The position numbers and the translations under genes are program-made. A DNA stretch of 64,000 nt from Aphrocallistes beatrix (taxonomy: Eukaryota; Porifera; Hexactinellida; Sceptrulophora; Aphrocallistidae), in contig OY725498.1 in NCBI GenBank assembly GCA_963281255.1, forward strand, positions 2,542,001 to 2,606,000, written 5' to 3'. The notes under the pieces are model-generated. The model was not told where the DNA came from. It did no database searches and saw only the letters and a list, made by a program, of their open reading frames with translations. How positions within the stretch are numbered: position 1 is the stretch's first letter; every line of letters begins with the position of its first letter. Positions 1-64,000 of the stretch are shown here, in pieces.

Positions 1-150
1 TATGGAAAGGTGTGAAAACCGCAAAACTCAAGAACCACAAATATTTCAAGTATTCCAATGTGACCAATGAATTCACCATATGCAACTTCCTATTCAACAA
101 TAATACATTTCTCATCGAAATAACGACTAGTTATAGTGATAGGCCATAGA
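1..150. repeat. Edge copy of a hAT-internal repeat
   Basis: The first ~110-150 bases match, in reverse complement, the interior of the hAT element at about 4990-5118 (shared stretches include GTGTGAAAACCGCAAAACT and ATATTTCAAGTAT). The window therefore opens inside a further copy of that repeat. No gene is seen here. Confidence 0.6.
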
Positions 151-683
151 CTCAAGTTACAAGACCCGAGTATGAGACCTGTTGCGTGAGATTTCCACAC
201 CCGTGAGATTCTTACACCCTTATATTAGTAAACCAGGGAAATTATAGTAGCGTGAGATTCTTACACTCTTCAATTGATAATGCAGGAATATCTTCGTAGA
301 TTTACATCCCCCACACTCAAATAAAACTTAGGCAATGCTAATAATATTCAATACTCTCTATTTCCTGACATTGAATGATGTTCGCAACTGTTTCATTAAC
401 AATGCCTTCCTCTTTACCATAGCTTAAATTATTCACGAAAATACTATGTTCCTATTCACAGTAGATTTAAGATGTTTGTTTTGATACCAATTGCGTCTCT
501 CTTCTATATGATATCCTGAGATCAAGAGTCACCATATAATTATGTTCTCATTCCTTTGATATTATGGTTTCAAGTGTTTCAACTAATATTTATTTTTAGC
601 TTCATGTTTGGTGATGTCCTTGTTGATGAATCTGGATTAAAGTTTGTTTATAAATCTTAAATTTTAAACATGCAGCCATGAAT

Positions 684-1072
684 GGGATACAGACTTTTCG
701 TGACAGGACTTTTCGTGACGAGACATTTCGTGACGGACATTTCTTGACAAGACTTTTCGTGACAGGGACATTTCGTGACAAGATGGATACACCTATATTC
801 TATAATTGTTGTGGTAAGGCGAAGTCATGATAATTATCTGTGAAGATAAAATAGTGATATACGAAAAGTCTGTATCCCAGAAAGAATGCACAAAATTTCC
901 AATTGTCTCTCACTAATTTATATGACACTGATAATGTAGGTGCAATATGTATTTTATCTTCACAGATAATTATCATGACTTCGCCTTACCACAACAATTA
1001 TAGAATATAAGTGTACCCATCTTGTCACGAAATGTCCATTACGAAATGTATCGTCACGAAAAGTCTGTATAC
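684..1072. repeat. Foldback element with TTCGTGACA repeats
   Basis: The arms 684-850 and about 950-1072 are reverse complements, both ending in ACAGACTTTTCGTGAC. Several short copies of TTTCGTGACA/G are strung inside the arms. A second, smaller inverted repeat (684-701 with 861-878, GGGATACAGACTTTTCGT) is nested in it. AATG flanks both ends and may be the target duplication. No coding capacity is seen; it is a non-autonomous foldback/MITE inside the Ginger element. Confidence 0.7.
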
Positions 1073-1351
1073 AATGACTCTGCCCTTAAAAATGATGCTA
1101 ACATTGTCTACTTCCAAGGCATGTAACGCTAATTTCTTTAAGAACTAATAGCCAAATGTCTAGAATTGATGACTAAAATATAAATAATAATTTAGTTCGA
1201 ATAAAAGTAACATTCAAACATTACGAAAGTATAGATAAATATTACTAAAAGTCTCTGTGCATTATTCTTCTGTACATGTACATCTCGGTTTCTTCAGACT
1301 TAGGTTTACAGAGCAGTGTGCATTCACCAATTAGTGCTTAATTTTAGATGT

Positions 1352-1800
1352 GATGGCCTCCTCCTCCCCCACTAGCCATCCCGTTCCTCTCCAGTGAATA
1401 GATTTACAAGGAGTGCGATGCGAGTAAACAGTGATTTGGTATAATTGTGATGGCCTCCTCCTCCCCCACTAGCCATCCCGTTCCTCTCCAGCGATAGATT
1501 TACAAGGAGTGCGATGCGAGTAAATAGTAATTTAATTGAAAATGATGGCCTCCTCCTCCAAGGCTGTGGTTAGCAAATATTTATTGGTGTGGCTAAGTGG
1601 CGTTTCCAGAATTGAAATTAGTCGGGATGAGAGCATGAATTCCCATTCTGGTGCGGTGGACAAAAATATTTGTGCGACAGCCACCGCACCTACCACACTT
1701 GCTCCTACGGCCTTGCTTCTCCCCCACTAGCCATCCTGTTCCACTCCAACGATAATTGTTTATAAGGGTTGCGATGCGAATATGTAGTAACGTATAAAAG
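1352..1800. repeat. ~96-bp minisatellite, three units, third one interrupted
   Basis: Units begin GATGGCCTCCTCCTCC at 1352, 1449 and 1544, giving spacings of 97 and 95 bp; each runs through CTAGCCATCC and GTGCGATGCGAG. The third unit is split by a ~158-bp insertion (1560-1717). The same core motif reappears on the opposite strand at 13677-13725. Confidence 0.75.
1560..1717. mobile_element. Short TIR insertion (MITE-like) in the minisatellite
   Basis: The insert starts AAGGCTGTGG and ends in the reverse complement of AAGGCCGTAGG, so it has short imperfect inverted ends. The minisatellite unit resumes directly after it, which fixes the boundaries. It is not long enough to encode a transposase and its superfamily is not assigned. 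Confidence 0.5.
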
Positions 1801-2355
1801 TGATCGTCGCCTCGTCTAAACAAGTTATCCCGCTCCGTTTGGGATGCCAATCCAATCCACTCAAATTTTATAGAATCACTAATTTCTAACGCTCGAAATT
1901 TTACCATGAAAGAGAATTACTATTGTCGACAGTTAAAAAAAGTCATTTTTCGTTTGAATTATATTCATTCATTTCTAGAATAGCCTGATTAAGTGCCTGT
2001 TTTCGAAAAACTAAATGGAGCGATCGATTATCTAAATATGATAGATTGGCTTGAATTGGCATTCCTACACACAATAATTATGCTCTCTCCAGACAAAATC
2101 GAGTTTATTACCAATGGTTGCATAGCTACTGTCCTGCCAAAAATATTAATACACAATAATATTTCCATATAGATAATTATAAGCAGTGCTTTTAGGAAGT
2201 ATAGCAATTGAATAGTTAGAGAATGAATTTAAGACAAATTAAAAAGTTTGTCACTCACCACTAGTATAGATTTGCTAAAAATACTTAACTTATTGTTATT
2301 ATTTGTATGGAAAATATTAGGATGTACGAATACTTTGGGAAGATTAGTATTTCAA

Positions 2356-2480
2356 TAGTCGAGTGTACCGCCAGTCGAGTGTACCGTCAGTCGAGTGTAC
2401 CGCAGGTCGAGTGTACCCTCAGTCGAGTGTACCGCAGGTCGAGTGTACCGTAGGTCGAGTGTACCGTAGGTCGAGTGTAC
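2356..2480. repeat. 16-bp tandem repeat, about 8 units
   Basis: The unit GTCGAGTGTACCG(C/T)(A/C)(G/C) is repeated about eight times with small changes at its last positions, forming two sub-types (CAGTC and AGGTC junctions). It directly precedes the pogo-like MITE. Confidence 0.85.
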
Positions 2481-2492
2481 TGATGATAAATA

Positions 2493-2639
2493 CAGTTGAC
2501 TCCGCTTAATAGGGCAACCTTTTGGCAGGACTGGAATACTACATAGCTAATACAAAATATTTATGTTTAATAGGGTTCTCTAGTTAATTGATCCAAAATG
2601 TCCTCTGACCGATGTGGTCCTATTAAGCGGAGTCTACTG
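2493..2639. mobile_element. pogo/Tigger-like MITE
   Basis: This 147-bp element has TIRs CAGTTGACTCCGCTTAATAGG at the left and CAGTAGACTCCGCTTAATAGG (reversed) at the right, with TA dinucleotides on both sides (2491-2492, 2640-2641). CAGT TIRs with TA target sites are typical of pogo-like Tc1/mariner elements. A close relative lies at 41112-41967. It is non-coding. Confidence 0.8.
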
Positions 2640-3342
2640 TAGTAGCGAGAGTAGGGTCGATTCAACATTACAGACAAATACAAATTGTGGTATCTAATTG
2701 TCTATTACTATGCTAGAAAATACCCTAAAATTTACAGATATTAAAAAATTTAGAAATTGAAAACAAATTCAAATGCATTTGATAGAAAAATCTTTTTACT
2801 CAAATTATTTTTTATGTTTGGATTATCGTCTTGATAGCATATAATAAACATTTAGATACCACAACAGAGTCCTAAGTTGACTAATTCACGAAATAATGAA
2901 TAATTCCTGAGAAGAATTATTCAAAATGGATTTCTTTACAAGAAAATATCATTATTTGAATAATTCATAATTATTTATCATTTTTTAATGAATTAGTCAA
3001 CTTAGCAACAGAGATATTTTAGACACTTTGCGAATACTCACCCAGACAGTTAATTTAGAAGTTGAATTTCTTAAAAACTCACTTGTCTTCTGTTTAAATA
3101 TGTGTTTCGTCCCGGCTTGGACTCGTCAGTTGCGTTGCCTCCCGCAATTCACTTGAGATGTCTGGTGTTTAGTGTTACTTTGTTCAGCCAGTAAATGAGG
3201 GAGGAAAGATCGATCGGGTCAAAGTTCATTATATTAGTGGTTTAGGAGGCTCAATTAATTGTTTGGATATCCTGATGTTTTTCAATGCAATTAAATGTTG
3301 GAGTAAGGCTATTAAAATTATTGTCAGTACATGATAAAATAA

Positions 3343-3868
3343 TTATATTACCTTGTATTTCTTTGTTTGAACGTTGGTTGGGAGATCACTGTTTTTACGC
3401 TTTGTCAGTTTGGCTTCTGACCGTGGAAAGTAGGGCCTAGCGAGGTGAAGCGGAATTTTTCTGCTTTTAGAGTCACTGCCTTCCTTAACAACTAGTGCAT
3501 GACTATCCGTCACTTCAGTTGCAATAACAGGCCCAATATATTTAGGTTCTGTCTTAGTTCCTGGCATTTTCTTGGCTTTTCGTATATTCCGAAAAAGAAT
3601 TGGATCTCCTTGATTGATTTTCGAACTGTTGAAAGAGATCCCATTAAAACAGCTACAATTACCTTCTATTAATGCAAAATTACCTGTTTTTCTTCACTTT
3701 ACTATCAAATACATGTTTCTGCTTTAATTGCTCTTTCAAGATGTTAGCATGAGCATTTGTCCGTGATATAGACCGAGCTTCCATTAGTGGGCATATCCAT
3801 TCATCAGGATTTTCGGAGTTGTGGGAGAATGTGTCAGCTCCTTCATCTGGATTGGTTAGAATTTGCAT
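3343..3868 (-). pseudogene. Ginger transposase, C-terminal coding remnants
   Basis: Two coding pieces lie here. The upstream one (3680-3868) has an acidic stretch followed by HANILKEQLKQKHVFD. The downstream one contains KPKYIGPV-like text (PKYIGPVIATEVTDSHALV) and KIPLHLARPYFPRSE, which resemble the small beta-barrel tail that follows integrase cores in this group. A short intron with GT-AG ends appears to separate them, as is usual for Ginger genes. The insertion point of the hAT element (3880) is just upstream, so the fossil gene is cut by that element. Confidence 0.6.
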
Positions 3869-3879
3869 ATTGTTTAGAT

Positions 3880-5713
3880 CAGTGTTTCTTAACCTTTTTA
3901 GAATCCCGCACCCCTTCAGCTTTCGAAATCAACTCTGGCACCCCTTTTTAATAAAGGTGGCGTCATTCATGGCACAGTGGGCATTTTTGGGGGGTGAAAT
4001 GGAAGTAGGAAAACTATGCAAGATAGAGATACATAATGTATTATTAACCTATAGGATATCAACCCCAAGAAAACGATTTCTGCAGAAAAGAATAATCTAG
4101 CTTATCTCATTAAAAAGTTATGACGTCATAATCAAAAAATTATAGTTTAAAGCTTTAAAATTCAGTAACTAGAGGTAATAGAAGCATTTTATTATGAATC
4201 ACAAGCACACATTTAGTATACCTACATTCTAATAGTATCTTAATCGAAATATAATGACCCTTTTATTTTTTGGTAAAATTTCTCATATATCTCAATTATT
4301 TTTTATGGGTTATTGCGCATAAATATAATTTCTTGGTCGGGAGGTACAGAAGAGTTGTTTTTCTTGTTAGGTTTCATAGATTTTCTATAGACATTGAGGA
4401 TAAAATCGTTATTACACATCAGTGGTAAAAATATATATCTTGTATTGAGAGAAAATGACATTTTTCTGGCAAGGTCTTCGCGATAAAGTTACATACATTC
4501 AAATGAAAGTTTGATACTTTGGGCGCCCTCCGGCGGGTCTAAACTATTATTCTTTTTGAAAGTACTATTATAACCTACATTTAAAAACCAATGAGAGTTC
4601 ACGCAACGAAACGCCACAATAAGTTTCAGAACAAAATATGCTGTAGACGCCGAAAGACTCTTATTTTTAAGTTGTCACATCAGAAACCAGACAAAACAAT
4701 GGCTTTCAAGGTTTAAATTTGATACTTGAAATATAAATGTTTCAGTATGCATTAAAAGAATTCAGCTTTCGAAGTTCCAAGTGCTAAAAATAAAACAATG
4801 AAAATTGATCAATTTTGATAATTCACACAACAGAAATTCCGAATTATCCAGAGCATGCTAATATGCATTACCATAACAACCAATACACTTGTTCAATCAG
4901 AATGAAATTACGTATATCTAGGTTTGAAACGATGGCGAATTCAATGATAATGATGAAATACAATTCTGAGAGGTTGAAAAAACTATTCATTATATTGGTA
5001 GTAAATATATTAATGTTGAATAGCAAGTCGTTTATGGGGATTTCATTGGTCACATCTGCATACTTGAAATATTTATGGTTTTTTAGTTTTGCGGTTTTCA
5101 CACAATTTCATATATGGTAATGTCATTGACATCCCTTCCTAGGTTGTGTTTAGGCAGAATGACTACTAGGAAGATAGTTTTACCATATAGGTCATACTAC
5201 AGATACACCATATAACTGCTACAAATATAATGAATAGTTTTCGAGATATCAATATACAAGCGCGCTTCGCTTGCTTGCGCTGCGCGGTTGGTGGACACTT
5301 TGTGTCCGCCCCAGGCTCCTTTCGGTCGTCTGGGATCACCTTTTTTAATTATAAGGGAGATAACATCTCTACATATGTCTATCTTAGTGTTAAAATATAT
5401 ATCACTCGAGAAATCACAAAATTTGTCAATTTAAAAAATTTTGATGCGTAATGATGATATTATAACAGAGTGATGAGTCATCATTTTTTGATGATAGTTG
5501 CATCATATGTGAGGTATGTTAGTATACAGATTCTATTAAAATTCCAGCCTTCTATCTCCTATAATGACTGAGTTATGCTCGAATAACTGTGTTGCTTAAC
5601 TTTTAAAAATGTGACAATGACGTCATAATTCCATGATGAGTCGACATTTTGCTCTGAGCTCAGAACCTAGTAGAGCAATAGCCAAAAGACTCCGACATGC
5701 CAAAAATCAGCTT

Positions 5714-5754
<41 letters not shown>

Positions 5755-6064
5755 TAATCGAGTTTTAATAGTAAGGATACAAACTGGCCTAACTTGGTAT
5801 AGAGTCAAAATAGAGTGGACTGTCCAGGTAGTTTAAAAGTCCATGCGTCATTACGCCTTTCAATAAAATGAATTGATTACACATTATATGATTTTGAAAA
5901 AGCACTTCCAAGAATACAATAGAATGTGCTAAAGCTAAACAATGCACTTCATTGAATAGGCAAAATGGAGCAAATGTGTTAATACTCAGTAAATATTAAT
6001 CAAGTGGCTATACTTTCTCGCACCCCTTAGAATAGTCCCTCGCACCCCCGGTTGAGAACCACTG
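3880..6064. mobile_element. hAT transposon, non-coding, nested in Ginger
   Basis: The ends are CAGTGTTTCTTAACCTTTTT at the left and the reverse complement of CAGTGGTTCTCAACCGGGGG at the right, flanked by a perfect 8-bp duplication GTTTAGAT (3872-3879, 6065-6072). CAGTGGTTCTCAACC ends with 8-bp duplications are the hallmark of Charlie-like hAT elements. The 2185-bp body has no intact transposase. It interrupts the Ginger fossil and itself hosts a Helitron-like copy (5257-5777), giving three insertion levels. Confidence 0.88.
5257..5777 (-). mobile_element. Helitron-like element, copy 1
   Basis: Read on the minus strand it starts TCCTTACTATTAAAACTCGA, passes a GA/TA microsatellite, and ends in a GC-rich block (GCGGACA...TGTCCGC type stem, then AAGCGAAGCGCGCTTG). 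The final hexamers CAAGCG/CGCTTG form a short stem. The flanks are A on the 5' side and T on the 3' side with no duplication. This layout (5' TC, 3' hairpin, A|T insertion, no TIR) fits non-autonomous Helitrons, except that the family ends CTTG rather than CTRR. No Rep/helicase is encoded. Confidence 0.75.
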
Positions 6065-6119
6065 GTTTAGATCCTCAATATCTTAATTTCAACACGTATA
6101 TTAGTATGAGAAAATAGTT

Positions 6120-7304
6120 CAATACAGTTAGCTTCTCTGCCATACATCAGGTAAATGGTGAGTAATCTGTTGATCTCTTCCAACAAGTATTTGCAGCCAG
6201 GACAGCAGCTTGTAATTTGCTCGGCCATTCTTCTCCTGTTTCTTTTACCATTTTATGGAGCTTGGTTTTAATTATTTTATTATGTGCTTCGACGAGACCA
6301 TTACTCTCTGGATGGTAAGCAGTTGTCTTGCGATTATCAGCTCCCAATTTCCTGTGAAATTCTTGAAACTCCTAATGATATATATTAATTTAACTTTACA
6401 ATTAAAAATACTTTTTGGAATTAGTTTTCCTTGCAAAGAGCCACATACCTTGCTAACAAACTCAGGACCTTGATCATGCTGGATAACCTGAGGTACTCCT
6501 AGAGTAAAATAAATACTCTCCAGCTGTGTCAAAACTTCTCTACTTGTTTTTGTTTTCAAAGGGCGGACTGCAGAGAATTTACTGAGGTAACATGTTGTTA
6601 CCAGGAGATGTTTATACCCTTCTTTGTTACCTTGTAAATCGCAAACAAGGTCAATACCAATATGTTTCCAGGGTTGATCTGGGGGAGGGATTGGATGCAG
6701 TTTTCTTTGAGGTTGCGGTGGTAGTGCAGCTTCAGTTTGACAGCCATGACAAGTTTTGACCTAAAGAAGACATACGATATAATTAGTAATGGAATGCAAT
6801 AACAAGATGTTTACCGATTCCAAAAGTCATCTTCAAGTTGCGAGATATTTGTCAGGAATTATTTGATAGTTACGATTACATGATTGCGTGAATGGGAAAC
6901 TATTTTTGTAATAAGGGATGACTTGAATGAAAGGCATTTATCACAATGTTGAACAAGTGGTATTGAGTAACTAATTTGGCTTCATGTAAATTCAAATAGC
7001 ATACTTGATTATCAAAGTCAGGTGATAATACATCGTGATGGTGATAATAATACAGGTGATAATACACTTTATTTCTATAACTTATTACTTGTTCTAGATA
7101 GCTGAGAAATAAAAGTAATGATAAAATGTTAGAACAAAATTGCATTTACCTTGAAAAGTTTATCATCTTTCCCGACTACATATTGTGAGGCTTTGACCCG
7201 AAAGTTCCTCTTTACCTGACACGTCTTCTTCTTTGATTCGAGAACAGATGTGGGATACACATCTTGAATAAGGAAGTTCGAGATCGCTTCGTATTCTTCA
7301 GTTA
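6120..7304 (-). pseudogene. Ginger integrase-like transposase remnants
   Basis: The N-terminal part lies at about 7151-7304 (ends RNFRVKASQYVVG...KLFK). The catalytic core follows at 6449-6760 (GIDLV, then QHDQGPEF) and below 6371 (AYHPESNGLVEAHNK). The Asp, Asp and Glu of a DD35E integrase core are recognisable in these three motifs. A short GT-AG intron (6372-6448) splits the core between the second Asp and the Glu; the Ginger fossil at 22260-24564 has its intron at the same place, so the split is a family trait. The gene is broken and should be read as a fossil. Confidence 0.75.
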
Positions 7305-7514
7305 ACATCTTACGAGCTTTGATCTGCTACTTTAGTCTGTTCTGTCTTTGTTTGGTTTGGTTTGTGTTCTGTTTGTAATGCTTCAATGTAGATTTTCGTT
7401 ATACAAAAATGGACCATTCATGTATATATATCGATCATAGTATCGCTAATACTACTTGTATATTATTCCTAATTGAATGTAAGAATCTCACGGGTGTGGA
7501 AATCTCACGCAACA

Positions 7515-8126
7515 GACCCTCCAGTCCTTAGTTAAAGGAGTCTATGTATTTAACTAATATACATGGCTGTAATGAATTCCCGTCGTGGGTTGATAATTTA
7601 TTTTTTGGGACGATCAATTTATTAGAAAGCTTCAACTTGGCTATTTCGTAGCTGAAAGCAGAATCTTGGTATATCTGTCATGGACCAAAGTGTAAATTGG
7701 TCAAGATTTGTGATCATAGCTAAATCTTGGCTAAACGCAACTTGCTCAGCCAAATGTTGGCTTAAAGTTATTTTTTTGTCTAGCTAATTATTCAATAATG
7801 AAGTCTTCAGATTGGATCTAAGAGTGTCTGGCTGGACGAATGTGAAGTATGCGCTTTAGTAGCCAATCAAAACCTGAAATATTAAAAAAAATCTAATAAA
7901 AATAGATATAAGATCTAAAAATCACGAAAATCTAGAGGGGCGTGCCCTGTCATTTACGGTTATCTAGACTATGATTCATTTGATATTTAGTGCTTCGAGC
8001 CAAGTAGGAATTTGCGCAAAATTTTGAATAAAGTTACATTCTGAATAATTGCTACAAGTAATATTTCGTGGGTAACTTATTAATAACTACGCGTATATAA
8101 TTATCTTCATGTCACAACCTTCATAC
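7515..8126. other. Intergenic, with half of a T1 Tc1-like MITE
   Basis: No gene is seen. The stretch 7560-7750 (GGTTGATAATTTATTTT, later CATGGACCAAAGTGTAAATTGG) matches parts of the T1-related sequence at 62360-62900, so it is an eroded T1-type copy. The rest is AT-rich sequence without recognisable content. Confidence 0.4.
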
Positions 8127-8289
8127 CATGGGCTTAGCGACCGAATATTATTTGGGGGGGCTTGAGATAATTAGGGGAGCCATTATTTAGATCAAATTTC
8201 TAATTTCAAAGTTATTTATTTATTTTAGGGGGGCCGAGTGAAAGGTTTGGGTTCCAGGCCCCCCGAGGCCCCCCATGGCTACGCCCATG
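8127..8289. mobile_element. hAT MITE with perfect 8-bp duplication
   Basis: The 163-bp element has ends CATGGGCTTAGC and GGCTACGCCCATG and is flanked by CTTCATAC on both sides (8119-8126, 8290-8297). It has G-rich and C-rich blocks inside the TIRs. It is non-coding. Confidence 0.85.
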
Positions 8290-8656
8290 CTTCATACAAC
8301 ATTCTCTTTTTTCACAGGAATCCCATTAATCAGAAACATTAGAATTAAGCTACAAGAACTATATCTATACATGATCCCTATATACACGAAATCCTATCCA
8401 GTTATTGACGGTGCAAACTATATCCTATAATTCATTTTCTCTCAAAGCTCACCTCCCTCAATTTAGACCGCACATTTATTACTTTATTTATATATCAATT
8501 CTAACTGTATATAGGGACCAAAACCAAAAAGTTACAAGTATTTATTATTAAGACATCGAATGAAAGATCCACATTTTGGATCGAACAATATGCGAAGAAA
8601 TTGAAGGTCTTAGTATTTGTAGATTCTTTAAGAAGGCAGGATTGAGGCTAGAGTTC

Positions 8657-9712
8657 CTAGGCAACTTGTGTCCCCCCAATTGAGAGAATTTTATCACTCA
8701 AATCTAACTCGACTAGGTTCGTACAGCCTTGAAGTCTCGAAGTTGTTAGGGATTGACAAACTGATCCGACTAACTCTTCAAGGATATTGCCTGATATCTT
8801 AAGAATCGTGGAGAGATCGAGCGTTGACAAAGTGCACGATTTAAGGTGTGTGATCTTAGAAAATGTATAATCCATACTCCAATCACCAAGCGTTACTTTT
8901 GAAAGAGAACATAAAAGTAAAGTAAAGTAAAGTTTATAGATTTATATACCCCCGAATCCATGCTAATATGTTCTCAGGGGATTTACAATCTCGGTGAGGT
9001 GCTAAACCTATTGATAGTTGCTGACTGAGGTGTATGCAGCATGTGTGTATGTATATGATTGCGTTTACAGAGAAAAACTCGGCTATCAGTAGGCAAAAAA
9101 GATAGCACCTAACTTTACCTTTAGCAAGATGACATCCTTAGTGCTTTCAGCTCACTAAGGTTCTGCAAGAGTGTAGGCTCAGATTACATTACCGAAACAA
9201 AGTAATTGAGAACAAAATGCAAATGACTAGGGCGAGGTTAGAACCCGTGACCTTCCGTATTGGCTGTGACGAGTGGCAGAGTCTGATTTAAGCTTATAGG
9301 AGTTCCTGACCATATTTGAGAAGGACAAGCTGCACATTTTCCAAAGAGGCAGCAAACGCTGAGAATGAATTGAGAAGTTATTGTTTCACTGATATGCTTC
9401 CTCAAGTTGTTAAAATAGATATTGGAAAGGATCTTATTCACTATTTCTCTTGATTTAATAGAGTGTTTAGGACAAGAATACGAACTATCCCATTCAAAAG
9501 TTGCAAGATTCAGTAATTCTTAAAGTTTTCCAAGGAAAGCTAGAATTCCAAATCTGCTCTTCTGAAACTTCCAACAGGCAAAATGCACTCGACACAAAAT
9601 GATATAAAGATGCATTGGGGGAGTTAAACCACCCTGATTTAAGTAAGGACTGTAGGCGTTCAATCTCGGGTCCTGGAACTTGGGTCCATTGTGTATTATT
9701 GATAATCCGCTC
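8657..9712 (-). pseudogene. Eroded LRR (possibly NLR-like) gene
   Basis: On the minus strand, 9712-9490 reads an open segment with RLQSLLKSGWFNSPNASLYH and FCLLEVSEEQIWNSSFPW. A second open segment in another frame (about 9500-9238) contains NLRKHISETITSQFILSVCC. Short LRR-like text follows (LLQNLSELKALRMSSC near 9120-9165), and then 8875-8657 with TNLVELDLSDKI and the spacing of leucine-rich repeats. The order, a helical region before LRRs, and the sequence style resemble the part of NACHT-LRR immune receptors just before the repeats, but no NACHT P-loop is present. Frame changes and a retroposed repeat at 8905-9080 suggest a decayed gene or exons of a fragment. The LRR reading is moderately supported; the NLR idea is inference. 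Confidence 0.35.
8905..9080 (-). repeat. LINE/SINE 3'-end-like retroposed fragment
   Basis: On the minus strand it reads ATTGTAAATCCCCTGAGAAC, then GGGGGTATATAAATCTATAA, and ends in (ACTTT)n. The TATATAAAT text followed by a short simple-repeat tail resembles the 3' ends of CR1/L2-like LINEs and their SINEs. It lies within the LRR-like remnant. Confidence 0.5.
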
Positions 9713-10099
9713 AAGTTAGACATGGAGATGTATTATTGTTGAATAGGAAGAAGAATATATTTTATGAATCATATTTGTTAAATTGCACCATATCTCGAAA
9801 ATCTTAAGATTTAATGTTATCAAATGTATTAGGAGCTAATAGAAAGTAACCTATTATCTATCAAATATAGTCAAATTTGACTGTCTAACTGTAACATTGG
9901 AGTGTAGCCGAATAAACATCATTACAAATCCCAAATTGTGATAATCAATGATTCGGAACCAAAAAAGTCTTTTTTACCACTACATCATATGTCACTGAAA
10001 TATTGATCAATCTTGCGATGTAGTCACGAAGTTCATCGAACTGTAGACTCTGAATGAGGAGTATCCAAAAAATGTTTTAGATTTGGATTTTGAGAAGTT

Positions 10100-10284
10100 C
10101 CTGCGAAATCAACAGCATTCTCTATCCTGCCGCGATAAAGACTAATTAATGAAATTATATTAGGTACTCGTAGATTACATATTAAGTATATCCCAACATG
10201 CGCCATGGCCTTTCTGGTGGGGAAATAGGTGCTGTTGTCTTCTGGCAGGTGTCGCAAGTTTTTACCTAAGAAATGTAAATACAC
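10100..10284 (-). pseudogene. Integrase (Ginger-type) fragment
   Basis: After a CTTAG acceptor-like site the minus strand reads text like VKTCDTCQKTTAPISPPERPW. This matches the start of the catalytic exon in the two Ginger fossils (VKTCHGCQ...PPPDQPWKHIG and VKSCNGCQ...PPDIPWKHIG). Only this short piece is recognisable, so it is a third, much reduced fossil of the same group. Confidence 0.55.
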
Positions 10285-10317
10285 AATGTCGTTAACATAT
10301 GTTAAAGTAAGCGGTTA

Positions 10318-10800
10318 TTAAATCATTAACAAAGCACAATATAGCTTAGAAATGTATTACCAGCATATATAAATATGGTGTCAGAGTACCCACATCCATT
10401 GTTAGAATTTAGATTAGTCATCAATGGTGGCGCAATAAGGTATATTTGTGACAAATTTGGTGAGGCCGTTTAGGGACCCTTCTAAGTGTTTTTAATATAA
10501 TATTTTTTGCATCGAACTGAGATGTAAATGGATTAATACGAAATATTTGGAATTTTTCAGGGAATGTTGCTACATTCCAGTGTTGCTATGGAAACGTGGT
10601 TTGGTCAGTTGGGATCATATCTTGAAAATCGCAAAAGCTAGACATTCAAATGTAATTCCATTTGATAGCCAATATATTATTTCCTATTAAGTGATAATAT
10701 ATTCTATTTGTCTAAATTCAATGGTTTACGAGATATTCGACAAATTACCAAATATGACCAATATGATCAATTTCGTATTAATCCATTTACATCTCAGTTC
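10318..10800. repeat. Single-arm copy of the large palindromic repeat
   Basis: The stretch from TAAATCATTAACAAAGCACA to CATTTACATCTCAGTTCT matches one arm of the 1.1-kb palindrome at 55403-56487, including CCAGTGTTGCTATGGAAACG. The last ~100 bases turn back on themselves as in the palindrome centre. It carries no gene. Confidence 0.7.
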
Positions 10801-11045
10801 TTGAACCAACTCATTTTGAATGAGTTGGTTGGAATCAACTCATTTGAAATGAGTTGGTTGGAATCAACTCATTTGAAATGAGTTGGTTGGAATCAACTCA
10901 TTTGAAATGAGTTGATTCAACCAACTCATTTCAGTGAGCTATCAACTCATTCAACTCATTCATTTGACCACTGCCAACTCATTCAACTCATTCAGAAAAA
11001 TGAGTTGATTTTACCAACTCAAAATGAGTTGATACAGCCCTGCAT
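10801..11045. repeat. AACTCATT/AATGAGTT palindromic array
   Basis: The words CAACTCATTTGAAATGAGTTG are repeated about four times and then break into shorter CAACTCATTCAACTCATTC units, ending in GTTGATACAGCCCTG. That ending is the TIR of the MITE family at 20392-20617 and 54944-55165, so this is a left-truncated member in which the palindromic core was amplified. Confidence 0.7.
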
Positions 11046-11070
11046 TTTAGTTTGCCGACTATACTAGGTA

Positions 11071-11578
11071 CGAAGGGAGTTCAATAAGTAATTAGCCTGA
11101 ACCTGAACAACTATATTTACTTGAAACTTTTGTTGTTTATTTTTCAATATAATCGCCTAGAACATCAATGCACTTCTCCCAACGTTTGATCCAGGTTTCA
11201 AATCCACTGTGGAAAAAGGTCTTAGGTTGCTTGTCACAAAACCTATTTACAGCTTCGACCAACTCTTCGTCACTGCCAAATTTCCAAATTTGCCAAATTG
11301 CATAGGAGGGAGCTGATCTGAGTCACCGTAAACGTTAACTAGCCTTTGGTGGATGTCCATCGGCGCATTCCCTTCTAAGGTTAAAAACTTTATTACCGCT
11401 CTGTATTCAATTCGAACCATTTTTTAAAAAATGAAGAGATGTATTATAAATTGATAAATTAGAAAGGGAAAAAAATAGATAATTAGTTGTGTACATGTTG
11501 ACAAACAACTATGCTTAATTTCATTCATCAATAATAAAGAGAAGTCTGGTAGGCTAAGAACTTATTGAACTCCCCTCG
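11071..11578 (-). mobile_element. Internally deleted mariner element
   Basis: TIRs of the form CGA(A/G)GGGAGTTCAATAAG are flanked by TA (11069-11070, 11579-11580). On the minus strand the first ~39 codons of the transposase remain near 11421-11303 (MVRIEYRAVIKFLTLEG...LVNVYGDS, the N-terminal HTH of SETMAR-type mariners). The last ~35 codons remain near 11235-11130 (KTFFHSGFETWIKRWEKCID, then VLGDYIEK and stop). The catalytic middle is deleted, leaving a 508-bp non-autonomous element with both ends intact. Confidence 0.85.
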
Positions 11579-11580
11579 TA

Positions 11581-13676
11581 TAGTGACCAACTTTTGAGAT
11601 GACTGTTTCCCTATATTTATTTTCCTCCATAGCGGCTTTTTCGGGAATACCAAAGTACAAGAAGAATAAGTTTTGACGCCATCATATATCTTGACACCAG
11701 TGTATCTTTTAAGGATTAAAAAATTGTTTTTTGTTCTTTTTTAGGATTAAAAATAAATAATTTCGTAGAATAGCAAATCGTCTACTAAAATGTGCTCCGA
11801 ATAAAGTATTAATATTTTTTAATTCTAGAGAGTGAAGGCAATATTTTTTTTACCATGGAAAAGCTTTGAATAGTGATAAAACAATGAAATACGTAAATAA
11901 TGATGTAAATCTAAATACAACTTCAGCGAGATATTAAGAAGTACATACATTGTCCCAAATTCACCTAAAATTAATGTAATTATCTTTCAAAATCTTGCTA
12001 GAAAGAATACGATATAAATAAAACGTTTCAGGCCTATCCATCACGCACTTGGATGAAATACATAACCATAAAGATTATACAAATAGCTAATAAATGATAT
12101 CAACTATGTCTTATATTTACTGTTTTTGTAGATGGATCAACCATTGAGGCGACGGGGCGAGGGGGGTACAAATTACATTTGGTACGTTTAGTATATCGTA
12201 AATCATTTTTCAAATTTATGCAAAATTTATTGAACCTTTCTTACTTTTTTAGATTAACTACTAATTTACAGATTTACCCCCCCCCCCCCCAATGACCTCT
12301 AGGGTCTGGGGTGTGGTGGGGGGGATGATTTACAACGTAAGTGTAGTATATGATCTATCATTCTGATTTGTTTTGCATGATTCAAACGATTTTATTTGTA
12401 TTACTCTCTAGATGTTAATGAATCAATATATCGTCGAGCTGTTGGGTTGTTCTTCGGGCTGAAGCAGAATTTGGATTCATATTCAAATAATACTGGTATT
12501 TTATTTGTACCACAAATTCCCAATTATTAGCCTGAATAGTTAGAAAGTGTCCGATGTTTCATGCAACTCAAACTAATTCCTAACCGTAAGAGACTACATC
12601 TATTACCTCAGCAATAGGTTCTCGTATTTCCGAATCCACCCGAACAAGTAGATCAGATTTTTTAAAATTATTATATCTAAATGTAACTTTTGCTTATATA
12701 TTTCTCTGGCCACAAGTGCATACTCCGAATATTGTCGAATTTCGAGGATTACGTGTATATTAAAAAACCCTCGGAAGAGCCATTGGAAAAAGGTAACTGT
12801 TACTGAATGGGTGAGGAGGAATGTGATGTACCTCTACATAAAAATAAAAATGCTACTATTCCATTTGATTATTTTCCAAATGATTATTTCAGTTGCAAAT
12901 ACAAGGCAGGACACATTTACTCTCTCATATAATGTTTTATTTACAATTATTCTTCGCATAACTTGCACGAGTCATCATTGCACGAGTCCTTGATCAAAGA
13001 AAGCACTCAAATGAAGAATAAGGAGAAGCTCTCTCCCTGGCATCAACAAGCGATGTTTACACTTGGAGACTCCCGCCTAACATGGTGTGTATTCATATTA
13101 TCTTATTTTTATCATGTTGATTATTCGTATGATTGCGAATATATTGATGCTTTAATGATATATTTGTTGTGTTATAGGTGATCTACGTATGATCTTATAG
13201 AGAAGTATAAAAGCACAGTTATTAAGTCGGATCATCATTTTCTCGTCAGGTCAATATCTCGCCAATAAGAAAAGAGAAGTGAACTTATGATTCATCAACT
13301 GTTGTTGAGTACGATGGGTGAGTCTACAATATAATGCTACATATTATTATATTGTGAATTATTTTAGTTAATGGTTTGTAATTAGACGATGAATAACAAA
13401 GGTAGCTACCATTAATCCAACCCTGACACTACCAAAGTCAACAAAATTAGGAGTTAGAGGCAGATCCATTATGAGTAAACAATGCAAAGAAAGACCTCAA
13501 TCCATATTCAGTTAAGTGCCAAGCCATGTATTGCACGCACACTATCTACTAACTGCAACAAGACATCCATTTACCAATTAACCTTCCTCAAATTTCTCAC
13601 AAACACTACTTGCTGTGCAGTAAGGCTATCACATCACAATTGAATGTACACCACCACTTCGTAGCTCTATTTTGCA
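11581..13676. other. Intergenic, no gene recognised
   Basis: This is AT-rich sequence without a convincing coding region. It contains a run of 14 C near 12276-12290 followed by GGGGTGTGGTGGGGGGG (12308-12326). A short open stretch ends in GTGAGT near 13320 and could be a small exon, but nothing supports it further. Confidence 0.4.
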
Positions 13677-13725
13677 TGGAGAGGACCAGGGGGATGGCTA
13701 TTAGGGGAGGAGGAGGCCATCATAG
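13677..13725 (-). repeat. Dispersed copy of the 96-bp minisatellite core
   Basis: On the minus strand this reads GATGGCCTCCTCCTCCCC, then TAGCCATCC and CCTCTCCA, the same core as the tandem units at 1352-1800, as a single copy. Confidence 0.6.
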
Positions 13726-14840
13726 TAAATCCACTTCTCCAAGAGAGGAACGAGAAGCTGGAAGGAAGATTACAGACTCTGCATAGCTTTACTTATATAT
13801 TCACCTCTTTGTATGTATTTTATAATTGTATAATAATTGATTATTATTACGGCACAAAAGTATATATTGTACAGAAACCTCTGGTAATAAGATCAACGCA
13901 CATAGTCAACGCACATAGTCACATGCGATTTGAAGCTAAAAAGTATATACCAGATCGAGTTTTACCAAGAATCGGCATTACATTTATGCAAGGATCCAAT
14001 GTCTACTGTATTCATTCGAAATGGGCTTTATTGGGGAGTCTTGTTTCACAACCATGTGCTCCTGGTTCCATGTTTTTCCAAATTTCCGAGTTGAGGTTGA
14101 AAATTAGAAAACTTGACAATTGATCCAGAATGAAAATCTCCCATTTGAACTTGGTTTACGCCATTTCAATACCTATTTTTAACATATGTGTGTAACTTAA
14201 AATTAAATATTATAAATAGATATGTAGATAGTATATAGTTATAATCTTTCTCTGTCACCAGGATTCAACAATTAGCTAATTCGCTGTATCAATTCGCTAT
14301 GATCCAGACAAGTAAATGAAAGCGATCACTTTATGTCTTGGACACCTGTGACTTGCCTACTTCACCTACAGCAAGAATGTAAGTTTAATTTATTAATAAA
14401 ACTATTGCTATGTGTATTGAAAAAATCCCAAATTCCAATCTTAGAGATAATTGTTTCCACAAATACATTCTGATGTTGCTTTCTAAAATGATTGAATTCT
14501 GTACATGAAAATCACAAAAATCACAATCTTCCCCCCTGCGGCCTCCTGCTGTTGTGATGCAGTTGTATTGTTTTGAGAATTCTCATTTCTAGTGCAGCTC
14601 CTATTATAGGAGATTCTTTATCGTATGGACGGTGTCGAACGCACGTCTGCTTATCATATCATAAAATTTAATCATATTTTCACACCTTTTTATGTAGACG
14701 TGTATTTTCTGCTAGATAAGAAATCTCAACGGCAAATAAGCCTGTATTGTAATTTAGTAAAAGTAGATTTCGATATTCGCACTTGTAAAATGTTGATATC
14801 AAAATTGAACGGTGCAATAGCATACATATATCAATATGTA

Positions 14841-15000
14841 CAGTCAGAGTCGCTTATTATGAACAAATCCTCTGGGTCCCAATTTGACCGGCTCTATAGA
14901 ATTTCTATTATTTCGATTTCGCTACTATGTATGACTCTCTCTCTATTGTGAAAATATTTTGGGCCCCCATGCGGTTCATAATGATATGCGACCCTGACTG
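14841..15000. mobile_element. pogo-like MITE (CAGTCAGAGTCGC)
   Basis: The ends CAGTCAGAGTCGCTTATTAT and its counterpart CAGTCAGGGTCGCATATCAT (reversed) are flanked by TA on each side. The second Mutator-like copy has the same insertion at 52505-52658, so it went in before the unit was copied. Confidence 0.8.
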
Positions 15001-15199
15001 TACTTTTCCAATTTCGAAACTATTATTGACTGTTTTTGTGGTGCTTTTCTATCGGTATGTCGACCATTATTTTTAATATTAGTGACGCAGTTTCAAATTC
15101 CCTGAGCTAGATTGATGCATAGATATTTATTATAGTATAAATGAGCAAACAAGTATATCATACTATTCTAATGGTGGCATGCTACTACAGAAACGATAG

Positions 15200-17587
15200 T
15201 TATACAGCTTCTACACAGGACTCAAATTCCAAGTCACATTTCCTACAGATATAAGGATCATCTCCCACTTCCTTTAGACTGGTATTGACGCATCCACAGT
15301 GAAACCATCTCAGGCAGAACTCACAACCTAACCAGTCATCATTCGCCCTCTTTCCCCCGGTTGGGCAGTCGTGTTGTTCACATTCCTCGCAAACTGTTTC
15401 AGAGTCATCAGGGTTAACACTCGTGGAAGGTAATTCTTTCATGGCAACAGATGAGAGCTCAGTACCAAAACCTCCAGATTTATAGGTCGTAGTATCCTTT
15501 TTACGTCTACGCCTGGAGGATTCGGCTGCAATGAATTGGGATTTGAGAACTCTCCGACGCCTCTTTTGAGTAGCCATAACGGCTTTAAGTTTACAGCGGT
15601 TCCTTTCTTTATCCATCGATGCTAAGTGTTCAAGAGTTATACGGCTACATTGTACATGTTGATCTGACAGAATAGCTGCGAGCATCATTGAACCTTCATT
15701 GAAAGTGCACACAGCAATAGCAGCAGCGGCTTGAAGTGACTTTTGTCCTACACGTTTTGTCTTTGGAGCATTATGCCATACAACTGAATGTAGCGACTCA
15801 TTACAGTTCTGTGTTAATCCCATTGTCAGAGCGGAACACATTTCAATGCTTGCAAATTTCTTGAAAACATCTTCCAGGCGCGAATACTCGTCTTTATTCA
15901 GATAGGGTTGTCGGAGTATGGGAGGTGGATGAGAGGTATTCTCAGCTGAAATTGCGAGGCCCTTTTGAAAGTAACACCAGGATTCTTTTGAGTGTGGGCA
16001 ACGATCGTGCTCCTCGAACAAATGATTCATCAGTGTGTAAAGGGCGTTTTGAATGTCTAGTGGTGTTCTGCCTCTGTTCTTGCCAATAACAAGAGCGTAT
16101 AGATGAGCAATTCTCTCGACTTTTGATGCGGGTATTGGCTTGGAGGGCATTGTTTTCGTAGTTGTCTTCTTTTTGAGGTGTTTCTTTAATCGTTTTTGCG
16201 TGTGCCCAAGACATTCCTCTTTCCGGATAACTTCCATTCCTTTGTAAGGATTATTTTGTTCCAACCTTTTGAAAGAGCTTGAGTCCCCATCTCCCACATA
16301 TGTAGTATAGGCTAGAGAATGCTTGTCAACTGATCTACCCCAGATTTCTATTGCAGCAGAAGATTCCATCGCCTGACTTGTTCCAGAGAAGTTAGCTGGG
16401 CATTCGCTCGAATGTTTCTCCCAGTATTCGCTGTATTCCTCTGGGTTTTCTTTCTTACGTTCTTACGTCCATCTGATACATTTGTTACACACGCGTTCGT
16501 AAAGGACGTAGTCAAGGACTTTCCCCGTTTTGACTTCAATAGCCCCGGCGAATCCTTGATTACTAAAATGTCCGCGTCTGTGCCAAGATCCGTCAAAGCT
16601 CACCGCGCATACCTTGCAACCAGGAATGTTAGATGACTCAGCTTTGGCTCTCACTTCTTTTGCTGTCATGGACATGGATTGCTGGCATATTTTATCTGTA
16701 GAAAGGACCAATTGCGCGAGTAGAGACTTGGACATTCTATGCCAGGTATTTTGTATATCAAGGAGATTGCAGGTCAGTAGAAAATCACTCCAGCTCATGG
16801 AAGTACAGTGTGCTGCTAGTAAAGCTCTAACGTTGACTTCCGACTTTTTCCGGCAAAGCATTTGAGGATCGTTCACGGCTTCATTAGGTTTCATTCCAAC
16901 CGGACGGGATGTGGGAAATTCAGCAAGCACAAGATGGCAGCGACTGCATTTCAACAAGAGATATGATTGTAACCCATCACGAAAAGCGTATTGATACAGA
17001 TTCAAATTACCAGTGCAGTGTGCCTCAGTGCATCTCAATAGAGAAAATACCGTACTCAGTATATCGATATCAATTATTTGCGAGCCATGAGGAACGTAGA
17101 GATCACGAAATGATTGAGCGCCATCCTTCTGTACCATAATACTGAGGCGTTTATTGGGCTGAGGAAACTTCACTTGCTGTAATAGTGTTTTAGATTTCGG
17201 AGTGCTAGTATGAAGGGGTAATCGCTTCGTGGTAGATGGTGTGAAAGTAGATTTTCTTTTGACTCCCTCACCCTTCCGAAACCTCCCAGTGTTGAGTTTA
17301 TGTCCTCGCTGCTTTTTGGTATGAACTGGGGTAGCTGGTGCCGTGTTATCCGATTCTTCGGATGTCTGCGAAGAGAGGGCTACTTGAGAGAGAGTAGATC
17401 CGAGCTCAGTAGGCGTGGATGTAGCTGGTGTTAAATCAGTTGGGGTTGTTGGGACTTTGAATATGAAATCACCTTCATTGTCAGACCCACTTGACTCCAT
17501 GCTAGATTCAAAATCAGCTGGAATGCAAACCTTCGGGAGATCTGCGCTGCGAAATGTAGAAATAGTTTCTTGTTCTGAAGAAGACAT
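15200..17587 (-). CDS. Mutator-like transposase with C-terminal PHD-like finger; one in-frame TAA
   Basis: A single frame of 796 codons, ATG at 17587 to TGA-type end at 15200, is interrupted only by one TAA near 16463. An S/T/P-rich basic N-terminus (~150 residues) precedes a CxxC...KCSRCH zinc-ribbon-like region. The DDE core follows: first Asp in VSFDGSWHRRGH, second in TYVGDGDSSSFK, likely Glu in QNCNESLHSVVW. These motifs are characteristic of the animal Mutator-like transposase domain family. The tail has a PHD-like zinc finger (CEECEQHDC...CEFCLRWFHCGC...YICRKC). Text on both sides of the TAA reads as one conserved domain (VCNKCIRW then KKENPEEYSEYWEKH), with no plausible acceptor for an intron. 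Otherwise the copy looks whole. The same TAA occurs in the second copy (52823-54392). Confidence 0.8.
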
Positions 17588-18013
17588 TTTTTGAATTAGT
17601 TATGACATTAATTATTTCCATACTTATATTGGTTTGGTGTAACAACGTTAAAATTAACTACAGTTGTAGTGCCCATAATTGTTCCACCTCACATGCTAAT
17701 AATAGAACTATGTACGTAGTTTCTTGTATTGTGGTGACAGAATTCTAAATATAGTTAGCCATGTACAGTGTACATGCACATGTTGATATTTTTAGAATTT
17801 TTCCAATTATGGATGGTGTTTGCATTTCTCAATTCTTACTAAGCTAAATTCCAATTGCACTTGGTTGTATCGTGCTTACATATCTACTGTTATGTGTGCA
17901 TTGCTATTGTGACATATTGTTGTCTGGGATGGAAAATGGAGCCTTGAATGGGGCACCTCCCAATAACGCGCACCCTTATGTGGTCTGTAAAGAAACTTTT
18001 TGTTCGCATAAAA

Positions 18014-18213
18014 CAGTGGTTCCCAACCCCTTTTACCTCGTGCACCTCCTGACACCTAAAAATTATTTTGTGCACCCCAGGACCTATGCCAGGATCTAGG
18101 AGTAAGTGCATATAACTTCAAAAATAATTCTGTTAAAAATGCTCAATATTCAGTTCTAATCCTTGTCCCGTGCACCGCTAGGGAGTTCATGCACCCCAGT
18201 TTGGGAACCGCTG
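18014..18213. mobile_element. hAT MITE, 200 bp
   Basis: The TIRs CAGTGGTTCCCAACCCC and CAGCGGTTCCCAAACTGGG (reversed) are flanked by a perfect 8-bp duplication GCATAAAA (18006-18013, 18214-18221). It lies between the two ORFs of the Mutator-like unit, in the part lost from the second copy. Confidence 0.9.
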
Positions 18214-19323
18214 GCATAAAATATGTTGAAAGTACTCTTAGAGTCCAAACACCATCAAGGAAATTTATCTATCTATTTTTGTTTATTATATTTGTAAACG
18301 CATAAATTTGTAGCCATTTGTGGTCTAGTGACTTTTGATAATTGTTTGGGGAAATGAGCACGGTTGGACATGTTCAGCATGCTTTTTGTGGTGATTATGT
18401 AGACCAAAAGGGGATGAATTTGAAATAGACGACATTTATTCTGAGAAAGTCTCTCGACCCTGTGCCTGTGGATCAAAACAAATTATTGCAATCTTGCAAT
18501 TTGGACGAAATACCCTATTCACAAATCATTGTCAAATTTAGACCGAGCGGAGTCGCAAGAAGGATCACTCGATAGGGTTCAAACAAGTTTTAAGAATGGA
18601 ATGTTGTTACATTCCTATGCTGCTATGATGTTGCTAGAGGGCTAAGTTTGCCGAATAAGACGACTTGTATTCAAAGTCATTTGTCGCATTTGTGGCTGCA
18701 AATATCTGATGGATCTACTCTAGGTGTCCGAATAAACTGACCCCCGCTTATTAATTAATGTTTTTTTCTAGCCCCCCTCCCCCATTTATTAAATCTCGTA
18801 AATTGACTTTGAAAGTTTTACCCAAAAATGGTTTTTATCGCATGTAGTATTTCATCAATTATCTTCTATCTGCAATCAATAGAATATTTTATTTCTTATT
18901 CTAGATAATATGTTGAGTACTTTATTACTGTGTGATACATCAACTAATTTCAAATCAACCCTCCCGTATAACCAACCACTCGAGTATACTTACAAGCTCC
19001 TCTCAAAAATGTTCTAGATTTAAAATGCGAATTCCATGGAAAATCCAGGGAAATTAGTGATGTCTTGTATACTCAGGTCTGTGCATGCCACTTGCGCCAG
19101 GCCGGACTCCAGCACTCATTTTAGAACTGTGCTACAATATTACATAGGATCATACGTAGATCCAATATAATAATATATGAAGCAGACAAATGGTATTATG
19201 TACGTCTAGTGATATCATTACTAATTTATCAGCAAGTACTTTATTATAATAATAGTTATACTATGTACTAATAGTTGTAAAGTAATAGCAATGAATCACA
19301 TGATTGTTACATACATACAAAAT

Positions 19324-19833
19324 CTACTCCAAGTAAGTGAGTATCTCTAATTGTGGATAGTCGAGCATTATATCTGCTGGCAAATACTGTTGCTTGAATT
19401 TTTCTTCTCTTTGCTCGAATGTTAGCTTCGGTGGATTCCACCGGAAAGCTTTACCATATTGGTTAACATGCTCTTTGTATGCATGAAACTGGTCACAACC
19501 AAATTCTTGCATGAATTGTTCATCAGTGTAGGACGCGAAGATGTCCAGCCAATAATCAGAATGATGGCGTCTACGACGGATATGGGTAGTCAATGTATTT
19601 CGTTCTGTTCGGAATGTAAGCTGGAGCTGTTTACTCTCGCCTCCACTCCAGATGTGTTCGATGACGTCTCTGCACAAGTGAATATTCTTTTGGCCGGCTC
19701 TCTTCTCAATTATTATGTTCTGATTGCACTCCCCAATTCGCAACTTTCCTGGCACAAACTGGATACCATCACTAGGGAAGATATTACATGCACGTTGATG
19801 TGTACTCATTTTTCCCAACATTTTATTAGACAT
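19324..19833 (-). CDS. Unrecognised 169-residue ORF of the Mutator-like unit
   Basis: This complete ATG-to-stop frame lies upstream of the transposase on the same strand, about 1.7 kb before its start. It is rich in charged and aromatic residues, with a basic HIRRRRHHSDYW patch, a DYWLDIFASYTDEQFMQEFG segment, and FRWNPPKLTFEQREEKFKQQ near the end. There is no signal peptide, membrane segment or zinc motif. I do not recognise the family. Only the first codons (MLGKMSTYQRA in that copy) survive in the shortened second copy, where the deletion joins them out of frame to the transposase. It could be an accessory protein of the element, an exon of a longer transposase transcript, or a captured host fragment. 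Confidence 0.55.
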   Translation of the reverse strand: MSNKMLGKMSTHQRACNIFPSDGIQFVPGKLRIGECNQNIIIEKRAGQKNIHLCRDVIEHIWSGGESKQLQLTFRTERNTLTTHIRRRRHHSDYWLDIFASYTDEQFMQEFGCDQFHAYKEHVNQYGKAFRWNPPKLTFEQREEKFKQQYLPADIMLDYPQLEILTYLE

Positions 19834-20123
19834 TTTCAGATGTATTTTGTAGAATGACTTGTATTATTTTACTTCTTCTGGATATAATTTGAGCAAATTT
19901 TTTGTATTTATATCTATTTAATAGCTATCCATTTGCAGTTGTAATTGTACGTTGTGTGTCTGTGTATGAGTGTTGCTAAATTTAGACATGTTCTATTGAT
20001 GTAATATATCTATTTTTAGACTAAACTAGCGCTTGTTATTAATTTCAATGCGTATAATGCCTAAAACGTAGCAACCTGTTTGAAGGTTTAGGACTTGATG
20101 GCTTGCATTTTAACTTACAGAAA

Positions 20124-20300
20124 CACAGGCGCGCTTCGCTTGCTTGCGGACACTTTGTGTTCGCCAGACGCGCCATTTGGGCGCCTGGGCTCACACTGGT
20201 TAATTATAAGGTTGATAATCACTCTAATCATGTCTGTCTTACTGTTATAATCTACATCACTGGAAAAATCACCAAATTGTCAATTTTATTTGAAATCTGA
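20124..20300 (-). repeat. Helitron-like 3'-end relative inside the Mutator unit
   Basis: The block reads GGCGCGCTTCGCTTGCTTGC, then GGACACTTTGTG, GGGCGCCTGGGCTCACACTGG and TTAATTATAAGG, the order seen in the 3' region of the Helitron-like family (reverse orientation), but shorter and diverged. It stops after the CACCAAATTGTCAATTTT text. The same block is at 54710-54881. Confidence 0.6.
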
Positions 20301-20391
20301 GTCACTAATTTATGGAACTTGCCGGAAACTTTCCGGAATTCTAATTGTAATTGCCTAATTTACGGAATACTCCATTCCAGATTATCTCAGT

Positions 20392-20617
20392 CAGGGCTGT
20401 ATCAACCCAGTTGGCAAAAACAAGTCATTTTTCATGGAAATTCCTTGCCCACAACTCATTCAACACTTTCAAAAAATGAGTTGTCTACAGCCCACTCATT
20501 TTCAGAATGATTCATTTGTACTAAATGAACTTGTTTCAACAATTCATTTTCATATGACGGCTATAATCAACTCATTGATATGATTTTGCCAACTCAAAAT
20601 GGGTTGATGCAGCCCTG
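20392..20617. mobile_element. MITE with CAGGGCTGTATCAACCCA ends (hAT-like)
   Basis: TIRs CAGGGCTGTATCAACCCA and CAGGGCTGCATCAACCCA (reversed) enclose AACTCATT/AATGAGTT palindromic words. The flanks ATCTCAGT and ACCTCAGT agree at 7 of 8 positions, suggesting an 8-bp duplication of hAT type. The equivalent insertion is at 54944-55165. Confidence 0.7.
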
Positions 20618-20821
20618 ACCTCAGTAACCAAACTTGGTGGAACCGATCAGGAATTTTCGGAGGATTAGTTACATTTCTACTATTAAGTTCCAATTTATAC
20701 ATACATACGGACGAGATACTTCCTCCATTTTATAAGATCATCTCCCTACTGGTGCTGCACTCAAATTGTATTACGTATATTCATACTTTCTTCAAATGTC
20801 CAATTTTAGATATAAAACGAT

Positions 20822-22259
20822 AGTTTTACAATATTAGAATGCTTCTCAGTAATATTCATAAACTATCTATTGCGTTCCTATATACACTTCACTTTTCTGA
20901 GAATTGCTGATGATATTTCCTATATTATCTCATCACCTGGAAGGAAGGGCTAGACCACACATGTCGATGCAATTGTAGGCTCAAGCAATGAATATAAATA
21001 ACAATATCTGCCCTATTATTTATCAGTCGTAACTTGCAAATCGCAAATCATACTGGGAACACGCAACTCCTGGGGTCTTCGCTCATCTGTGGAGGCAGGC
21101 CTAACTTGCGCACAAATTTATGGATGGTAGTATATACTTCTGGGCATGTTGATTTACACCTACTATTGTTTTATTCTCAGCCTTCAATGACCTAAATTGG
21201 CTGAGTGTACAAAACTGAAATTTCTAATTATATAGTAGACGTGGCAATGACGTCTCAATCTCGTGGTCTTTCAACATTTTCGTCTTTGGTGTCTGAACTC
21301 AATGGAACCATACCTTAAACTATGGATAACAATATTCGCATTAGAAGTTTGTATTCACTTTTTACTGATTTTAATTGTACCATGGATCAGAATGTAAGAG
21401 TCCGAAAAATTTGTGGTAAATGCTTACATGTTTATTTTTCACAATTCTGACTTTTTCGTGCAGAATAATTAGTTGAAAAGTTTGAAATTTTCAGATATAA
21501 TAACATATTGGATTGATTATTGAACCGCAATGTATATATATATTTCAATCAATTCCAAAATTGATCATAATGAATTTAGATTGTGAATATAAATTTAATA
21601 TTGTTTTGAACCATGGATAAATGACTTAGTGTTGTATGCGGTCTTCACTTATAGTTAAAATGACAATCCTCACAAACTTTTATAATTTCGTTCTCAGAAT
21701 TTGTTCATTCTATAAGCTTTATGTTACCATAATATAAGCTCTAAGCCTAATGCTTTAAATATTACCGTACAGATTTTCAAATTGATTACCCTCTTCAAAG
21801 TTTTAGATGAATACGTCAAAAAAAAGTCAAAAAATATACTAAATTTTGAATAAATTCAGTAAATCAGGTGGCAATGTAAAAATTTGCACTTTTTAACGAA
21901 AAACGCTCGGTCGAAATTAAGGATATAAATCAATTAAGAGATATCCGATGTCAAATGAAGTTTCTTAAGATACCAAATAGTTGAATTCGAGGAAAGTTGA
22001 AGTATTATTACCTATAGCAACGGAGATTTTGAATTTTAAAAAATACATCGGGTTCAAATAGTGGTGTCACTGATGTTAGACGCTCATTTTAACTATTTTG
22101 ATATACCCGAGTTGACATATATCACAGTTTATGATAATAATTGAGCACAAACCACTTTTCCATTCATACGTAATACAATGGATGTATACGGAAGCGTTAA
22201 GTAATATAAAAAATGACCGTCGGATTCATTAATTCATCAAATTACCTCTTCTGAGAAAC
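20822..22259. other. Intergenic, no gene recognised
   Basis: This is AT-rich sequence with no supported ORF, TIR or repeat family. The missing left end of the Ginger fossil that follows might be expected here, but the TGTTGCGTGA terminus was not found. Confidence 0.35.
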
Positions 22260-24564
22260 TTTCTTGTCATATTGCCTATTCTACTTCAACTGCTCTGTAC
22301 GAATATTTTCACCGGCTAGCTCAAAAGTGTCAGTTCTGAATTGCTCTAAAATTTTAATGGACTCTTGTAGTTGTTCCTGGGGTGGAAAGATAGTGTCAGG
22401 TAAATCTCCTTCTTCAACTATAACATTAAGGGAGAGAATGGCTTCCTCCATATTCATGTCATCTTCTGCAGAAACTGATATTTTGTTGATAGTTGGAACA
22501 AGGTCCTCGAATCTGGAATTTCTTCCCCACATTATTCTGTATGGCATATTCCCGTGTGATTTCTTATGGTAAGAATTCATACAGATGAGAGCTGATTTGA
22601 GTGGTTGCGACCAAGTACTAGAATGTTGGGATTGAACAACCATTTTATTCAATTTCCTATTTACAATGTACATATTAATATTTTAAATATTTTACTCGAA
22701 ATTAATCAGCGAAGCCACGCTCATAATTAAGAACCCCGAATTCACTAAATTAAACTCTTACGTACGCCTTTAGGACTTTGTTATGTGCCTCAACTAATCC
22801 GTTAACCATCGGGTGATAGGCACGAGAACTCCGATTTTGGATGCCCAACTTAAGAGCAAACTCCTGAAATGCCTAGAAATTTTAGCAAATTCGATAATAC
22901 GAGTATTTAGAAGAAATTATTTTCAGATAAATATTACCTTGGAGGTGAATTCCTTTCTCTGATCATGCTGTATGATATCTGGCAATCAGAATTCTAGGTA
23001 TATATCCTCCAACTGTCTGATCACTTCATTGGTTGTCTCGTCCTGAGCGGTCTTGTAACAACAAACTTAGATAGGTAGCACACCGTCACTAGCACATGCA
23101 TGTAACCATCCGGATTCTCAGGGAGATCCATCAAGTCCATTCCGATGTGTTTCCAAGGTATGTCTGGAGGTGAAATTGGCCTGAACTTCCTCTGATGCTG
23201 CTGAGGTAGAGGTGCATCACTTTGGCAACCGTTACAAGATTTGACCTAGACACAAACTAATTATTTAACAACATAGTTGAACAGTCGGATGTTTACGATG
23301 GAGGGCCGGGAGTATAATGAGTGTTTGGGCTATCACTTCGCTAGGGGTTAATGGGAATCAATGGAGTGGATACCCACTACCAATGACACGTGACCAGGTT
23401 ATAGGATGGGCAGTTAAATAAATAGTTTCTTGATTAATCTCCACATAAAAATATAATGGGGCATTAATTTATTAAATAATAATATTGTACTTACGTATTT
23501 CTTAACGTCTGGACACAATCCACCCCATGTGAAACGTTGCTGGATTTCATGTATTCTGGAATTCATTTCAGGGTGACCCAATTCATTGTGATACTTTCTG
23601 ATGATATCTTTTAATCCTTCTCGAAGAGGAACTTGAAGATTCAACTCTTCTCAACTCTGGCCGCACTGAGATACTTTCTAAGTGCAAAATGTAATGATTA
23701 GCCGGACATACCAAATTTACGGAACGGAACAATTCCGGGAAATATGAGTACCTAATTTACGGATCTTGACGGAACGGTTCCGGAATTTTAAATCTCTATT
23801 TTACTGACTATTCCATTCCGGATATTACAAAACCTAATTTACCGAATGTCCCGTAAATTAGGTATGTCCTGATTAGAAACTAAACAATAATTTAGGCAAA
23901 ATAATTTTTCTCGATCACAACTGGACTATGGCTAGAATCGAAAAGAAATACCTTGCAGGTCCGGGTATGGTACTTACACGACTAAAGTTTAGTCTCAGTA
24001 CAGGCACTGCAAGTTTATTTTCGTTCCAGTTCCGGTGCTGTAGATACCTAAACAAACATGAATCATATTTTACACATACATAATTTAACAAATTCCACCT
24101 CTAAATTGTGTGCAACAATAAGCAACTGCTTATTGATGCCCATAGGATGTTTGGCTTGTTCGCCTTGCTGGGACCTGTGAACTACGTTGGGACTAATAAA
24201 GGAAGAAATAATTCAAAACTTACTTTATAAAGTCTCTTTGATTCTGTTTCGGAGAGAGTATAATTCTCAATCTTCCTTTTGAAATTCCACAGGTGTCGTG
24301 GAGAGATTTTGGTTGCATGGATGTCTACCTTTGTCAAGAAATTCAAAGATTTCTTTGAACTATTGAGGATTCATCCAAATTGCAGAAAATAATATCAATC
24401 AACGATACGAAGACTGTAAAATACAAATTATGCAATATTTTTCAAATAAGGTATTAATATAAGAAGCGACAATCTAAATAAGATACATGAAAACAAACCA
24501 CAAGTTAATTAGAGAATTTAAACCCAAATCTCAAGATATTACGATCTCAAGATATCACGCAACA
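22260..24564 (-). mobile_element. Second Ginger-type fossil
   Basis: The right end at 24564 reads, on the minus strand, TGTTGCGTGATATCTTGAGA, the same start as the TIR of the first Ginger element. The matching left end was not found. Minus-strand coding remnants lie in family order: an N-terminal piece near 24222-24360 (LWNFKRKIENYTLSETES), a zinc-binding H2C2 piece at 23494-23643 (YHNELGHPEMNSRIHEIQQR), and core pieces at 22938-23247 (GMDLM, QHDQ) and 22760-22875 (AYHPMVNGLVEAHNK). A C-terminal piece lies at 22281-22673. Introns separate these pieces, at positions matching the first element where both can be seen. The fossil has several breaks and looks old. Confidence 0.75.
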
Positions 24565-24590
24565 GTACTAATGAGACGGACTTCTACTTC

Positions 24591-24875
24591 TTAATAGCAG
24601 ACTATGGCATGACAAAGCTTGAGAGATAGACTTGACTTAGCTTGAGAGACAGACTTGACTTTGCTCGAGATAGACTTGGCTTCGCTTGAGAAATAGACTT
24701 GACCGACGATACTCAGGTATATCTTTCTTTTAAACCCGATTCCATCTCTTCTGAAGATTCTGCATTCTCCGCCATCCAATCTTGAATCTCTGCCATTCGT
24801 TCTTGGCTCCTCACCAACAAGTTGCTTATCAATGACACCAAGACTGAATTCCTTATAATAGGGACTCGTCAACAA
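24591..24875 (-). other. Unclassified 94-codon frame over a ~23-bp tandem repeat
   Basis: The stretch 24616-24703 holds about four units of TAGACTTGACTTAGCTTGAGAGA with variation. The minus-strand frame that crosses it reads SSEAKSISSKVKSVSQAKSS. The upstream half (RTNGRDSRLDGGECRIFRRD) has no recognised family. It lies directly between the Ginger terminus and the LINE. It may be non-coding; the repeat is certain, the protein is not. Confidence 0.3.
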
Positions 24876-25999
24876 CTATCTAAGGTTCAAACTGATAGTT
24901 GGTGAGTCGAGAATCTCTTTTTCCAAAGAAGTACGGAATCTTGGAACTTGGCTCGACAACACACTCTCAATGTCTACTCAGGTCAGCAAGGTTGCCTCCT
25001 CCTGCTTCTACTATATCTATAACATCCGACGTATTAGAAAGTATCTCTCTAGGGAAGTCTGTGAAACTCTCGTTAATTCTCTCATCACATCTCGTCTTGA
25101 TTACTGTAACAACCTCTTGTATGGTTGCCTCTCATCCCTCCTAGCTCAACTCCAGCGATTCCAGAACAGTGCAGCCAGACTTTTCTATAATGTCTCCCGT
25201 ACCTTCTCGTCTTCTCCTCTTCTTGTCAACCTCCACTGTCTGCCTGTTAAATATCGTATCCTCTTCCAAATTCGCCTTACAACGTACAGGGTGTAACAAA
25301 AGTGTTGTTACCTTTGAATACTAGCTCTAATTAATAGGTGAACAAAAATTTGATAATGGGAAAGGAAGTGTGTTTCGCAAATTGTGTGATGTCACAAAAT
25401 ATAGTAATGCGTGATAGCTAACGGTAGGCTAAGAGTTTTGTATTTGATTACTATTGGTTCGATATCAATCAAGCATAATGATGAATAATATAGGGTGACA
25501 ACACTTTTGTTACACCCTGTACAAAGCCATCCATTCTCTGGCTCCGGATTATATCATCCAACTCATACAGATTAAGACATCAAATCGCATTCTACGATCA
25601 TCTAACGCCATCCTTCTTGAGCATCCTACAATCAAATCCTCCAAAACCCTGGGTGATCGTACTTTCACTCTAGCTGCGCCTGTTGAGTGGAATCTTCTCC
25701 CTCCGAGCATTCGGAATGCCCCTTCACTCCCTATTTTCAACAAACTAGTAAAGGCTGACCTCGTCCGCATCGCACACCCTGCAAATACTTAAATAAGCTC
25801 TTAATATACACATCTTAAATCAATTTCAACGCATATACATACATTACGTTACAAGAATACATACATATACATACGTTCATGCATATACTACATACACCTA
25901 TCATTATTATTGTACAGCGAACTTGAACATATCGCACTGGAACATATTAATATGGAATCTGCGCTATATAAATGTATATTATTATTATTATTATTATTT
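24876..25999 (+). mobile_element. 5'-truncated CR1/L2-like LINE, 3' end with (ATT)n tail
   Basis: The frame reads the C-terminal end of a reverse-transcriptase ORF: VRNLGTWLDNTLSMSTQVSK, IRRIRKYLSRE, LITSRLDYCNNLLYG, LQRFQNSAARL, LHCLPVKYRI. After an inserted MITE it continues as YKAIHSLAPDYI, NRILRSSNAILLEHP, FTLAAPVEWNLLPPSIRNAP and stops at 25790-25792. A short 3' UTR with GCGCTATATAAATGTAT leads into (ATT)n. Removing the MITE and one TA restores the reading frame exactly, so the insertion is clean. The 5' truncation is typical of LINEs. Confidence 0.9.
25287..25519. mobile_element. Tc1/mariner MITE inside the LINE
   Basis: TIRs CAGGGTGTAACAAAAGTGTT and CAGGGTGTAACAAAAGTGTTG (reversed) with TA on both sides (25285-25286, 25520-25521). 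This 233-bp element is non-coding and splits the LINE frame at a tyrosine codon. Confidence 0.9.
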
Positions 26000-26239
26000 T
26001 CTTAAATTTAGCAATTTTACTATTATCATGTTTCAATACTACGGTAGTGCATTATATAGAGGTCTTGACTTTTTTAGATAATAAACAGTTGAATATAATG
26101 AAAAAAGTTTTGGAAGAATGTCTCACGGTAACGTACGCATGTGCAAATGCCTCCAAAGTGTACAATGTTCTAGTTCCATAGTGTCACATGCCAAATGAAT
26201 AAGATTAATACTGGAAGAGACAAAAAAAAAAAGTTTTAA

Positions 26240-26395
26240 AATTTCTACTAAGGATCCAGATACATCGTCATTAAAATGACTTTTCTTCCCTAACCAATTC
26301 ACATTGAACATTTTCCAAACATCATTGATGAATTTCAAGAACTCAACAGTTTGGTTTTCACAATGTTCTTTCCCATGCATAAGCTAAAACTGTCC
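26240..26395 (-). pseudogene. Possible P-element (THAP9-like) transposase fragment
   Basis: A minus-strand stretch reads NQTVEFLKFINDVWKMFNVN followed by GKKSHFNDD, which resembles the segment of P-element/THAP9 transposases with a T..F....D.F...N pattern. Only ~45 residues are recognisable and no ends are found. Confidence 0.3.
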
Positions 26396-27185
26396 GACTG
26401 AAGTTGACTGAGAAAACTTAAGGGCCAAATTTAAATTTTGCCTTTCTCAGGCAGTTACAATCCATATAACTAACAGAGTGCCGCGCGGTTAATACAGTTA
26501 AGTACGATTATTACTCATGCGATAAATCTCTGTGCTCGGCAATACTCACTTGGCAGCGCTTCACTTTATGGGATGGCATGGATGCTAACGGCAAGATAAA
26601 GGTAAAGACAAAATTGGGATATTTTGTGCAATATAGCAACGAAACATCACTTTTCCTTCAAGCCAATTATCAAGTTCTGTCGGTTCACTGTATTCGATCC
26701 GCAAGAACTATCTGAAACTATTGTTTGTTTGTTTTTTGATAATAAAAAAGGGATACCAATTGGTTTAGATTAGTAAATTGACATCGATATCACTAGTTAA
26801 GACAATTTCCGCCCATATCTGGACATCAATATCGGCCATAAAATTTAGTTTTCGAAGTATTCACGTATTCATTTATTTCTTAGAATTCTTTTTACTTAGT
26901 AGTACTATCGTGTAATGATATATCTCCTATGACGAAGTTACAAAACCTAGAATACATGAAAGAATTATATAATCGCAAAAAGAAGTTGATTCTTTTGATA
27001 ATAATTCTACAATTCATATGTTAAATATCACCTGACACTCATGTCCAATTCAAATGTTAAATAAGGATACTTTTCCTTAAGTAATAAACTCGAAAACATA
27101 AAAGTAATCGCTAAAATGTATGCGTCATTATTATTTAGAAATATAATATCGATACTTCCTAGGAAAATCTACAGAAATATAAAGG
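26396..27185. other. 3' flank of the BRE1 gene
   Basis: No gene is seen. A TTTATT (AATAAA on the minus strand) at 26872-26877, about 310 bases past the BRE1 stop, is a candidate polyadenylation signal. There is no poly(T) run just beyond the stop that would mark a young retrocopy. Confidence 0.35.
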
Positions 27186-29828
27186 TCAGGTAAGATAAAT
27201 CTTGTGCCAATCATTGTTCCCAAAGTTTGCATTGCACTTAGGGCATTTCCTCTGACGTGTTTCATAACGCATTTTGATGCATTCTCCACAAAACACATGA
27301 AAACACTTTGTAAGTATATGATCTTTCTTACGTTGACTACAACATGGGCAAGTCAATTCTGCCTTGTAGGATTTGACTTCTTCCAACAATATTTCATCAG
27401 TAAAAGAATGTTGCTGTTTCTTCAGTTTATCTAGTTTCCTACGCTGAATAGAAAATTCTTCTTGAATTCGTCGAGATTTTTGCACTTCAAGCTCATATTC
27501 AACAGTTTTGGAGAGCAGTGCTTTTTCGACAACATTCAACTGATGAAGGGATTCTTCAAGTTTGAATTTATTATCTTGTAGATCTTGCGTACTTTCCTGA
27601 GATTTCTTTTTAATATTTTCCACAAATTGCTCTTTTAGATCAGTTTCTTTTTCGAGATTGATTATTGAAAGTTCACTTTTTTTTTCTCTGTTGTCTAAAC
27701 GACTAGCTACCTCACGCAAAGAGGCCCCTTCTAATCCCAATACTTTAGTTTGTTTCTGAAAAACTTCACGTTCTTCGTTCATTCGCTTTTGCAATTGATT
27801 TAATTTGATCCGTTCAGTCATGAGCTTAAAATTTGCATCATCCTTCTCTTTTATTTGTTTAAGCAGGGTAGAAACTCGTTCTTGCTCATCCTCATAAGCT
27901 TGGCCCGTGACATCCATTTCTTTCATGAATAAATCTTGCTCTTGTTTTCTTGATTGTAGTTGCTGTCTAAGATAACCGATTTCTTCTTTCAAAGGAAGCA
28001 TTCTAGACTGCAATCTTTGTTCATAATCATCTCGTCTCTTAAACAATTCACGAGTCTTTTCATCTAATTGTCGCTTCAAATCGAGTATTTCAACACTGGG
28101 TCCTGGTTTACGATTATCTTTAACTTCTCCTTCTTCTTCCTCTAAATCTTTGAGTTTATTTTTTAAATCATGAATAATATCTTTCAATTGACAAATTTCT
28201 TTTTGATTAGATGCGATTCTTGTTTCATATTTGTCTTTTTCATTTGTTTTATCTTCCTGGAGGCAATCTGCAAGATTTTGAGATTCAGTAGCCAGGTTAC
28301 GATATCTATTAAGATCGTGTTTTACTTGCCGAAGATTATTACGTAGAGAGCAAATAGTAGCTTCAAGTTCTTTATTAGAGAGTACTGCTTGTTCATAAAT
28401 CGAATTACGTCCATCAAAATCGAGACGTAGAGAATCGCATTCCCGACGAGATAACAAAAGGTCCTGTTCTAACCTAGAGATTTCATCTAGGGCCTCTCTT
28501 TTGAGACGGGTTTGTATGTCTAGTATATCACTAAGCTGTGAAGTATATTGTTGTTTACAAGTCTTGAGTATCTTTCTCAGTTCCTCACATTGGTTTTTCA
28601 GGTGAAGATTATTGGCACATACTAGGGTATATTGAGTTTGGAGAGATCTATAGAAAGGTGTTAGTTTTACATCAATATTTTGTCCAAGTTTCCCATCGAG
28701 CTTACGTGTTTCCAATTCAGTCTTAATATTACACAACATTTTTTCTAATTCTTCAACCTCTTGCAATCGCGTTTGAGCCAAGAAATGCCACTCTTCTTGT
28801 TCTTCTCTTTTTTTCGTCTGTATTTCTTCACAAGTACTGGATCTGGATGGAGGAGTAAACGAGTCTAAATCCTTTTGAATTGCAAAAGTATTATCTACTT
28901 CAACATCTCTGTCTATTAATTGAGGAGTTAGAATAGTAGAGAGTCTATGCTCTAACTTGCAAATTTTATTATGACCACGTTCTAAATCGAAATTGGCATC
29001 ATCTAAAAAATCCTTATATTCACTAAGCTGATCTGTTGTATTGTTCAGTTGAAGCTGCAATACAAGGCTCTTCTCTTCTGCACAACTCGCATCATTGTAT
29101 AGAGTTTGTATCTGAGTTAGGAGCCGATTATTCTCTTGCTGCAATCCTAAAATTTCCTTCTTTAAATATGATATAGAATCAATAGTAGGTGAGGAATCCC
29201 CTAATGCAAGTGTAATAGTTTGGAAAGCTTGTCGCTGACGAGTAAATAATTGGAGTAATTGATTTACAAAATCGCGAGACAACTTTGAAGCAAATTTCAA
29301 ATCATCTTCAATATTTTCATAAGAGAAACCAACATTGGATCTGAAAAAAGTTAAATTTTGAGAAACATTTCGGATTGAATTGCAAAATTCATCATCGGAA
29401 GCGTTTTCCTCCTGTATAGAAGAAATAGTAGACGGTAAACGAGTAGAATCAGAAAATGCATTTAGCAGTGATGTCAGATCAGAATTAAAAGAATTCCAGA
29501 CAGTTTTTATATAATTGTAGTTGTTGTCATAAAGTGCTCTCTTCTGGGAAATAATATTACGTTCGGAATTAAACAATTCATCTTTCAAAGCATATTCTCT
29601 GAGTCTTTGCATAAGCATCTGATTTTGCAGCAAAAGTGTTTTTTTATCCAAATCTTCTTCAGAAGCTACATTTGATATACCAAAATTATCACTCAATTGC
29701 ATTTTCTTAATCGTTTGAACACTAAGAGCATTAGTAGGAGCATGTGATTCATCAAAAATTGTTTGGGAACGAGTGTCCTCTCGATGTGATCGCTTTATTC
29801 CAATAAATGGTTCATTAGTAGAGGCCAT
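27186..29828 (-). CDS. BRE1: E3 ubiquitin-protein ligase BRE1 (RNF20/RNF40 type), no introns
   Basis: BRE1 pairs with the E2 RAD6 in the nucleus to mono-ubiquitinate histone H2B, a mark tied to transcription elongation. The frame reads 880 residues from the Met at 29828; an in-frame Met 11 codons earlier (29861) would add a hydrophobic MIDCAVLFLIY and is less likely. The N-terminus has a basic stretch (GIKRSHRED), then SEEDLDKKTLLLQNQMLMQRL as in the conserved BRE1 start. Long coiled coils fill most of the protein. The last 54 residues are a C3HC4 RING: CPCCSQRKKD, TKCFHVFCGECIK, RQRKCPKCNANFG, ending HKIYLT. The RING is nearly identical to the animal family; the middle is strongly diverged. 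Length is close to the usual ~950-1000. Animal RNF20/40 genes normally have many introns; this one has none. The other strand shows only shadow frames. Confidence 0.93.
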   Translation of the reverse strand: MASTNEPFIGIKRSHREDTRSQTIFDESHAPTNALSVQTIKKMQLSDNFGISNVASEEDLDKKTLLLQNQMLMQRLREYALKDELFNSERNIISQKRALYDNNYNYIKTVWNSFNSDLTSLLNAFSDSTRLPSTISSIQEENASDDEFCNSIRNVSQNLTFFRSNVGFSYENIEDDLKFASKLSRDFVNQLLQLFTRQRQAFQTITLALGDSSPTIDSISYLKKEILGLQQENNRLLTQIQTLYNDASCAEEKSLVLQLQLNNTTDQLSEYKDFLDDANFDLERGHNKICKLEHRLSTILTPQLIDRDVEVDNTFAIQKDLDSFTPPSRSSTCEEIQTKKREEQEEWHFLAQTRLQEVEELEKMLCNIKTELETRKLDGKLGQNIDVKLTPFYRSLQTQYTLVCANNLHLKNQCEELRKILKTCKQQYTSQLSDILDIQTRLKREALDEISRLEQDLLLSRRECDSLRLDFDGRNSIYEQAVLSNKELEATICSLRNNLRQVKHDLNRYRNLATESQNLADCLQEDKTNEKDKYETRIASNQKEICQLKDIIHDLKNKLKDLEEEEGEVKDNRKPGPSVEILDLKRQLDEKTRELFKRRDDYEQRLQSRMLPLKEEIGYLRQQLQSRKQEQDLFMKEMDVTGQAYEDEQERVSTLLKQIKEKDDANFKLMTERIKLNQLQKRMNEEREVFQKQTKVLGLEGASLREVASRLDNREKKSELSIINLEKETDLKEQFVENIKKKSQESTQDLQDNKFKLEESLHQLNVVEKALLSKTVEYELEVQKSRRIQEEFSIQRRKLDKLKKQQHSFTDEILLEEVKSYKAELTCPCCSQRKKDHILTKCFHVFCGECIKMRYETRQRKCPKCNANFGNNDWHKIYLT

Positions 29829-30109
29829 ATAAATTAAAAATAAAACAGCACAATCTATCATATTACAAAAGGTGCTAGATTAGTTGTCATCCAGGTAGTT
29901 CTACTCAACCAAGGGTCGTATAAGTTCCCATTATTGTAGAGAGAAAATTTGAAAGGTATACTATATGAGTTTTGAAATAGATCAACTTGAAACGACTTTG
30001 TGAAACAAGATGCAAGTGGCGGTTTCTACAGGATATTTTCCAAGTTATCACAATACGGTTATTACTTATACGTATAATATACTTTGTCAAAACTTTAAAT
30101 TTCGTTTTT

Positions 30110-30300
30110 GTATATTAGGTTGCCCCAAAAATAGAAAATTTGAAACCTTAGTACACACCCTTCAAATAGTTGACTTTGAACACCAAGTAGTTACCATAAA
30201 AATTTCAAGCAATTGATTTAGTGTCCTGCATGGTAGGCTTACCTCGTGCAGATTTATGATGAGATTTGTTGTTTGGGGCTTTAACGCTTCGAAGACAAAA
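30110..30300. repeat. Diverged relative of the 45.4-46.0 kb foldback arm
   Basis: Text such as TTAGGTTGCCCCAAAAATAG, CACACCCTTCAAATAGTT, CACCAAGTAGTTACCATAA and CCTCGTGC parallels the arm at 45355-45540 in the same order. Only one arm is present. It lies ~400 bases before a Tc1-like transposase remnant and could be that element's 5' end. Confidence 0.5.
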
Positions 30301-30722
30301 AAATGATCTAATTTTTAAAGTTCAAGCATCTTAATTCCATTGTAAGGAATTTTTCTAATTTTCAATGGTATTTTATGATATAATGGATACCCTTAGAGCT
30401 ATGCTGCAAGATTCAGGGGCGGGGAATTTATATTTTATTGAGCGAAGTTAAAATTTAAGTTAAAAAGACCTCCAAAGGATTCTTGGAGTGGTTTTGGTGC
30501 AAAACATCAAAATTCTACCTCATTTCAATCCCAATGCAGCTTTTGTAAAAATTTTATAATTTGGACTTAAATACCATAATTCAAATGTTATTTACAGAAT
30601 ATTTCATCAGTTATAGCACGCATTACATAGAATAAAAGTTCCACAGAAAATTTTCTGATCCATCATATCATACTAACACACGGATTGATTAAATATCGGC
30701 AAACCTCCTTTAACCTTAAAAA

Positions 30723-31440
30723 ATGGAGGGGTATGTGAAAATATGTTTAGGGATGCGAGGTTACAAAATAAAGAAGATTCATTTCCTTAGTGAGCAGGTT
30801 AAAGAGAAGAGATTACTGAGATGTGATGGAGAACTTGGTCGGAACGACACTTGTGGTCTGGAAAATATTCTGCTATCATCTTTTAACAACACACGAGTTT
30901 CTAATAGTCAAAATGACAGAATTATATCACTCACGACATGTAGCAATAAAGAAATTCTCAGATATGTCCCTGGGTTGCAAAAGTCTCTCTCAGTGATGGC
31001 TTGACCTGGAATATCCGCAAATGGACGAACACATCGGGTATTTGTCCCCAGTGGGGTTAAAATCAACGCTCCGACCTACCGTGAGTTGATTTTACAGCCG
31101 ATTGTGAAGATCCTAGGGCAAACAATATTAAATGGGAGGTCCTTCGTCTTCCAAAAAGAAAGAGCTCAAGGCCATACCGAAAATTATACCCAAGTTTGGC
31201 TCCGCAGCAATATTCTGGGGTTCATCAGTGATGACCAAGTACAGCTCAGACCTAAACCATTGGTCCATTCTCGAAACAAATACCTGTAGTTAATCCTTCT
31301 AAAATATTGTCTTTGAAATGATATTTGGTAGCAGAATGGGAGAAGGTTCCCCAAGAGGTCCTACGTGCCGCCGTAGGGACTTTACCATGCAGAATAAAAG
31401 CTGTAATTAAAAACAAAGGCAGATAAATTGAATAGCGATT
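30723..31440 (+). pseudogene. Tc1/mariner-superfamily transposase, broken
   Basis: The frame starts near 30723 with MRGYKIKKIHFLSEQVKEKR and ...ENILLSS, continues with QNDRIISL, and, after an in-frame TGA near 31002 at the place of an expected Trp, reads PGISANGRTHRVFVPSGVKI, ILQPIVKILGQTILNGRSFV and WLRSNILGFI. Text like SDLNHWSILETNTCS and AEWEKVPQEVLRAA follows in other frames. The order matches Tc1-like transposases (HTH end, DDE core, NPLD-type motif). The second catalytic Asp (normally QQDGAPAHT) is gone (QKERAQGHT) and the first is not recognisable. It is a dead copy. Confidence 0.75.
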
Positions 31441-32157
31441 CATAATTCTAATTGTAACATGATCTCTAATCTATACGTGAATTTTCAATGATACAAAGTG
31501 ATTATTCACAAAGTTATGGGTAATGGTAAATGGGACAGAACTTAAATCGCACCATGTATATTGTGTTTCATATAGGATTTGCATGTAGAAGGCCATGAGT
31601 GTCAAAATTAAGATGGAGAACCATTTGTCTTCCCTCCCATGCTTGTTTGAAACCCTGTAAATTACGATATTTAATTGAAGCTGGGGCGGATCTCATCAGA
31701 ATTTGAAGGGGAGAACTCATATAATCTGAATCTCAAAATCACACCTATTCACAGCATAAAATAATGAATTTTTTAGCCATTATTGTTAAATTGATTAAGG
31801 AGACAGGCCCTCAAATTTTGAAAAAAATGGACAAATCCAAATATATTGTAATTTAGTTTTTATATCATTCTAGGAAGTCTAAATCATCCGATAATGAGAT
31901 ATTTTGTTAATCCAATGGTTATTTATGTACTTATAGCTGGTCAAATCTGGCCTTTCTCAATCAAAATCAATTAATTTAAATTTTGAAAATTTTATTGGTG
32001 CACATCCGTATGATCACCCTAACTCAAAAAATATTCACATTTTAAGCACAAACATATTGTAAAAAACACGCAAAATACTCTGATTAAGCTAGTAGCGAAT
32101 TTTCAAATAAAAGGAGAGTTTAAAAGCTGAAAATAATTTTGTCTCAAAAATTCCTAA

Positions 32158-32500
32158 TTAAGGTTGGCCTTTCCTATAAAAGCAAACTTTTGACTTTATC
32201 AACCGATTCATTTAATTTTTTCAGTGCAGATTTGAATCGCAGAGTTATCTGCAAAACTGCAATAATAATTGAAATAATTAAAGAGATAAAAAAATTTATC
32301 TAATAAATTTGGTAATTTTACAAGTAAGAAATCGGAAACAATATGCTTACAATCCATTAGAAAGTTTTCAAATTCATTCATAAATCGATGATCTAACTAA
32401 TGAATAGACAGATTTTTGAAATTTTGAAAATTGTTAAAAACTCACACCAAAACACCCGAGGAATTTTATTTTTAGTAATTTAGACACTATTTTTTTCTTA
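32158..32500. mobile_element. P2 (TTAA-site) element, end fragment
   Basis: It starts at a TTAA with GGTTGGCCTTTCCTAT and continues through GTGCAGATTTGAATCGCAGA, matching the right end of the full P2 copy at 38693-39858 in reverse orientation. It fades into a P1 fragment at about 32500. Confidence 0.65.
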
Positions 32501-32504
32501 TTTA

Positions 32505-33077
32505 AGGATATAATATATTATATATCTACAATAGTTTTTAAGATATGACATCAGCCTCTTTCGGGACCTTAGAGGGATATTATGGCCGTACTTTACCTAT
32601 AATATGCGATATCTCAAGAACAAATGGTCGGATCCGAACAAACTTTTTTTTGAACCGATCAGAATTTTATTCCTGACCTAGTGATCGCTAAATATCTGAG
32701 ATCAAACTTGCGATTTCCCGAGGATTATATAAATGAACTCCCTTATAGAGCTATTTTGTTTGGATTTTATTTGCCCATTCTTTTAAATCTTTGTGTTTTA
32801 TAATCTCCAAAGGTGCTAAAACAATGTTAAGGTTCATATCATTAAAAAAATATCAAATAAGTTAAAAACTAATTGGTAAATGAGTTAAAATCCTCTAATA
32901 ATTTTTCAATTTTTATTAACGCTAATCTTTAGGGGGTTATTTCGCAAAAAACAAAAAAAAATGCCGTCCAAATAGTGCTATCAGATGGTAGACCGATCAG
33001 TAATACAATGAAATTAGCAATAAAAAATTTTGCAGTTTTTTTTTTACGCCAGGCAAGATTTTTCGAGGGCGGTATCC
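32505..33077 (-). mobile_element. P1 (TTAA-site) element, left-end fragment
   Basis: On the minus strand it begins GGATACCGCCCTCGAAAAA at 33077 next to TTAA (33078-33081) and runs parallel to 56571-57310 of the full P1 copy. It is non-coding. Confidence 0.7.
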
Positions 33078-33081
33078 TTAA

Positions 33082-33150
33082 CATCTTATATATCTCTATT
33101 CTTGATATATGCTGTAAGCCAAACCTATGGATTTTTCACGGGCGGTATCC
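33082..33150. mobile_element. P1 right-end fragment
   Basis: The text CATCTTATATATCTCTATTCT to TTTTTCACGGGCGGTATCC equals the right end of the full P1 copy (58621-58689) and is followed by TTAA (33151-33154). It directly abuts the left-end fragment across a TTAA that also exists inside P1, so one P1 appears to have landed in another. Confidence 0.65.
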
Positions 33151-33154
33151 TTAA

Positions 33155-33545
33155 TAAATCAGTAATAGTTCGACTAAATTTGCCTCAAAATTCAAATTCT
33201 ACACACTCGATTACTCATTTTATAGTCTTTCAACTCAATTACTCTATTTTAAAGCTAAAATATTTCAACCCGTGACACCTAGTGCCACTAACGCCATCAT
33301 ATATAGTGGCATCATTTTATGGTAAGTGGCACAATGAAGTAAATGTTCAAATATTTATTTTGGAAATAGAGTAATTGAGTTGAAAGACTATACAATGAGT
33401 AAATCGAGTGTGTAGAATATGAATTTTAAGCCAAATTTAGTCAAACTGTAACTGATTTATTAATATTGACTCCCAAATAGATACGATTTATACAATTTGT
33501 ATGGGCATTATTGGGGTGTACGAATACTTTTGGTAGGGCAGTGTA
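33155..33545. mobile_element. T1 Tc1-like MITE, palindromic, one end missing
   Basis: It ends GTGTACGAATACTTTTGGTAG and GGCAGTGTA, the T1 terminus. Inside, CAACTCAATTACTCTATTT and its reverse complement (about 33230 and 33370) form a palindrome around GTGGCATCATTTTATGG. The left end is replaced by P1 sequence at TTAA. Confidence 0.6.
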
Positions 33546-33803
33546 TATATATCTGTAACGAATTGATGCATTCGAATCGCGTTTGTCTTTATTATTTTGA
33601 TTTGCTCTCTCCACCACATATTCCTAAGCACTGGTCGATTGTATCTTGCAAATTTTATTTTGAAATCCTCTGATTTTTAAGAACATTTATTTGAAATTCT
33701 ATTAAAAATATTCCCTAACCTGTAAGTGTGAATTTTCTAAAATGGACTGTTTTTACTACAAGTGTTTACTCTTAATCAAGTTGTTAGTTTGAATATTGAG
33801 GTC

Positions 33804-34226
33804 GTCATTTGTCAGAATTATCATAGCTGTCACTTGTGAGAATGTTTTTTAGGGCTGCTGTCACTTGTCAGAATGGTTTTTAAGACTGCTGTCATTTGTC
33901 AGAATGGTTTTTAGAACTGCTGTCATTTGTCAGAATGGTTTTAGGAATGCTTTCACTTGTCAGAATGCACAGAACTGCTGTGAAGTTGAATAGAATTGAT
34001 AGGAAAGTGAGAGTGGGCATTTTGAGTTTGAAATAATATAAAATGGCATGCGAGTGTAGTATTTTAATTCGTGAGGGGGTGGGTGATTGTCATTTATTTG
34101 GTAGAATGAATGGGAGAATGAAAGTGTGGATTCCATAATTACATTCAAAAAAATATCAGCAGCGAAACATCCGCTATTCCTTAAAAACAATTCTGACAAA
34201 TGATAGCAGTCCTAAAAACCATTTTT
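33804..34226. repeat. ~31-bp tandem repeat with a distant inverted unit
   Basis: Five to six units of GTCA(C/T)TTGTCAGAATGGTTTT with CTGCT spacers occupy 33804-33966. A single reverse-complement unit (GACAAATGATAGCAGTCC then AAAAACCATTTTT) lies at 34194-34226, so the two could form the arms of a transposon with multi-copy inverted ends. Confidence 0.65.
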
Positions 34227-34232
34227 ATTTAA

Positions 34233-34690
34233 CTAAATAGCTATAAAGAGGTAAGTACAGGGTGGCCGAACGAAATTAAGCTCGTCGAATTTTGCTCTCC
34301 AGGTCCTGCGAATTCTTTGGTGGCCTACGGTACACCTCCTGCTCCAGCATACCCCATGTACCGTAGTCAAGGGGATTGAGATCAGGGTAGTTTGGCGGCC
34401 AATCTTCTTTCGTCCAAAATCGATATTTTCCGTCCTCAAAGATTCTGCGACTCTGGTTGCCGTATGGCAAGGGGCGGAGTCCTGTTGGAAAACGAGGTTG
34501 TGCTGACGACAAAGGGGAACGACAAAAGGAGCTAAAATTGCACTTTGGTAACGATCCGCATTCACAGTCTCTCCTTGCCTGAAGAAAACCAGATCATTTT
34601 TTAGGTTATAGGCTACCCCTGCCCAGACCATGAGTTTTCGACTAAATTTATTCTTTTCCACGATCGTTTTCTTATTCAGAGGCTTCAGCG
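34233..34690 (-). pseudogene. Tc1/mariner-superfamily transposase C-terminal half, frameshifted
   Basis: The minus strand reads KLMVWAGVAYNLKNDLVFFR, GETVNADRY, and the catalytic LVFQQDSAPCHTATRVAESL. After a frame change near 34410 it goes on as WTKEDWPPNYPDLNPLDYGT and YRRPPKNSQDLESKIRRA. QQDSAPCHTA and YPDLNPLDY are the second and third catalytic-motif regions of the Tc1/mariner group, here with Asp in the third. The N-terminal half is missing because a Helitron-like 3' end begins at about 34690. Confidence 0.8.
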
Positions 34691-35026
34691 CAAGCAAGCG
34701 AAGCGCGCTTGTATATATATAAACATTAATCGAGTTTTAATAGTAAAGATAATCTATTAAAATTTCAGCCTTCTATCTCCTATAATGGCTGAGTTATGCT
34801 CGAATAACTGTATTGCTTAAATTTAAAAATGTTACAATGATGCCATAATTCCATGATGAGTTGACATTTTCTTCTGAGCTCAGAGCTTACTGGAGTCTTA
34901 GCCAGAAAACTCATACATGCCAAAAATCAGGTTTATGGGTCTGACAGTTACTTCATTCAATTCGTTACAGATATATACTATATATCCTTACTATTAAAAC
35001 TCGATAAATGTATATTCATTTATTCA
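34690..35026. mobile_element. Composite of Helitron-like ends and body
   Basis: In order: a plus-strand 3' end CAAGCGAAGCGCGCTTG (to 34711); a TA tract and an inverted 5' end (34712-34749, ATTAATCGAGTTTTAATAG); a minus-strand body fragment (34751-34970); and a plus-strand 5' end TCCTTACTATTAAAACTCGA at 34985. At least three partial copies meet within 340 bases. Confidence 0.65.
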
Positions 35027-35589
35027 CAAGCGCGTTTCGATTGCTTACGTTGCGCGGCTGGCAGACACTTCGTGTCCTCCAGAGGCTCCCTTCGGTCGCC
35101 TGTAGGTGACATTGAACAATTATAAGGGAGATATTATCTCTAAATATGTCCATCTTAGTTTTAAAATCGATATCACTCCAAAATCACCAAATTTGTCAAC
35201 TATAAAATTTTTGATGAGTAATGATGACGTCATAACAGAGTGATGAGTCATTATTTTTTGATGATAGTTGCATCATATGTGAGTTATATTAATATACACA
35301 TTCTATTAAAATTTCAGCCTTCTATCTCCTATAATGGCTGAGTTATGCTCGAATAACTGTGTTGCTTAAATTTAAAAATGTGACAATGACGTCATAATTC
35401 CATGATGTGTTGACATTCTCGTCTGAGCTCAGAATGTAGTGGAACCATAGCCAAAATACTCCCACATGCCAAAAATCAGCTTTCTGCGCCCTGCAGTTTC
35501 TTCAATCAATTCGCTACAGAGATATACACTGCCTGGACAAAAGTATTCGTACACCCCGTAATTCCCCAAACTTTGTAGTTATAATACTG

Positions 35590-37447
35590 CGGCCGTAAAG
35601 ATCGATCTTAATGCTTAAGTCTTAAGTTCGATCTTAAGTCGTATTCACTAAGATTGGTATTCACTAAGATTTAAGTTCGATCTTAAGACCGAACTTAAGA
35701 CCGAACTTTAAGCAACCTATGGAGGTGTCTTAAATATTGGATTTGATTCGATTTTCACTAATTACTCCATAAATGTTGTTCAAACTTACTTCTATCGAAC
35801 ATTTAATCTACCTTGATTGATATTAGACTTCAAATAAAATTCAAATATTTTAAAAACATTTCTCTTATTGTGTGTAACATCGCAACATGTATCACATGCT
35901 ATATTCGTGGCAACTTCTTCTTGAATTTGTATGAATAAACAAACATACATTCTTTGATCATATAATCATACACTGATTCTAATATGCACAATTATAGAGA
36001 CAGGCTTTATATATTGATTCACATGACTGATAATAACACTTTGATCCTATTTTCCTATTCACAATGATTTTTCCAGCAGTCTCTGACGTTTCAATCTATA
36101 ATTGTCCCTCTGCTCTTCTATCAACCTGCTGTAATGGAAGTAAGTCTGCAGCCTTCAAGAGTTCGACCGAATCATCTTGCTCATCAACAGTTCGCCTTCT
36201 CTTCCGACTTTTCTTTGATGGCTTACGAGTATATATTGTCGGGATTTCAACTCCTGCAGACTCTAAAATTGGAGTACCTACAAATTCAACGGGACCTGCA
36301 GCTGATACTGTTGATGCTATTGGAATTTCATTGTTCTCAGCTGGAATTTGAAAAAGATCAGCAGCACCTGTAATTCCGCTAAAAGCAAGGGTGTTTTGAA
36401 ACATCTCTGTTACCCGATCTGCAGAGTCAGAAAGACTTCTATCTGCTGATATAATTGCATGTCCTCGTCTTCTACCTGTCCAGCAGTGTTTGTACCCCCT
36501 CCAGTCTTTCTGGCTTCCTGTTTTTGTCAGCAGAATTTCCTGAGCCTCTCAAAATCTCACCTGCTGACTCAATTTCATTAATAAGACTGCACTCTTCTTC
36601 TCTGGTCCAATTTGCTTTGCGGGATTTGTCCATTTGGTTTGGTATTATTAATGCAAGTACTCAGCAGCAATTTATATACACGGGAGGACGCCGACTTACC
36701 ATAACCACTAATGATACCAATTATTTCGTAACACCAAATGACGCAGAAATTTAACGTCGATAGAGTTAAATTTATTGTTTTTCTCATATCCAGTGTTTAT
36801 ATTTTGTCTTGAGAGGTTTTCATGTTACAATATACAAAGACACTTGTTGTTTATATGTTTTGTTTAATACGTATAATATTATGAATGCATGAGATACAAC
36901 TTATGCTCTTTGATAGCTCTTCCTTTGATATTGACTAGTGTAGAATAATTATAGATTACATACATGAAACATTGAATTTTCATAAAAGAATTCAAAGTTA
37001 AACAAGGATTTCACCACAGATATTGTAAGAGACTCACCAGCAGGCATTCCAAGCGGTACAACTACACAGATAAAAGCTATGTCTTACAGGAGTGGGTTAA
37101 TCAATCTTCTTTGCTCCTAATATTGACATTAATTGCCCCAATTTTGCTCAAAAAGAAGAAATATAGTTTATTTTCACTAGATCAATAGTAAATGACCACT
37201 TACCATTACTAATATTATAGTTCAGCAGTTTTGTATTTGATTAGTATAATGCTATATTCTAATCATATTAACCCTAACGTTATTTCTAAGTTCTATCTTA
37301 AGATCGATCTTAACTAAGATCGATCTTAAGATCGATCTTAATTCTTAGTGAATAGCTCTAAGTTCGATCTTAAGATCGATCTTAACTAAGATCGATCTTA
37401 AGACTTAAGATCGATCTTAGTGCTTAAGATCTTAGTGAATACGGCTG
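35590..37447. mobile_element. PIF/Harbinger element without DDE transposase
   Basis: The ends CGGCCGTAAAGATCG and CAGCCGTATTCACTAAGATC (reversed) resemble the GGCCGTATTCA ends of Harbinger elements. A 3-bp duplication CTG flanks it (35587-35589, 37448-37450), confirmed by the empty T1 site near 59000, which has a single CAG/CTG. Both subterminal regions are packed with AAGATCGATCTT palindromes. The 1858-bp body carries only a MYB-like gene remnant. Confidence 0.8.
36096..36645 (-). pseudogene. Harbinger MYB/SANT-like accessory gene, broken
   Basis: The minus strand starts MDKSRKANWTREEECSLINE at about 36636, like the Trp-containing first helix of the MYB-like protein that partners Harbinger transposases. 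It continues in more than one frame with stops (about 36470-36430), then an open segment 36404-36096 with a basic KPSKKSRKRRRTVDE tract. Known Harbinger MYB proteins help DNA binding and nuclear import of the transposase, which is absent here. Confidence 0.6.
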
Positions 37448-37518
37448 CTGATTTAGTTAGCGAGTCAAGGTATTTAATTGGTAAGAGATACGCTTAATAG
37501 TAAGATATATATACGTAT

Positions 37519-38001
37519 ATATATCTCTGTAACGAATTGATTGAAGAAACTGCAGGGCCCAGAAAGCTGATTTTTGGCTATCGCTCCAGTAAGTTCTGTG
37601 CACAGGCGAAAATATCGACTCATCATGGAATTATGACGTCATTGTTACATTTTAAAAAGTTAAACAATACAGTTATTCGAGCATAACTCAGCCATTATAG
37701 GAGATAGAAGGCTGAAAGATTAATATAATCTATATGCTAACATACCTCACATTTGTTGCAACAATCATCAAAAAATGTAGCCTCATCACTTTGTTATGGC
37801 GTCATCATTACATTTCAAAATTTTAAAAATTGATAAATTTGGTGATTTTTGTGCGATATAGATTATAACAGTAGAACATACGTATTTAGAGATGTTATCT
37901 CCCTTATAATTAACCAATGTGACCCTAGGCGACCGAAGGGAGCCTCCGGCGGACACAAAGTGTATGCCAGGCGCGCAGCACAATCAAGCGAAGCGCGCTT
38001 G
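37519..38001 (+). mobile_element. Helitron-like element copy
   Basis: After a TA tract it reads CTGTAACGAATTGATTGAAG and the standard body, ending CGAAGCGCGCTTG at 38001, with T following. P1 sequence starts at 38002 in phase with 57308 of the full P1, so the copy sits against P1 DNA. Confidence 0.75.
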
Positions 38002-38692
38002 TAATCTATTATAATCTTAAATGAAAGGATGCATATGATAATACATATATAGGTTCCACAAACATCTCTTGCTCAAAAATAAATATTTCTCGACATATCA
38101 TTGATTTTATTGTAATACAAATTCTTTGGAGAACTTTGACTATATTACAAAATGGCGAATCTAGTCATGGAATATGTGCCCAAATGTAGCTATTAAATGC
38201 AATTGTCACTAACAATTGTTCTTTCCTTTTACTTCCCAGATTCGGTCAAAGCCCACCATTTATGGTCCAAAAACAGATTCCTCCCTATCGCTGGAAATAT
38301 ATAACCAAATTTGTAGTTCTAAAATCCAAATACACTTTTTATACAGTATATATATATGATTCTTTGATAATAAGTGTACTACGTCCTATGGAATGCTAAG
38401 TTTTAATTTTTATCACGTGATGATGTCGCATTTTTCGAAAATCCTAACTTGAAAACTAAAAGTCGTAGACTCTCGCCCTAACTTCCAAATATACTTTTTA
38501 GAAGCTCTTTATTCATTCTAAACCGATGGATTATACTTTGCAGTAATAGAAGTATGAATTATATTTCCCAATTGGTTCAAAATATTCGGGGGTTAGGGGC
38601 CTCAAGAAAATTTGTGGATTTTCACTATGCTTTTGCTATTTTCACCAAAATTTGTTGGAATATATCTAATTCATCAGTATAAATGCGATTAA

Positions 38693-39858
38693 GGTTGGCC
38701 TTTCCTATGGGTATTTTGCTTTTTAACAAAAAATTGCCAAAAGTCATTTTTAACCATTTTAGGATAATTAAAGGGGTTCTAAACAATAATTTTGATTTTT
38801 AGAATTTCAATGCCAATATTTCGCCACTTAGAACCACTTGTACCACCTGGTGTCGCCTAAAAAAGGACACATTTTGTCTCATATCCATAACTCCTTTGAA
38901 CCATGTCAGATCATCATTTTAGTGCTAAATTCGTGCTCAGCACTAAATTTCCAGCAATTTGATATATATATTGGAAATTTTTGGAGAAATTCTTTGGCTG
39001 CGGGTTCCTAGCAACGGCCAGGAATGTGAACAAATTCGGACATCCAAAAACTTCTCCAAATATGGTCAATATATATCAAATTGCTAGAAATTTAGTGCTG
39101 AGCCCGAATTTAGTATTAAAATGATGATCTGACATGGTTCGAAGAAGTTATTGATCTCGAATTCCGGTGGACACTATCGAATGTGGTTATTTTTGGGTAG
39201 CCAGTCAGCAATGACCATTTTTTCCCACTTTTGATGGAGAAAAAATTGATATACCATATTTTGAAGTTAAGTAGTGCTATAAGTTGTCGAATAAGGATAT
39301 TTGCATGTTATTTAATATTCCAAAGCAGTTAAAACTAATGGAAATTGAGGGACATATATGAATATTTTTTAAATCCTCTTTTCTGAGACTTTTTTTTCAG
39401 CAATTATAAAGGTGATAACTTTTTGTAAATTCAACATAGGGACGAATACTTAACGGTTTCTGATAGATCTCGAAGAGTAGAACATAATGAACAGACAGAA
39501 TTTTGATAATACAAATAAAAAGAGAATTAAGAAAAAAATAGTGTCAAAATTACTAAAAATAAAATTCCTCGGGTGTTTTGGTGTGAATTTTTAACAATTT
39601 TCAAAATTTAAAAAATATGTCTGTTCATTAGTTAGTTCATCGATTTATTAATGAATTTGAAAAGTTTCTGATGAATTGTAGCATATTGTTTCCGATTTCT
39701 TATTTGTAAAATGACAAAAATTCAATTTTTTTATCTCTTTGATTATTTCAATTATTAATGCAGTTTTGCAGATAACTCTGCGATTCAAATCTGCACCGAA
39801 AAAATTAAATGAATTGGTTGAAAAGGTCAAAAGTTAGCTATTATAGGAAAGGCCAACC
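38693..39858. mobile_element. P2 TTAA-site element, full length
   Basis: The 1166-bp element has TIRs GGTTGGCCTTTCCTAT and its reverse complement, with TTAA at 38689-38692 and 39859-39862. The full P1 at 58043-58046 has the unoccupied TTAA in the same context (GCGATTAAATG), so the duplication is proven. Inside, two arms around 38885-38990 and 39060-39160 (CTGAGC/GCTCAG, GATATATATTGG) form a palindrome. TTAA duplication suggests a piggyBac-type transposase in trans; no ORF is present. Confidence 0.85.
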
Positions 39859-39947
39859 TTAAATGCCATTGAATGTTTTATTTTTGCTTAATAGCTCATT
39901 TTACATAGTTCTTTACACTAAAAATTTAAATCCCTATATCTTGGAAC

Positions 39948-40281
39948 CATAGGCGTCGTAAACTTTACTTCCTACCCTTGGACTGCCCGGCCACAATAAT
40001 CCAGGGCCGTTCAGTCAGTTAATCGGGCCGTAACTTCAGCTGATCCAGCGTTACCGTCAGCCAAATGGACCGTGAACCCTTGATCTACATGAGGAATTAG
40101 TAACAGTCAATTACCAGTACATAATAGCACTAAGCTTTTTACCGGGTACTATCCGGTCTTTTTACCGGGTAGCACCCGGCATTAGACCGGGTAGTACCCG
40201 TTCATTTACCGGGTAGTACCCGGCATTCCCTCTGGGCCGCCCGGCCATTGCCGGGTAACCGGATGGGTTATGACGCCTATG
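39948..40281. mobile_element. hAT MITE with ACCGGGTAGTACCCGG array
   Basis: The ends CATAGGCGTCGTAA and TTATGACGCCTATG are flanked by CTTGGAAC (39940-39947) and CTTGGTAC (40282-40289), an 8-bp duplication with one mismatch. About 40138-40225 holds four near copies of the palindrome ACCGGGTAGTACCCGG. Confidence 0.8.
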
Positions 40282-40553
40282 CTTGGTACATGAAAATTTC
40301 AAAATTGACCGTCTTTAAAATAAAAAAGTCAAATTTTGTCAGGCTGAAATTTACAATAGTTGTTTAATATCACTGTACGATAAACGTAGGACCTCTCGAT
40401 TTTCGATATCTTTTAAATTTGTGATTTTTTTGATGATTTCAAGAAAAAAATAGCCGTTTTTTGTAATTTTTTTTGAAACCCCAATAAAATTAACAATTTT
40501 GGTTAGTTTAACTTTCTTTTGGTCCTATGCGATACCAAATATGATATACTATA

Positions 40554-41059
40554 TCCTTACTATTAAAACTCGATTAATGTGTATATATATATATATATAT
40601 ATGTGTATATACGTATATATATATAGTATATATATATATGTATATCTTTAACGAATTGATTGAAGAAACAGCCGGGCGCAGAAAGCTGATAGCTGACGTC
40701 ATTGTCACATTTTGAAAAGTTAAGCAATACAGTTATTCGAGCATAACTCATGCCATTATAGGAGATAGAAGCCTGAAATTTTAATAGATTATGTATATTA
40801 ATACATTTAACATATGTCAACTATCATAAAAAATGATGACTCATCACCCTGTTATAACGTCATCATTACGCATCAAAATTTTAAAAATTGACACATTTGT
40901 CGATTTCTCGTGGAATATCGATTATAACTGTATGACAGACCTATTTCGAGATGTCATCTCCCTTTTAATTAATCAATTTGACCCTAGGCGACCGAAAGGA
41001 GCCTCCGGCGGACACAGTGTCCGCCAGTAGCGCAAGCGCAAGCAAGCGAAGCGCGCTTG
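40554..41059 (+). mobile_element. Helitron-like element, first of a tandem pair
   Basis: It starts TCCTTACTATTAAAACTCGA after an A (40553), has a TA/TG tract and the usual body, and ends GAAGCGCGCTTG at 41059. The next T is shared as the first base of the second copy. Comparing the P1 host with the full P1 near 58425 (GACTATC|TATGAATA) shows insertion with no target duplication. Confidence 0.85.
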
Positions 41060-41111
41060 TCTTTACTATTAAAACTCGATTAATGTATATTTATATATAT
41101 ATATATATACA

Positions 41112-41967
41112 CAGTCGACTCCGCTTGATAGGGTCACATCGGTCAGAGGACATTTTGACCCGATTAAGCGGAAAACCTTATTAACCGAAAATATTATGTA
41201 TTAGCTTCTATGTGTGATAGCTATTCCGGTCCTGCCAAAAGTGGCCCGATTAAGCGGTTGATCCGATTAAACAGTGGCCCTATTAGGGTTGCCAGACGTC
41301 CGGGTTTCGAGCCATTTGTCCGGAGTCCGGGAATGGGATGAATTTGTCCGGATTTGGAGAATTTTGAGTCCTGTCCGACTACTCACTACTCAGGACTGTC
41401 AATATATTCTATCCGTATCTAAGTTATTTAGTTAGCTATTGCTCTGCTCCAAACGTGTCACTCTCTAATATTTGAAGAAAGAGTGCAAGTTTGTGAAATT
41501 TGGATTATTACTGATTTGTTATGCTACCATAGTGTACGTATACTACTGAGTACTGACCCTAACTGCCTAACATGTTTCGTAATGAGTATACTTGGAATCT
41601 TCTTTTTTGATTCTGTGTTCAATGGCTTCAACGATGAATTATGATATGAAGATATGTAGTCACGTGGGTCAAGGGTCATTTTATGTGTCTTTGCAGCTCT
41701 GGTTTACAGTGAATTACCTACATTCGAATTGTTATTTCAAATTGTTATTCTCTGGGATTTTTGTTTCCCCGCAAAAACTAATAGACGAAATATAATTTAT
41801 AATTTCTCTTGATTATTTATGTATTCTGTATATTTTGACGATAAGTTATTGATACAAATTTAAAATTAGATAACATTACAATAAGCATTTTTTTAGAGAA
41901 TAAATTATGTCCGGGTTGGTCTTTTGAAAATCTGGCAACCCTAGGCCCTATAAAGCGGAGTCGACTC
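41112..41967. mobile_element. pogo-like MITE (CAGTCGACTCCGCTT), interrupted
   Basis: Ends CAGTCGACTCCGCTTGATAGGG and CCCTATAAAGCGGAGTCGACT, close to the MITE at 2493-2639. It also shares the internal CATCGGTCAGAGGACATTTTG (seen there reversed). The target is the TA tract of the Helitron-like copy. Confidence 0.75.
41284..41943. mobile_element. hAT element, 660 bp, innermost insertion
   Basis: TIRs TAGGGTTGCCAG and CTGGCAACCCTA are flanked by a perfect GGCCCTAT duplication (41276-41283, 41944-41951). The region next to the left TIR is repetitive (GTCCGGG/GTCCGG words). No transposase is encoded. Confidence 0.85.
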
Positions 41968-42678
41968 TATATATATCTGTAACGAATTGATTGAAGAAAC
42001 TGCAGGGAGCAGAAAGCTGATTCGTAGCATATGGGAGTCTTTGGCTATGGCTCTACTAAGTTCTGCGCTCAGAGCACAATGATGAATCATCATGGAATTA
42101 TGACGTCATTGTCACATTTTAAAAAGTTAAGCAATACAGTTATTCGAGCATAACTCTGCCATTATAGGATATAGAAGGCTGAAATATTGATAGAATCTGT
42201 ATGCTAACATATACTAACCTCACATATAATAGAGCAATCATAAATAAATGATGACTCATCACTTTGTTATGACGTCATCATTACTCATCAAAACTTGAAA
42301 CTTGAAATTGATAAATTTAGTGATGTTTGTGCGATATCGATTATAACAGTAGGACAGACGTATTTAGAGATGTTATTTCCCTTATAATTAATCAATGTGA
42401 CCGCAGGTGCCGAAACGGCGCCTCTGGCGGACACAAAGTGTCCGCTAGCCACGCAGCGCAAGCAAGCGAAGCGCGCTTGTATGACAAAGTTTTCGAAGCA
42501 TTTGATTTAAACGTATGTTCGAAAAAATATACAGAGTGGAGGAGGGTCTAAAATTAGGAGGTGCTAGCGAAAAACGCAAAAAAAAAAGACTTTGAGACGC
42601 GGGAACTCGCATATATATCCCTCTTCTTAATATATGTTGTAAGCCAAACCTGAGGATTTTTGCGGGCGGTATCCTTAA

Positions 42679-43755
42679 CTCTCTTTTCACCAAATTTTGT
42701 ACAATCTGTCATTATGTATGCTGAACACCGATTTTCGGGGTTTTTTCGAAATTTGCAACATAATTCACAAAAATTCGCGAAACAAAATTTAAAATAGAAA
42801 ATCGGCTTCGTAATATATATAATTCGTCACCTATTACATGTTTTTGGAAAGTTTTAACACTATATCTCAACATATTTTTAGAGGTAGGGAGGTATCTGTT
42901 TTGGCCCATAATTGGGTGGTTTTGCACGAATCTTGGAGGAAAAAGACCAGAACTTCCAAAATAATTATGAAAAGTGCTCCTATTTTTCTTTACACATGAT
43001 TTGCGACAATTGCATTGATTGTTTAACTTAATAGCTACTTTGGATACATATTCCATGATTAGATTCGCCATTATCTAATATATTCAAAGTTCTCCATAGA
43101 ATTTGTATTACAATAAAATCAATGATAAGTCGAGAAATATTTATTTTTTGAAAAAGTGATGTTTGAGGAACCTATATATTATCATATATCCTTTCATTTA
43201 AGATTAATGTATTAAATATCTTGAATAATTTTTACGATATGACATCGGCTTCTTTTTGGGCCATAGAGAGGTATGATGCCCGAACTTTACCTATAATAAG
43301 CAATAACTTACGAACAAATGGTCGGATCTGAACAATTTAAAAAAAATAATAATCAGAATTACATTTTAGATACAATTGTCGTAAATAGCTGATATGGCCA
43401 TGTCCCGAGCATTTTCGAAATTAACTCCCTTATAAAGATGTTTTGATAGGATCTTATATGCCTTTTCCCTAAATATTTGTGTTTTATTATCTCTAAAGGG
43501 GCCAAAACAATTTTGAGGTCCATATCTTTAAAAAAATATTAAATAAGCTGAAACTAATTGATGAATGCACCGAAATTTTTTTTCATTTTTTAGTAACGAT
43601 AAACTTTAGGGGGTTAACTTATAAAAATCAAAATAAAATACCGTCCAAATAGTAAGATTAGATGGTAGACCACTCAGTGATACAATGGAATTGACAATTT
43701 AAAAAATCGCCATTTTTTTTACGTTAGGCAATGCTATTCGAGGGCGCTAGCGTTA
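42679..43755 (-). mobile_element. P1 fragment, reverse orientation
   Basis: On the minus strand 43755-43050 matches the left ~750 bp of the full P1, and 43050-42720 continues along it with more divergence. The left-end TIR is decayed (TTCGAGGGCGCTAGCGTTAA). Confidence 0.65.
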
Positions 43756-43759
43756 AAGA

Positions 43760-43974
43760 AGTTAATGAATATGAGACATTTCGCTTCAAAAATTTGTCCT
43801 TTTTTGGGCGACACCAGGTGGTACAAGTGGATCTAAGTGGCGAAATATTAGCATTGAAATTCTAAAAATCGAAATTAATGTTCAGTACCCCTTGAGGGAT
43901 CTAAAAACGATTCAAAAGGACTTTTGGCAATTTTTTGATAAAAAACAAAATGCCCATAGGAAAGGCCAACCTTA
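43760..43974 (-). mobile_element. P2 end fragment
   Basis: It ends CCCATAGGAAAGGCCAACC before TTAA and matches the left ~190 bp of the full P2 (GGGCGACACCAGGTGGTACA is shared, reversed). The other end is missing. Confidence 0.7.
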
Positions 43975-44597
43975 ATCATATCTTAGTCATAATGTACTTT
44001 GGCTGTGTTTGTGGTTGAAAAATCGAAAATTTTGATCCTCATATATACTTAGATGAATAATAATACTAAATCACTATAAAAAAATCAAATTAAATTTTTC
44101 AAAAAAAAGTTTTTAAAAGTTCATTTTTTGGGTTCTGCCAGCCAAATCCATCGTTTTGTCTTAAACATGATAAAAAAAGATATATCTAGGATGTTAATTA
44201 TTTGTTTCGCCGCGCGTGTTAATTCTCGTAATCGAAAACACCGACATTTAGCATGATTGTAACCTGAGATTCCTCACCTCAGGCCTCAGCAGTAAGTATT
44301 TGAACCGCAGAATCAGTGGGGAACGTTTATTCGGACCGCAACAGTGATATTACTCTTTGATATGATAATTTGATTGAAGATATTCATTTGTGGATGGGAA
44401 ATGTTGGTTGGGATTTTCCTCTATTTCCACTAGATTTCTCCATTCCCCCCATCTTCCTTGATATTACGATATGATGTACTACAGCTTATTCTTTAGGATG
44501 CATGAACAAATTAAAATTTTCATCAGATAACTTTACTCTGAATTCGCCAAACACGTTGCAAATAAAGCCACATAGAATGATTCAACACGCAAGATGT

Positions 44598-44718
44598 AAA
44601 AAAGCCCCACACAGACGGGCTAGAAGTGTGCTTCCACATTCTTTGGATGATGACACAATACATGTCATCCAAAAAATTTAGAAGCACACTTCTAGTCCGT
44701 CTGTGAGGGGCTTTTCTC
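44598..44718. repeat. 121-bp hairpin repeat
   Basis: AAAAAGCCCCACACAGACGG with GCTAGAAGTGTGCTTC pairs with GAAGCACACTTCTAG and CCGTCTGTGAGGGGCTTTT. GGATGATGAC/GTCATCC extends the stem around an ACAATACAT loop. A TGTGTCATCATGG echo lies at 44766. It is probably a small MITE; a transcript would fold into a long stem. Confidence 0.7.
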
Positions 44719-44852
44719 ACATCAATTAAAGTTTGAAGGATTAAAATTGTGGATGTAAATTTTGGCTGTGTCATCATGGTGACGTCAGCAAAATTAATTA
44801 ACATAATTTTGTACAGTCATCTATTCTGAACACTTTATACAATATATATATA

Positions 44853-45308
44853 CAAGCGCGCTTATTTGGGCGCCTAGGATCACATTTATTAATTATAAGA
44901 GAGATAACATTCCTAAATATGTCTGACCTATGCTAAAATCGATATCGCAAGAAAAATCACCAAATTTGTCAATTTTTTAAATTTTGATGCGTAATGATGA
45001 CGTCATTACAGAGTGATGAGTCATCATTTTTTGATGATAGTTGCATCATATGTGAGATATGTTTGTATACAGATTCTTTTAAAATTTCAGCCTTCTATTT
45101 CCTATAATGGTTTATGCTAGTACAGTTATTCGAGCATATAATTATGCTCGAATAACTGTATTGCTTAACTTTTAAAAATGTGACAATGACGTCATAATTC
45201 CATGATGAGTCGACATTTTGCTCTGAGCTCAGAACTTACTGGATAGCCAAAAGCCTCCGATTGCCAAAAATTAGCTTTCTGTGACCGGCAGTTTCTTCAA
45301 TCAATTCG

Positions 45309-45357
<49 letters not shown>

Positions 45358-46020
45358 GGTGCTCCAAAAAATTCCAGTTTGAATCTTATAATGCACACCC
45401 TTCAAATGGTTTACCTTCATCACCAAGTATTCACCATAAAATTTTCATTCAATTTGGAGATGGTTTAGTGGTTGCGCAAGGTATCCTCCCCCTCGTGCTA
45501 ATTTATAATGGGACATGTCCGGGTTGAGGCCAGAAGTTGTAAAAAGCGAACTTCTGACTTTTAAATATACTAGTAGCTTGATTTTTGCGATATTTGAGGG
45601 TGGTTTTATATCAGCTAATAATACATTTTAATAACCTAAAATCTACAGATTCCGAGATATTGGTAAAAACAGTTGGGACCAGCCTTCATACTTGAAATCA
45701 TTAATGGTCCCAACTGTTTTCACCAATATCTCGGAATCGGTAGATTTAGGTTATTAAAATGTATTATTTGCTGATATAAAACCACCCCCAAATATCACAA
45801 AAATAAAGTTACGAGCTTATTTAAACATCAGAGGGACGCCTTTTACAACTTCTGGCCTCAACCCGGGCATATCCCATTATATATTAGCACGAGGGGGAGG
45901 CTACCTTGCGCAACCACTAAACCATCTCCAAATTGCATGAAAACTTTGTGGAGAATACTTGGTGATGAAGGTAAATCATTTGAAGAGTGTGCATTATAAA
46001 ATGGAATTTTTTGGAGCACC

Positions 46021-46056
<36 letters not shown>

Positions 46057-46084
46057 TACATTAATCGAGTTTTAATAATAAGGA
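44853..46084 (-). mobile_element. Helitron-like copy with a foldback in its TA tract
   Basis: It begins CAAGCGCGCTTATTTGGGCG; most of the GC-rich 3' stem block is missing. The standard body follows to 45300. A 667-bp foldback (45355-46021) splits the TA tract, and the copy ends ATTAATCGAGTTTTAATAAT with AAGGA at 46084. Confidence 0.75.
45355..46021. mobile_element. Long foldback (Tc1-like MITE), ~320-bp arms
   Basis: The two ends are AGGGTGCTCCAAAAAATTCC and its reverse complement, and nearly the whole length is self-complementary around a short centre at about 45695 (CAACTGTTTT pairs with AAAACAGTTG). It is surrounded by TA repeats, in keeping with TA targeting. A diverged single arm is at 30110-30300. 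Confidence 0.85.
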
Positions 46085-46110
46085 TTTTTATCTATAATCA
46101 TTTTATTATA

Positions 46111-46633
46111 ACCGCCAGCTGCGCGGCTGGCGGATACTTTGTGTCCGCCGGAGGCAACCTTCGGTCGCCTGTGGTCACAATTGATTAATCATATGGGAGA
46201 TGACATCCCTAACAACGCATGTCCTACTATCATAATCGATATCACTCGAAAAATCACAAAATTTGTCAATTTTACAATTTTTTGATGAGTAATGATGACG
46301 TCATAACAAAGTGATGAGTCATCATTTTTACGATAGTAGTATCATATGTGACGCATGTTAGTATACATATTCTATAAAAATTTCAACCATCTATCTCCTA
46401 TAATGGCTGAGTTGTGCTCGAATAACTGTATTGCTTTACTTTTAAAAATGTGACAATGACGGAGGCCACATTTTGCTCTGAACTCAGAAATTACAGGAGC
46501 CATAGCCAAAAGACTCCCACATGCCAAAAATCAGCCTTCTACGCCTGACAGTTTCTTCAATCAATTCGTTACATATATATATATATATATATATACGTAT
46601 ATATATAGAATAATCGAGTTTTCATAGTAACGA
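46111..46633 (-). mobile_element. Helitron-like copy, 3' tip missing
   Basis: It starts within the GC block (GCTGCGCGGCTGGCGGATAC), runs through the standard body and TA tract, and ends AATCGAGTTTTCATAGTAACGA. It lies only 26 bases from the preceding copy in the same orientation. Confidence 0.7.
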
Positions 46634-46744
46634 TTGCATAAGTAATTACTCTGCAAAATATTGTGCTCATACTCCTTAGACTCAATGTAGTATGTGCGTT
46701 CAAAATCCGAAATATCTATTTTTGAACACAATCTTCGTATCGCT

Positions 46745-48375
46745 ATCAAAATGTGAAGCCTGCCCCTTATAATATTATCTACCCATTCTTTAGTAGACAC
46801 TGTATGGAAGTTTTTAAGCTCAAATTAGAATGCTTACATGAATACTTAATTATTCAATAGCTCATTCAATGTGCAGTCTGGTAACTAAGAAAAACCTAAA
46901 ATTCGAATTTCGAATTTTTGTGGTTTGCTTGATGCACACGATCTAATTTTAAAATGAGGATTCAATAATCTTGTTTTGTTTATCACAAACTACATTCCAA
47001 TAACATTGGAATGTTAATGTCACACGTATCAGTTATCATTGATAAACCCATTCCAATGGTATTCTATGTTTCTAATCTAGTATACAATATCATTATATGT
47101 ACCAGAATAATACAACATTGAACAATAAATTATTTCAAGAATTTACAATATCTCCAAATAATGAATGACTACGAAAAACACGTACAAGCATTGAAAACCG
47201 AAGCAGAATCTATTTACAGAGAAAGACCCGTGAAGTATGTAGACGAATAATTCAACAGAATTCATCCAAGGGTCTAATATCTGATCATGTGAGATTGCAA
47301 GTGAGATTGCAAGTGCGAACCTATCACCATCCATGAAAGAGTTTGTTGGTCAACTCCTGATGAACAAGAAGTTTGCAAACATTGTTTATCTCCCCAAAAG
47401 ATTGGTCATGTTTGCAGTCGTGTCAACTTAATTGAAAATACACTACCCGGACAAAAGTATTTGCACACTTCATTATCTTACGTACATTTAATGCTAAAAT
47501 GGGTCTACTGATGAAGATTAAAACTCCGAAACGGTAAGTGATACAACTAATCGGGTTTCAAATTCGAAATCTTCGCATTCGAATTAGTTATTGTAGGACA
47601 TTACTAATTCCCAATTATTTCAAATTATCAATCACTGCCACCTTGTGCCACGTATGTCCTTTTTTATCACTATACATGATGGTGATGTACTACCCCTTGT
47701 GCCACAGGTTGATAATTTTACTCATTGAGTTGAGCAATTTGTTAGAAATCTTCAACTAATACTAATTCGAATGTGAAGATTTTGAATCTTAAATCAGACT
47801 CTTAATAGCTCTTAGAGTTTGAATACTTGTCCCTTCATGAAAAGATCAATTTAGTACTATTTGTATGGGGAATAATATAGTGTACAAAAACTTTTGTCCG
47901 GTTAGTGTACAGTTGAGCTTCTGGAGAAAAAGGATATTGATGAAGAGGTAGATGAAGAGGTAACATTTAGGACTGAGTTACTTTTCGGAACAAGTATTAG
48001 AGAGCTGCCATCAGAATTTTTCGAAATTCAATAACTTTTATATAAGCGGGGAGAGAGGATTGTTGCGAGCTACTGTGAACTACAATTTGATTCATTTGAA
48101 CTATATTAAAGATACAGATATCTAAACTCTGCTGTCTTGATAACTTTCAGTACAATATTATGTCTGCATCAATCTATTAGTCAATATAATATATATACCA
48201 AAATGAAGTGATATTTCAATTGTTGCTTAGTTACCAGACTGCACATTGAATAAACTATTGAATAATTAAGTATTTATGTCAGCATTCTAATTTTAGCTTA
48301 AAAAACTTCCATACAGTGTCTACTATAGACTGGGTAGATAATATTATAAGGGGCAGGCTTTACATCTTGATCGTT
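46745..48375. repeat. Inverted repeat pair (~150-bp arms) around a T1 MITE
   Basis: 46745-46890 (GCCTGCCCCTTATAATATTA, GACACTGTATGGAAGTTTTT, GCAGTCTGGTAACTAAG) is the reverse complement of 48225-48375. Between them lie a T1 MITE and unclassified sequence. It may be a foldback or Tc1-type element with the arms as ends. Confidence 0.65.
47441..47907. mobile_element. T1 Tc1-like MITE, complete
   Basis: Ends CACTACCCGGACAAAAGTAT and CACTAACCGGACAAAAGTTT (reversed) with TA on both sides (47439-47440, 47908-47909), 467 bp. This is the best-preserved T1 and defines the family; no ORF. Confidence 0.85.
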
Positions 48376-49484
48376 GCGATGAATAAAGAGCTTCTAAAAA
48401 GTATATTAGGAAGTTAGAGCGAGAGTCTACGACTTTTAGTTTTCAAGTTAGGATTTTCGAAAAATGCTACGTCATCACGTGATAAAAATTTCAAACTTAG
48501 CATTCCATTCCATGTAGTAAACTTATTATTTAAGAATCAGATATATACCGTCTTGAAAAGTATATTAGGAATTGAGAGCTAAGAATTTGGGTGTATATTT
48601 CCTGAGATATGGAGGAATATGTTTTTGGACCATAAATGGGGGCTTTGACCGAATTTTGGAGATAAATGCTTTGAACTTCCAAAATAATCATGTTGAGTGC
48701 TTCAAAATTTATGTATACATTGCTAGTGACTATTGCATTGTTTTTTGAGTATAATAGCTACACTTGGGAACTTATTTCATGACAAGATTCGCCATTTTCT
48801 AATATATTCAAAGTTCTCCTTAGAATTTGTATTGCAATAAAATCGATGATAAGTCAAGAAATATTTACTTTTTGACAAAGAGATGTTTGAGGGACCTATA
48901 TATTATCATATATATCCTTTCATTTAAGATCATAATAGATTATATATCTTCAATAGTTTTTAAGCATTGACATCCAGCACTTTCTGGGCCATAGAGAGGT
49001 TTGATGTCCGAACTTTACTACAATATACTATAACTTTCGAACTAATGGTCGGATCTGAACAAAATCTTTTTTAAACTGTTAAGAGTTCTTTTCTATAGAC
49101 AATAGCTAATATCACAACGGCCATTTCCCGAGCATTTAGAAATGAAGTCCCTCATAATGATATTTTTGATTGGATTTTAACTGCCTCTTTTTCTAAATTC
49201 ATCTGTTTTATAATATTTAAAGGGGCCAAAACCATTTTGAGGTCCATATAATTGAAAAAATATCAGATAAGTTAGAAAATAATTAATGAATGCGCCCCAA
49301 AACCAGGAATAACTTTCCGATTTTTAGTACGACTGAGCTTTAGGTGCTCAGTTCTAGAATATCAAAATAAATACCTTCCAACAAGTACGATTAGATGGTA
49401 CAACTCAATAATCCGATGGAATTAGCAATACAAAATTTCACCATTTTTTTTAATGTCAGTCGATGTTTTTCGAGGGCGGTATCC
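48376..49484 (-). mobile_element. P1 element, truncated
   Basis: On the minus strand it starts GGATACCGCCCTCGAAAAAC at 49484 (TTAA at 49485-49488) and is collinear with 56571-57850 of the full P1. It lacks the pogo-like MITE of that copy and so supplies its empty site near 49215. Confidence 0.8.
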
Positions 49485-49488
49485 TTAA

Positions 49489-50100
49489 CTAATCAAAGCA
49501 TTTAACTGAGATTGGGATATCTGAAAACTATATCTAAATTCCCCTGATGTGAATTGTTTTAATTTATCATTCTAGTTTAGTGAAGACCTACACGACAATT
49601 TTTAATTAACGCTCCCGTATACTACTATTATTTGTATAATAAGATTTTTTTCAAATTTTCAAGTTTATTTTCTTTTTCAGGAAGGTTAGAAAAGGAGTCC
49701 TTAAGGATTTACAAGGGGTTTGGAGTTAAATCTTCATTATATTTATACTGATAATTAATGAAAAGATCATTCAGATACAGAATCGGGAAATATAATCTAA
49801 GTCATTTATCCATGGTCCAATGACGAATGATGATAAAGTAAATACTTTCCAAAGCCAATTGTTCTTATCCATGGTCCAAAATGCTTCACATGTGAGAGAT
49901 CAATATTATTTCTAACCAATTGATTGTAGATTATTTGGCTTTGAGACGGCAATGATATATGTAGACCATTTATTTATACATCTGATATCTGCATTTTGGA
50001 TGAATCGGAGCTCCCTGTACTGTTTAGAGGGAAACTGTACTCCAAGTCTGGTCTAGTAGTAACTAACATTGATACCGTAATTGAAATTTATGTTCCTTTC
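49489..50100. other. Intergenic, no gene recognised
   Basis: AT-rich sequence without supported ORFs, TIRs or known repeats. Confidence 0.35.
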
Positions 50101-50344
50101 ATTTGGAAGTACAGTGGGACTGAGAAAATGTGACTGCAGCACGTCCCCCTCTGTCTGCAGGACGCACTCCAGCCGTGCGAAACTCTCCGGCCAAACCGGA
50201 CAGATACACAACTAGCCACTTGGGGTATTCACAGCCCCCGATGTTTATAACCCCATACCTTCAACTCCACAAGGGAATTTCTTCCACCAAAATTATTCGC
50301 CTCCCCATGGAGCTTCTCACACCCTCCCAATGGTCAAGTGATTA

Positions 50345-50835
50345 ATTACTTTTGATAGAAGTTTTTTGACTAATAACAAATGGAGAAACCAGTCCACCGC
50401 CTGGAGCAAGTCTCGGAGGAGAGGGGGCGAGGGGGTCGGGGTTGGGGGTATGGGGAGTGACACTCTGGTACTCAGCTCTGATCAGCCGAACCCATTCTGA
50501 ATCATCTGTGAATATGACGAAGTTGACGAAGGCAGGAGATACGGGAACTGAGTCGTTAGGAGAAAGTTGAGCTGTGCGTTGTGGCGGTGCAGCTTCTCTA
50601 GGTCGGAGAGAAGATCTGAAGTTGCAATGAAGGAGGTAGCTAGAGTTACGAGCTTACTGCTACTGCCATTCAGAAGGCAGTCAGGATGCAGGTAAAAGGT
50701 GTTGTAGTTAGATGGTAGGGAATGCAGAATTAGGTTCAGAGATCGCTGTGGATCTCTCTTACCAAAACATGTAAATATATAATATAAGGCAAGAACAAAT
50801 ATAAAATATTTCAAATATTTTCTTAGCCTCACCAC
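50345..50835 (-). CDS. Possible exon(s) of an unknown type II membrane protein
   Basis: The minus strand is open from a TTAG acceptor-like site near 50836. It begins with a basic then hydrophobic stretch (RLRKYLKYFIFVLALYYIFT), a likely signal anchor. A polar region with HPDCLLNGSSSKLVTLATSF and LLSDLEKLHRHNAQLNF follows, ending at a stop at 50482. A second overlapping frame is open from about 50640 to 50345 and reads FVNFVIFTDDSEWVRLIRAE then a Pro-rich tail, so a frame change or splice may join them. There is no ATG at the start, so this would be an internal exon. The topology suits a Golgi enzyme, but I recognise no catalytic motif. Base composition is less AT-rich than the surroundings. 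Confidence 0.35.
50423..50455 (+). other. G-quadruplex-type G-run cluster
   Basis: Five runs of four or five G separated by one to three bases (GGGGGCGAGGGGGTCGGGG, then TTGGGGGTATGGGG) satisfy the intramolecular G-quadruplex pattern. They lie just past the first stop of the minus-strand membrane-protein frame. Confidence 0.7.
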
Positions 50836-51014
50836 TAATTTTAATTAGTATACTTCTCTTGGATCAAGACAGTGCATATCCTCGGTTATCCGAACACTTT
50901 GGTTCCTTGGAAAGTTACTATTTATTAAAACTATTAGAAACGAGTGTTCGGTTGATAGAAATTTATTTGCTTGCTATTCTGTATTACTTAAGTAAATATT
51001 TATTTTTTATCTAG

Positions 51015-51184
51015 AAACAAATTCTTGAGTTTGGGGCGGGGACAGCCGTGGAGATGGCGGCGACGGCGGCTGCGGCGTTAGAGGCTGCGGCGGAGGCAAG
51101 GGCAGCTGCGGAGGCGGCGACCAAGGCGGCGTTAGAGGCGAGGGCGTTAGAGGCGGGGGCAGAGGGGAGGAGGAAGGGAAGAAT
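51015..51184 (+). CDS. Possible Ala/Glu-rich exon, or GC-rich minisatellite
   Basis: Between TTTTTTATCTAG and GTGAGT, both good splice-site matches, a 170-base segment is open in frame and reads AAALEAAAEARAAAEAATKA with ALEARALEAGAEGRRKGR, a sequence favouring a helix or coiled coil. It is strongly GC-rich in an AT-rich region and built from GGCGTTAGAGGCG-like words, so all frames tend to be open. Coding status is therefore unproven. Confidence 0.3.
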
Positions 51185-51331
51185 GTGAGTTTTTAATTTT
51201 CTAAATTAAGCAATAAATTTTATATTTTCCTGCAACTCCTAGTATAGTAGTTGTCGTGATCTATATGGAACGTCGTACTTCACTCGTTATTGGAAATTAT
51301 ATTGAAATAATTTGGACCAATTTGGGCCATA

Positions 51332-51504
51332 TACACTAAGCGGACAAAAGTATTTCAACACTTGATTCTTTCCCATACAAATAATGCTAAAATGTGTCTA
51401 TTCATGAAGACGGTTACTTCTAAACGGTATGGGATATAGCTAATTGGATTCCAGATTCGAATAATACGCATTCAAATTAGTCACAAATTAATTTTTCTAA
51501 TTAA
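51332..51504. mobile_element. T1 MITE left half
   Basis: Starts CACTAAGCGGACAAAAGTATTTCAACAC after TA and follows the T1 consensus to about 51500, where the Mutator-like unit begins. The right half is not found beyond the unit. Confidence 0.65.
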
Positions 51505-52504
51505 TATATTGTACAGAAACCTCTGGTATTAAGATCCCATTAAATGTAAACCCACATACGCACATGCGATTTGAGGCTACAAAGTATATACCAGATCGAG
51601 TTTTACCAAGAATCGGCATTACATTTATACAAGGATCCAATGTCTACTGTATTCATTCGAAATGGGCTTTATTGGGGAGTCTTGTTTCACAACCATGTGC
51701 TCCTGGTTCCATGTTTTTCCAAATTTCCGAGTTGAGGTTGAGTTGAAGTTGAAAATTAGAAAACTTGACAATTGATCCAGAATGTAAATTCTCCCATTTG
51801 AACTTGGTTTACGCCATTTCAATGCCTATTTTTAACATATGTGCGTAACTTAAAATTGTATATTTTCTGTATATACACATAAATAGATATGTAGATAGTA
51901 TATAGATATAATCTTTCTCTGTCACCAGGATTCAACAATTAGCTAATTTGCTGTATCAAATTGCTATGATCCAGACAACTAAATGAAAGCGATCACTTTA
52001 TGTCTTGGACACCTGTGACTTTCCTACTTCACCTACTAGCAAGAATTGCTATGTGTACTGAAAAAAATCCAAAATTCCAATGTTAGGACAAATTCAAATC
52101 TGAAAGATAGTCGTTTCCACAAATACATTCTGATGCTACTTTCTAAAAAGATTGAATTCTGCACAAGAAAATCACAAAAATCACAATCTTCCCCCCTGCG
52201 GCCTCCTGCTGTTGTGATGCGCTTGTATTGGTTTGAGAATTCTCACTTCTAGTGCAGCTCCTATTATAGGAGATTCTTTTTTGTATGGACGGTGTCGAAC
52301 GCACGTCTGCGTGATCTTGGAAAACTATTATCATAAAATTTAATCATATTTTCACACCTTTTTATGTAGACATATATTTTCCGCTAGAAAAAAAATCTCA
52401 ACGCTAATAAGCCTATATGTAATTTAGTACAAGTAGATTTCGATATTCGCAAATTGTTGATATCAAAATTGAATGGTGTAATAACATACATATATCAATA
52501 TGTA

Positions 52505-52658
52505 CAGTCAGGGTCGCTTATTATGAACAAATCCTCAGGTTTGACCGGTTCTATATAATTTCTATTATTTCGATTTCGCTTACTATGTATGACTCTCTCT
52601 CTATTGTGAAAATATTTTGGGTCCCCATGCGGTTCATAATGATATGCGACCCTGACTG
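52505..52658. mobile_element. pogo-like MITE, orthologous insertion
   Basis: Same element and same place as 14841-15000, flanked by TA; it lacks a few internal bases. It predates the copying of the Mutator-like unit. Confidence 0.8.
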
Positions 52659-52822
52659 TATTTTTCCAATTTCGATACTATTATTGACTGTTTTTGTGAT
52701 GCTTTTCTATCGGTATGTCGACCGATATTTTTAATATTAGTGACACAGTTTCAAATTCCCTGGGCTATATTGATGCATATATATTTATTATAGTATAAAT
52801 GAGCAAACAAGTATATCATATA

Positions 52823-54392
52823 CTATTCTAATGGTGGCATGCTACTACAGAAACGATAGTTATACGCTTCTATACAGGACTCGAATTCCAAGTCACATTT
52901 CCTACAGATATATGGATCATCTCCCACGTCCTTTAGACTGGTATTGACGCATCCACAGTGAAACCATCTCAGGCAGAACTCACAACCTAACCAGTCATCA
53001 TTCGCCCTCTTTCCCCCGGTTGGGCAGTCGTGTTGTTCACATTCCTCGCAAACTGTTTCAGAGTCATCAGGGTTAACACTCGTGGAAGGTAATTCTTTCA
53101 TGGCAACAGATGAGAGCTCAGTACCAAAACCTCCAGATTTATAGGTCGTAGTATCCTTTTTACGTCTACGCCTGGAGGATTCGGCTGCAATGAATTGGGA
53201 TTTGAGAACTCTCCGACGCCTCTTTTGAGTAGCCATAACGGCTTTAAGTTTACAGCGGTTCTTTTCTTTATCCATCGATGCTGAGTATTCAAGAGTTATA
53301 CAGCTACATTGTACATGTTGATTTGACAGAATAGCAACGAGCATCATTGAACCTTTATTGAAAGTGCACACAGCAATAGCAGCAGCGGCTTGAAGTGACT
53401 TTTGTCCTACACGCTTTGTCTTTGGAGCATTATGCCATACAACTGAATGTAGCGACTTATTACAGTTCTGTGTTAATCCCATTGTCAGAGCGGAACACAT
53501 TTCAATGCTTGCAAATTTCTTGAAAACATCTTCCAGGCGCGAATACTCGTCTTTATTCAGATAGGGTTGTCGGAGTATGGGAGGTGGATGAGAGGTATTC
53601 TCTGCTGAAATTGCGAGGGCCTTTTGAAAGTAACACCAGGATTCTTTTGAGTGTGGGCAACGATCGTGCTCCTCGAACAAATGATTCATCAGTGTGTAAA
53701 GGGCGTTTTGAATGTCTAGTGGTGTTCTGCCTCTGTTTTTGCCAATAACAAGAGCGTATAAATGAGCAATTCTCTCGACTTTTGATGCGGGTATTGGCTT
53801 GGAGGGCATTGTTTTCTTAGTTGTCTTCTTTTTGAGGTGAATCTTTAATCGTTTTTGCGTGTGCCCAAGACATTCCTCTTTCCGGATAACTTCCATTCCT
53901 TTGTAAGGAATATTTTCTTCTAACCTTTTGAAAGAGCTTGAGTCTCCATCTCCTACCTATGTAGTATAGGCTAGAGAATGCTTGTCAACTGATCTACCCC
54001 AGATTTCTATTGCAGCAGAAGATTCCATCGCCTGACTTGTTTCAGAGAAGTTAGCTGGGCATTCGCTCGAATGTTTCTCCCAGTATTCGCTGTATTCCTC
54101 TGGGTTTTCTTTCTTACGTTCTTACGTCAATCTGATACATTTGTTACACACGCGTTCGTAAAGTACGTAGTCAAGGACTTTCCCGTTTTGACTTCAATAG
54201 CCCCGGCGAATCCTTGATTACTAAATAGCCGCGCCTGTGCCAAGATCCGTCAAAGCTCACCGCGCATTCCTTGCAACCATGAATGTTAGATGACTCAGCT
54301 TTGGTTCTCACTTCTTTTGCTGTCATGGACATGGATTGCTGGCATATTTTATCTGTAGAAAGGACCAATTGCGCGAGTAGAGACTTGGACAT
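52823..54392 (-). pseudogene. Mutator-like transposase, deleted copy
   Basis: The frame picks up at MSKSLLAQLVLSTDKICQQS and keeps the first catalytic Asp (VSFDGSWHRRGY). Changes relative to the long copy: a frame change near 54190-54230 after LLKSKRES; the same TAA after CIR(W/L)T; a TAG in place of the Tyr codon in TT-Y-VGDGD; Lys in place of the likely catalytic Glu (QNCNKSLHS); and a one-base loss near the end that replaces the stop and adds YNYRFCSSMPPLE. The PHD-like finger is intact. The protein cannot be an active transposase. Confidence 0.8.
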
Positions 54393-54709
54393 GCACGTTG
54401 ATATGTACTCATTTTTCCCAACATTTTATTAGACAATTTAGATTTATTTTGTAGAATGACTTTTATTATTTTACTTTGAGCACATTTATTGTATTTATCT
54501 CTATTTAATAGCTATCCATTTGCAGTTGCAATTGTATGTTTGTGTGTCTGTGTATGAGTGTGGCTAAATTTAGACATGTTCTATAGATGTAATATATCTA
54601 TTTTTAGACTAAACTAAGTTTGTTATTAATTTCAATGCGTATAATGCCTAAAACGTAGCAACCGGTTTAAAGGTTTAGAACTTAATGGCTTGCATTTTAA
54701 CTTACAGAA

Positions 54710-54881
54710 ACACAAGCGTGCTTCGTTTGCTTGCGGACACTTTGTGTTCGCCAGACGCGCCATTTGGGTACCTGGGCTCACACTGGTTAAGGTAAATAAT
54801 CACTCTAAACATGTCTGTCTTACTCTTATAATCTATATCACTAGAAAAATCATCAAATTATCAATTTTATTTGAAATCTGA
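54710..54881 (-). repeat. Helitron-like 3'-end relative in the second Mutator unit
   Basis: Equivalent of 20124-20300 (GCGTGCTTCGTTTGCTTGC, GGACACTTTGTGTTCGCC), with small losses in the GTTAATTATAAGG part. Confidence 0.55.
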
Positions 54882-54943
54882 GTCCATAATTTATGGAACT
54901 TGACGGAAACTTTACGGAGGACTCCATTCCAGATTTTCTCAGT

Positions 54944-55165
54944 CAGGGCTGTATCAACCCAGTTGGCAAAAACAAGTCATTTTTCATGGAAATTCCTTGA
55001 CCACAACTCATTCACCTCAAAAAATGAGTTGTCTACAGCCCACTCATTTTCGGAATTATGCATTTGTACTAAATGAACTGGTTTCAACAATTCATTTTCA
55101 TATGACTGCTATAATCAACTCATTGATATGATTTTGCCAACTCAAAATGGGTTGATACAGCCCTG
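54944..55165. mobile_element. CAGGGCTG MITE, orthologous insertion
   Basis: Same element and position as 20392-20617, slightly shorter, with CTCAGT before and ACCTCAGT after. Confidence 0.7.
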
Positions 55166-55402
55166 ACCTCAGTAACCAAACTTGGTGGAACCGATCCGGA
55201 AATTACGGATGATTAATTATATTTCTACTATTAAGTTCCAATTTATACATACATACGGGCGAGATACCTCCTCTATGCTATAAGATCATCTCCCTAGTGG
55301 TGCTGCACTGAAATTGTATTACGTATATTCATACTTTTCTTCCAATGTCCAATTTTAGATATAAAACGATTGTACTTGAGTAATATTTGCGATTATGATT
55401 TA

Positions 55403-56487
55403 GCTTTTGGCATAGCCTACTATAATAAGGCCTCAGAGTAATTTGCGAATTTGGCACTAGGGATGCAGTAGAAGATGGTTGAAGAAATACATGAGCTGCC
55501 TTAAATCATTAACAAAGCACAATAGAGCATAGGAATGTATTACCAGCATATATAAATATGGTATCAAAGCACCCATATCCGTTGTTAAAATTTAGATTAG
55601 TCATTAAATGATTGCGCAACAGGGTATATTTGGGTCAAATTTAGTGATTTTCAGAGGTCGTTTAAGGGCACTTCTAAGTGTTTGTATTATAAAGTTTTTC
55701 GCATAGAACCGATAAGTGAATGTGTTAATACGAAAAATTTGGAATTATTTCATGGAATGTTCTTACATTCCAGTGTTGCTATGGAAACGTGTTTTGGTCA
55801 GTTGGGCTATATCCTGAAAACAGCGATAGCTAGGCATTCAAATTTAATCCCATTTGATAGCAAATAGGCTACTTCCTATTAAGCTATAATACAATTTCTA
55901 TGTCTTAATTCAATAATTTACGAGTTATTAGACAATTTATCATATTGGTCACAATTTGTAATTTGTCGAATATCTCGTAAACCATTGAATTTAAACAGAA
56001 ATTGTATTATAGCTAAATAGGAAGTAGCCTATTTGCTATCAAATGGGATAAAATTTGAATGTCTAGTAGCTATCGCAGTTTTCAAGATATAGCCCCAACT
56101 GACCAAAACACGTTTCCATAGCAACACTGGAATGTAAGAACATTTCAGGAAATAATTCCAAATTTTTCGTATTAATACATTCACTTCTCAGTTCTATGCG
56201 AAAAACCTTATAATAAAACACTTAGAAGTGCCCTTAAACGGACTCTGAAAATCACTAATTTTGACCCAAATATAACTTGTTGCGCAATCATTTGATGACT
56301 AATCTAAATTTAACAACGGATATGGGTGCTTTGACACCATATTTATATATGCTGGTAATACATTCCTAAGCTCTATTGTGCTTTGTTAATGATTTAAGGC
56401 AGCTCATGTATTTCTTCATCCATCTGCTACCGCATCCCTGGTTAAGTTACTCTTAGGCCTTATATATTGTAGGCTATGGTTTTGGCA
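55403..56487. repeat. 1.1-kb near-perfect palindrome
   Basis: From GCTTTTGGCATAGCCTAC at the left to GTAGGCTATGGTTTTGGC at the right, the sequence is self-complementary over arms of ~520 bp, with a short centre at about 55945. The arms differ by scattered single bases. Landmark pairs: CCAGTGTTGCTATGGAAACG / CGTTTCCATAGCAACACTGG, and TCATTAACAAAGCACAAT / ATTGTGCTTTGTTAATGA. No ORF of note. A single arm exists at 10318-10800, so it is a mobile foldback rather than a local accident. Confidence 0.9.
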
Positions 56488-56570
56488 AATTTTAAAATGA
56501 TGTAAAATTTATAATATTACATTTTTGAATTAATTTTCATAGTCACTAACTTGTTTTAACATCCGTTTAA

Positions 56571-58689
56571 GGATACCGCCCTCGAAAAACATCGCAAAAC
56601 ATAAAAAAAAATTGTGGAATTTTTTAGTGTCAATTCCATCGGATTATTGAGTAGTCTACCATCTAATCGTACTTGTTGGACGGTATTTATTTTGATATTG
56701 TAGAACTGGGCACCTAAAGCTCAGGCGTACTAAAAATCGGAAAGTTATTCGTGATTTTGCGGCGCATTCATCAATTATTTTCTAACTTATCTGATATTTT
56801 TTCAATTATACGAACCTCAAAATGGTTTTGGCCCCTTTAAATACAGTAGAACTCGGTTAGTACGTACCCCTCCGGGAAGCGGAAAAAAGTACGTACTATC
56901 CGTAAGTACGTACTAACCGAGTTGATATTACATAGGAATCTATATAATAAATGAATTTTGGTTCAGAGAAATGAGTACGTACTAAGCCGAAGTACGTCTT
57001 ATCCAGAGTACGTACTAACCGAGTTCTACTGTATTATAAAACAGATGAATTTAGAAAAAGAGGCACCTGAAATCCAATCGAAAATATCTTTATGAGGGAC
57101 TTCATTTCTAAAATGCTCGGGAAATGGCCGTTGTGATATTAGCTATTGTGTATAGAAAAAAATTCTGAACAGTTAAAAAAAAAGTTTGTTCAGATCGGAC
57201 AATTAGTTCGTAAGTTATAGTATATTGTAGGTAAAGTTCGGACATCAAACCACTCTATGGCCCCCAAAGTGCTCGATGTCAATGCTTAAAAACTATTGAA
57301 GATATATAATCTATAATAATCTTAAATGAAAGGATATATATGATAATATATAGGTTCCTCAAACATCTCTTTGTCAAAAAGTAAATATTTCTTGAATAAT
57401 CATCGTTTTTGTTGTTATACAAATTCTATGGAGAACTTTGAATATATTAGAAAATGGTGAATCTTGTCATGAAATAAGTTCCCAAAAGTAGCTATTATAC
57501 TCAAAAAACAATGCAATAGTCACTAGCAATGTATACAGAAACTTTGAAGCACTCAACAAGATTATTTTGGAAGTTCAAAGCATTTATCTCCAAATTTCGG
57601 TCAAAGCCCCCCATTTATGGTCCAAAAACAGATTCCTCCATATCTCGGGAAATATACACCAAAATTCTTAGCTCTCAATTCCTAATATACTTTTCAAGAC
57701 GGTATATATCTGATTCTTAAATAATAAATGTACTACATGGAATGGAATGCTAAGTTTCAAATTTTTATCACGTGATGACGTAGCATTTTTCGAAAATCCT
57801 AACTTGAAAACTAAAAGTCGTAGACTCTCGCTCTAACTTCCTAATATACTTTTTGGTAGCTCTTTACTCATTCTAAACCGATGAATTATACATTGTACTG
57901 CTAGGAATATGATTTACATTCCCTAATTGGTTCAAAATATTCGGGGTTAGGGGCCTCAAGGTAATTTGTGAATTTTCAGTATAATTTTGCTATTTTCACC
58001 AAAATCTGTTGAAATACATCTAATTCATTAGTATACACGCGATTAAATGTCCATGGATGCTTTTATTTTTCGTTAATAGCTCATTTTACATCGTTCTTAC
58101 CATCAAAACTTCAAATCCTTATATCTCGGGATTTTAAAATTCCAAAATTGACCGTCTTTCAAAAATTTTAACTCAAAATTGCTTTGAGATAGAGGTTTGA
58201 AAATTTCAGGAGTTGTTCCATATCATTAGGCGATGAGCGTAGGACCACTCAATTTTTGATATTTTATAAATTTTTGATTTTATTGCTGATTTGCAAAGAA
58301 AATCGGGCTTTTTTCGCCGTTTTTTGGCCCTTTTTATTCGGACACCGATAAAATTTACAATTTTTAAAATTTTAACTTTCTTTTGGTCCTATGAAGTGGC
58401 AAATATGATAGACTATCTATGAATAAATTTTCGAAGCATTTGATCCAAACATGTGCTTTAAAAAAATCACAGAGTGGAGGAGGGCTTACCATTAAGATGT
58501 GCTAGGGAAAAACGAAAAAAACCGACTTTGAGACGCTGTAATTCAAAAACTAGAAATGTGAACCAAAAACTGTTTGGCATGTCTCAATATTTTTTAATTG
58601 CACTACCTGCCCACGCTTAACATCTTATATATCTCTATTCTTGATATATGCTGTAAGCCAAACCTATGGATTTTTCACGGGCGGTATCC
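56571..58689. mobile_element. P1 TTAA-site element, full length
   Basis: Ends GGATACCGCCCTCGAAAAAC and GGATTTTTCACGGGCGGTATCC share the inverted GGATACCGCCC core, and TTAA lies on both sides (56567-56570, 58690-58693). The 2119-bp body, 188 bp of it a later MITE, has no transposase. TTAA duplication is typical of piggyBac-type transposition, though the TIR is not one I recognise. Confidence 0.85.
56844..57031. mobile_element. pogo-like MITE (CAGTAGAACTCGGTTAGTACG)
   Basis: Both ends read CAGTAGAACTCGGTTAGTAC outward-in, flanked by TA (56842-56843, 57032-57033). The P1 copy at 48376-49484 has the unoccupied site with a single TA. Relatives are at 61476-61653. Confidence 0.88.
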
Positions 58690-59064
58690 TTAAATTGAAT
58701 TCAAATTCGAATTTTCCACATTCAAATTATCCACTTTATAAGTTTTCAACTTAATTACTCTTCTTCAAGATTAAGTATTTTCAGCATTTGCTTTCCTATG
58801 CCACATGTCGCGAGTGATCACCATTGTATATGGTGGCATTGGTGGTATGAGGTGGCACAGTTTGAAAAATTTTAGCCTTGTGAGAGTGTAAACAAGTTGA
58901 ATGATTAAAAAGTGAGTAATTCGAATATGGAGAATTCGAATTTGAAGTTAAATTAAGCGTATCTCTTACCAATCAAATACCTTGACTCGCTAAATGAATC
59001 AGTATTATAACTATTTGTATGGGGAATTATGGGGAATACGAATACTTTTGTTCAGGCAGTGTAT
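58690..59064. mobile_element. T1 MITE right portion
   Basis: After the P1 end it follows T1 to CGAATACTTTTGTTCAGGCAGTG and TA. It includes the GCGAGTCAAGG complement that gives the empty site for the Harbinger at 35590-37447. Confidence 0.65.
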
Positions 59065-59067
59065 ATA

Positions 59068-59099
59068 TCCTCACTATTAAAACTCGATTATTGTTTGTT

Positions 59100-59136
<37 letters not shown>

Positions 59137-59626
59137 AACGAATTGATTGAAGAAACTGCCTGGCACAGAAAGCTGATTTTCGGCATGTGGGAGTCTTTTG
59201 GCTATGGCTCCACTAAGTTCTGAGCTCAGAGCAAAATGACGACTCATCATGGAATTATGACGTCATTGTCGCATTTTTAAAAGTTAAGCAACACAGTTAT
59301 TCGGGCATAACTCAGCCATTATAGGAGATAAAAGGCTGAAATTTTAATAGAATATGTATACTAACATCTCTCACATATGATGTAACTATCATCAAAAAAT
59401 AATGACTCATCACTTTGTTAAGACGTCATCATTACGCATCAAAAATTTTAAATTTGACAAATTTGGTGATTTCTCGAGTGATATCGATTTTAAAACTAAG
59501 TTGGACACTTTAGAGATGATATCTCCCTTATAATTAACCAATATCACCTCCATGCCACCGAAGGGAGCCTGCGGAGTACACAAAGTGTCCGCCAGCCGCG
59601 CAACGTAAGCAAGCGAAGCGCGCCTG
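59068..59626 (+). mobile_element. Helitron-like element copy
   Basis: Starts TCCTCACTATTAAAACTCGA after A, contains a long TA tract, the standard body, and ends AGCGAAGCGCGCCTG, a variant of the CTTG end. Confidence 0.78.
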
Positions 59627-60135
59627 TGTATATATATATATATGTAACGAAATGATTGAAGAAACTGCCGGGCACAGAAAGCTAATATTTGGCATGTGGG
59701 AGTCTTTTGGCTATGACTCCACTAAGTTCTGAGCTCAGAGCAAAATGACGACTCATCATGGAATTATGACGTCATTGTCGCATTTTTAAAAGTTAAGCAA
59801 CACAGTTATTCGGGCATAACTCAGCCATTATAGGAGATAAAAGGCTGGAATTTTAATAGAATCTGTATACTAACATATCTCACATATGATGCAACTATCA
59901 TCAAAAAATGATGACTCATCATTTTGTTATGACGTCATCATTACTCATCAAAATTTTAAAAATTGACAAATTTGGTGATTTTTGAGTGATATCGATTTTA
60001 TAACTAAGATGGACATATTTAGAGATTATATCTCCCTTATAATTAACCAGTCTCACCTACAGGCGACCGAAGGGAGCCTCCGGCGGAGACGAAGTGTCCG
60101 CCAGCCGCGCAGCGCAAGCAAGCGAAGCGCGCTTG
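59627..60135 (+). mobile_element. Helitron-like element copy, 5' tip missing
   Basis: Begins in a TA tract directly after the preceding copy, continues TGTAACGAAATGATTGAAG through an almost identical body, and ends GAAGCGCGCTTG at 60135. Confidence 0.75.
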
Positions 60136-60339
60136 TAGATTATTATAACAGTAGGACATACGTATTTTGAGATGTTATCTCACTTATAATTAACCAATGT
60201 GACCCCAGGCGACCGAAGGGAGCCTCCGGCCGACACAAAGTATCATCTAGCCGTGTAGCGCAAGCAAGCGATGCGCGCTTGTATATATATATATATATAC
60301 ACACATACACAAACATTAATCGAGCTTTAATAGTAAGGA
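60136..60339. mobile_element. Helitron-like 3' fragment joined to an inverted 5' end
   Basis: 60136-60281 is the last ~145 bases of a plus-strand copy (GACCCCAGGCGACCGAAGGG to GATGCGCGCTTG). 60282-60339 is a TA/CA tract plus CATTAATCGAGCTTTAATAG and TAAGGA, the 5' end in the opposite orientation. The same arrangement occurs at 34690-34749. Confidence 0.65.
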
Positions 60340-60639
60340 TTGATCATTATTAAAAATTAAAGATTATCACAAGCAGATGCAATCCATTATCAGAGATAAA
60401 GGTAGTTTCTCACGCTCCAATCAATCTGATTCAAGGAATCAGCAAATGAATTTGTTAAGTGAGTTTAGAATGTCTGTAACTACTGCCAAGTTATTGTGGA
60501 AATGACTATTTAACAATGGCTACCAGTCAATTGAGTTTGGAATGTCCATAACTACATTTTTAATATTGAGAAATATAAATGCTTGGCATTGGATAAAGTA
60601 ATTGTAGTAATGTAATTTTAGCTTCATTTAACTATGCAA

Positions 60640-61290
60640 TTGTATGAAGTAGATTTTTGTAAGCATATAATGTTGAAGCTGCCCGACTATACTTGCGATC
60701 ACCATCACACTTCCAACTGCAGCAAATTTTTTTGGGGAGTCAGACCAACTCCCCAAATCTAAGCAACCTTTAACCCGGGGTGATATTGAAGAGATGATAA
60801 GTTTGTTAGTTAATTCTTCCCAGGATTTTGATAAAAGTACCCACCTCCGAGCAGCTGATAAATACAGCTTCTTTCGATTTGGGGATATTGTCGAGCTGCA
60901 TACGAAAGGTGGGGAGTTTTGAGGAGGAGATAAAGCGCGCGGATTAGTAGTTGCCAAGGAAGATGTTTACGAGACCCTCTGCAAAGCAAACGACAAGATC
61001 TGACATGCAGGGAAGTTTAGATTGCGTTGCAATTTGTAGAAGCAAAAAAATGCACATTACTCCATCGATCTTGGAACTATTTTTACGACTCTGCCATATA
61101 TGCTAGGAGAAAATGGCGATGGTGACTACGAAAAGAATTGTCCACAGGCCAATCATTCCTCCAACTGTTGGCCACCGTGTACATTCTGTACTGATAGATT
61201 TACGAATGCAGGAGGATAACAGGTGCGAATACATCCAAGCAAATTTAATTGTGTTGAGAGCGCTTAAAATCAAATCAGCTGTAGAGGTAT
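60640..61290 (+). pseudogene. Integrase-type fossil (KRBA2/SCAND3/Ginger-like)
   Basis: Plus-strand remnants read TRGDIEEMISLLVNSSQDFD, FFRFGDIVELHTKGGEF, ARGLVVAKEDVYETLCKAND and RIVHRPIIPPTVGHRVHSVL, then LIVLRALKIKSAVEV. This order (an N-terminal domain, an H2C2-like region, then the start of the catalytic core with a LRPLK..AAEV-type motif) fits the integrase found in animal KRBA2/SCAND3-type genes and related transposons. It is broken and stops at the inverted repeat that follows. Confidence 0.5.
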
Positions 61291-61803
61291 GAGAAATATT
61301 CTGCACGAATATGGTCATGTGACCCCTCAAATTTCTCCAAATTTAATACTTAATACGAATATCAACATTAATGAGTATGTTATGGCTGGTCCAACTGAGA
61401 TTGGCAGGGATGGGCATTTACAGTATGTCCTAAAATTATTGGCAATAAACTTTAACTTTGTGTTATACTATCTATAGTAGAACTCGATTAGCACGTACTC
61501 GGAAAATACGTACTTCGGTTTAGTACGTACTCATTTCTCTGAACCAAAATCCATCCATAATATACATTTATATGCAGTATAAACTCGGTTAGTACGTACC
61601 TACGAATAGTACTTACAAATAATTCCCTCCCGAAAGGATACGTCTTATGACTGTAAATGCCCATGGCTGCCAATCTTGGTTGGACCAGCCATTACATACT
61701 CAATTTTTATGTTGATATTGGTTTTAATTTGATATTTGTATTCAGCATTAAATTTGGAGAAATTTGAGGGGTCACATGACAATATTCGAGCAGAATATTT
61801 TAC
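61287..61803. repeat. Inverted repeat holding pogo-like MITE copies
   Basis: 61287-61425 (GTCATGTGACCCCTCAAATTT, GGGCATTTACAGT) is complementary to 61650-61803. Between them, 61476-61653 contains one or two eroded copies of the CAGTAGAACTCGGTTAGTACG MITE. Confidence 0.7.
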
Positions 61804-62386
61804 TTGACGATGCAGGAATGTGCAACATTCCAATGTCAAACCTCCTAGTAACCCCATCGAGTGACGCCTTGTTTTGCTCCCCTATACTCCATGAGTTCAA
61901 ATAAACATAAATCAACACTCTACATTATCATTTAGCAGGATTTCCTGAAGGGGAATTGTCCGATTCATTCAGGCACCCCTAAATATTTAAGCTTGCATAA
62001 AAAAAACTGCCCAACATGCCAAAGTGGCATGTGCTCAATTTTGGTTAAGGAAACCCCAAGAACTCAAAACTACCAAAAATTTCATACTTGATTACTGAAC
62101 ACCCTGCCCCTCATAGCAGAGAAAGTGACAACTGAATCAAACCATGCTCCTTATAACAGAGCAAGTGACAACTGAATCGCACCATACCCCTCATAACATA
62201 ACAACTGTTAATCATAATATTTACTACAATAACGCTTATAACGCAATAAGATTAAATAAAGATACTATATATATTGACCCATAATGCACTATGATCCCGT
62301 CAATTTTAGGTTAACTCAACTATTTGGCACTGCCAATATATTCCAAAATCTTGACAATTTACACTTTGGTCCATGACATATACACT
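61804..62386. repeat. Intergenic with a 40-bp tandem repeat
   Basis: At 62106-62207 the unit CCCCTCATAGCAGAG with AAGTGACAACTGAATC and ACCAT is repeated about 2.6 times. The rest shows no gene. Confidence 0.6.
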
Positions 62387-62930
62387 AATTGGAAAAAGTA
62401 TTTTAACCCTTAAACAATCACATATTTATAGTACTATTTGACTTTATTGATGATGAAAAATACTTCTAAACAGTAAAATATACAACTGATCGGATTTCAT
62501 ATTCGAAAACTAAGCATTCGAATTAGTCATAGAAAAAGATTTCAAATCTATTCATTCCCAAAGTTTTAAAATTCTGAATAATTACCACTGCGAGTCACAT
62601 ATTACAAATTAACCACTATACATGGTGGTAGTGGCAACGCGAGAGTGGGGCCTGGTGGGGCCTGTGGCTCACCTGAAATTCCTGTGCCAAACCCGTCCCT
62701 CACCTGTGCCTCTCCTGGGTAGAGCGCTAGCGCTGCCTTTGCATGATGGTGTCCAATTACCTCTGTGGGTTGATAATTTTATTTTCGGGGAGATCAACTT
62801 ATTAGAAATCTTCAACTATTACAATAATTCTAATTTGTAGATTTCAAGACTGGAAGCAAAATATTAGTATCTCCTAGAGTTTGAATGCATTCTCCTTTAT
62901 CTAAATATTCTATTTAAACTATTTGTACCT
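62387..62930. mobile_element. T1-like MITE copy with a GC-rich insert
   Basis: Starts ACACTAATTGGAAAAAGTAT and follows T1 (CTTCTAAACAGTAAAATATAC, later GGTTGATAATTTTATTTTCG). A GC-rich block (62640-62750) with tRNA-like words interrupts it. The right end is lost. Confidence 0.5.
62656..62750 (+). repeat. tRNA-Ala-like (SINE head?) fragment
   Basis: GGGGCCTGTGGCTCA and, about 55 bases on, GGGTAGAGCGCTAGC and CTTTGCATGATGG resemble the 5' half and anticodon arm (TGC) of tRNA-Ala with an insert in the D region. No T arm or acceptor return is found, so it is not a functional tRNA. Confidence 0.3.
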
Positions 62931-63218
62931 GTTCCTCCACTAAATGGCCTTAAGGAACTTCTATAGTATCTATTTCGTTCAGATTTACCCCAGCAACTCC
63001 ATTGAACGTTTTGAGATATATCTTAGTAAGTACAGAAATATTATAATATATAAAATTTTATGGAGAAATTCTTCAGAAAATATTGACGAGTTTGTGAGGC
63101 TCGAAATTTGAAAATTTTTAATATCAAAAATCATCTATTAAAGCTAGTGCATTGTTGTGAAAATTGACTTTTGAAAGAATTAATGTTTTTTCCACTTCTA
63201 AGATTATTTATTAAATAA

Positions 63219-63666
63219 CGCGCTTCGTTTGCTTGCGCTGCGCGGCTAGCAGACACTTTGTGTCCGCCAGAGGCGCCCTGCGAGCGCCTGGGGTAACATT
63301 GATTAATTATAAGAGGGATAACATCTCTAAATACGTCTGTCCTACTGTTATAATCAATATCGCACGAAAAATCACCAAATTTGTCAATTTTTAAAATTAT
63401 CATGCATAATGATGACAACATGACAGGGTGATGAGTCATCCTTTTTAGATGATAGTCATATGTAAGGAATATTGATATGCACATTCTATTAAAATATCAG
63501 CCTTCTAACACCTAAAATGGTTGAGTTATAGTCGAAAAACTGGAATTTAAAGGTATAAAAATGGTGACAATGACGTCATAATTACATGATGAGTCGACAT
63601 TTTCGTCTGAGCTCAGAACTTAGTGGAGCCATAGCCAAAAGACTCCAACATGCCAAAAATCAAAAA

Positions 63667-63726
<60 letters not shown>

Positions 63727-63748
63727 TAATCGATTTTTAATAGTAAGG
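63219..63748 (-). mobile_element. Helitron-like copy with a (CA)n tract
   Basis: Begins CGCGCTTCGTTTGCTTGCGC, has the standard body, a (CA)28-type tract at 63668-63724 where other copies have TA, and ends ATTAATCGATTTTTAATAGT with AAGG. P1 text resumes at ~63760. Confidence 0.75.
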
Positions 63749-63749
63749 T

Positions 63750-64000
63750 GATTATTTGGGACGCACTTTTTAATATATTTTGATAGTGTTCTGCCCTTGA
63801 ACCTTTCAGATTCGGGCAAAAACTCCCATTTAGGGTTCAAAAAGAGATTTCGCTCTATATCTGTAAATATAAGCCCAAATTCTTAGTTCTCACTTCCTAA
63901 TATACTTTTTATGAGGGGACATATATGATTCATTGATAATAATTGGACTACATCCCATGGAATGTCAAGTTTTAGATTTTTGTCACATGATGATGTAGCA
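63750..64000 (+). mobile_element. P1 fragment at the window edge
   Basis: Text such as CTTCCTAATATACTTTTTATG, CCATGGAATGTCAAGTTTTA and CACATGATGATGTAGCA is collinear with about 57545-57785 of the full P1. The Helitron-like copy just before it probably inserted into this P1. Confidence 0.6.

Follow-up and report, generated by a model that had tools for sequence, protein, structure and literature searches.

A two-gene transposon of Aphrocallistes beatrix that inserts at TTAA and probably belongs to a Kolobok-like lineage

The window analysed here, 64,000 nucleotides of the hexactinellid sponge Aphrocallistes beatrix (assembly GCA_963281255.1, contig OY725498.1), carries on its minus strand a copy of a recently active two-gene DNA transposon whose copies are many and similar in its own genome. 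We consider it probable that this is a cut-and-paste DDE transposon which inserts at TTAA and stems from a Kolobok-like lineage. Its Rehavkus-like additions are a PHD finger and a minisatellite close to the end that lies downstream of the transposase, and an accessory gene belonging to the element sits upstream of the transposase in the same orientation. A previous sequence-only reading had described a unit of two ORFs on one strand at 13863..20821 and proposed it as a new variant of the animal Mutator-like group; the repeated two-ORF unit and the common strand are borne out, while the limits of the unit and its placement have to be revised.

Results

The element and its limits

The body of the element spans 13862..22200 (minus strand), as judged by blastn of 20 fetched copies and comparison of their flanks; these copies were the best matches to window positions 15000-17000, a choice that favours complete ones. 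Position 22200 is a true terminus, reached by 11 of the 20 copies, whose flanks diverge past ...AGCGTTAA. Past 13862, 14 copies run on with different sequence and three share that of the window, which rules this position out as a terminus and leaves it as a breakpoint. The left end of the window copy was searched for on the 13862 side and not located; its left arm is common to L013, L014 and L022, whose sequence runs on into L045-L047, but a terminal inverted repeat was not found in this shared arm. The right limit proposed earlier, 20821, is where a second copy in the window (49606..55373, minus strand) ceases to match; 13862-20824 is the stretch that the two copies have in common. That copy begins with a left TTAA and inverted repeat at 49606, and an internal deletion, roughly the equivalent of 16735-19786, has taken away its N-terminal transposase portion and the greater part of its accessory gene; its match ends at 55373, with no right end seen. 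Elsewhere in the genome, 14 elements with paired ends measure 9.3-13.6 kb. Of the 20 loci fetched, 11 contain a minisatellite with a unit of roughly 27 bp, and some stop short of the place where it lies; it was found in neither window copy.

Target duplication and termini

All 14 paired elements have TTAA followed by the inverted repeat CGCTYCCGTATAC at both ends, with CG..CG termini, and a script looking for a further 5-12 bp duplication outside the TTAA found none. In the window the right terminal inverted repeat lies at 22184..22196 (CGCTTCCGTATAC on the minus strand), followed by TTAA at 22197..22200. A 20-base pattern of the right end occurs at 55 places in the genome with at most one mismatch, and its left-end counterpart, with CGCTCCCGTATAC, at 54 places with at most two. 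TTAA is the target duplication of the element, as seen in the paired elements and in empty-site homologues of two other copies, a homologue spanning the junction having been recovered for two of the three sites searched. The joined flanks of the L012 insertion, with a single TTAA, match places in C9 and C4 over 224/224 bases at 94%; on the query, the stretches matched by the left and the right flank have exactly the four TTAA bases in common, and the C9 homologue holds TTAA once only. At the second site the homologue spans the junction over 89/89 bases at 98%, and the third search returned no spanning homologue.

The transposase

The transposase is encoded at 15200..17587 (minus strand) by a single 795-codon frame with its stop, interrupted in this copy by one in-frame stop at 16465-16463. 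This rules out both an intron and a division into two separate transposase ORFs. Among the 106 of 386 candidates that were scored, an open frame of 799 codons from stop to stop was found at three places, and in three copies the transposase and the accessory gene are both open. The L009 copy, one with an open transposase, matches PF20700 ('Mutator', 'Mutator-like transposase') with an E-value of 6e-52; the window transposase likewise matches PF20700 and not PF13843, the DDE_Tnp_1_7 domain of piggyBac.

From its motifs we infer DDE catalysis. The putative first catalytic Asp is residue 332 in FDGSW (16592..16594), the second would be residue 433 or 435 in GDGD (16283..16291), and the last Glu is predicted at residue 597 in NES (15797..15799). 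After the first Asp stands a CCHC zinc-finger motif (C367, C370, H392, C396; 16400..16489), a Kolobok trait together with other zinc-finger motifs around the catalytic residues (section 10 of PMC9587614). A C/DxxH motif, CLGH (459-462; 16202..16213), which the same source gives for MuDR as well, is followed before the last Glu by a zinc-finger-like HDRCP..SWC motif with predicted zinc ligands (527-538; 15974..16009). All of these lie on the minus strand, as does the C-terminal PHD finger (733-784; 15236..15391). The PHD-like finger noticed earlier is real by its motif: it has the full C4HC3 ligand set and matches chains of KDM5B (E 2e-4) and BPTF (2e-3) in a PDB search in which two PRDM9 chains rank higher through summed weak repeats, none individually significant. 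The Pfam PHD model scores 18-19 bits on this C-terminus, below its cut-off of 24.

The accessory gene

The accessory gene (19324..19833, minus strand) encodes 169 residues of no recognised family. It is present, whole or in pieces, in all 20 fetched copies, and its protein has 132 matching stretches in the genome. For a test of selection we used 12 ungapped sequences, from the window and 11 of the 20 loci (the window and L009 being identical there), leaving out copies that are truncated, shifted or gapped. Variants present in at least two of the 12 comprise 13 synonymous changes over 97 sites and 8 non-synonymous over 410, a ratio of 0.15 (binomial p 2e-5). The accessory protein is thus a part of the element under purifying selection, and with its genome-wide matches this places the ORF beyond chance. 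Open frames alone prove little at such similarity, as a 75-codon frame without a known role is open in 9/9 copies.

The earlier failure to assign this ORF stands, for neither Pfam nor the PDB gave a significant match. In PDB searches with the accessory profile and two single proteins the best E-value was 0.16, which we take as chance; in Pfam, nine accessory members (six of them near-identical) gave DUF5662 and three other families with best E-values of 0.007-0.12, and the three families with cut-offs shown score below them. Viral contigs yielded no relative, whether searched with the accessory alignment or with the transposase's C-terminal half. A single-sequence structure prediction reached a mean pLDDT of 42.8, which is not good enough to base a fold search on. 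The aligned accessory proteins have no invariant cysteine.

Pairing with transposases

The pair recurs well beyond the window. Our count covers 92 of 111 transposase rows, themselves derived from the 106 scored candidates, and on the accessory side 101 rows out of 132, the omitted rows being second or short pieces of the same copy. Of 60 close transposase places, 47 have the accessory gene upstream in the same orientation, two have it upstream on the opposite strand, none downstream on the same strand and one downstream on the opposite strand. In a second transposase group (60-78% identical) it was detected upstream on the same strand at 3 of 28 places and downstream at four, and one open copy of this group has no accessory gene in the 3 kb upstream; at places below 60% identity it was upstream at 0 of 4. 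It is therefore not needed by every relative. A single decayed copy, L051, keeps order and strand in a divergent pair (accessory 42%, transposase mostly 43-65%). Among the accessory matches listed there are three lineages, defined by identity and not by a tree. Each adjoins a transposase at one or more of the places examined, and no host gene was identified among these matches.

One of these lineages, about 35% identical to the window protein, stands head-to-head with a piggyBac transposase at five of nine places, while four have no close piggyBac match nearby; conversely, one of six close piggyBac places is without the accessory gene. This pairing was judged by eye from match lists. The piggyBac transposase, of the L049 type, matches PF13843 (E 6e-20). 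The accessory genes of L049 and L050 show no constraint (pN/pS 1.48), and comparison with a piece in L052 that holds stops gives a ratio of about 0.5. The left end of the piggyBac element was not found, similarity reaching the edge of the fetched stretch, nor were TTAA ends located for it. The sequence-only reading had held that a match of its ORF to a different transposon would speak against a two-gene element; such a match does exist, at the protein level only, for blastn of L049 against the window gives nothing at the accessory gene. This rules out a recently nested piggyBac element, and the accessory reads as an old gene that the two kinds of element share.

Discussion

How the two proteins may act

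To judge by its resemblance to the KDM5B and BPTF chains, the PHD finger probably serves to anchor the transposase on the tails of histone H3. The accessory protein may act alongside the transposase at a stage common to TTAA transposons, for which recognition of the target or of the element's ends, or the resealing that follows excision, would be candidates; we hold this as a possibility with somewhat less than even chances, mainly because the accessory gene also stands beside a piggyBac transposase. A bolder combination, in which a Rehavkus-type body with Kolobok-type catalysis and CG..CG ends would carry an undescribed accessory family shared with piggyBac in a common TTAA step, strikes us as doubtful.

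Several other explanations deserve weighing against these. We think it rather unlikely that the accessory protein, instead of being a mechanistic partner, serves in regulation or against silencing, as does the anti-silencing protein described for the Arabidopsis element Hiun. MULE accessory proteins do include one with anti-silencing function (excerpt of PMC6446971), and the many similar copies agree with such a role; sharing between two TTAA superfamilies is easier to understand through a TTAA step, although a portable anti-silencer would also fit. That the ORF was captured from the host or is carried along by chance, with no part in transposition, is very improbable: it was not found upstream at 25 of the 28 places of the second transposase group, yet it is under purifying selection, its gene order is kept in L051, and the three lineages among the listed matches each adjoin a transposase at a place looked at, none being identified as a host gene. 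An identity with a divergent KolX, the known accessory protein of Kol0, we regard as unlikely. KolX is similar to the cytoplasmic ballast of P2X7 and has seven conserved cysteines (PMC9587614), and its C-terminal part has been reported from some piggyBac families with most of these cysteines missing (section 12 of the same source). In outline this description, of a protein common to Kolobok and piggyBac and depleted of cysteines on the piggyBac side, suits our accessory alignment without an invariant cysteine; the comparison is with KolX as described in print. Pfam holds a P2X7-tail family. That family is absent from the Pfam matches of the nine accessory members up to an E-value of 10, however, and the PDB searches with the accessory protein did not retrieve a P2X7 chain up to the same value.

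The remaining alternative concerns the element as a whole, which might be a Rehavkus or other MULE in which the TTAA ends are incidental, a matter of a single family's target preference. Pfam names the transposase domain 'Mutator', and Rehavkus features are present, the PHD finger and the minisatellite before the 3' end (excerpt of PMC6446971), the latter at 11 of the 20 loci. We nevertheless give this explanation a low probability, as the Rehavkus duplication is 9 bp in that excerpt and TTAA here, and as a zinc finger placed between catalytic residues two and three, which MuDR is stated to lack (PMC9587614), has a counterpart in the HDRCP..SWC motif. Membership in the animal Mutator-like group is likewise disfavoured by the TTAA duplication, where MULEs have 8-11 bp (excerpt of PMC6446971), and by zinc-finger motifs of the Kolobok kind.

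Significance

Kolobok and piggyBac have different transposases and the same TTAA target. A helper common to a Kolobok-like element and piggyBac, and selected in one of them, would indicate a step that is not the work of the transposase alone, and such a step would be testable by removing a single gene. The element further bears on whether Rehavkus and Kolobok are really as distinct as the lengths of their duplications imply, and the Pfam label 'Mutator' may, we suggest, be misleading for its annotation.

Comparison with known systems

The Kolobok-like transposon that we favour shares with Kolobok (Kol0, KolobokE/P/D/H) the TTAA duplication, short inverted repeats, a CCHC motif after the first Asp, and C/DxxH with a putative zinc finger before the last Glu. 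Several Kolobok lineages carry an accessory protein (PMC9587614); ours, without a significant Pfam or PDB match, is not recognised as lambda-exonuclease-like, RecQ, His-Me, DEDDh or KolX. Kolobok termini are 5'-RR..YY-3' (PMC9587614), so that by its CG..CG ends the element stands outside Kolobok, for all its resemblance. It also differs in having a PHD finger at the C-terminus and a minisatellite at the 3' side, features whose names do not occur in the main text of that source. Rehavkus, which is grouped with MuDR, offers a PHD finger, a minisatellite before the 3' end and a similar length (9.5 kb for Rehavkus-1_TC; PMC10218199), but has a 9-bp duplication, one ORF and inverted repeats of 26-400 bp (excerpt of PMC6446971) against TTAA, two ORFs and 13 bp here; by its TTAA the element stands outside Rehavkus too, despite the likeness. 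The animal MULEs Phantom, Ghost and Spectre resemble it in a DDE transposase, in C/DxxH and, in some cases, in having two ORFs, whereas their zinc fingers are of other types (SWIM, FLYWCH, C2H2; excerpt of PMC6446971) and their 8-11 bp duplication is lacking here. The L049-type piggyBac of the same genome, finally, has the homologous accessory gene and belongs to a superfamily published as duplicating TTAA (PMC9587614), and differs from the element in its PF13843 transposase and head-to-head genes.

Results

The 169-residue accessory protein encoded upstream of the transposase has 132 matching stretches when the genome is searched in translation and is found, whole or in pieces, in all 20 copies of the element fetched with their flanks (L009-L028). 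These were drawn from at least 43 matches to window 15000-17000 (95-100% identity; the window is C12:2542001-2606000) in a search of 100.5 Mb on 28 contigs, in which the best 40 of 158 candidates were scored. The comparison of gene positions covered 92 transposase and 101 accessory places. At 47 of the 60 transposase places with at least 84% identity, the accessory gene lies 0.8-8 kb upstream on the same strand; it is upstream on the other strand at two, downstream on the same strand at none and downstream on the other strand at one, and the pair that a sequence-only reading had described thus recurs in other copies. At 28 places of 60-78% identity it lies on the same strand upstream at three and downstream at four, so no pairing is seen there; it was found at none of the four places below 60%, and a search 3 kb upstream from an open 60-78% copy did not find it either. 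Contig C2 (7.6 Mb) holds, at about 2.3-6.8 Mb, 48 of the 92 transposase and 56 of the 101 accessory places, which suggests a repeat-rich or sex-linked chromosome.

Of nine copies examined, eight have an accessory frame uninterrupted from end to end, but this is weak evidence because, at such similarity, all nine also keep open a 75-codon frame of no known role. Over 12 copies aligned without gaps, 11 of them distinct, pN/pS is 0.21 when all variants are pooled; the ratio is 0.57 for variants seen once (7 synonymous, 17 non-synonymous) and 0.15 for those common to several copies (13 and 8), with a binomial p of 2e-5 for the shared variants when these are treated as independent. Since shared variants mostly predate insertion, constraint appears to have acted on transposing copies. 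The accessory gene belongs to the element and has been under selection.

Alignment with the window reaches 22200, or a few bases past it, in 11 of the 20 copies, whose flanks diverge there after ...AGCGTTAA; position 22200 is therefore a terminus, and the remaining copies stop short at the stretch edge or by truncation. The end previously placed at 20821 is where the window's second copy (49606-55373), found by comparison within the window to carry an internal deletion, ceases to match. Past 13862, 14 of the 20 copies run on into sequence absent from the window, three start later, and three (L013, L014, L022) have the window's own sequence in common. This stretch, 11940-13861, is an alternative left arm absent from the other fetched copies, and its left terminus was looked for and not found. 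The right-end 20-mer occurs at 55 genome places with at most one mismatch and the left-end 20-mer, TTAACGCTCCCGTATACTAC, at 54 with at most two, a single place being common to both lists; pairing of the ends gave 14 elements, 9,287 to 13,636 bp long. Comparison of the complete copy in L012 gave a terminal inverted repeat proper of 13 bp with one mismatch.

All 14 paired elements have TTAA at both ends, and a script detected no 5-12 bp duplication outside it. The search for empty sites covered three of the 14. The L012 element sits in what is, by eye, a mariner-like transposase; its flanks, when joined through one TTAA, have matches on C9 and C4 (224/224 bases, 94%), the C9 homologue has a single TTAA, and the part of the query that the insertion's own two flanks both cover is exactly TTAA. 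A homologue spans the junction of an insertion on C17 (89/89 bases, 98%); for the third, no spanning homologue was found. On C14, a transposase with 48% identity to that of the element is followed, about 3.6 kb downstream, by a left-end-like TTAACGCTGCCGTTTACTAC (C14:2285045 and C14:2288618). TTAA-CGCT ends may thus be conserved in distant families, although a 68% transposase piece is also near the C14 site and the end may belong elsewhere.

The transposase is read from 17587 to 15200 in one frame with a single internal stop, and 799 codons are open, stop to stop, at three transposase places. PF20700 'Mutator' spans residues 176-538 of the open L009 copy (E 6e-52). By motif we assigned the first catalytic Asp to D332, GDGD to 432-435, the C/DxxH motif CLGH to 459-462, the zinc-finger-like HDRCP..SWC to 527-538 and the last Glu to E597, with a putative CCHC zinc finger (CNKC..H..C) at 367-396. 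The suspected PHD-like finger was borne out as a C-terminal C4HC3 finger matching KDM5B and BPTF chains. A minisatellite of roughly 27 bp lies downstream of the transposase, near the left end, in 11 of 20 loci. The transposase pN/pS is 0.56 across four copies of very low divergence. Copies are up to 99-100% identical and both frames are open in three, which points to recent transposition.

Just outside the element, a 130-residue ORF (22281-22673, minus strand) resembles, by eye, a retroelement integrase remnant, and a mariner-like transposase fragment was likewise noted by eye at 34233-34697 (minus strand); neither had a Pfam match at E 0.01. A BRE1 (RNF20/40) homologue occupies 27186-29861 (minus strand) as a single frame of 891 residues with a C-terminal RING finger, matching chains of BRE1A (E 6.7e-82) and BRE1B (E 8e-81). 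It is much closer to a 75-residue PDB chain named BRE1A (E 5e-34) than to a 69-residue one named BRE1 (E 3e-11); if the latter chain is fungal, the host of the element is probably an animal.

Discussion

Relatives of the accessory protein occur beside two kinds of transposase. At L051 (C20), a relative 42% identical over 92 residues lies upstream of a decayed transposase (main pieces 43-65% identical), with order and strand as in the element; C15 has another place of this type. The L049 type, about 35% identical, has nine places, and at five of them its head-to-head neighbour is a piggyBac transposase (PF13843, E 6e-20 at L049). The independent count is one lower, since two of these places form an inverted pair on C4 whose members are 100% identical. 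This pair (L049, C4:4112500-4119500, and C4:4144703-4151635, about 30 kb apart) reflects either recent duplication in inverted orientation or an effect of the assembly. Five of six piggyBac places with at least 80% identity have the L049-type gene, and none was seen beside more distant ones among the matches listed. When the L049 stretch was compared with the window by blastn, no match appeared at the accessory gene, so the sharing is old and does not come from a recent nesting.

A Kolobok-like and a piggyBac element, with unlike transposases and a common TTAA target, both carry the accessory protein; we therefore favour, tentatively, a role in which it would work in a TTAA-specific step of transposition. 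A point against this comes from the piggyBac side, where the ratio between L049 and L050 is 1.48, with no sign of constraint; between L049 and a piece of L052 it is about 0.5, but that piece is interrupted by stops and includes a shifted stretch. An anti-silencing factor is a somewhat less probable reading, regulation of the transposase or some other role is rather unlikely, and a protein with no role at all is the least credible. A precedent exists in KolX of the Kolobok element Kol0, whose C-terminal part is also reported from some piggyBac families (PMC9587614). In PDB searches the accessory protein, to which the sequence-only reading had assigned no family, matched no P2X7 chain; it may still be a distant relative of KolX.

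The combination of Kolobok-like transposase, PHD finger, minisatellite and accessory protein was not recognised in any of the open-access papers listed. According to Kojima and Bao (PMC9587614), almost all Kolobok transposases, but not MuDR, have a zinc finger in the interval from C/DxxH to the last Glu, a CCHC finger after the first Asp occurs in KolobokP, E, D, 5 and a few solitary families, and TTAA is duplicated by both Kolobok and piggyBac. In PMC6446971, MULEs duplicate 8-11 bp and Rehavkus 9 bp, and Rehavkus is characterized by a PHD finger and a 3' minisatellite. Membership of the Mutator-like group, as originally proposed, is thus not supported, given the TTAA duplication. The element resembles Rehavkus in its PHD finger and the minisatellite downstream of its transposase, whereas its TTAA duplication departs from both Rehavkus and MULEs; its CG..CG ends differ from the RR..YY ends of Kolobok. 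Because its ends set it apart from Kolobok and its duplication from Rehavkus and MULEs, we call the element Kolobok-like with Rehavkus-like additions, and file it in neither Kolobok nor Rehavkus.
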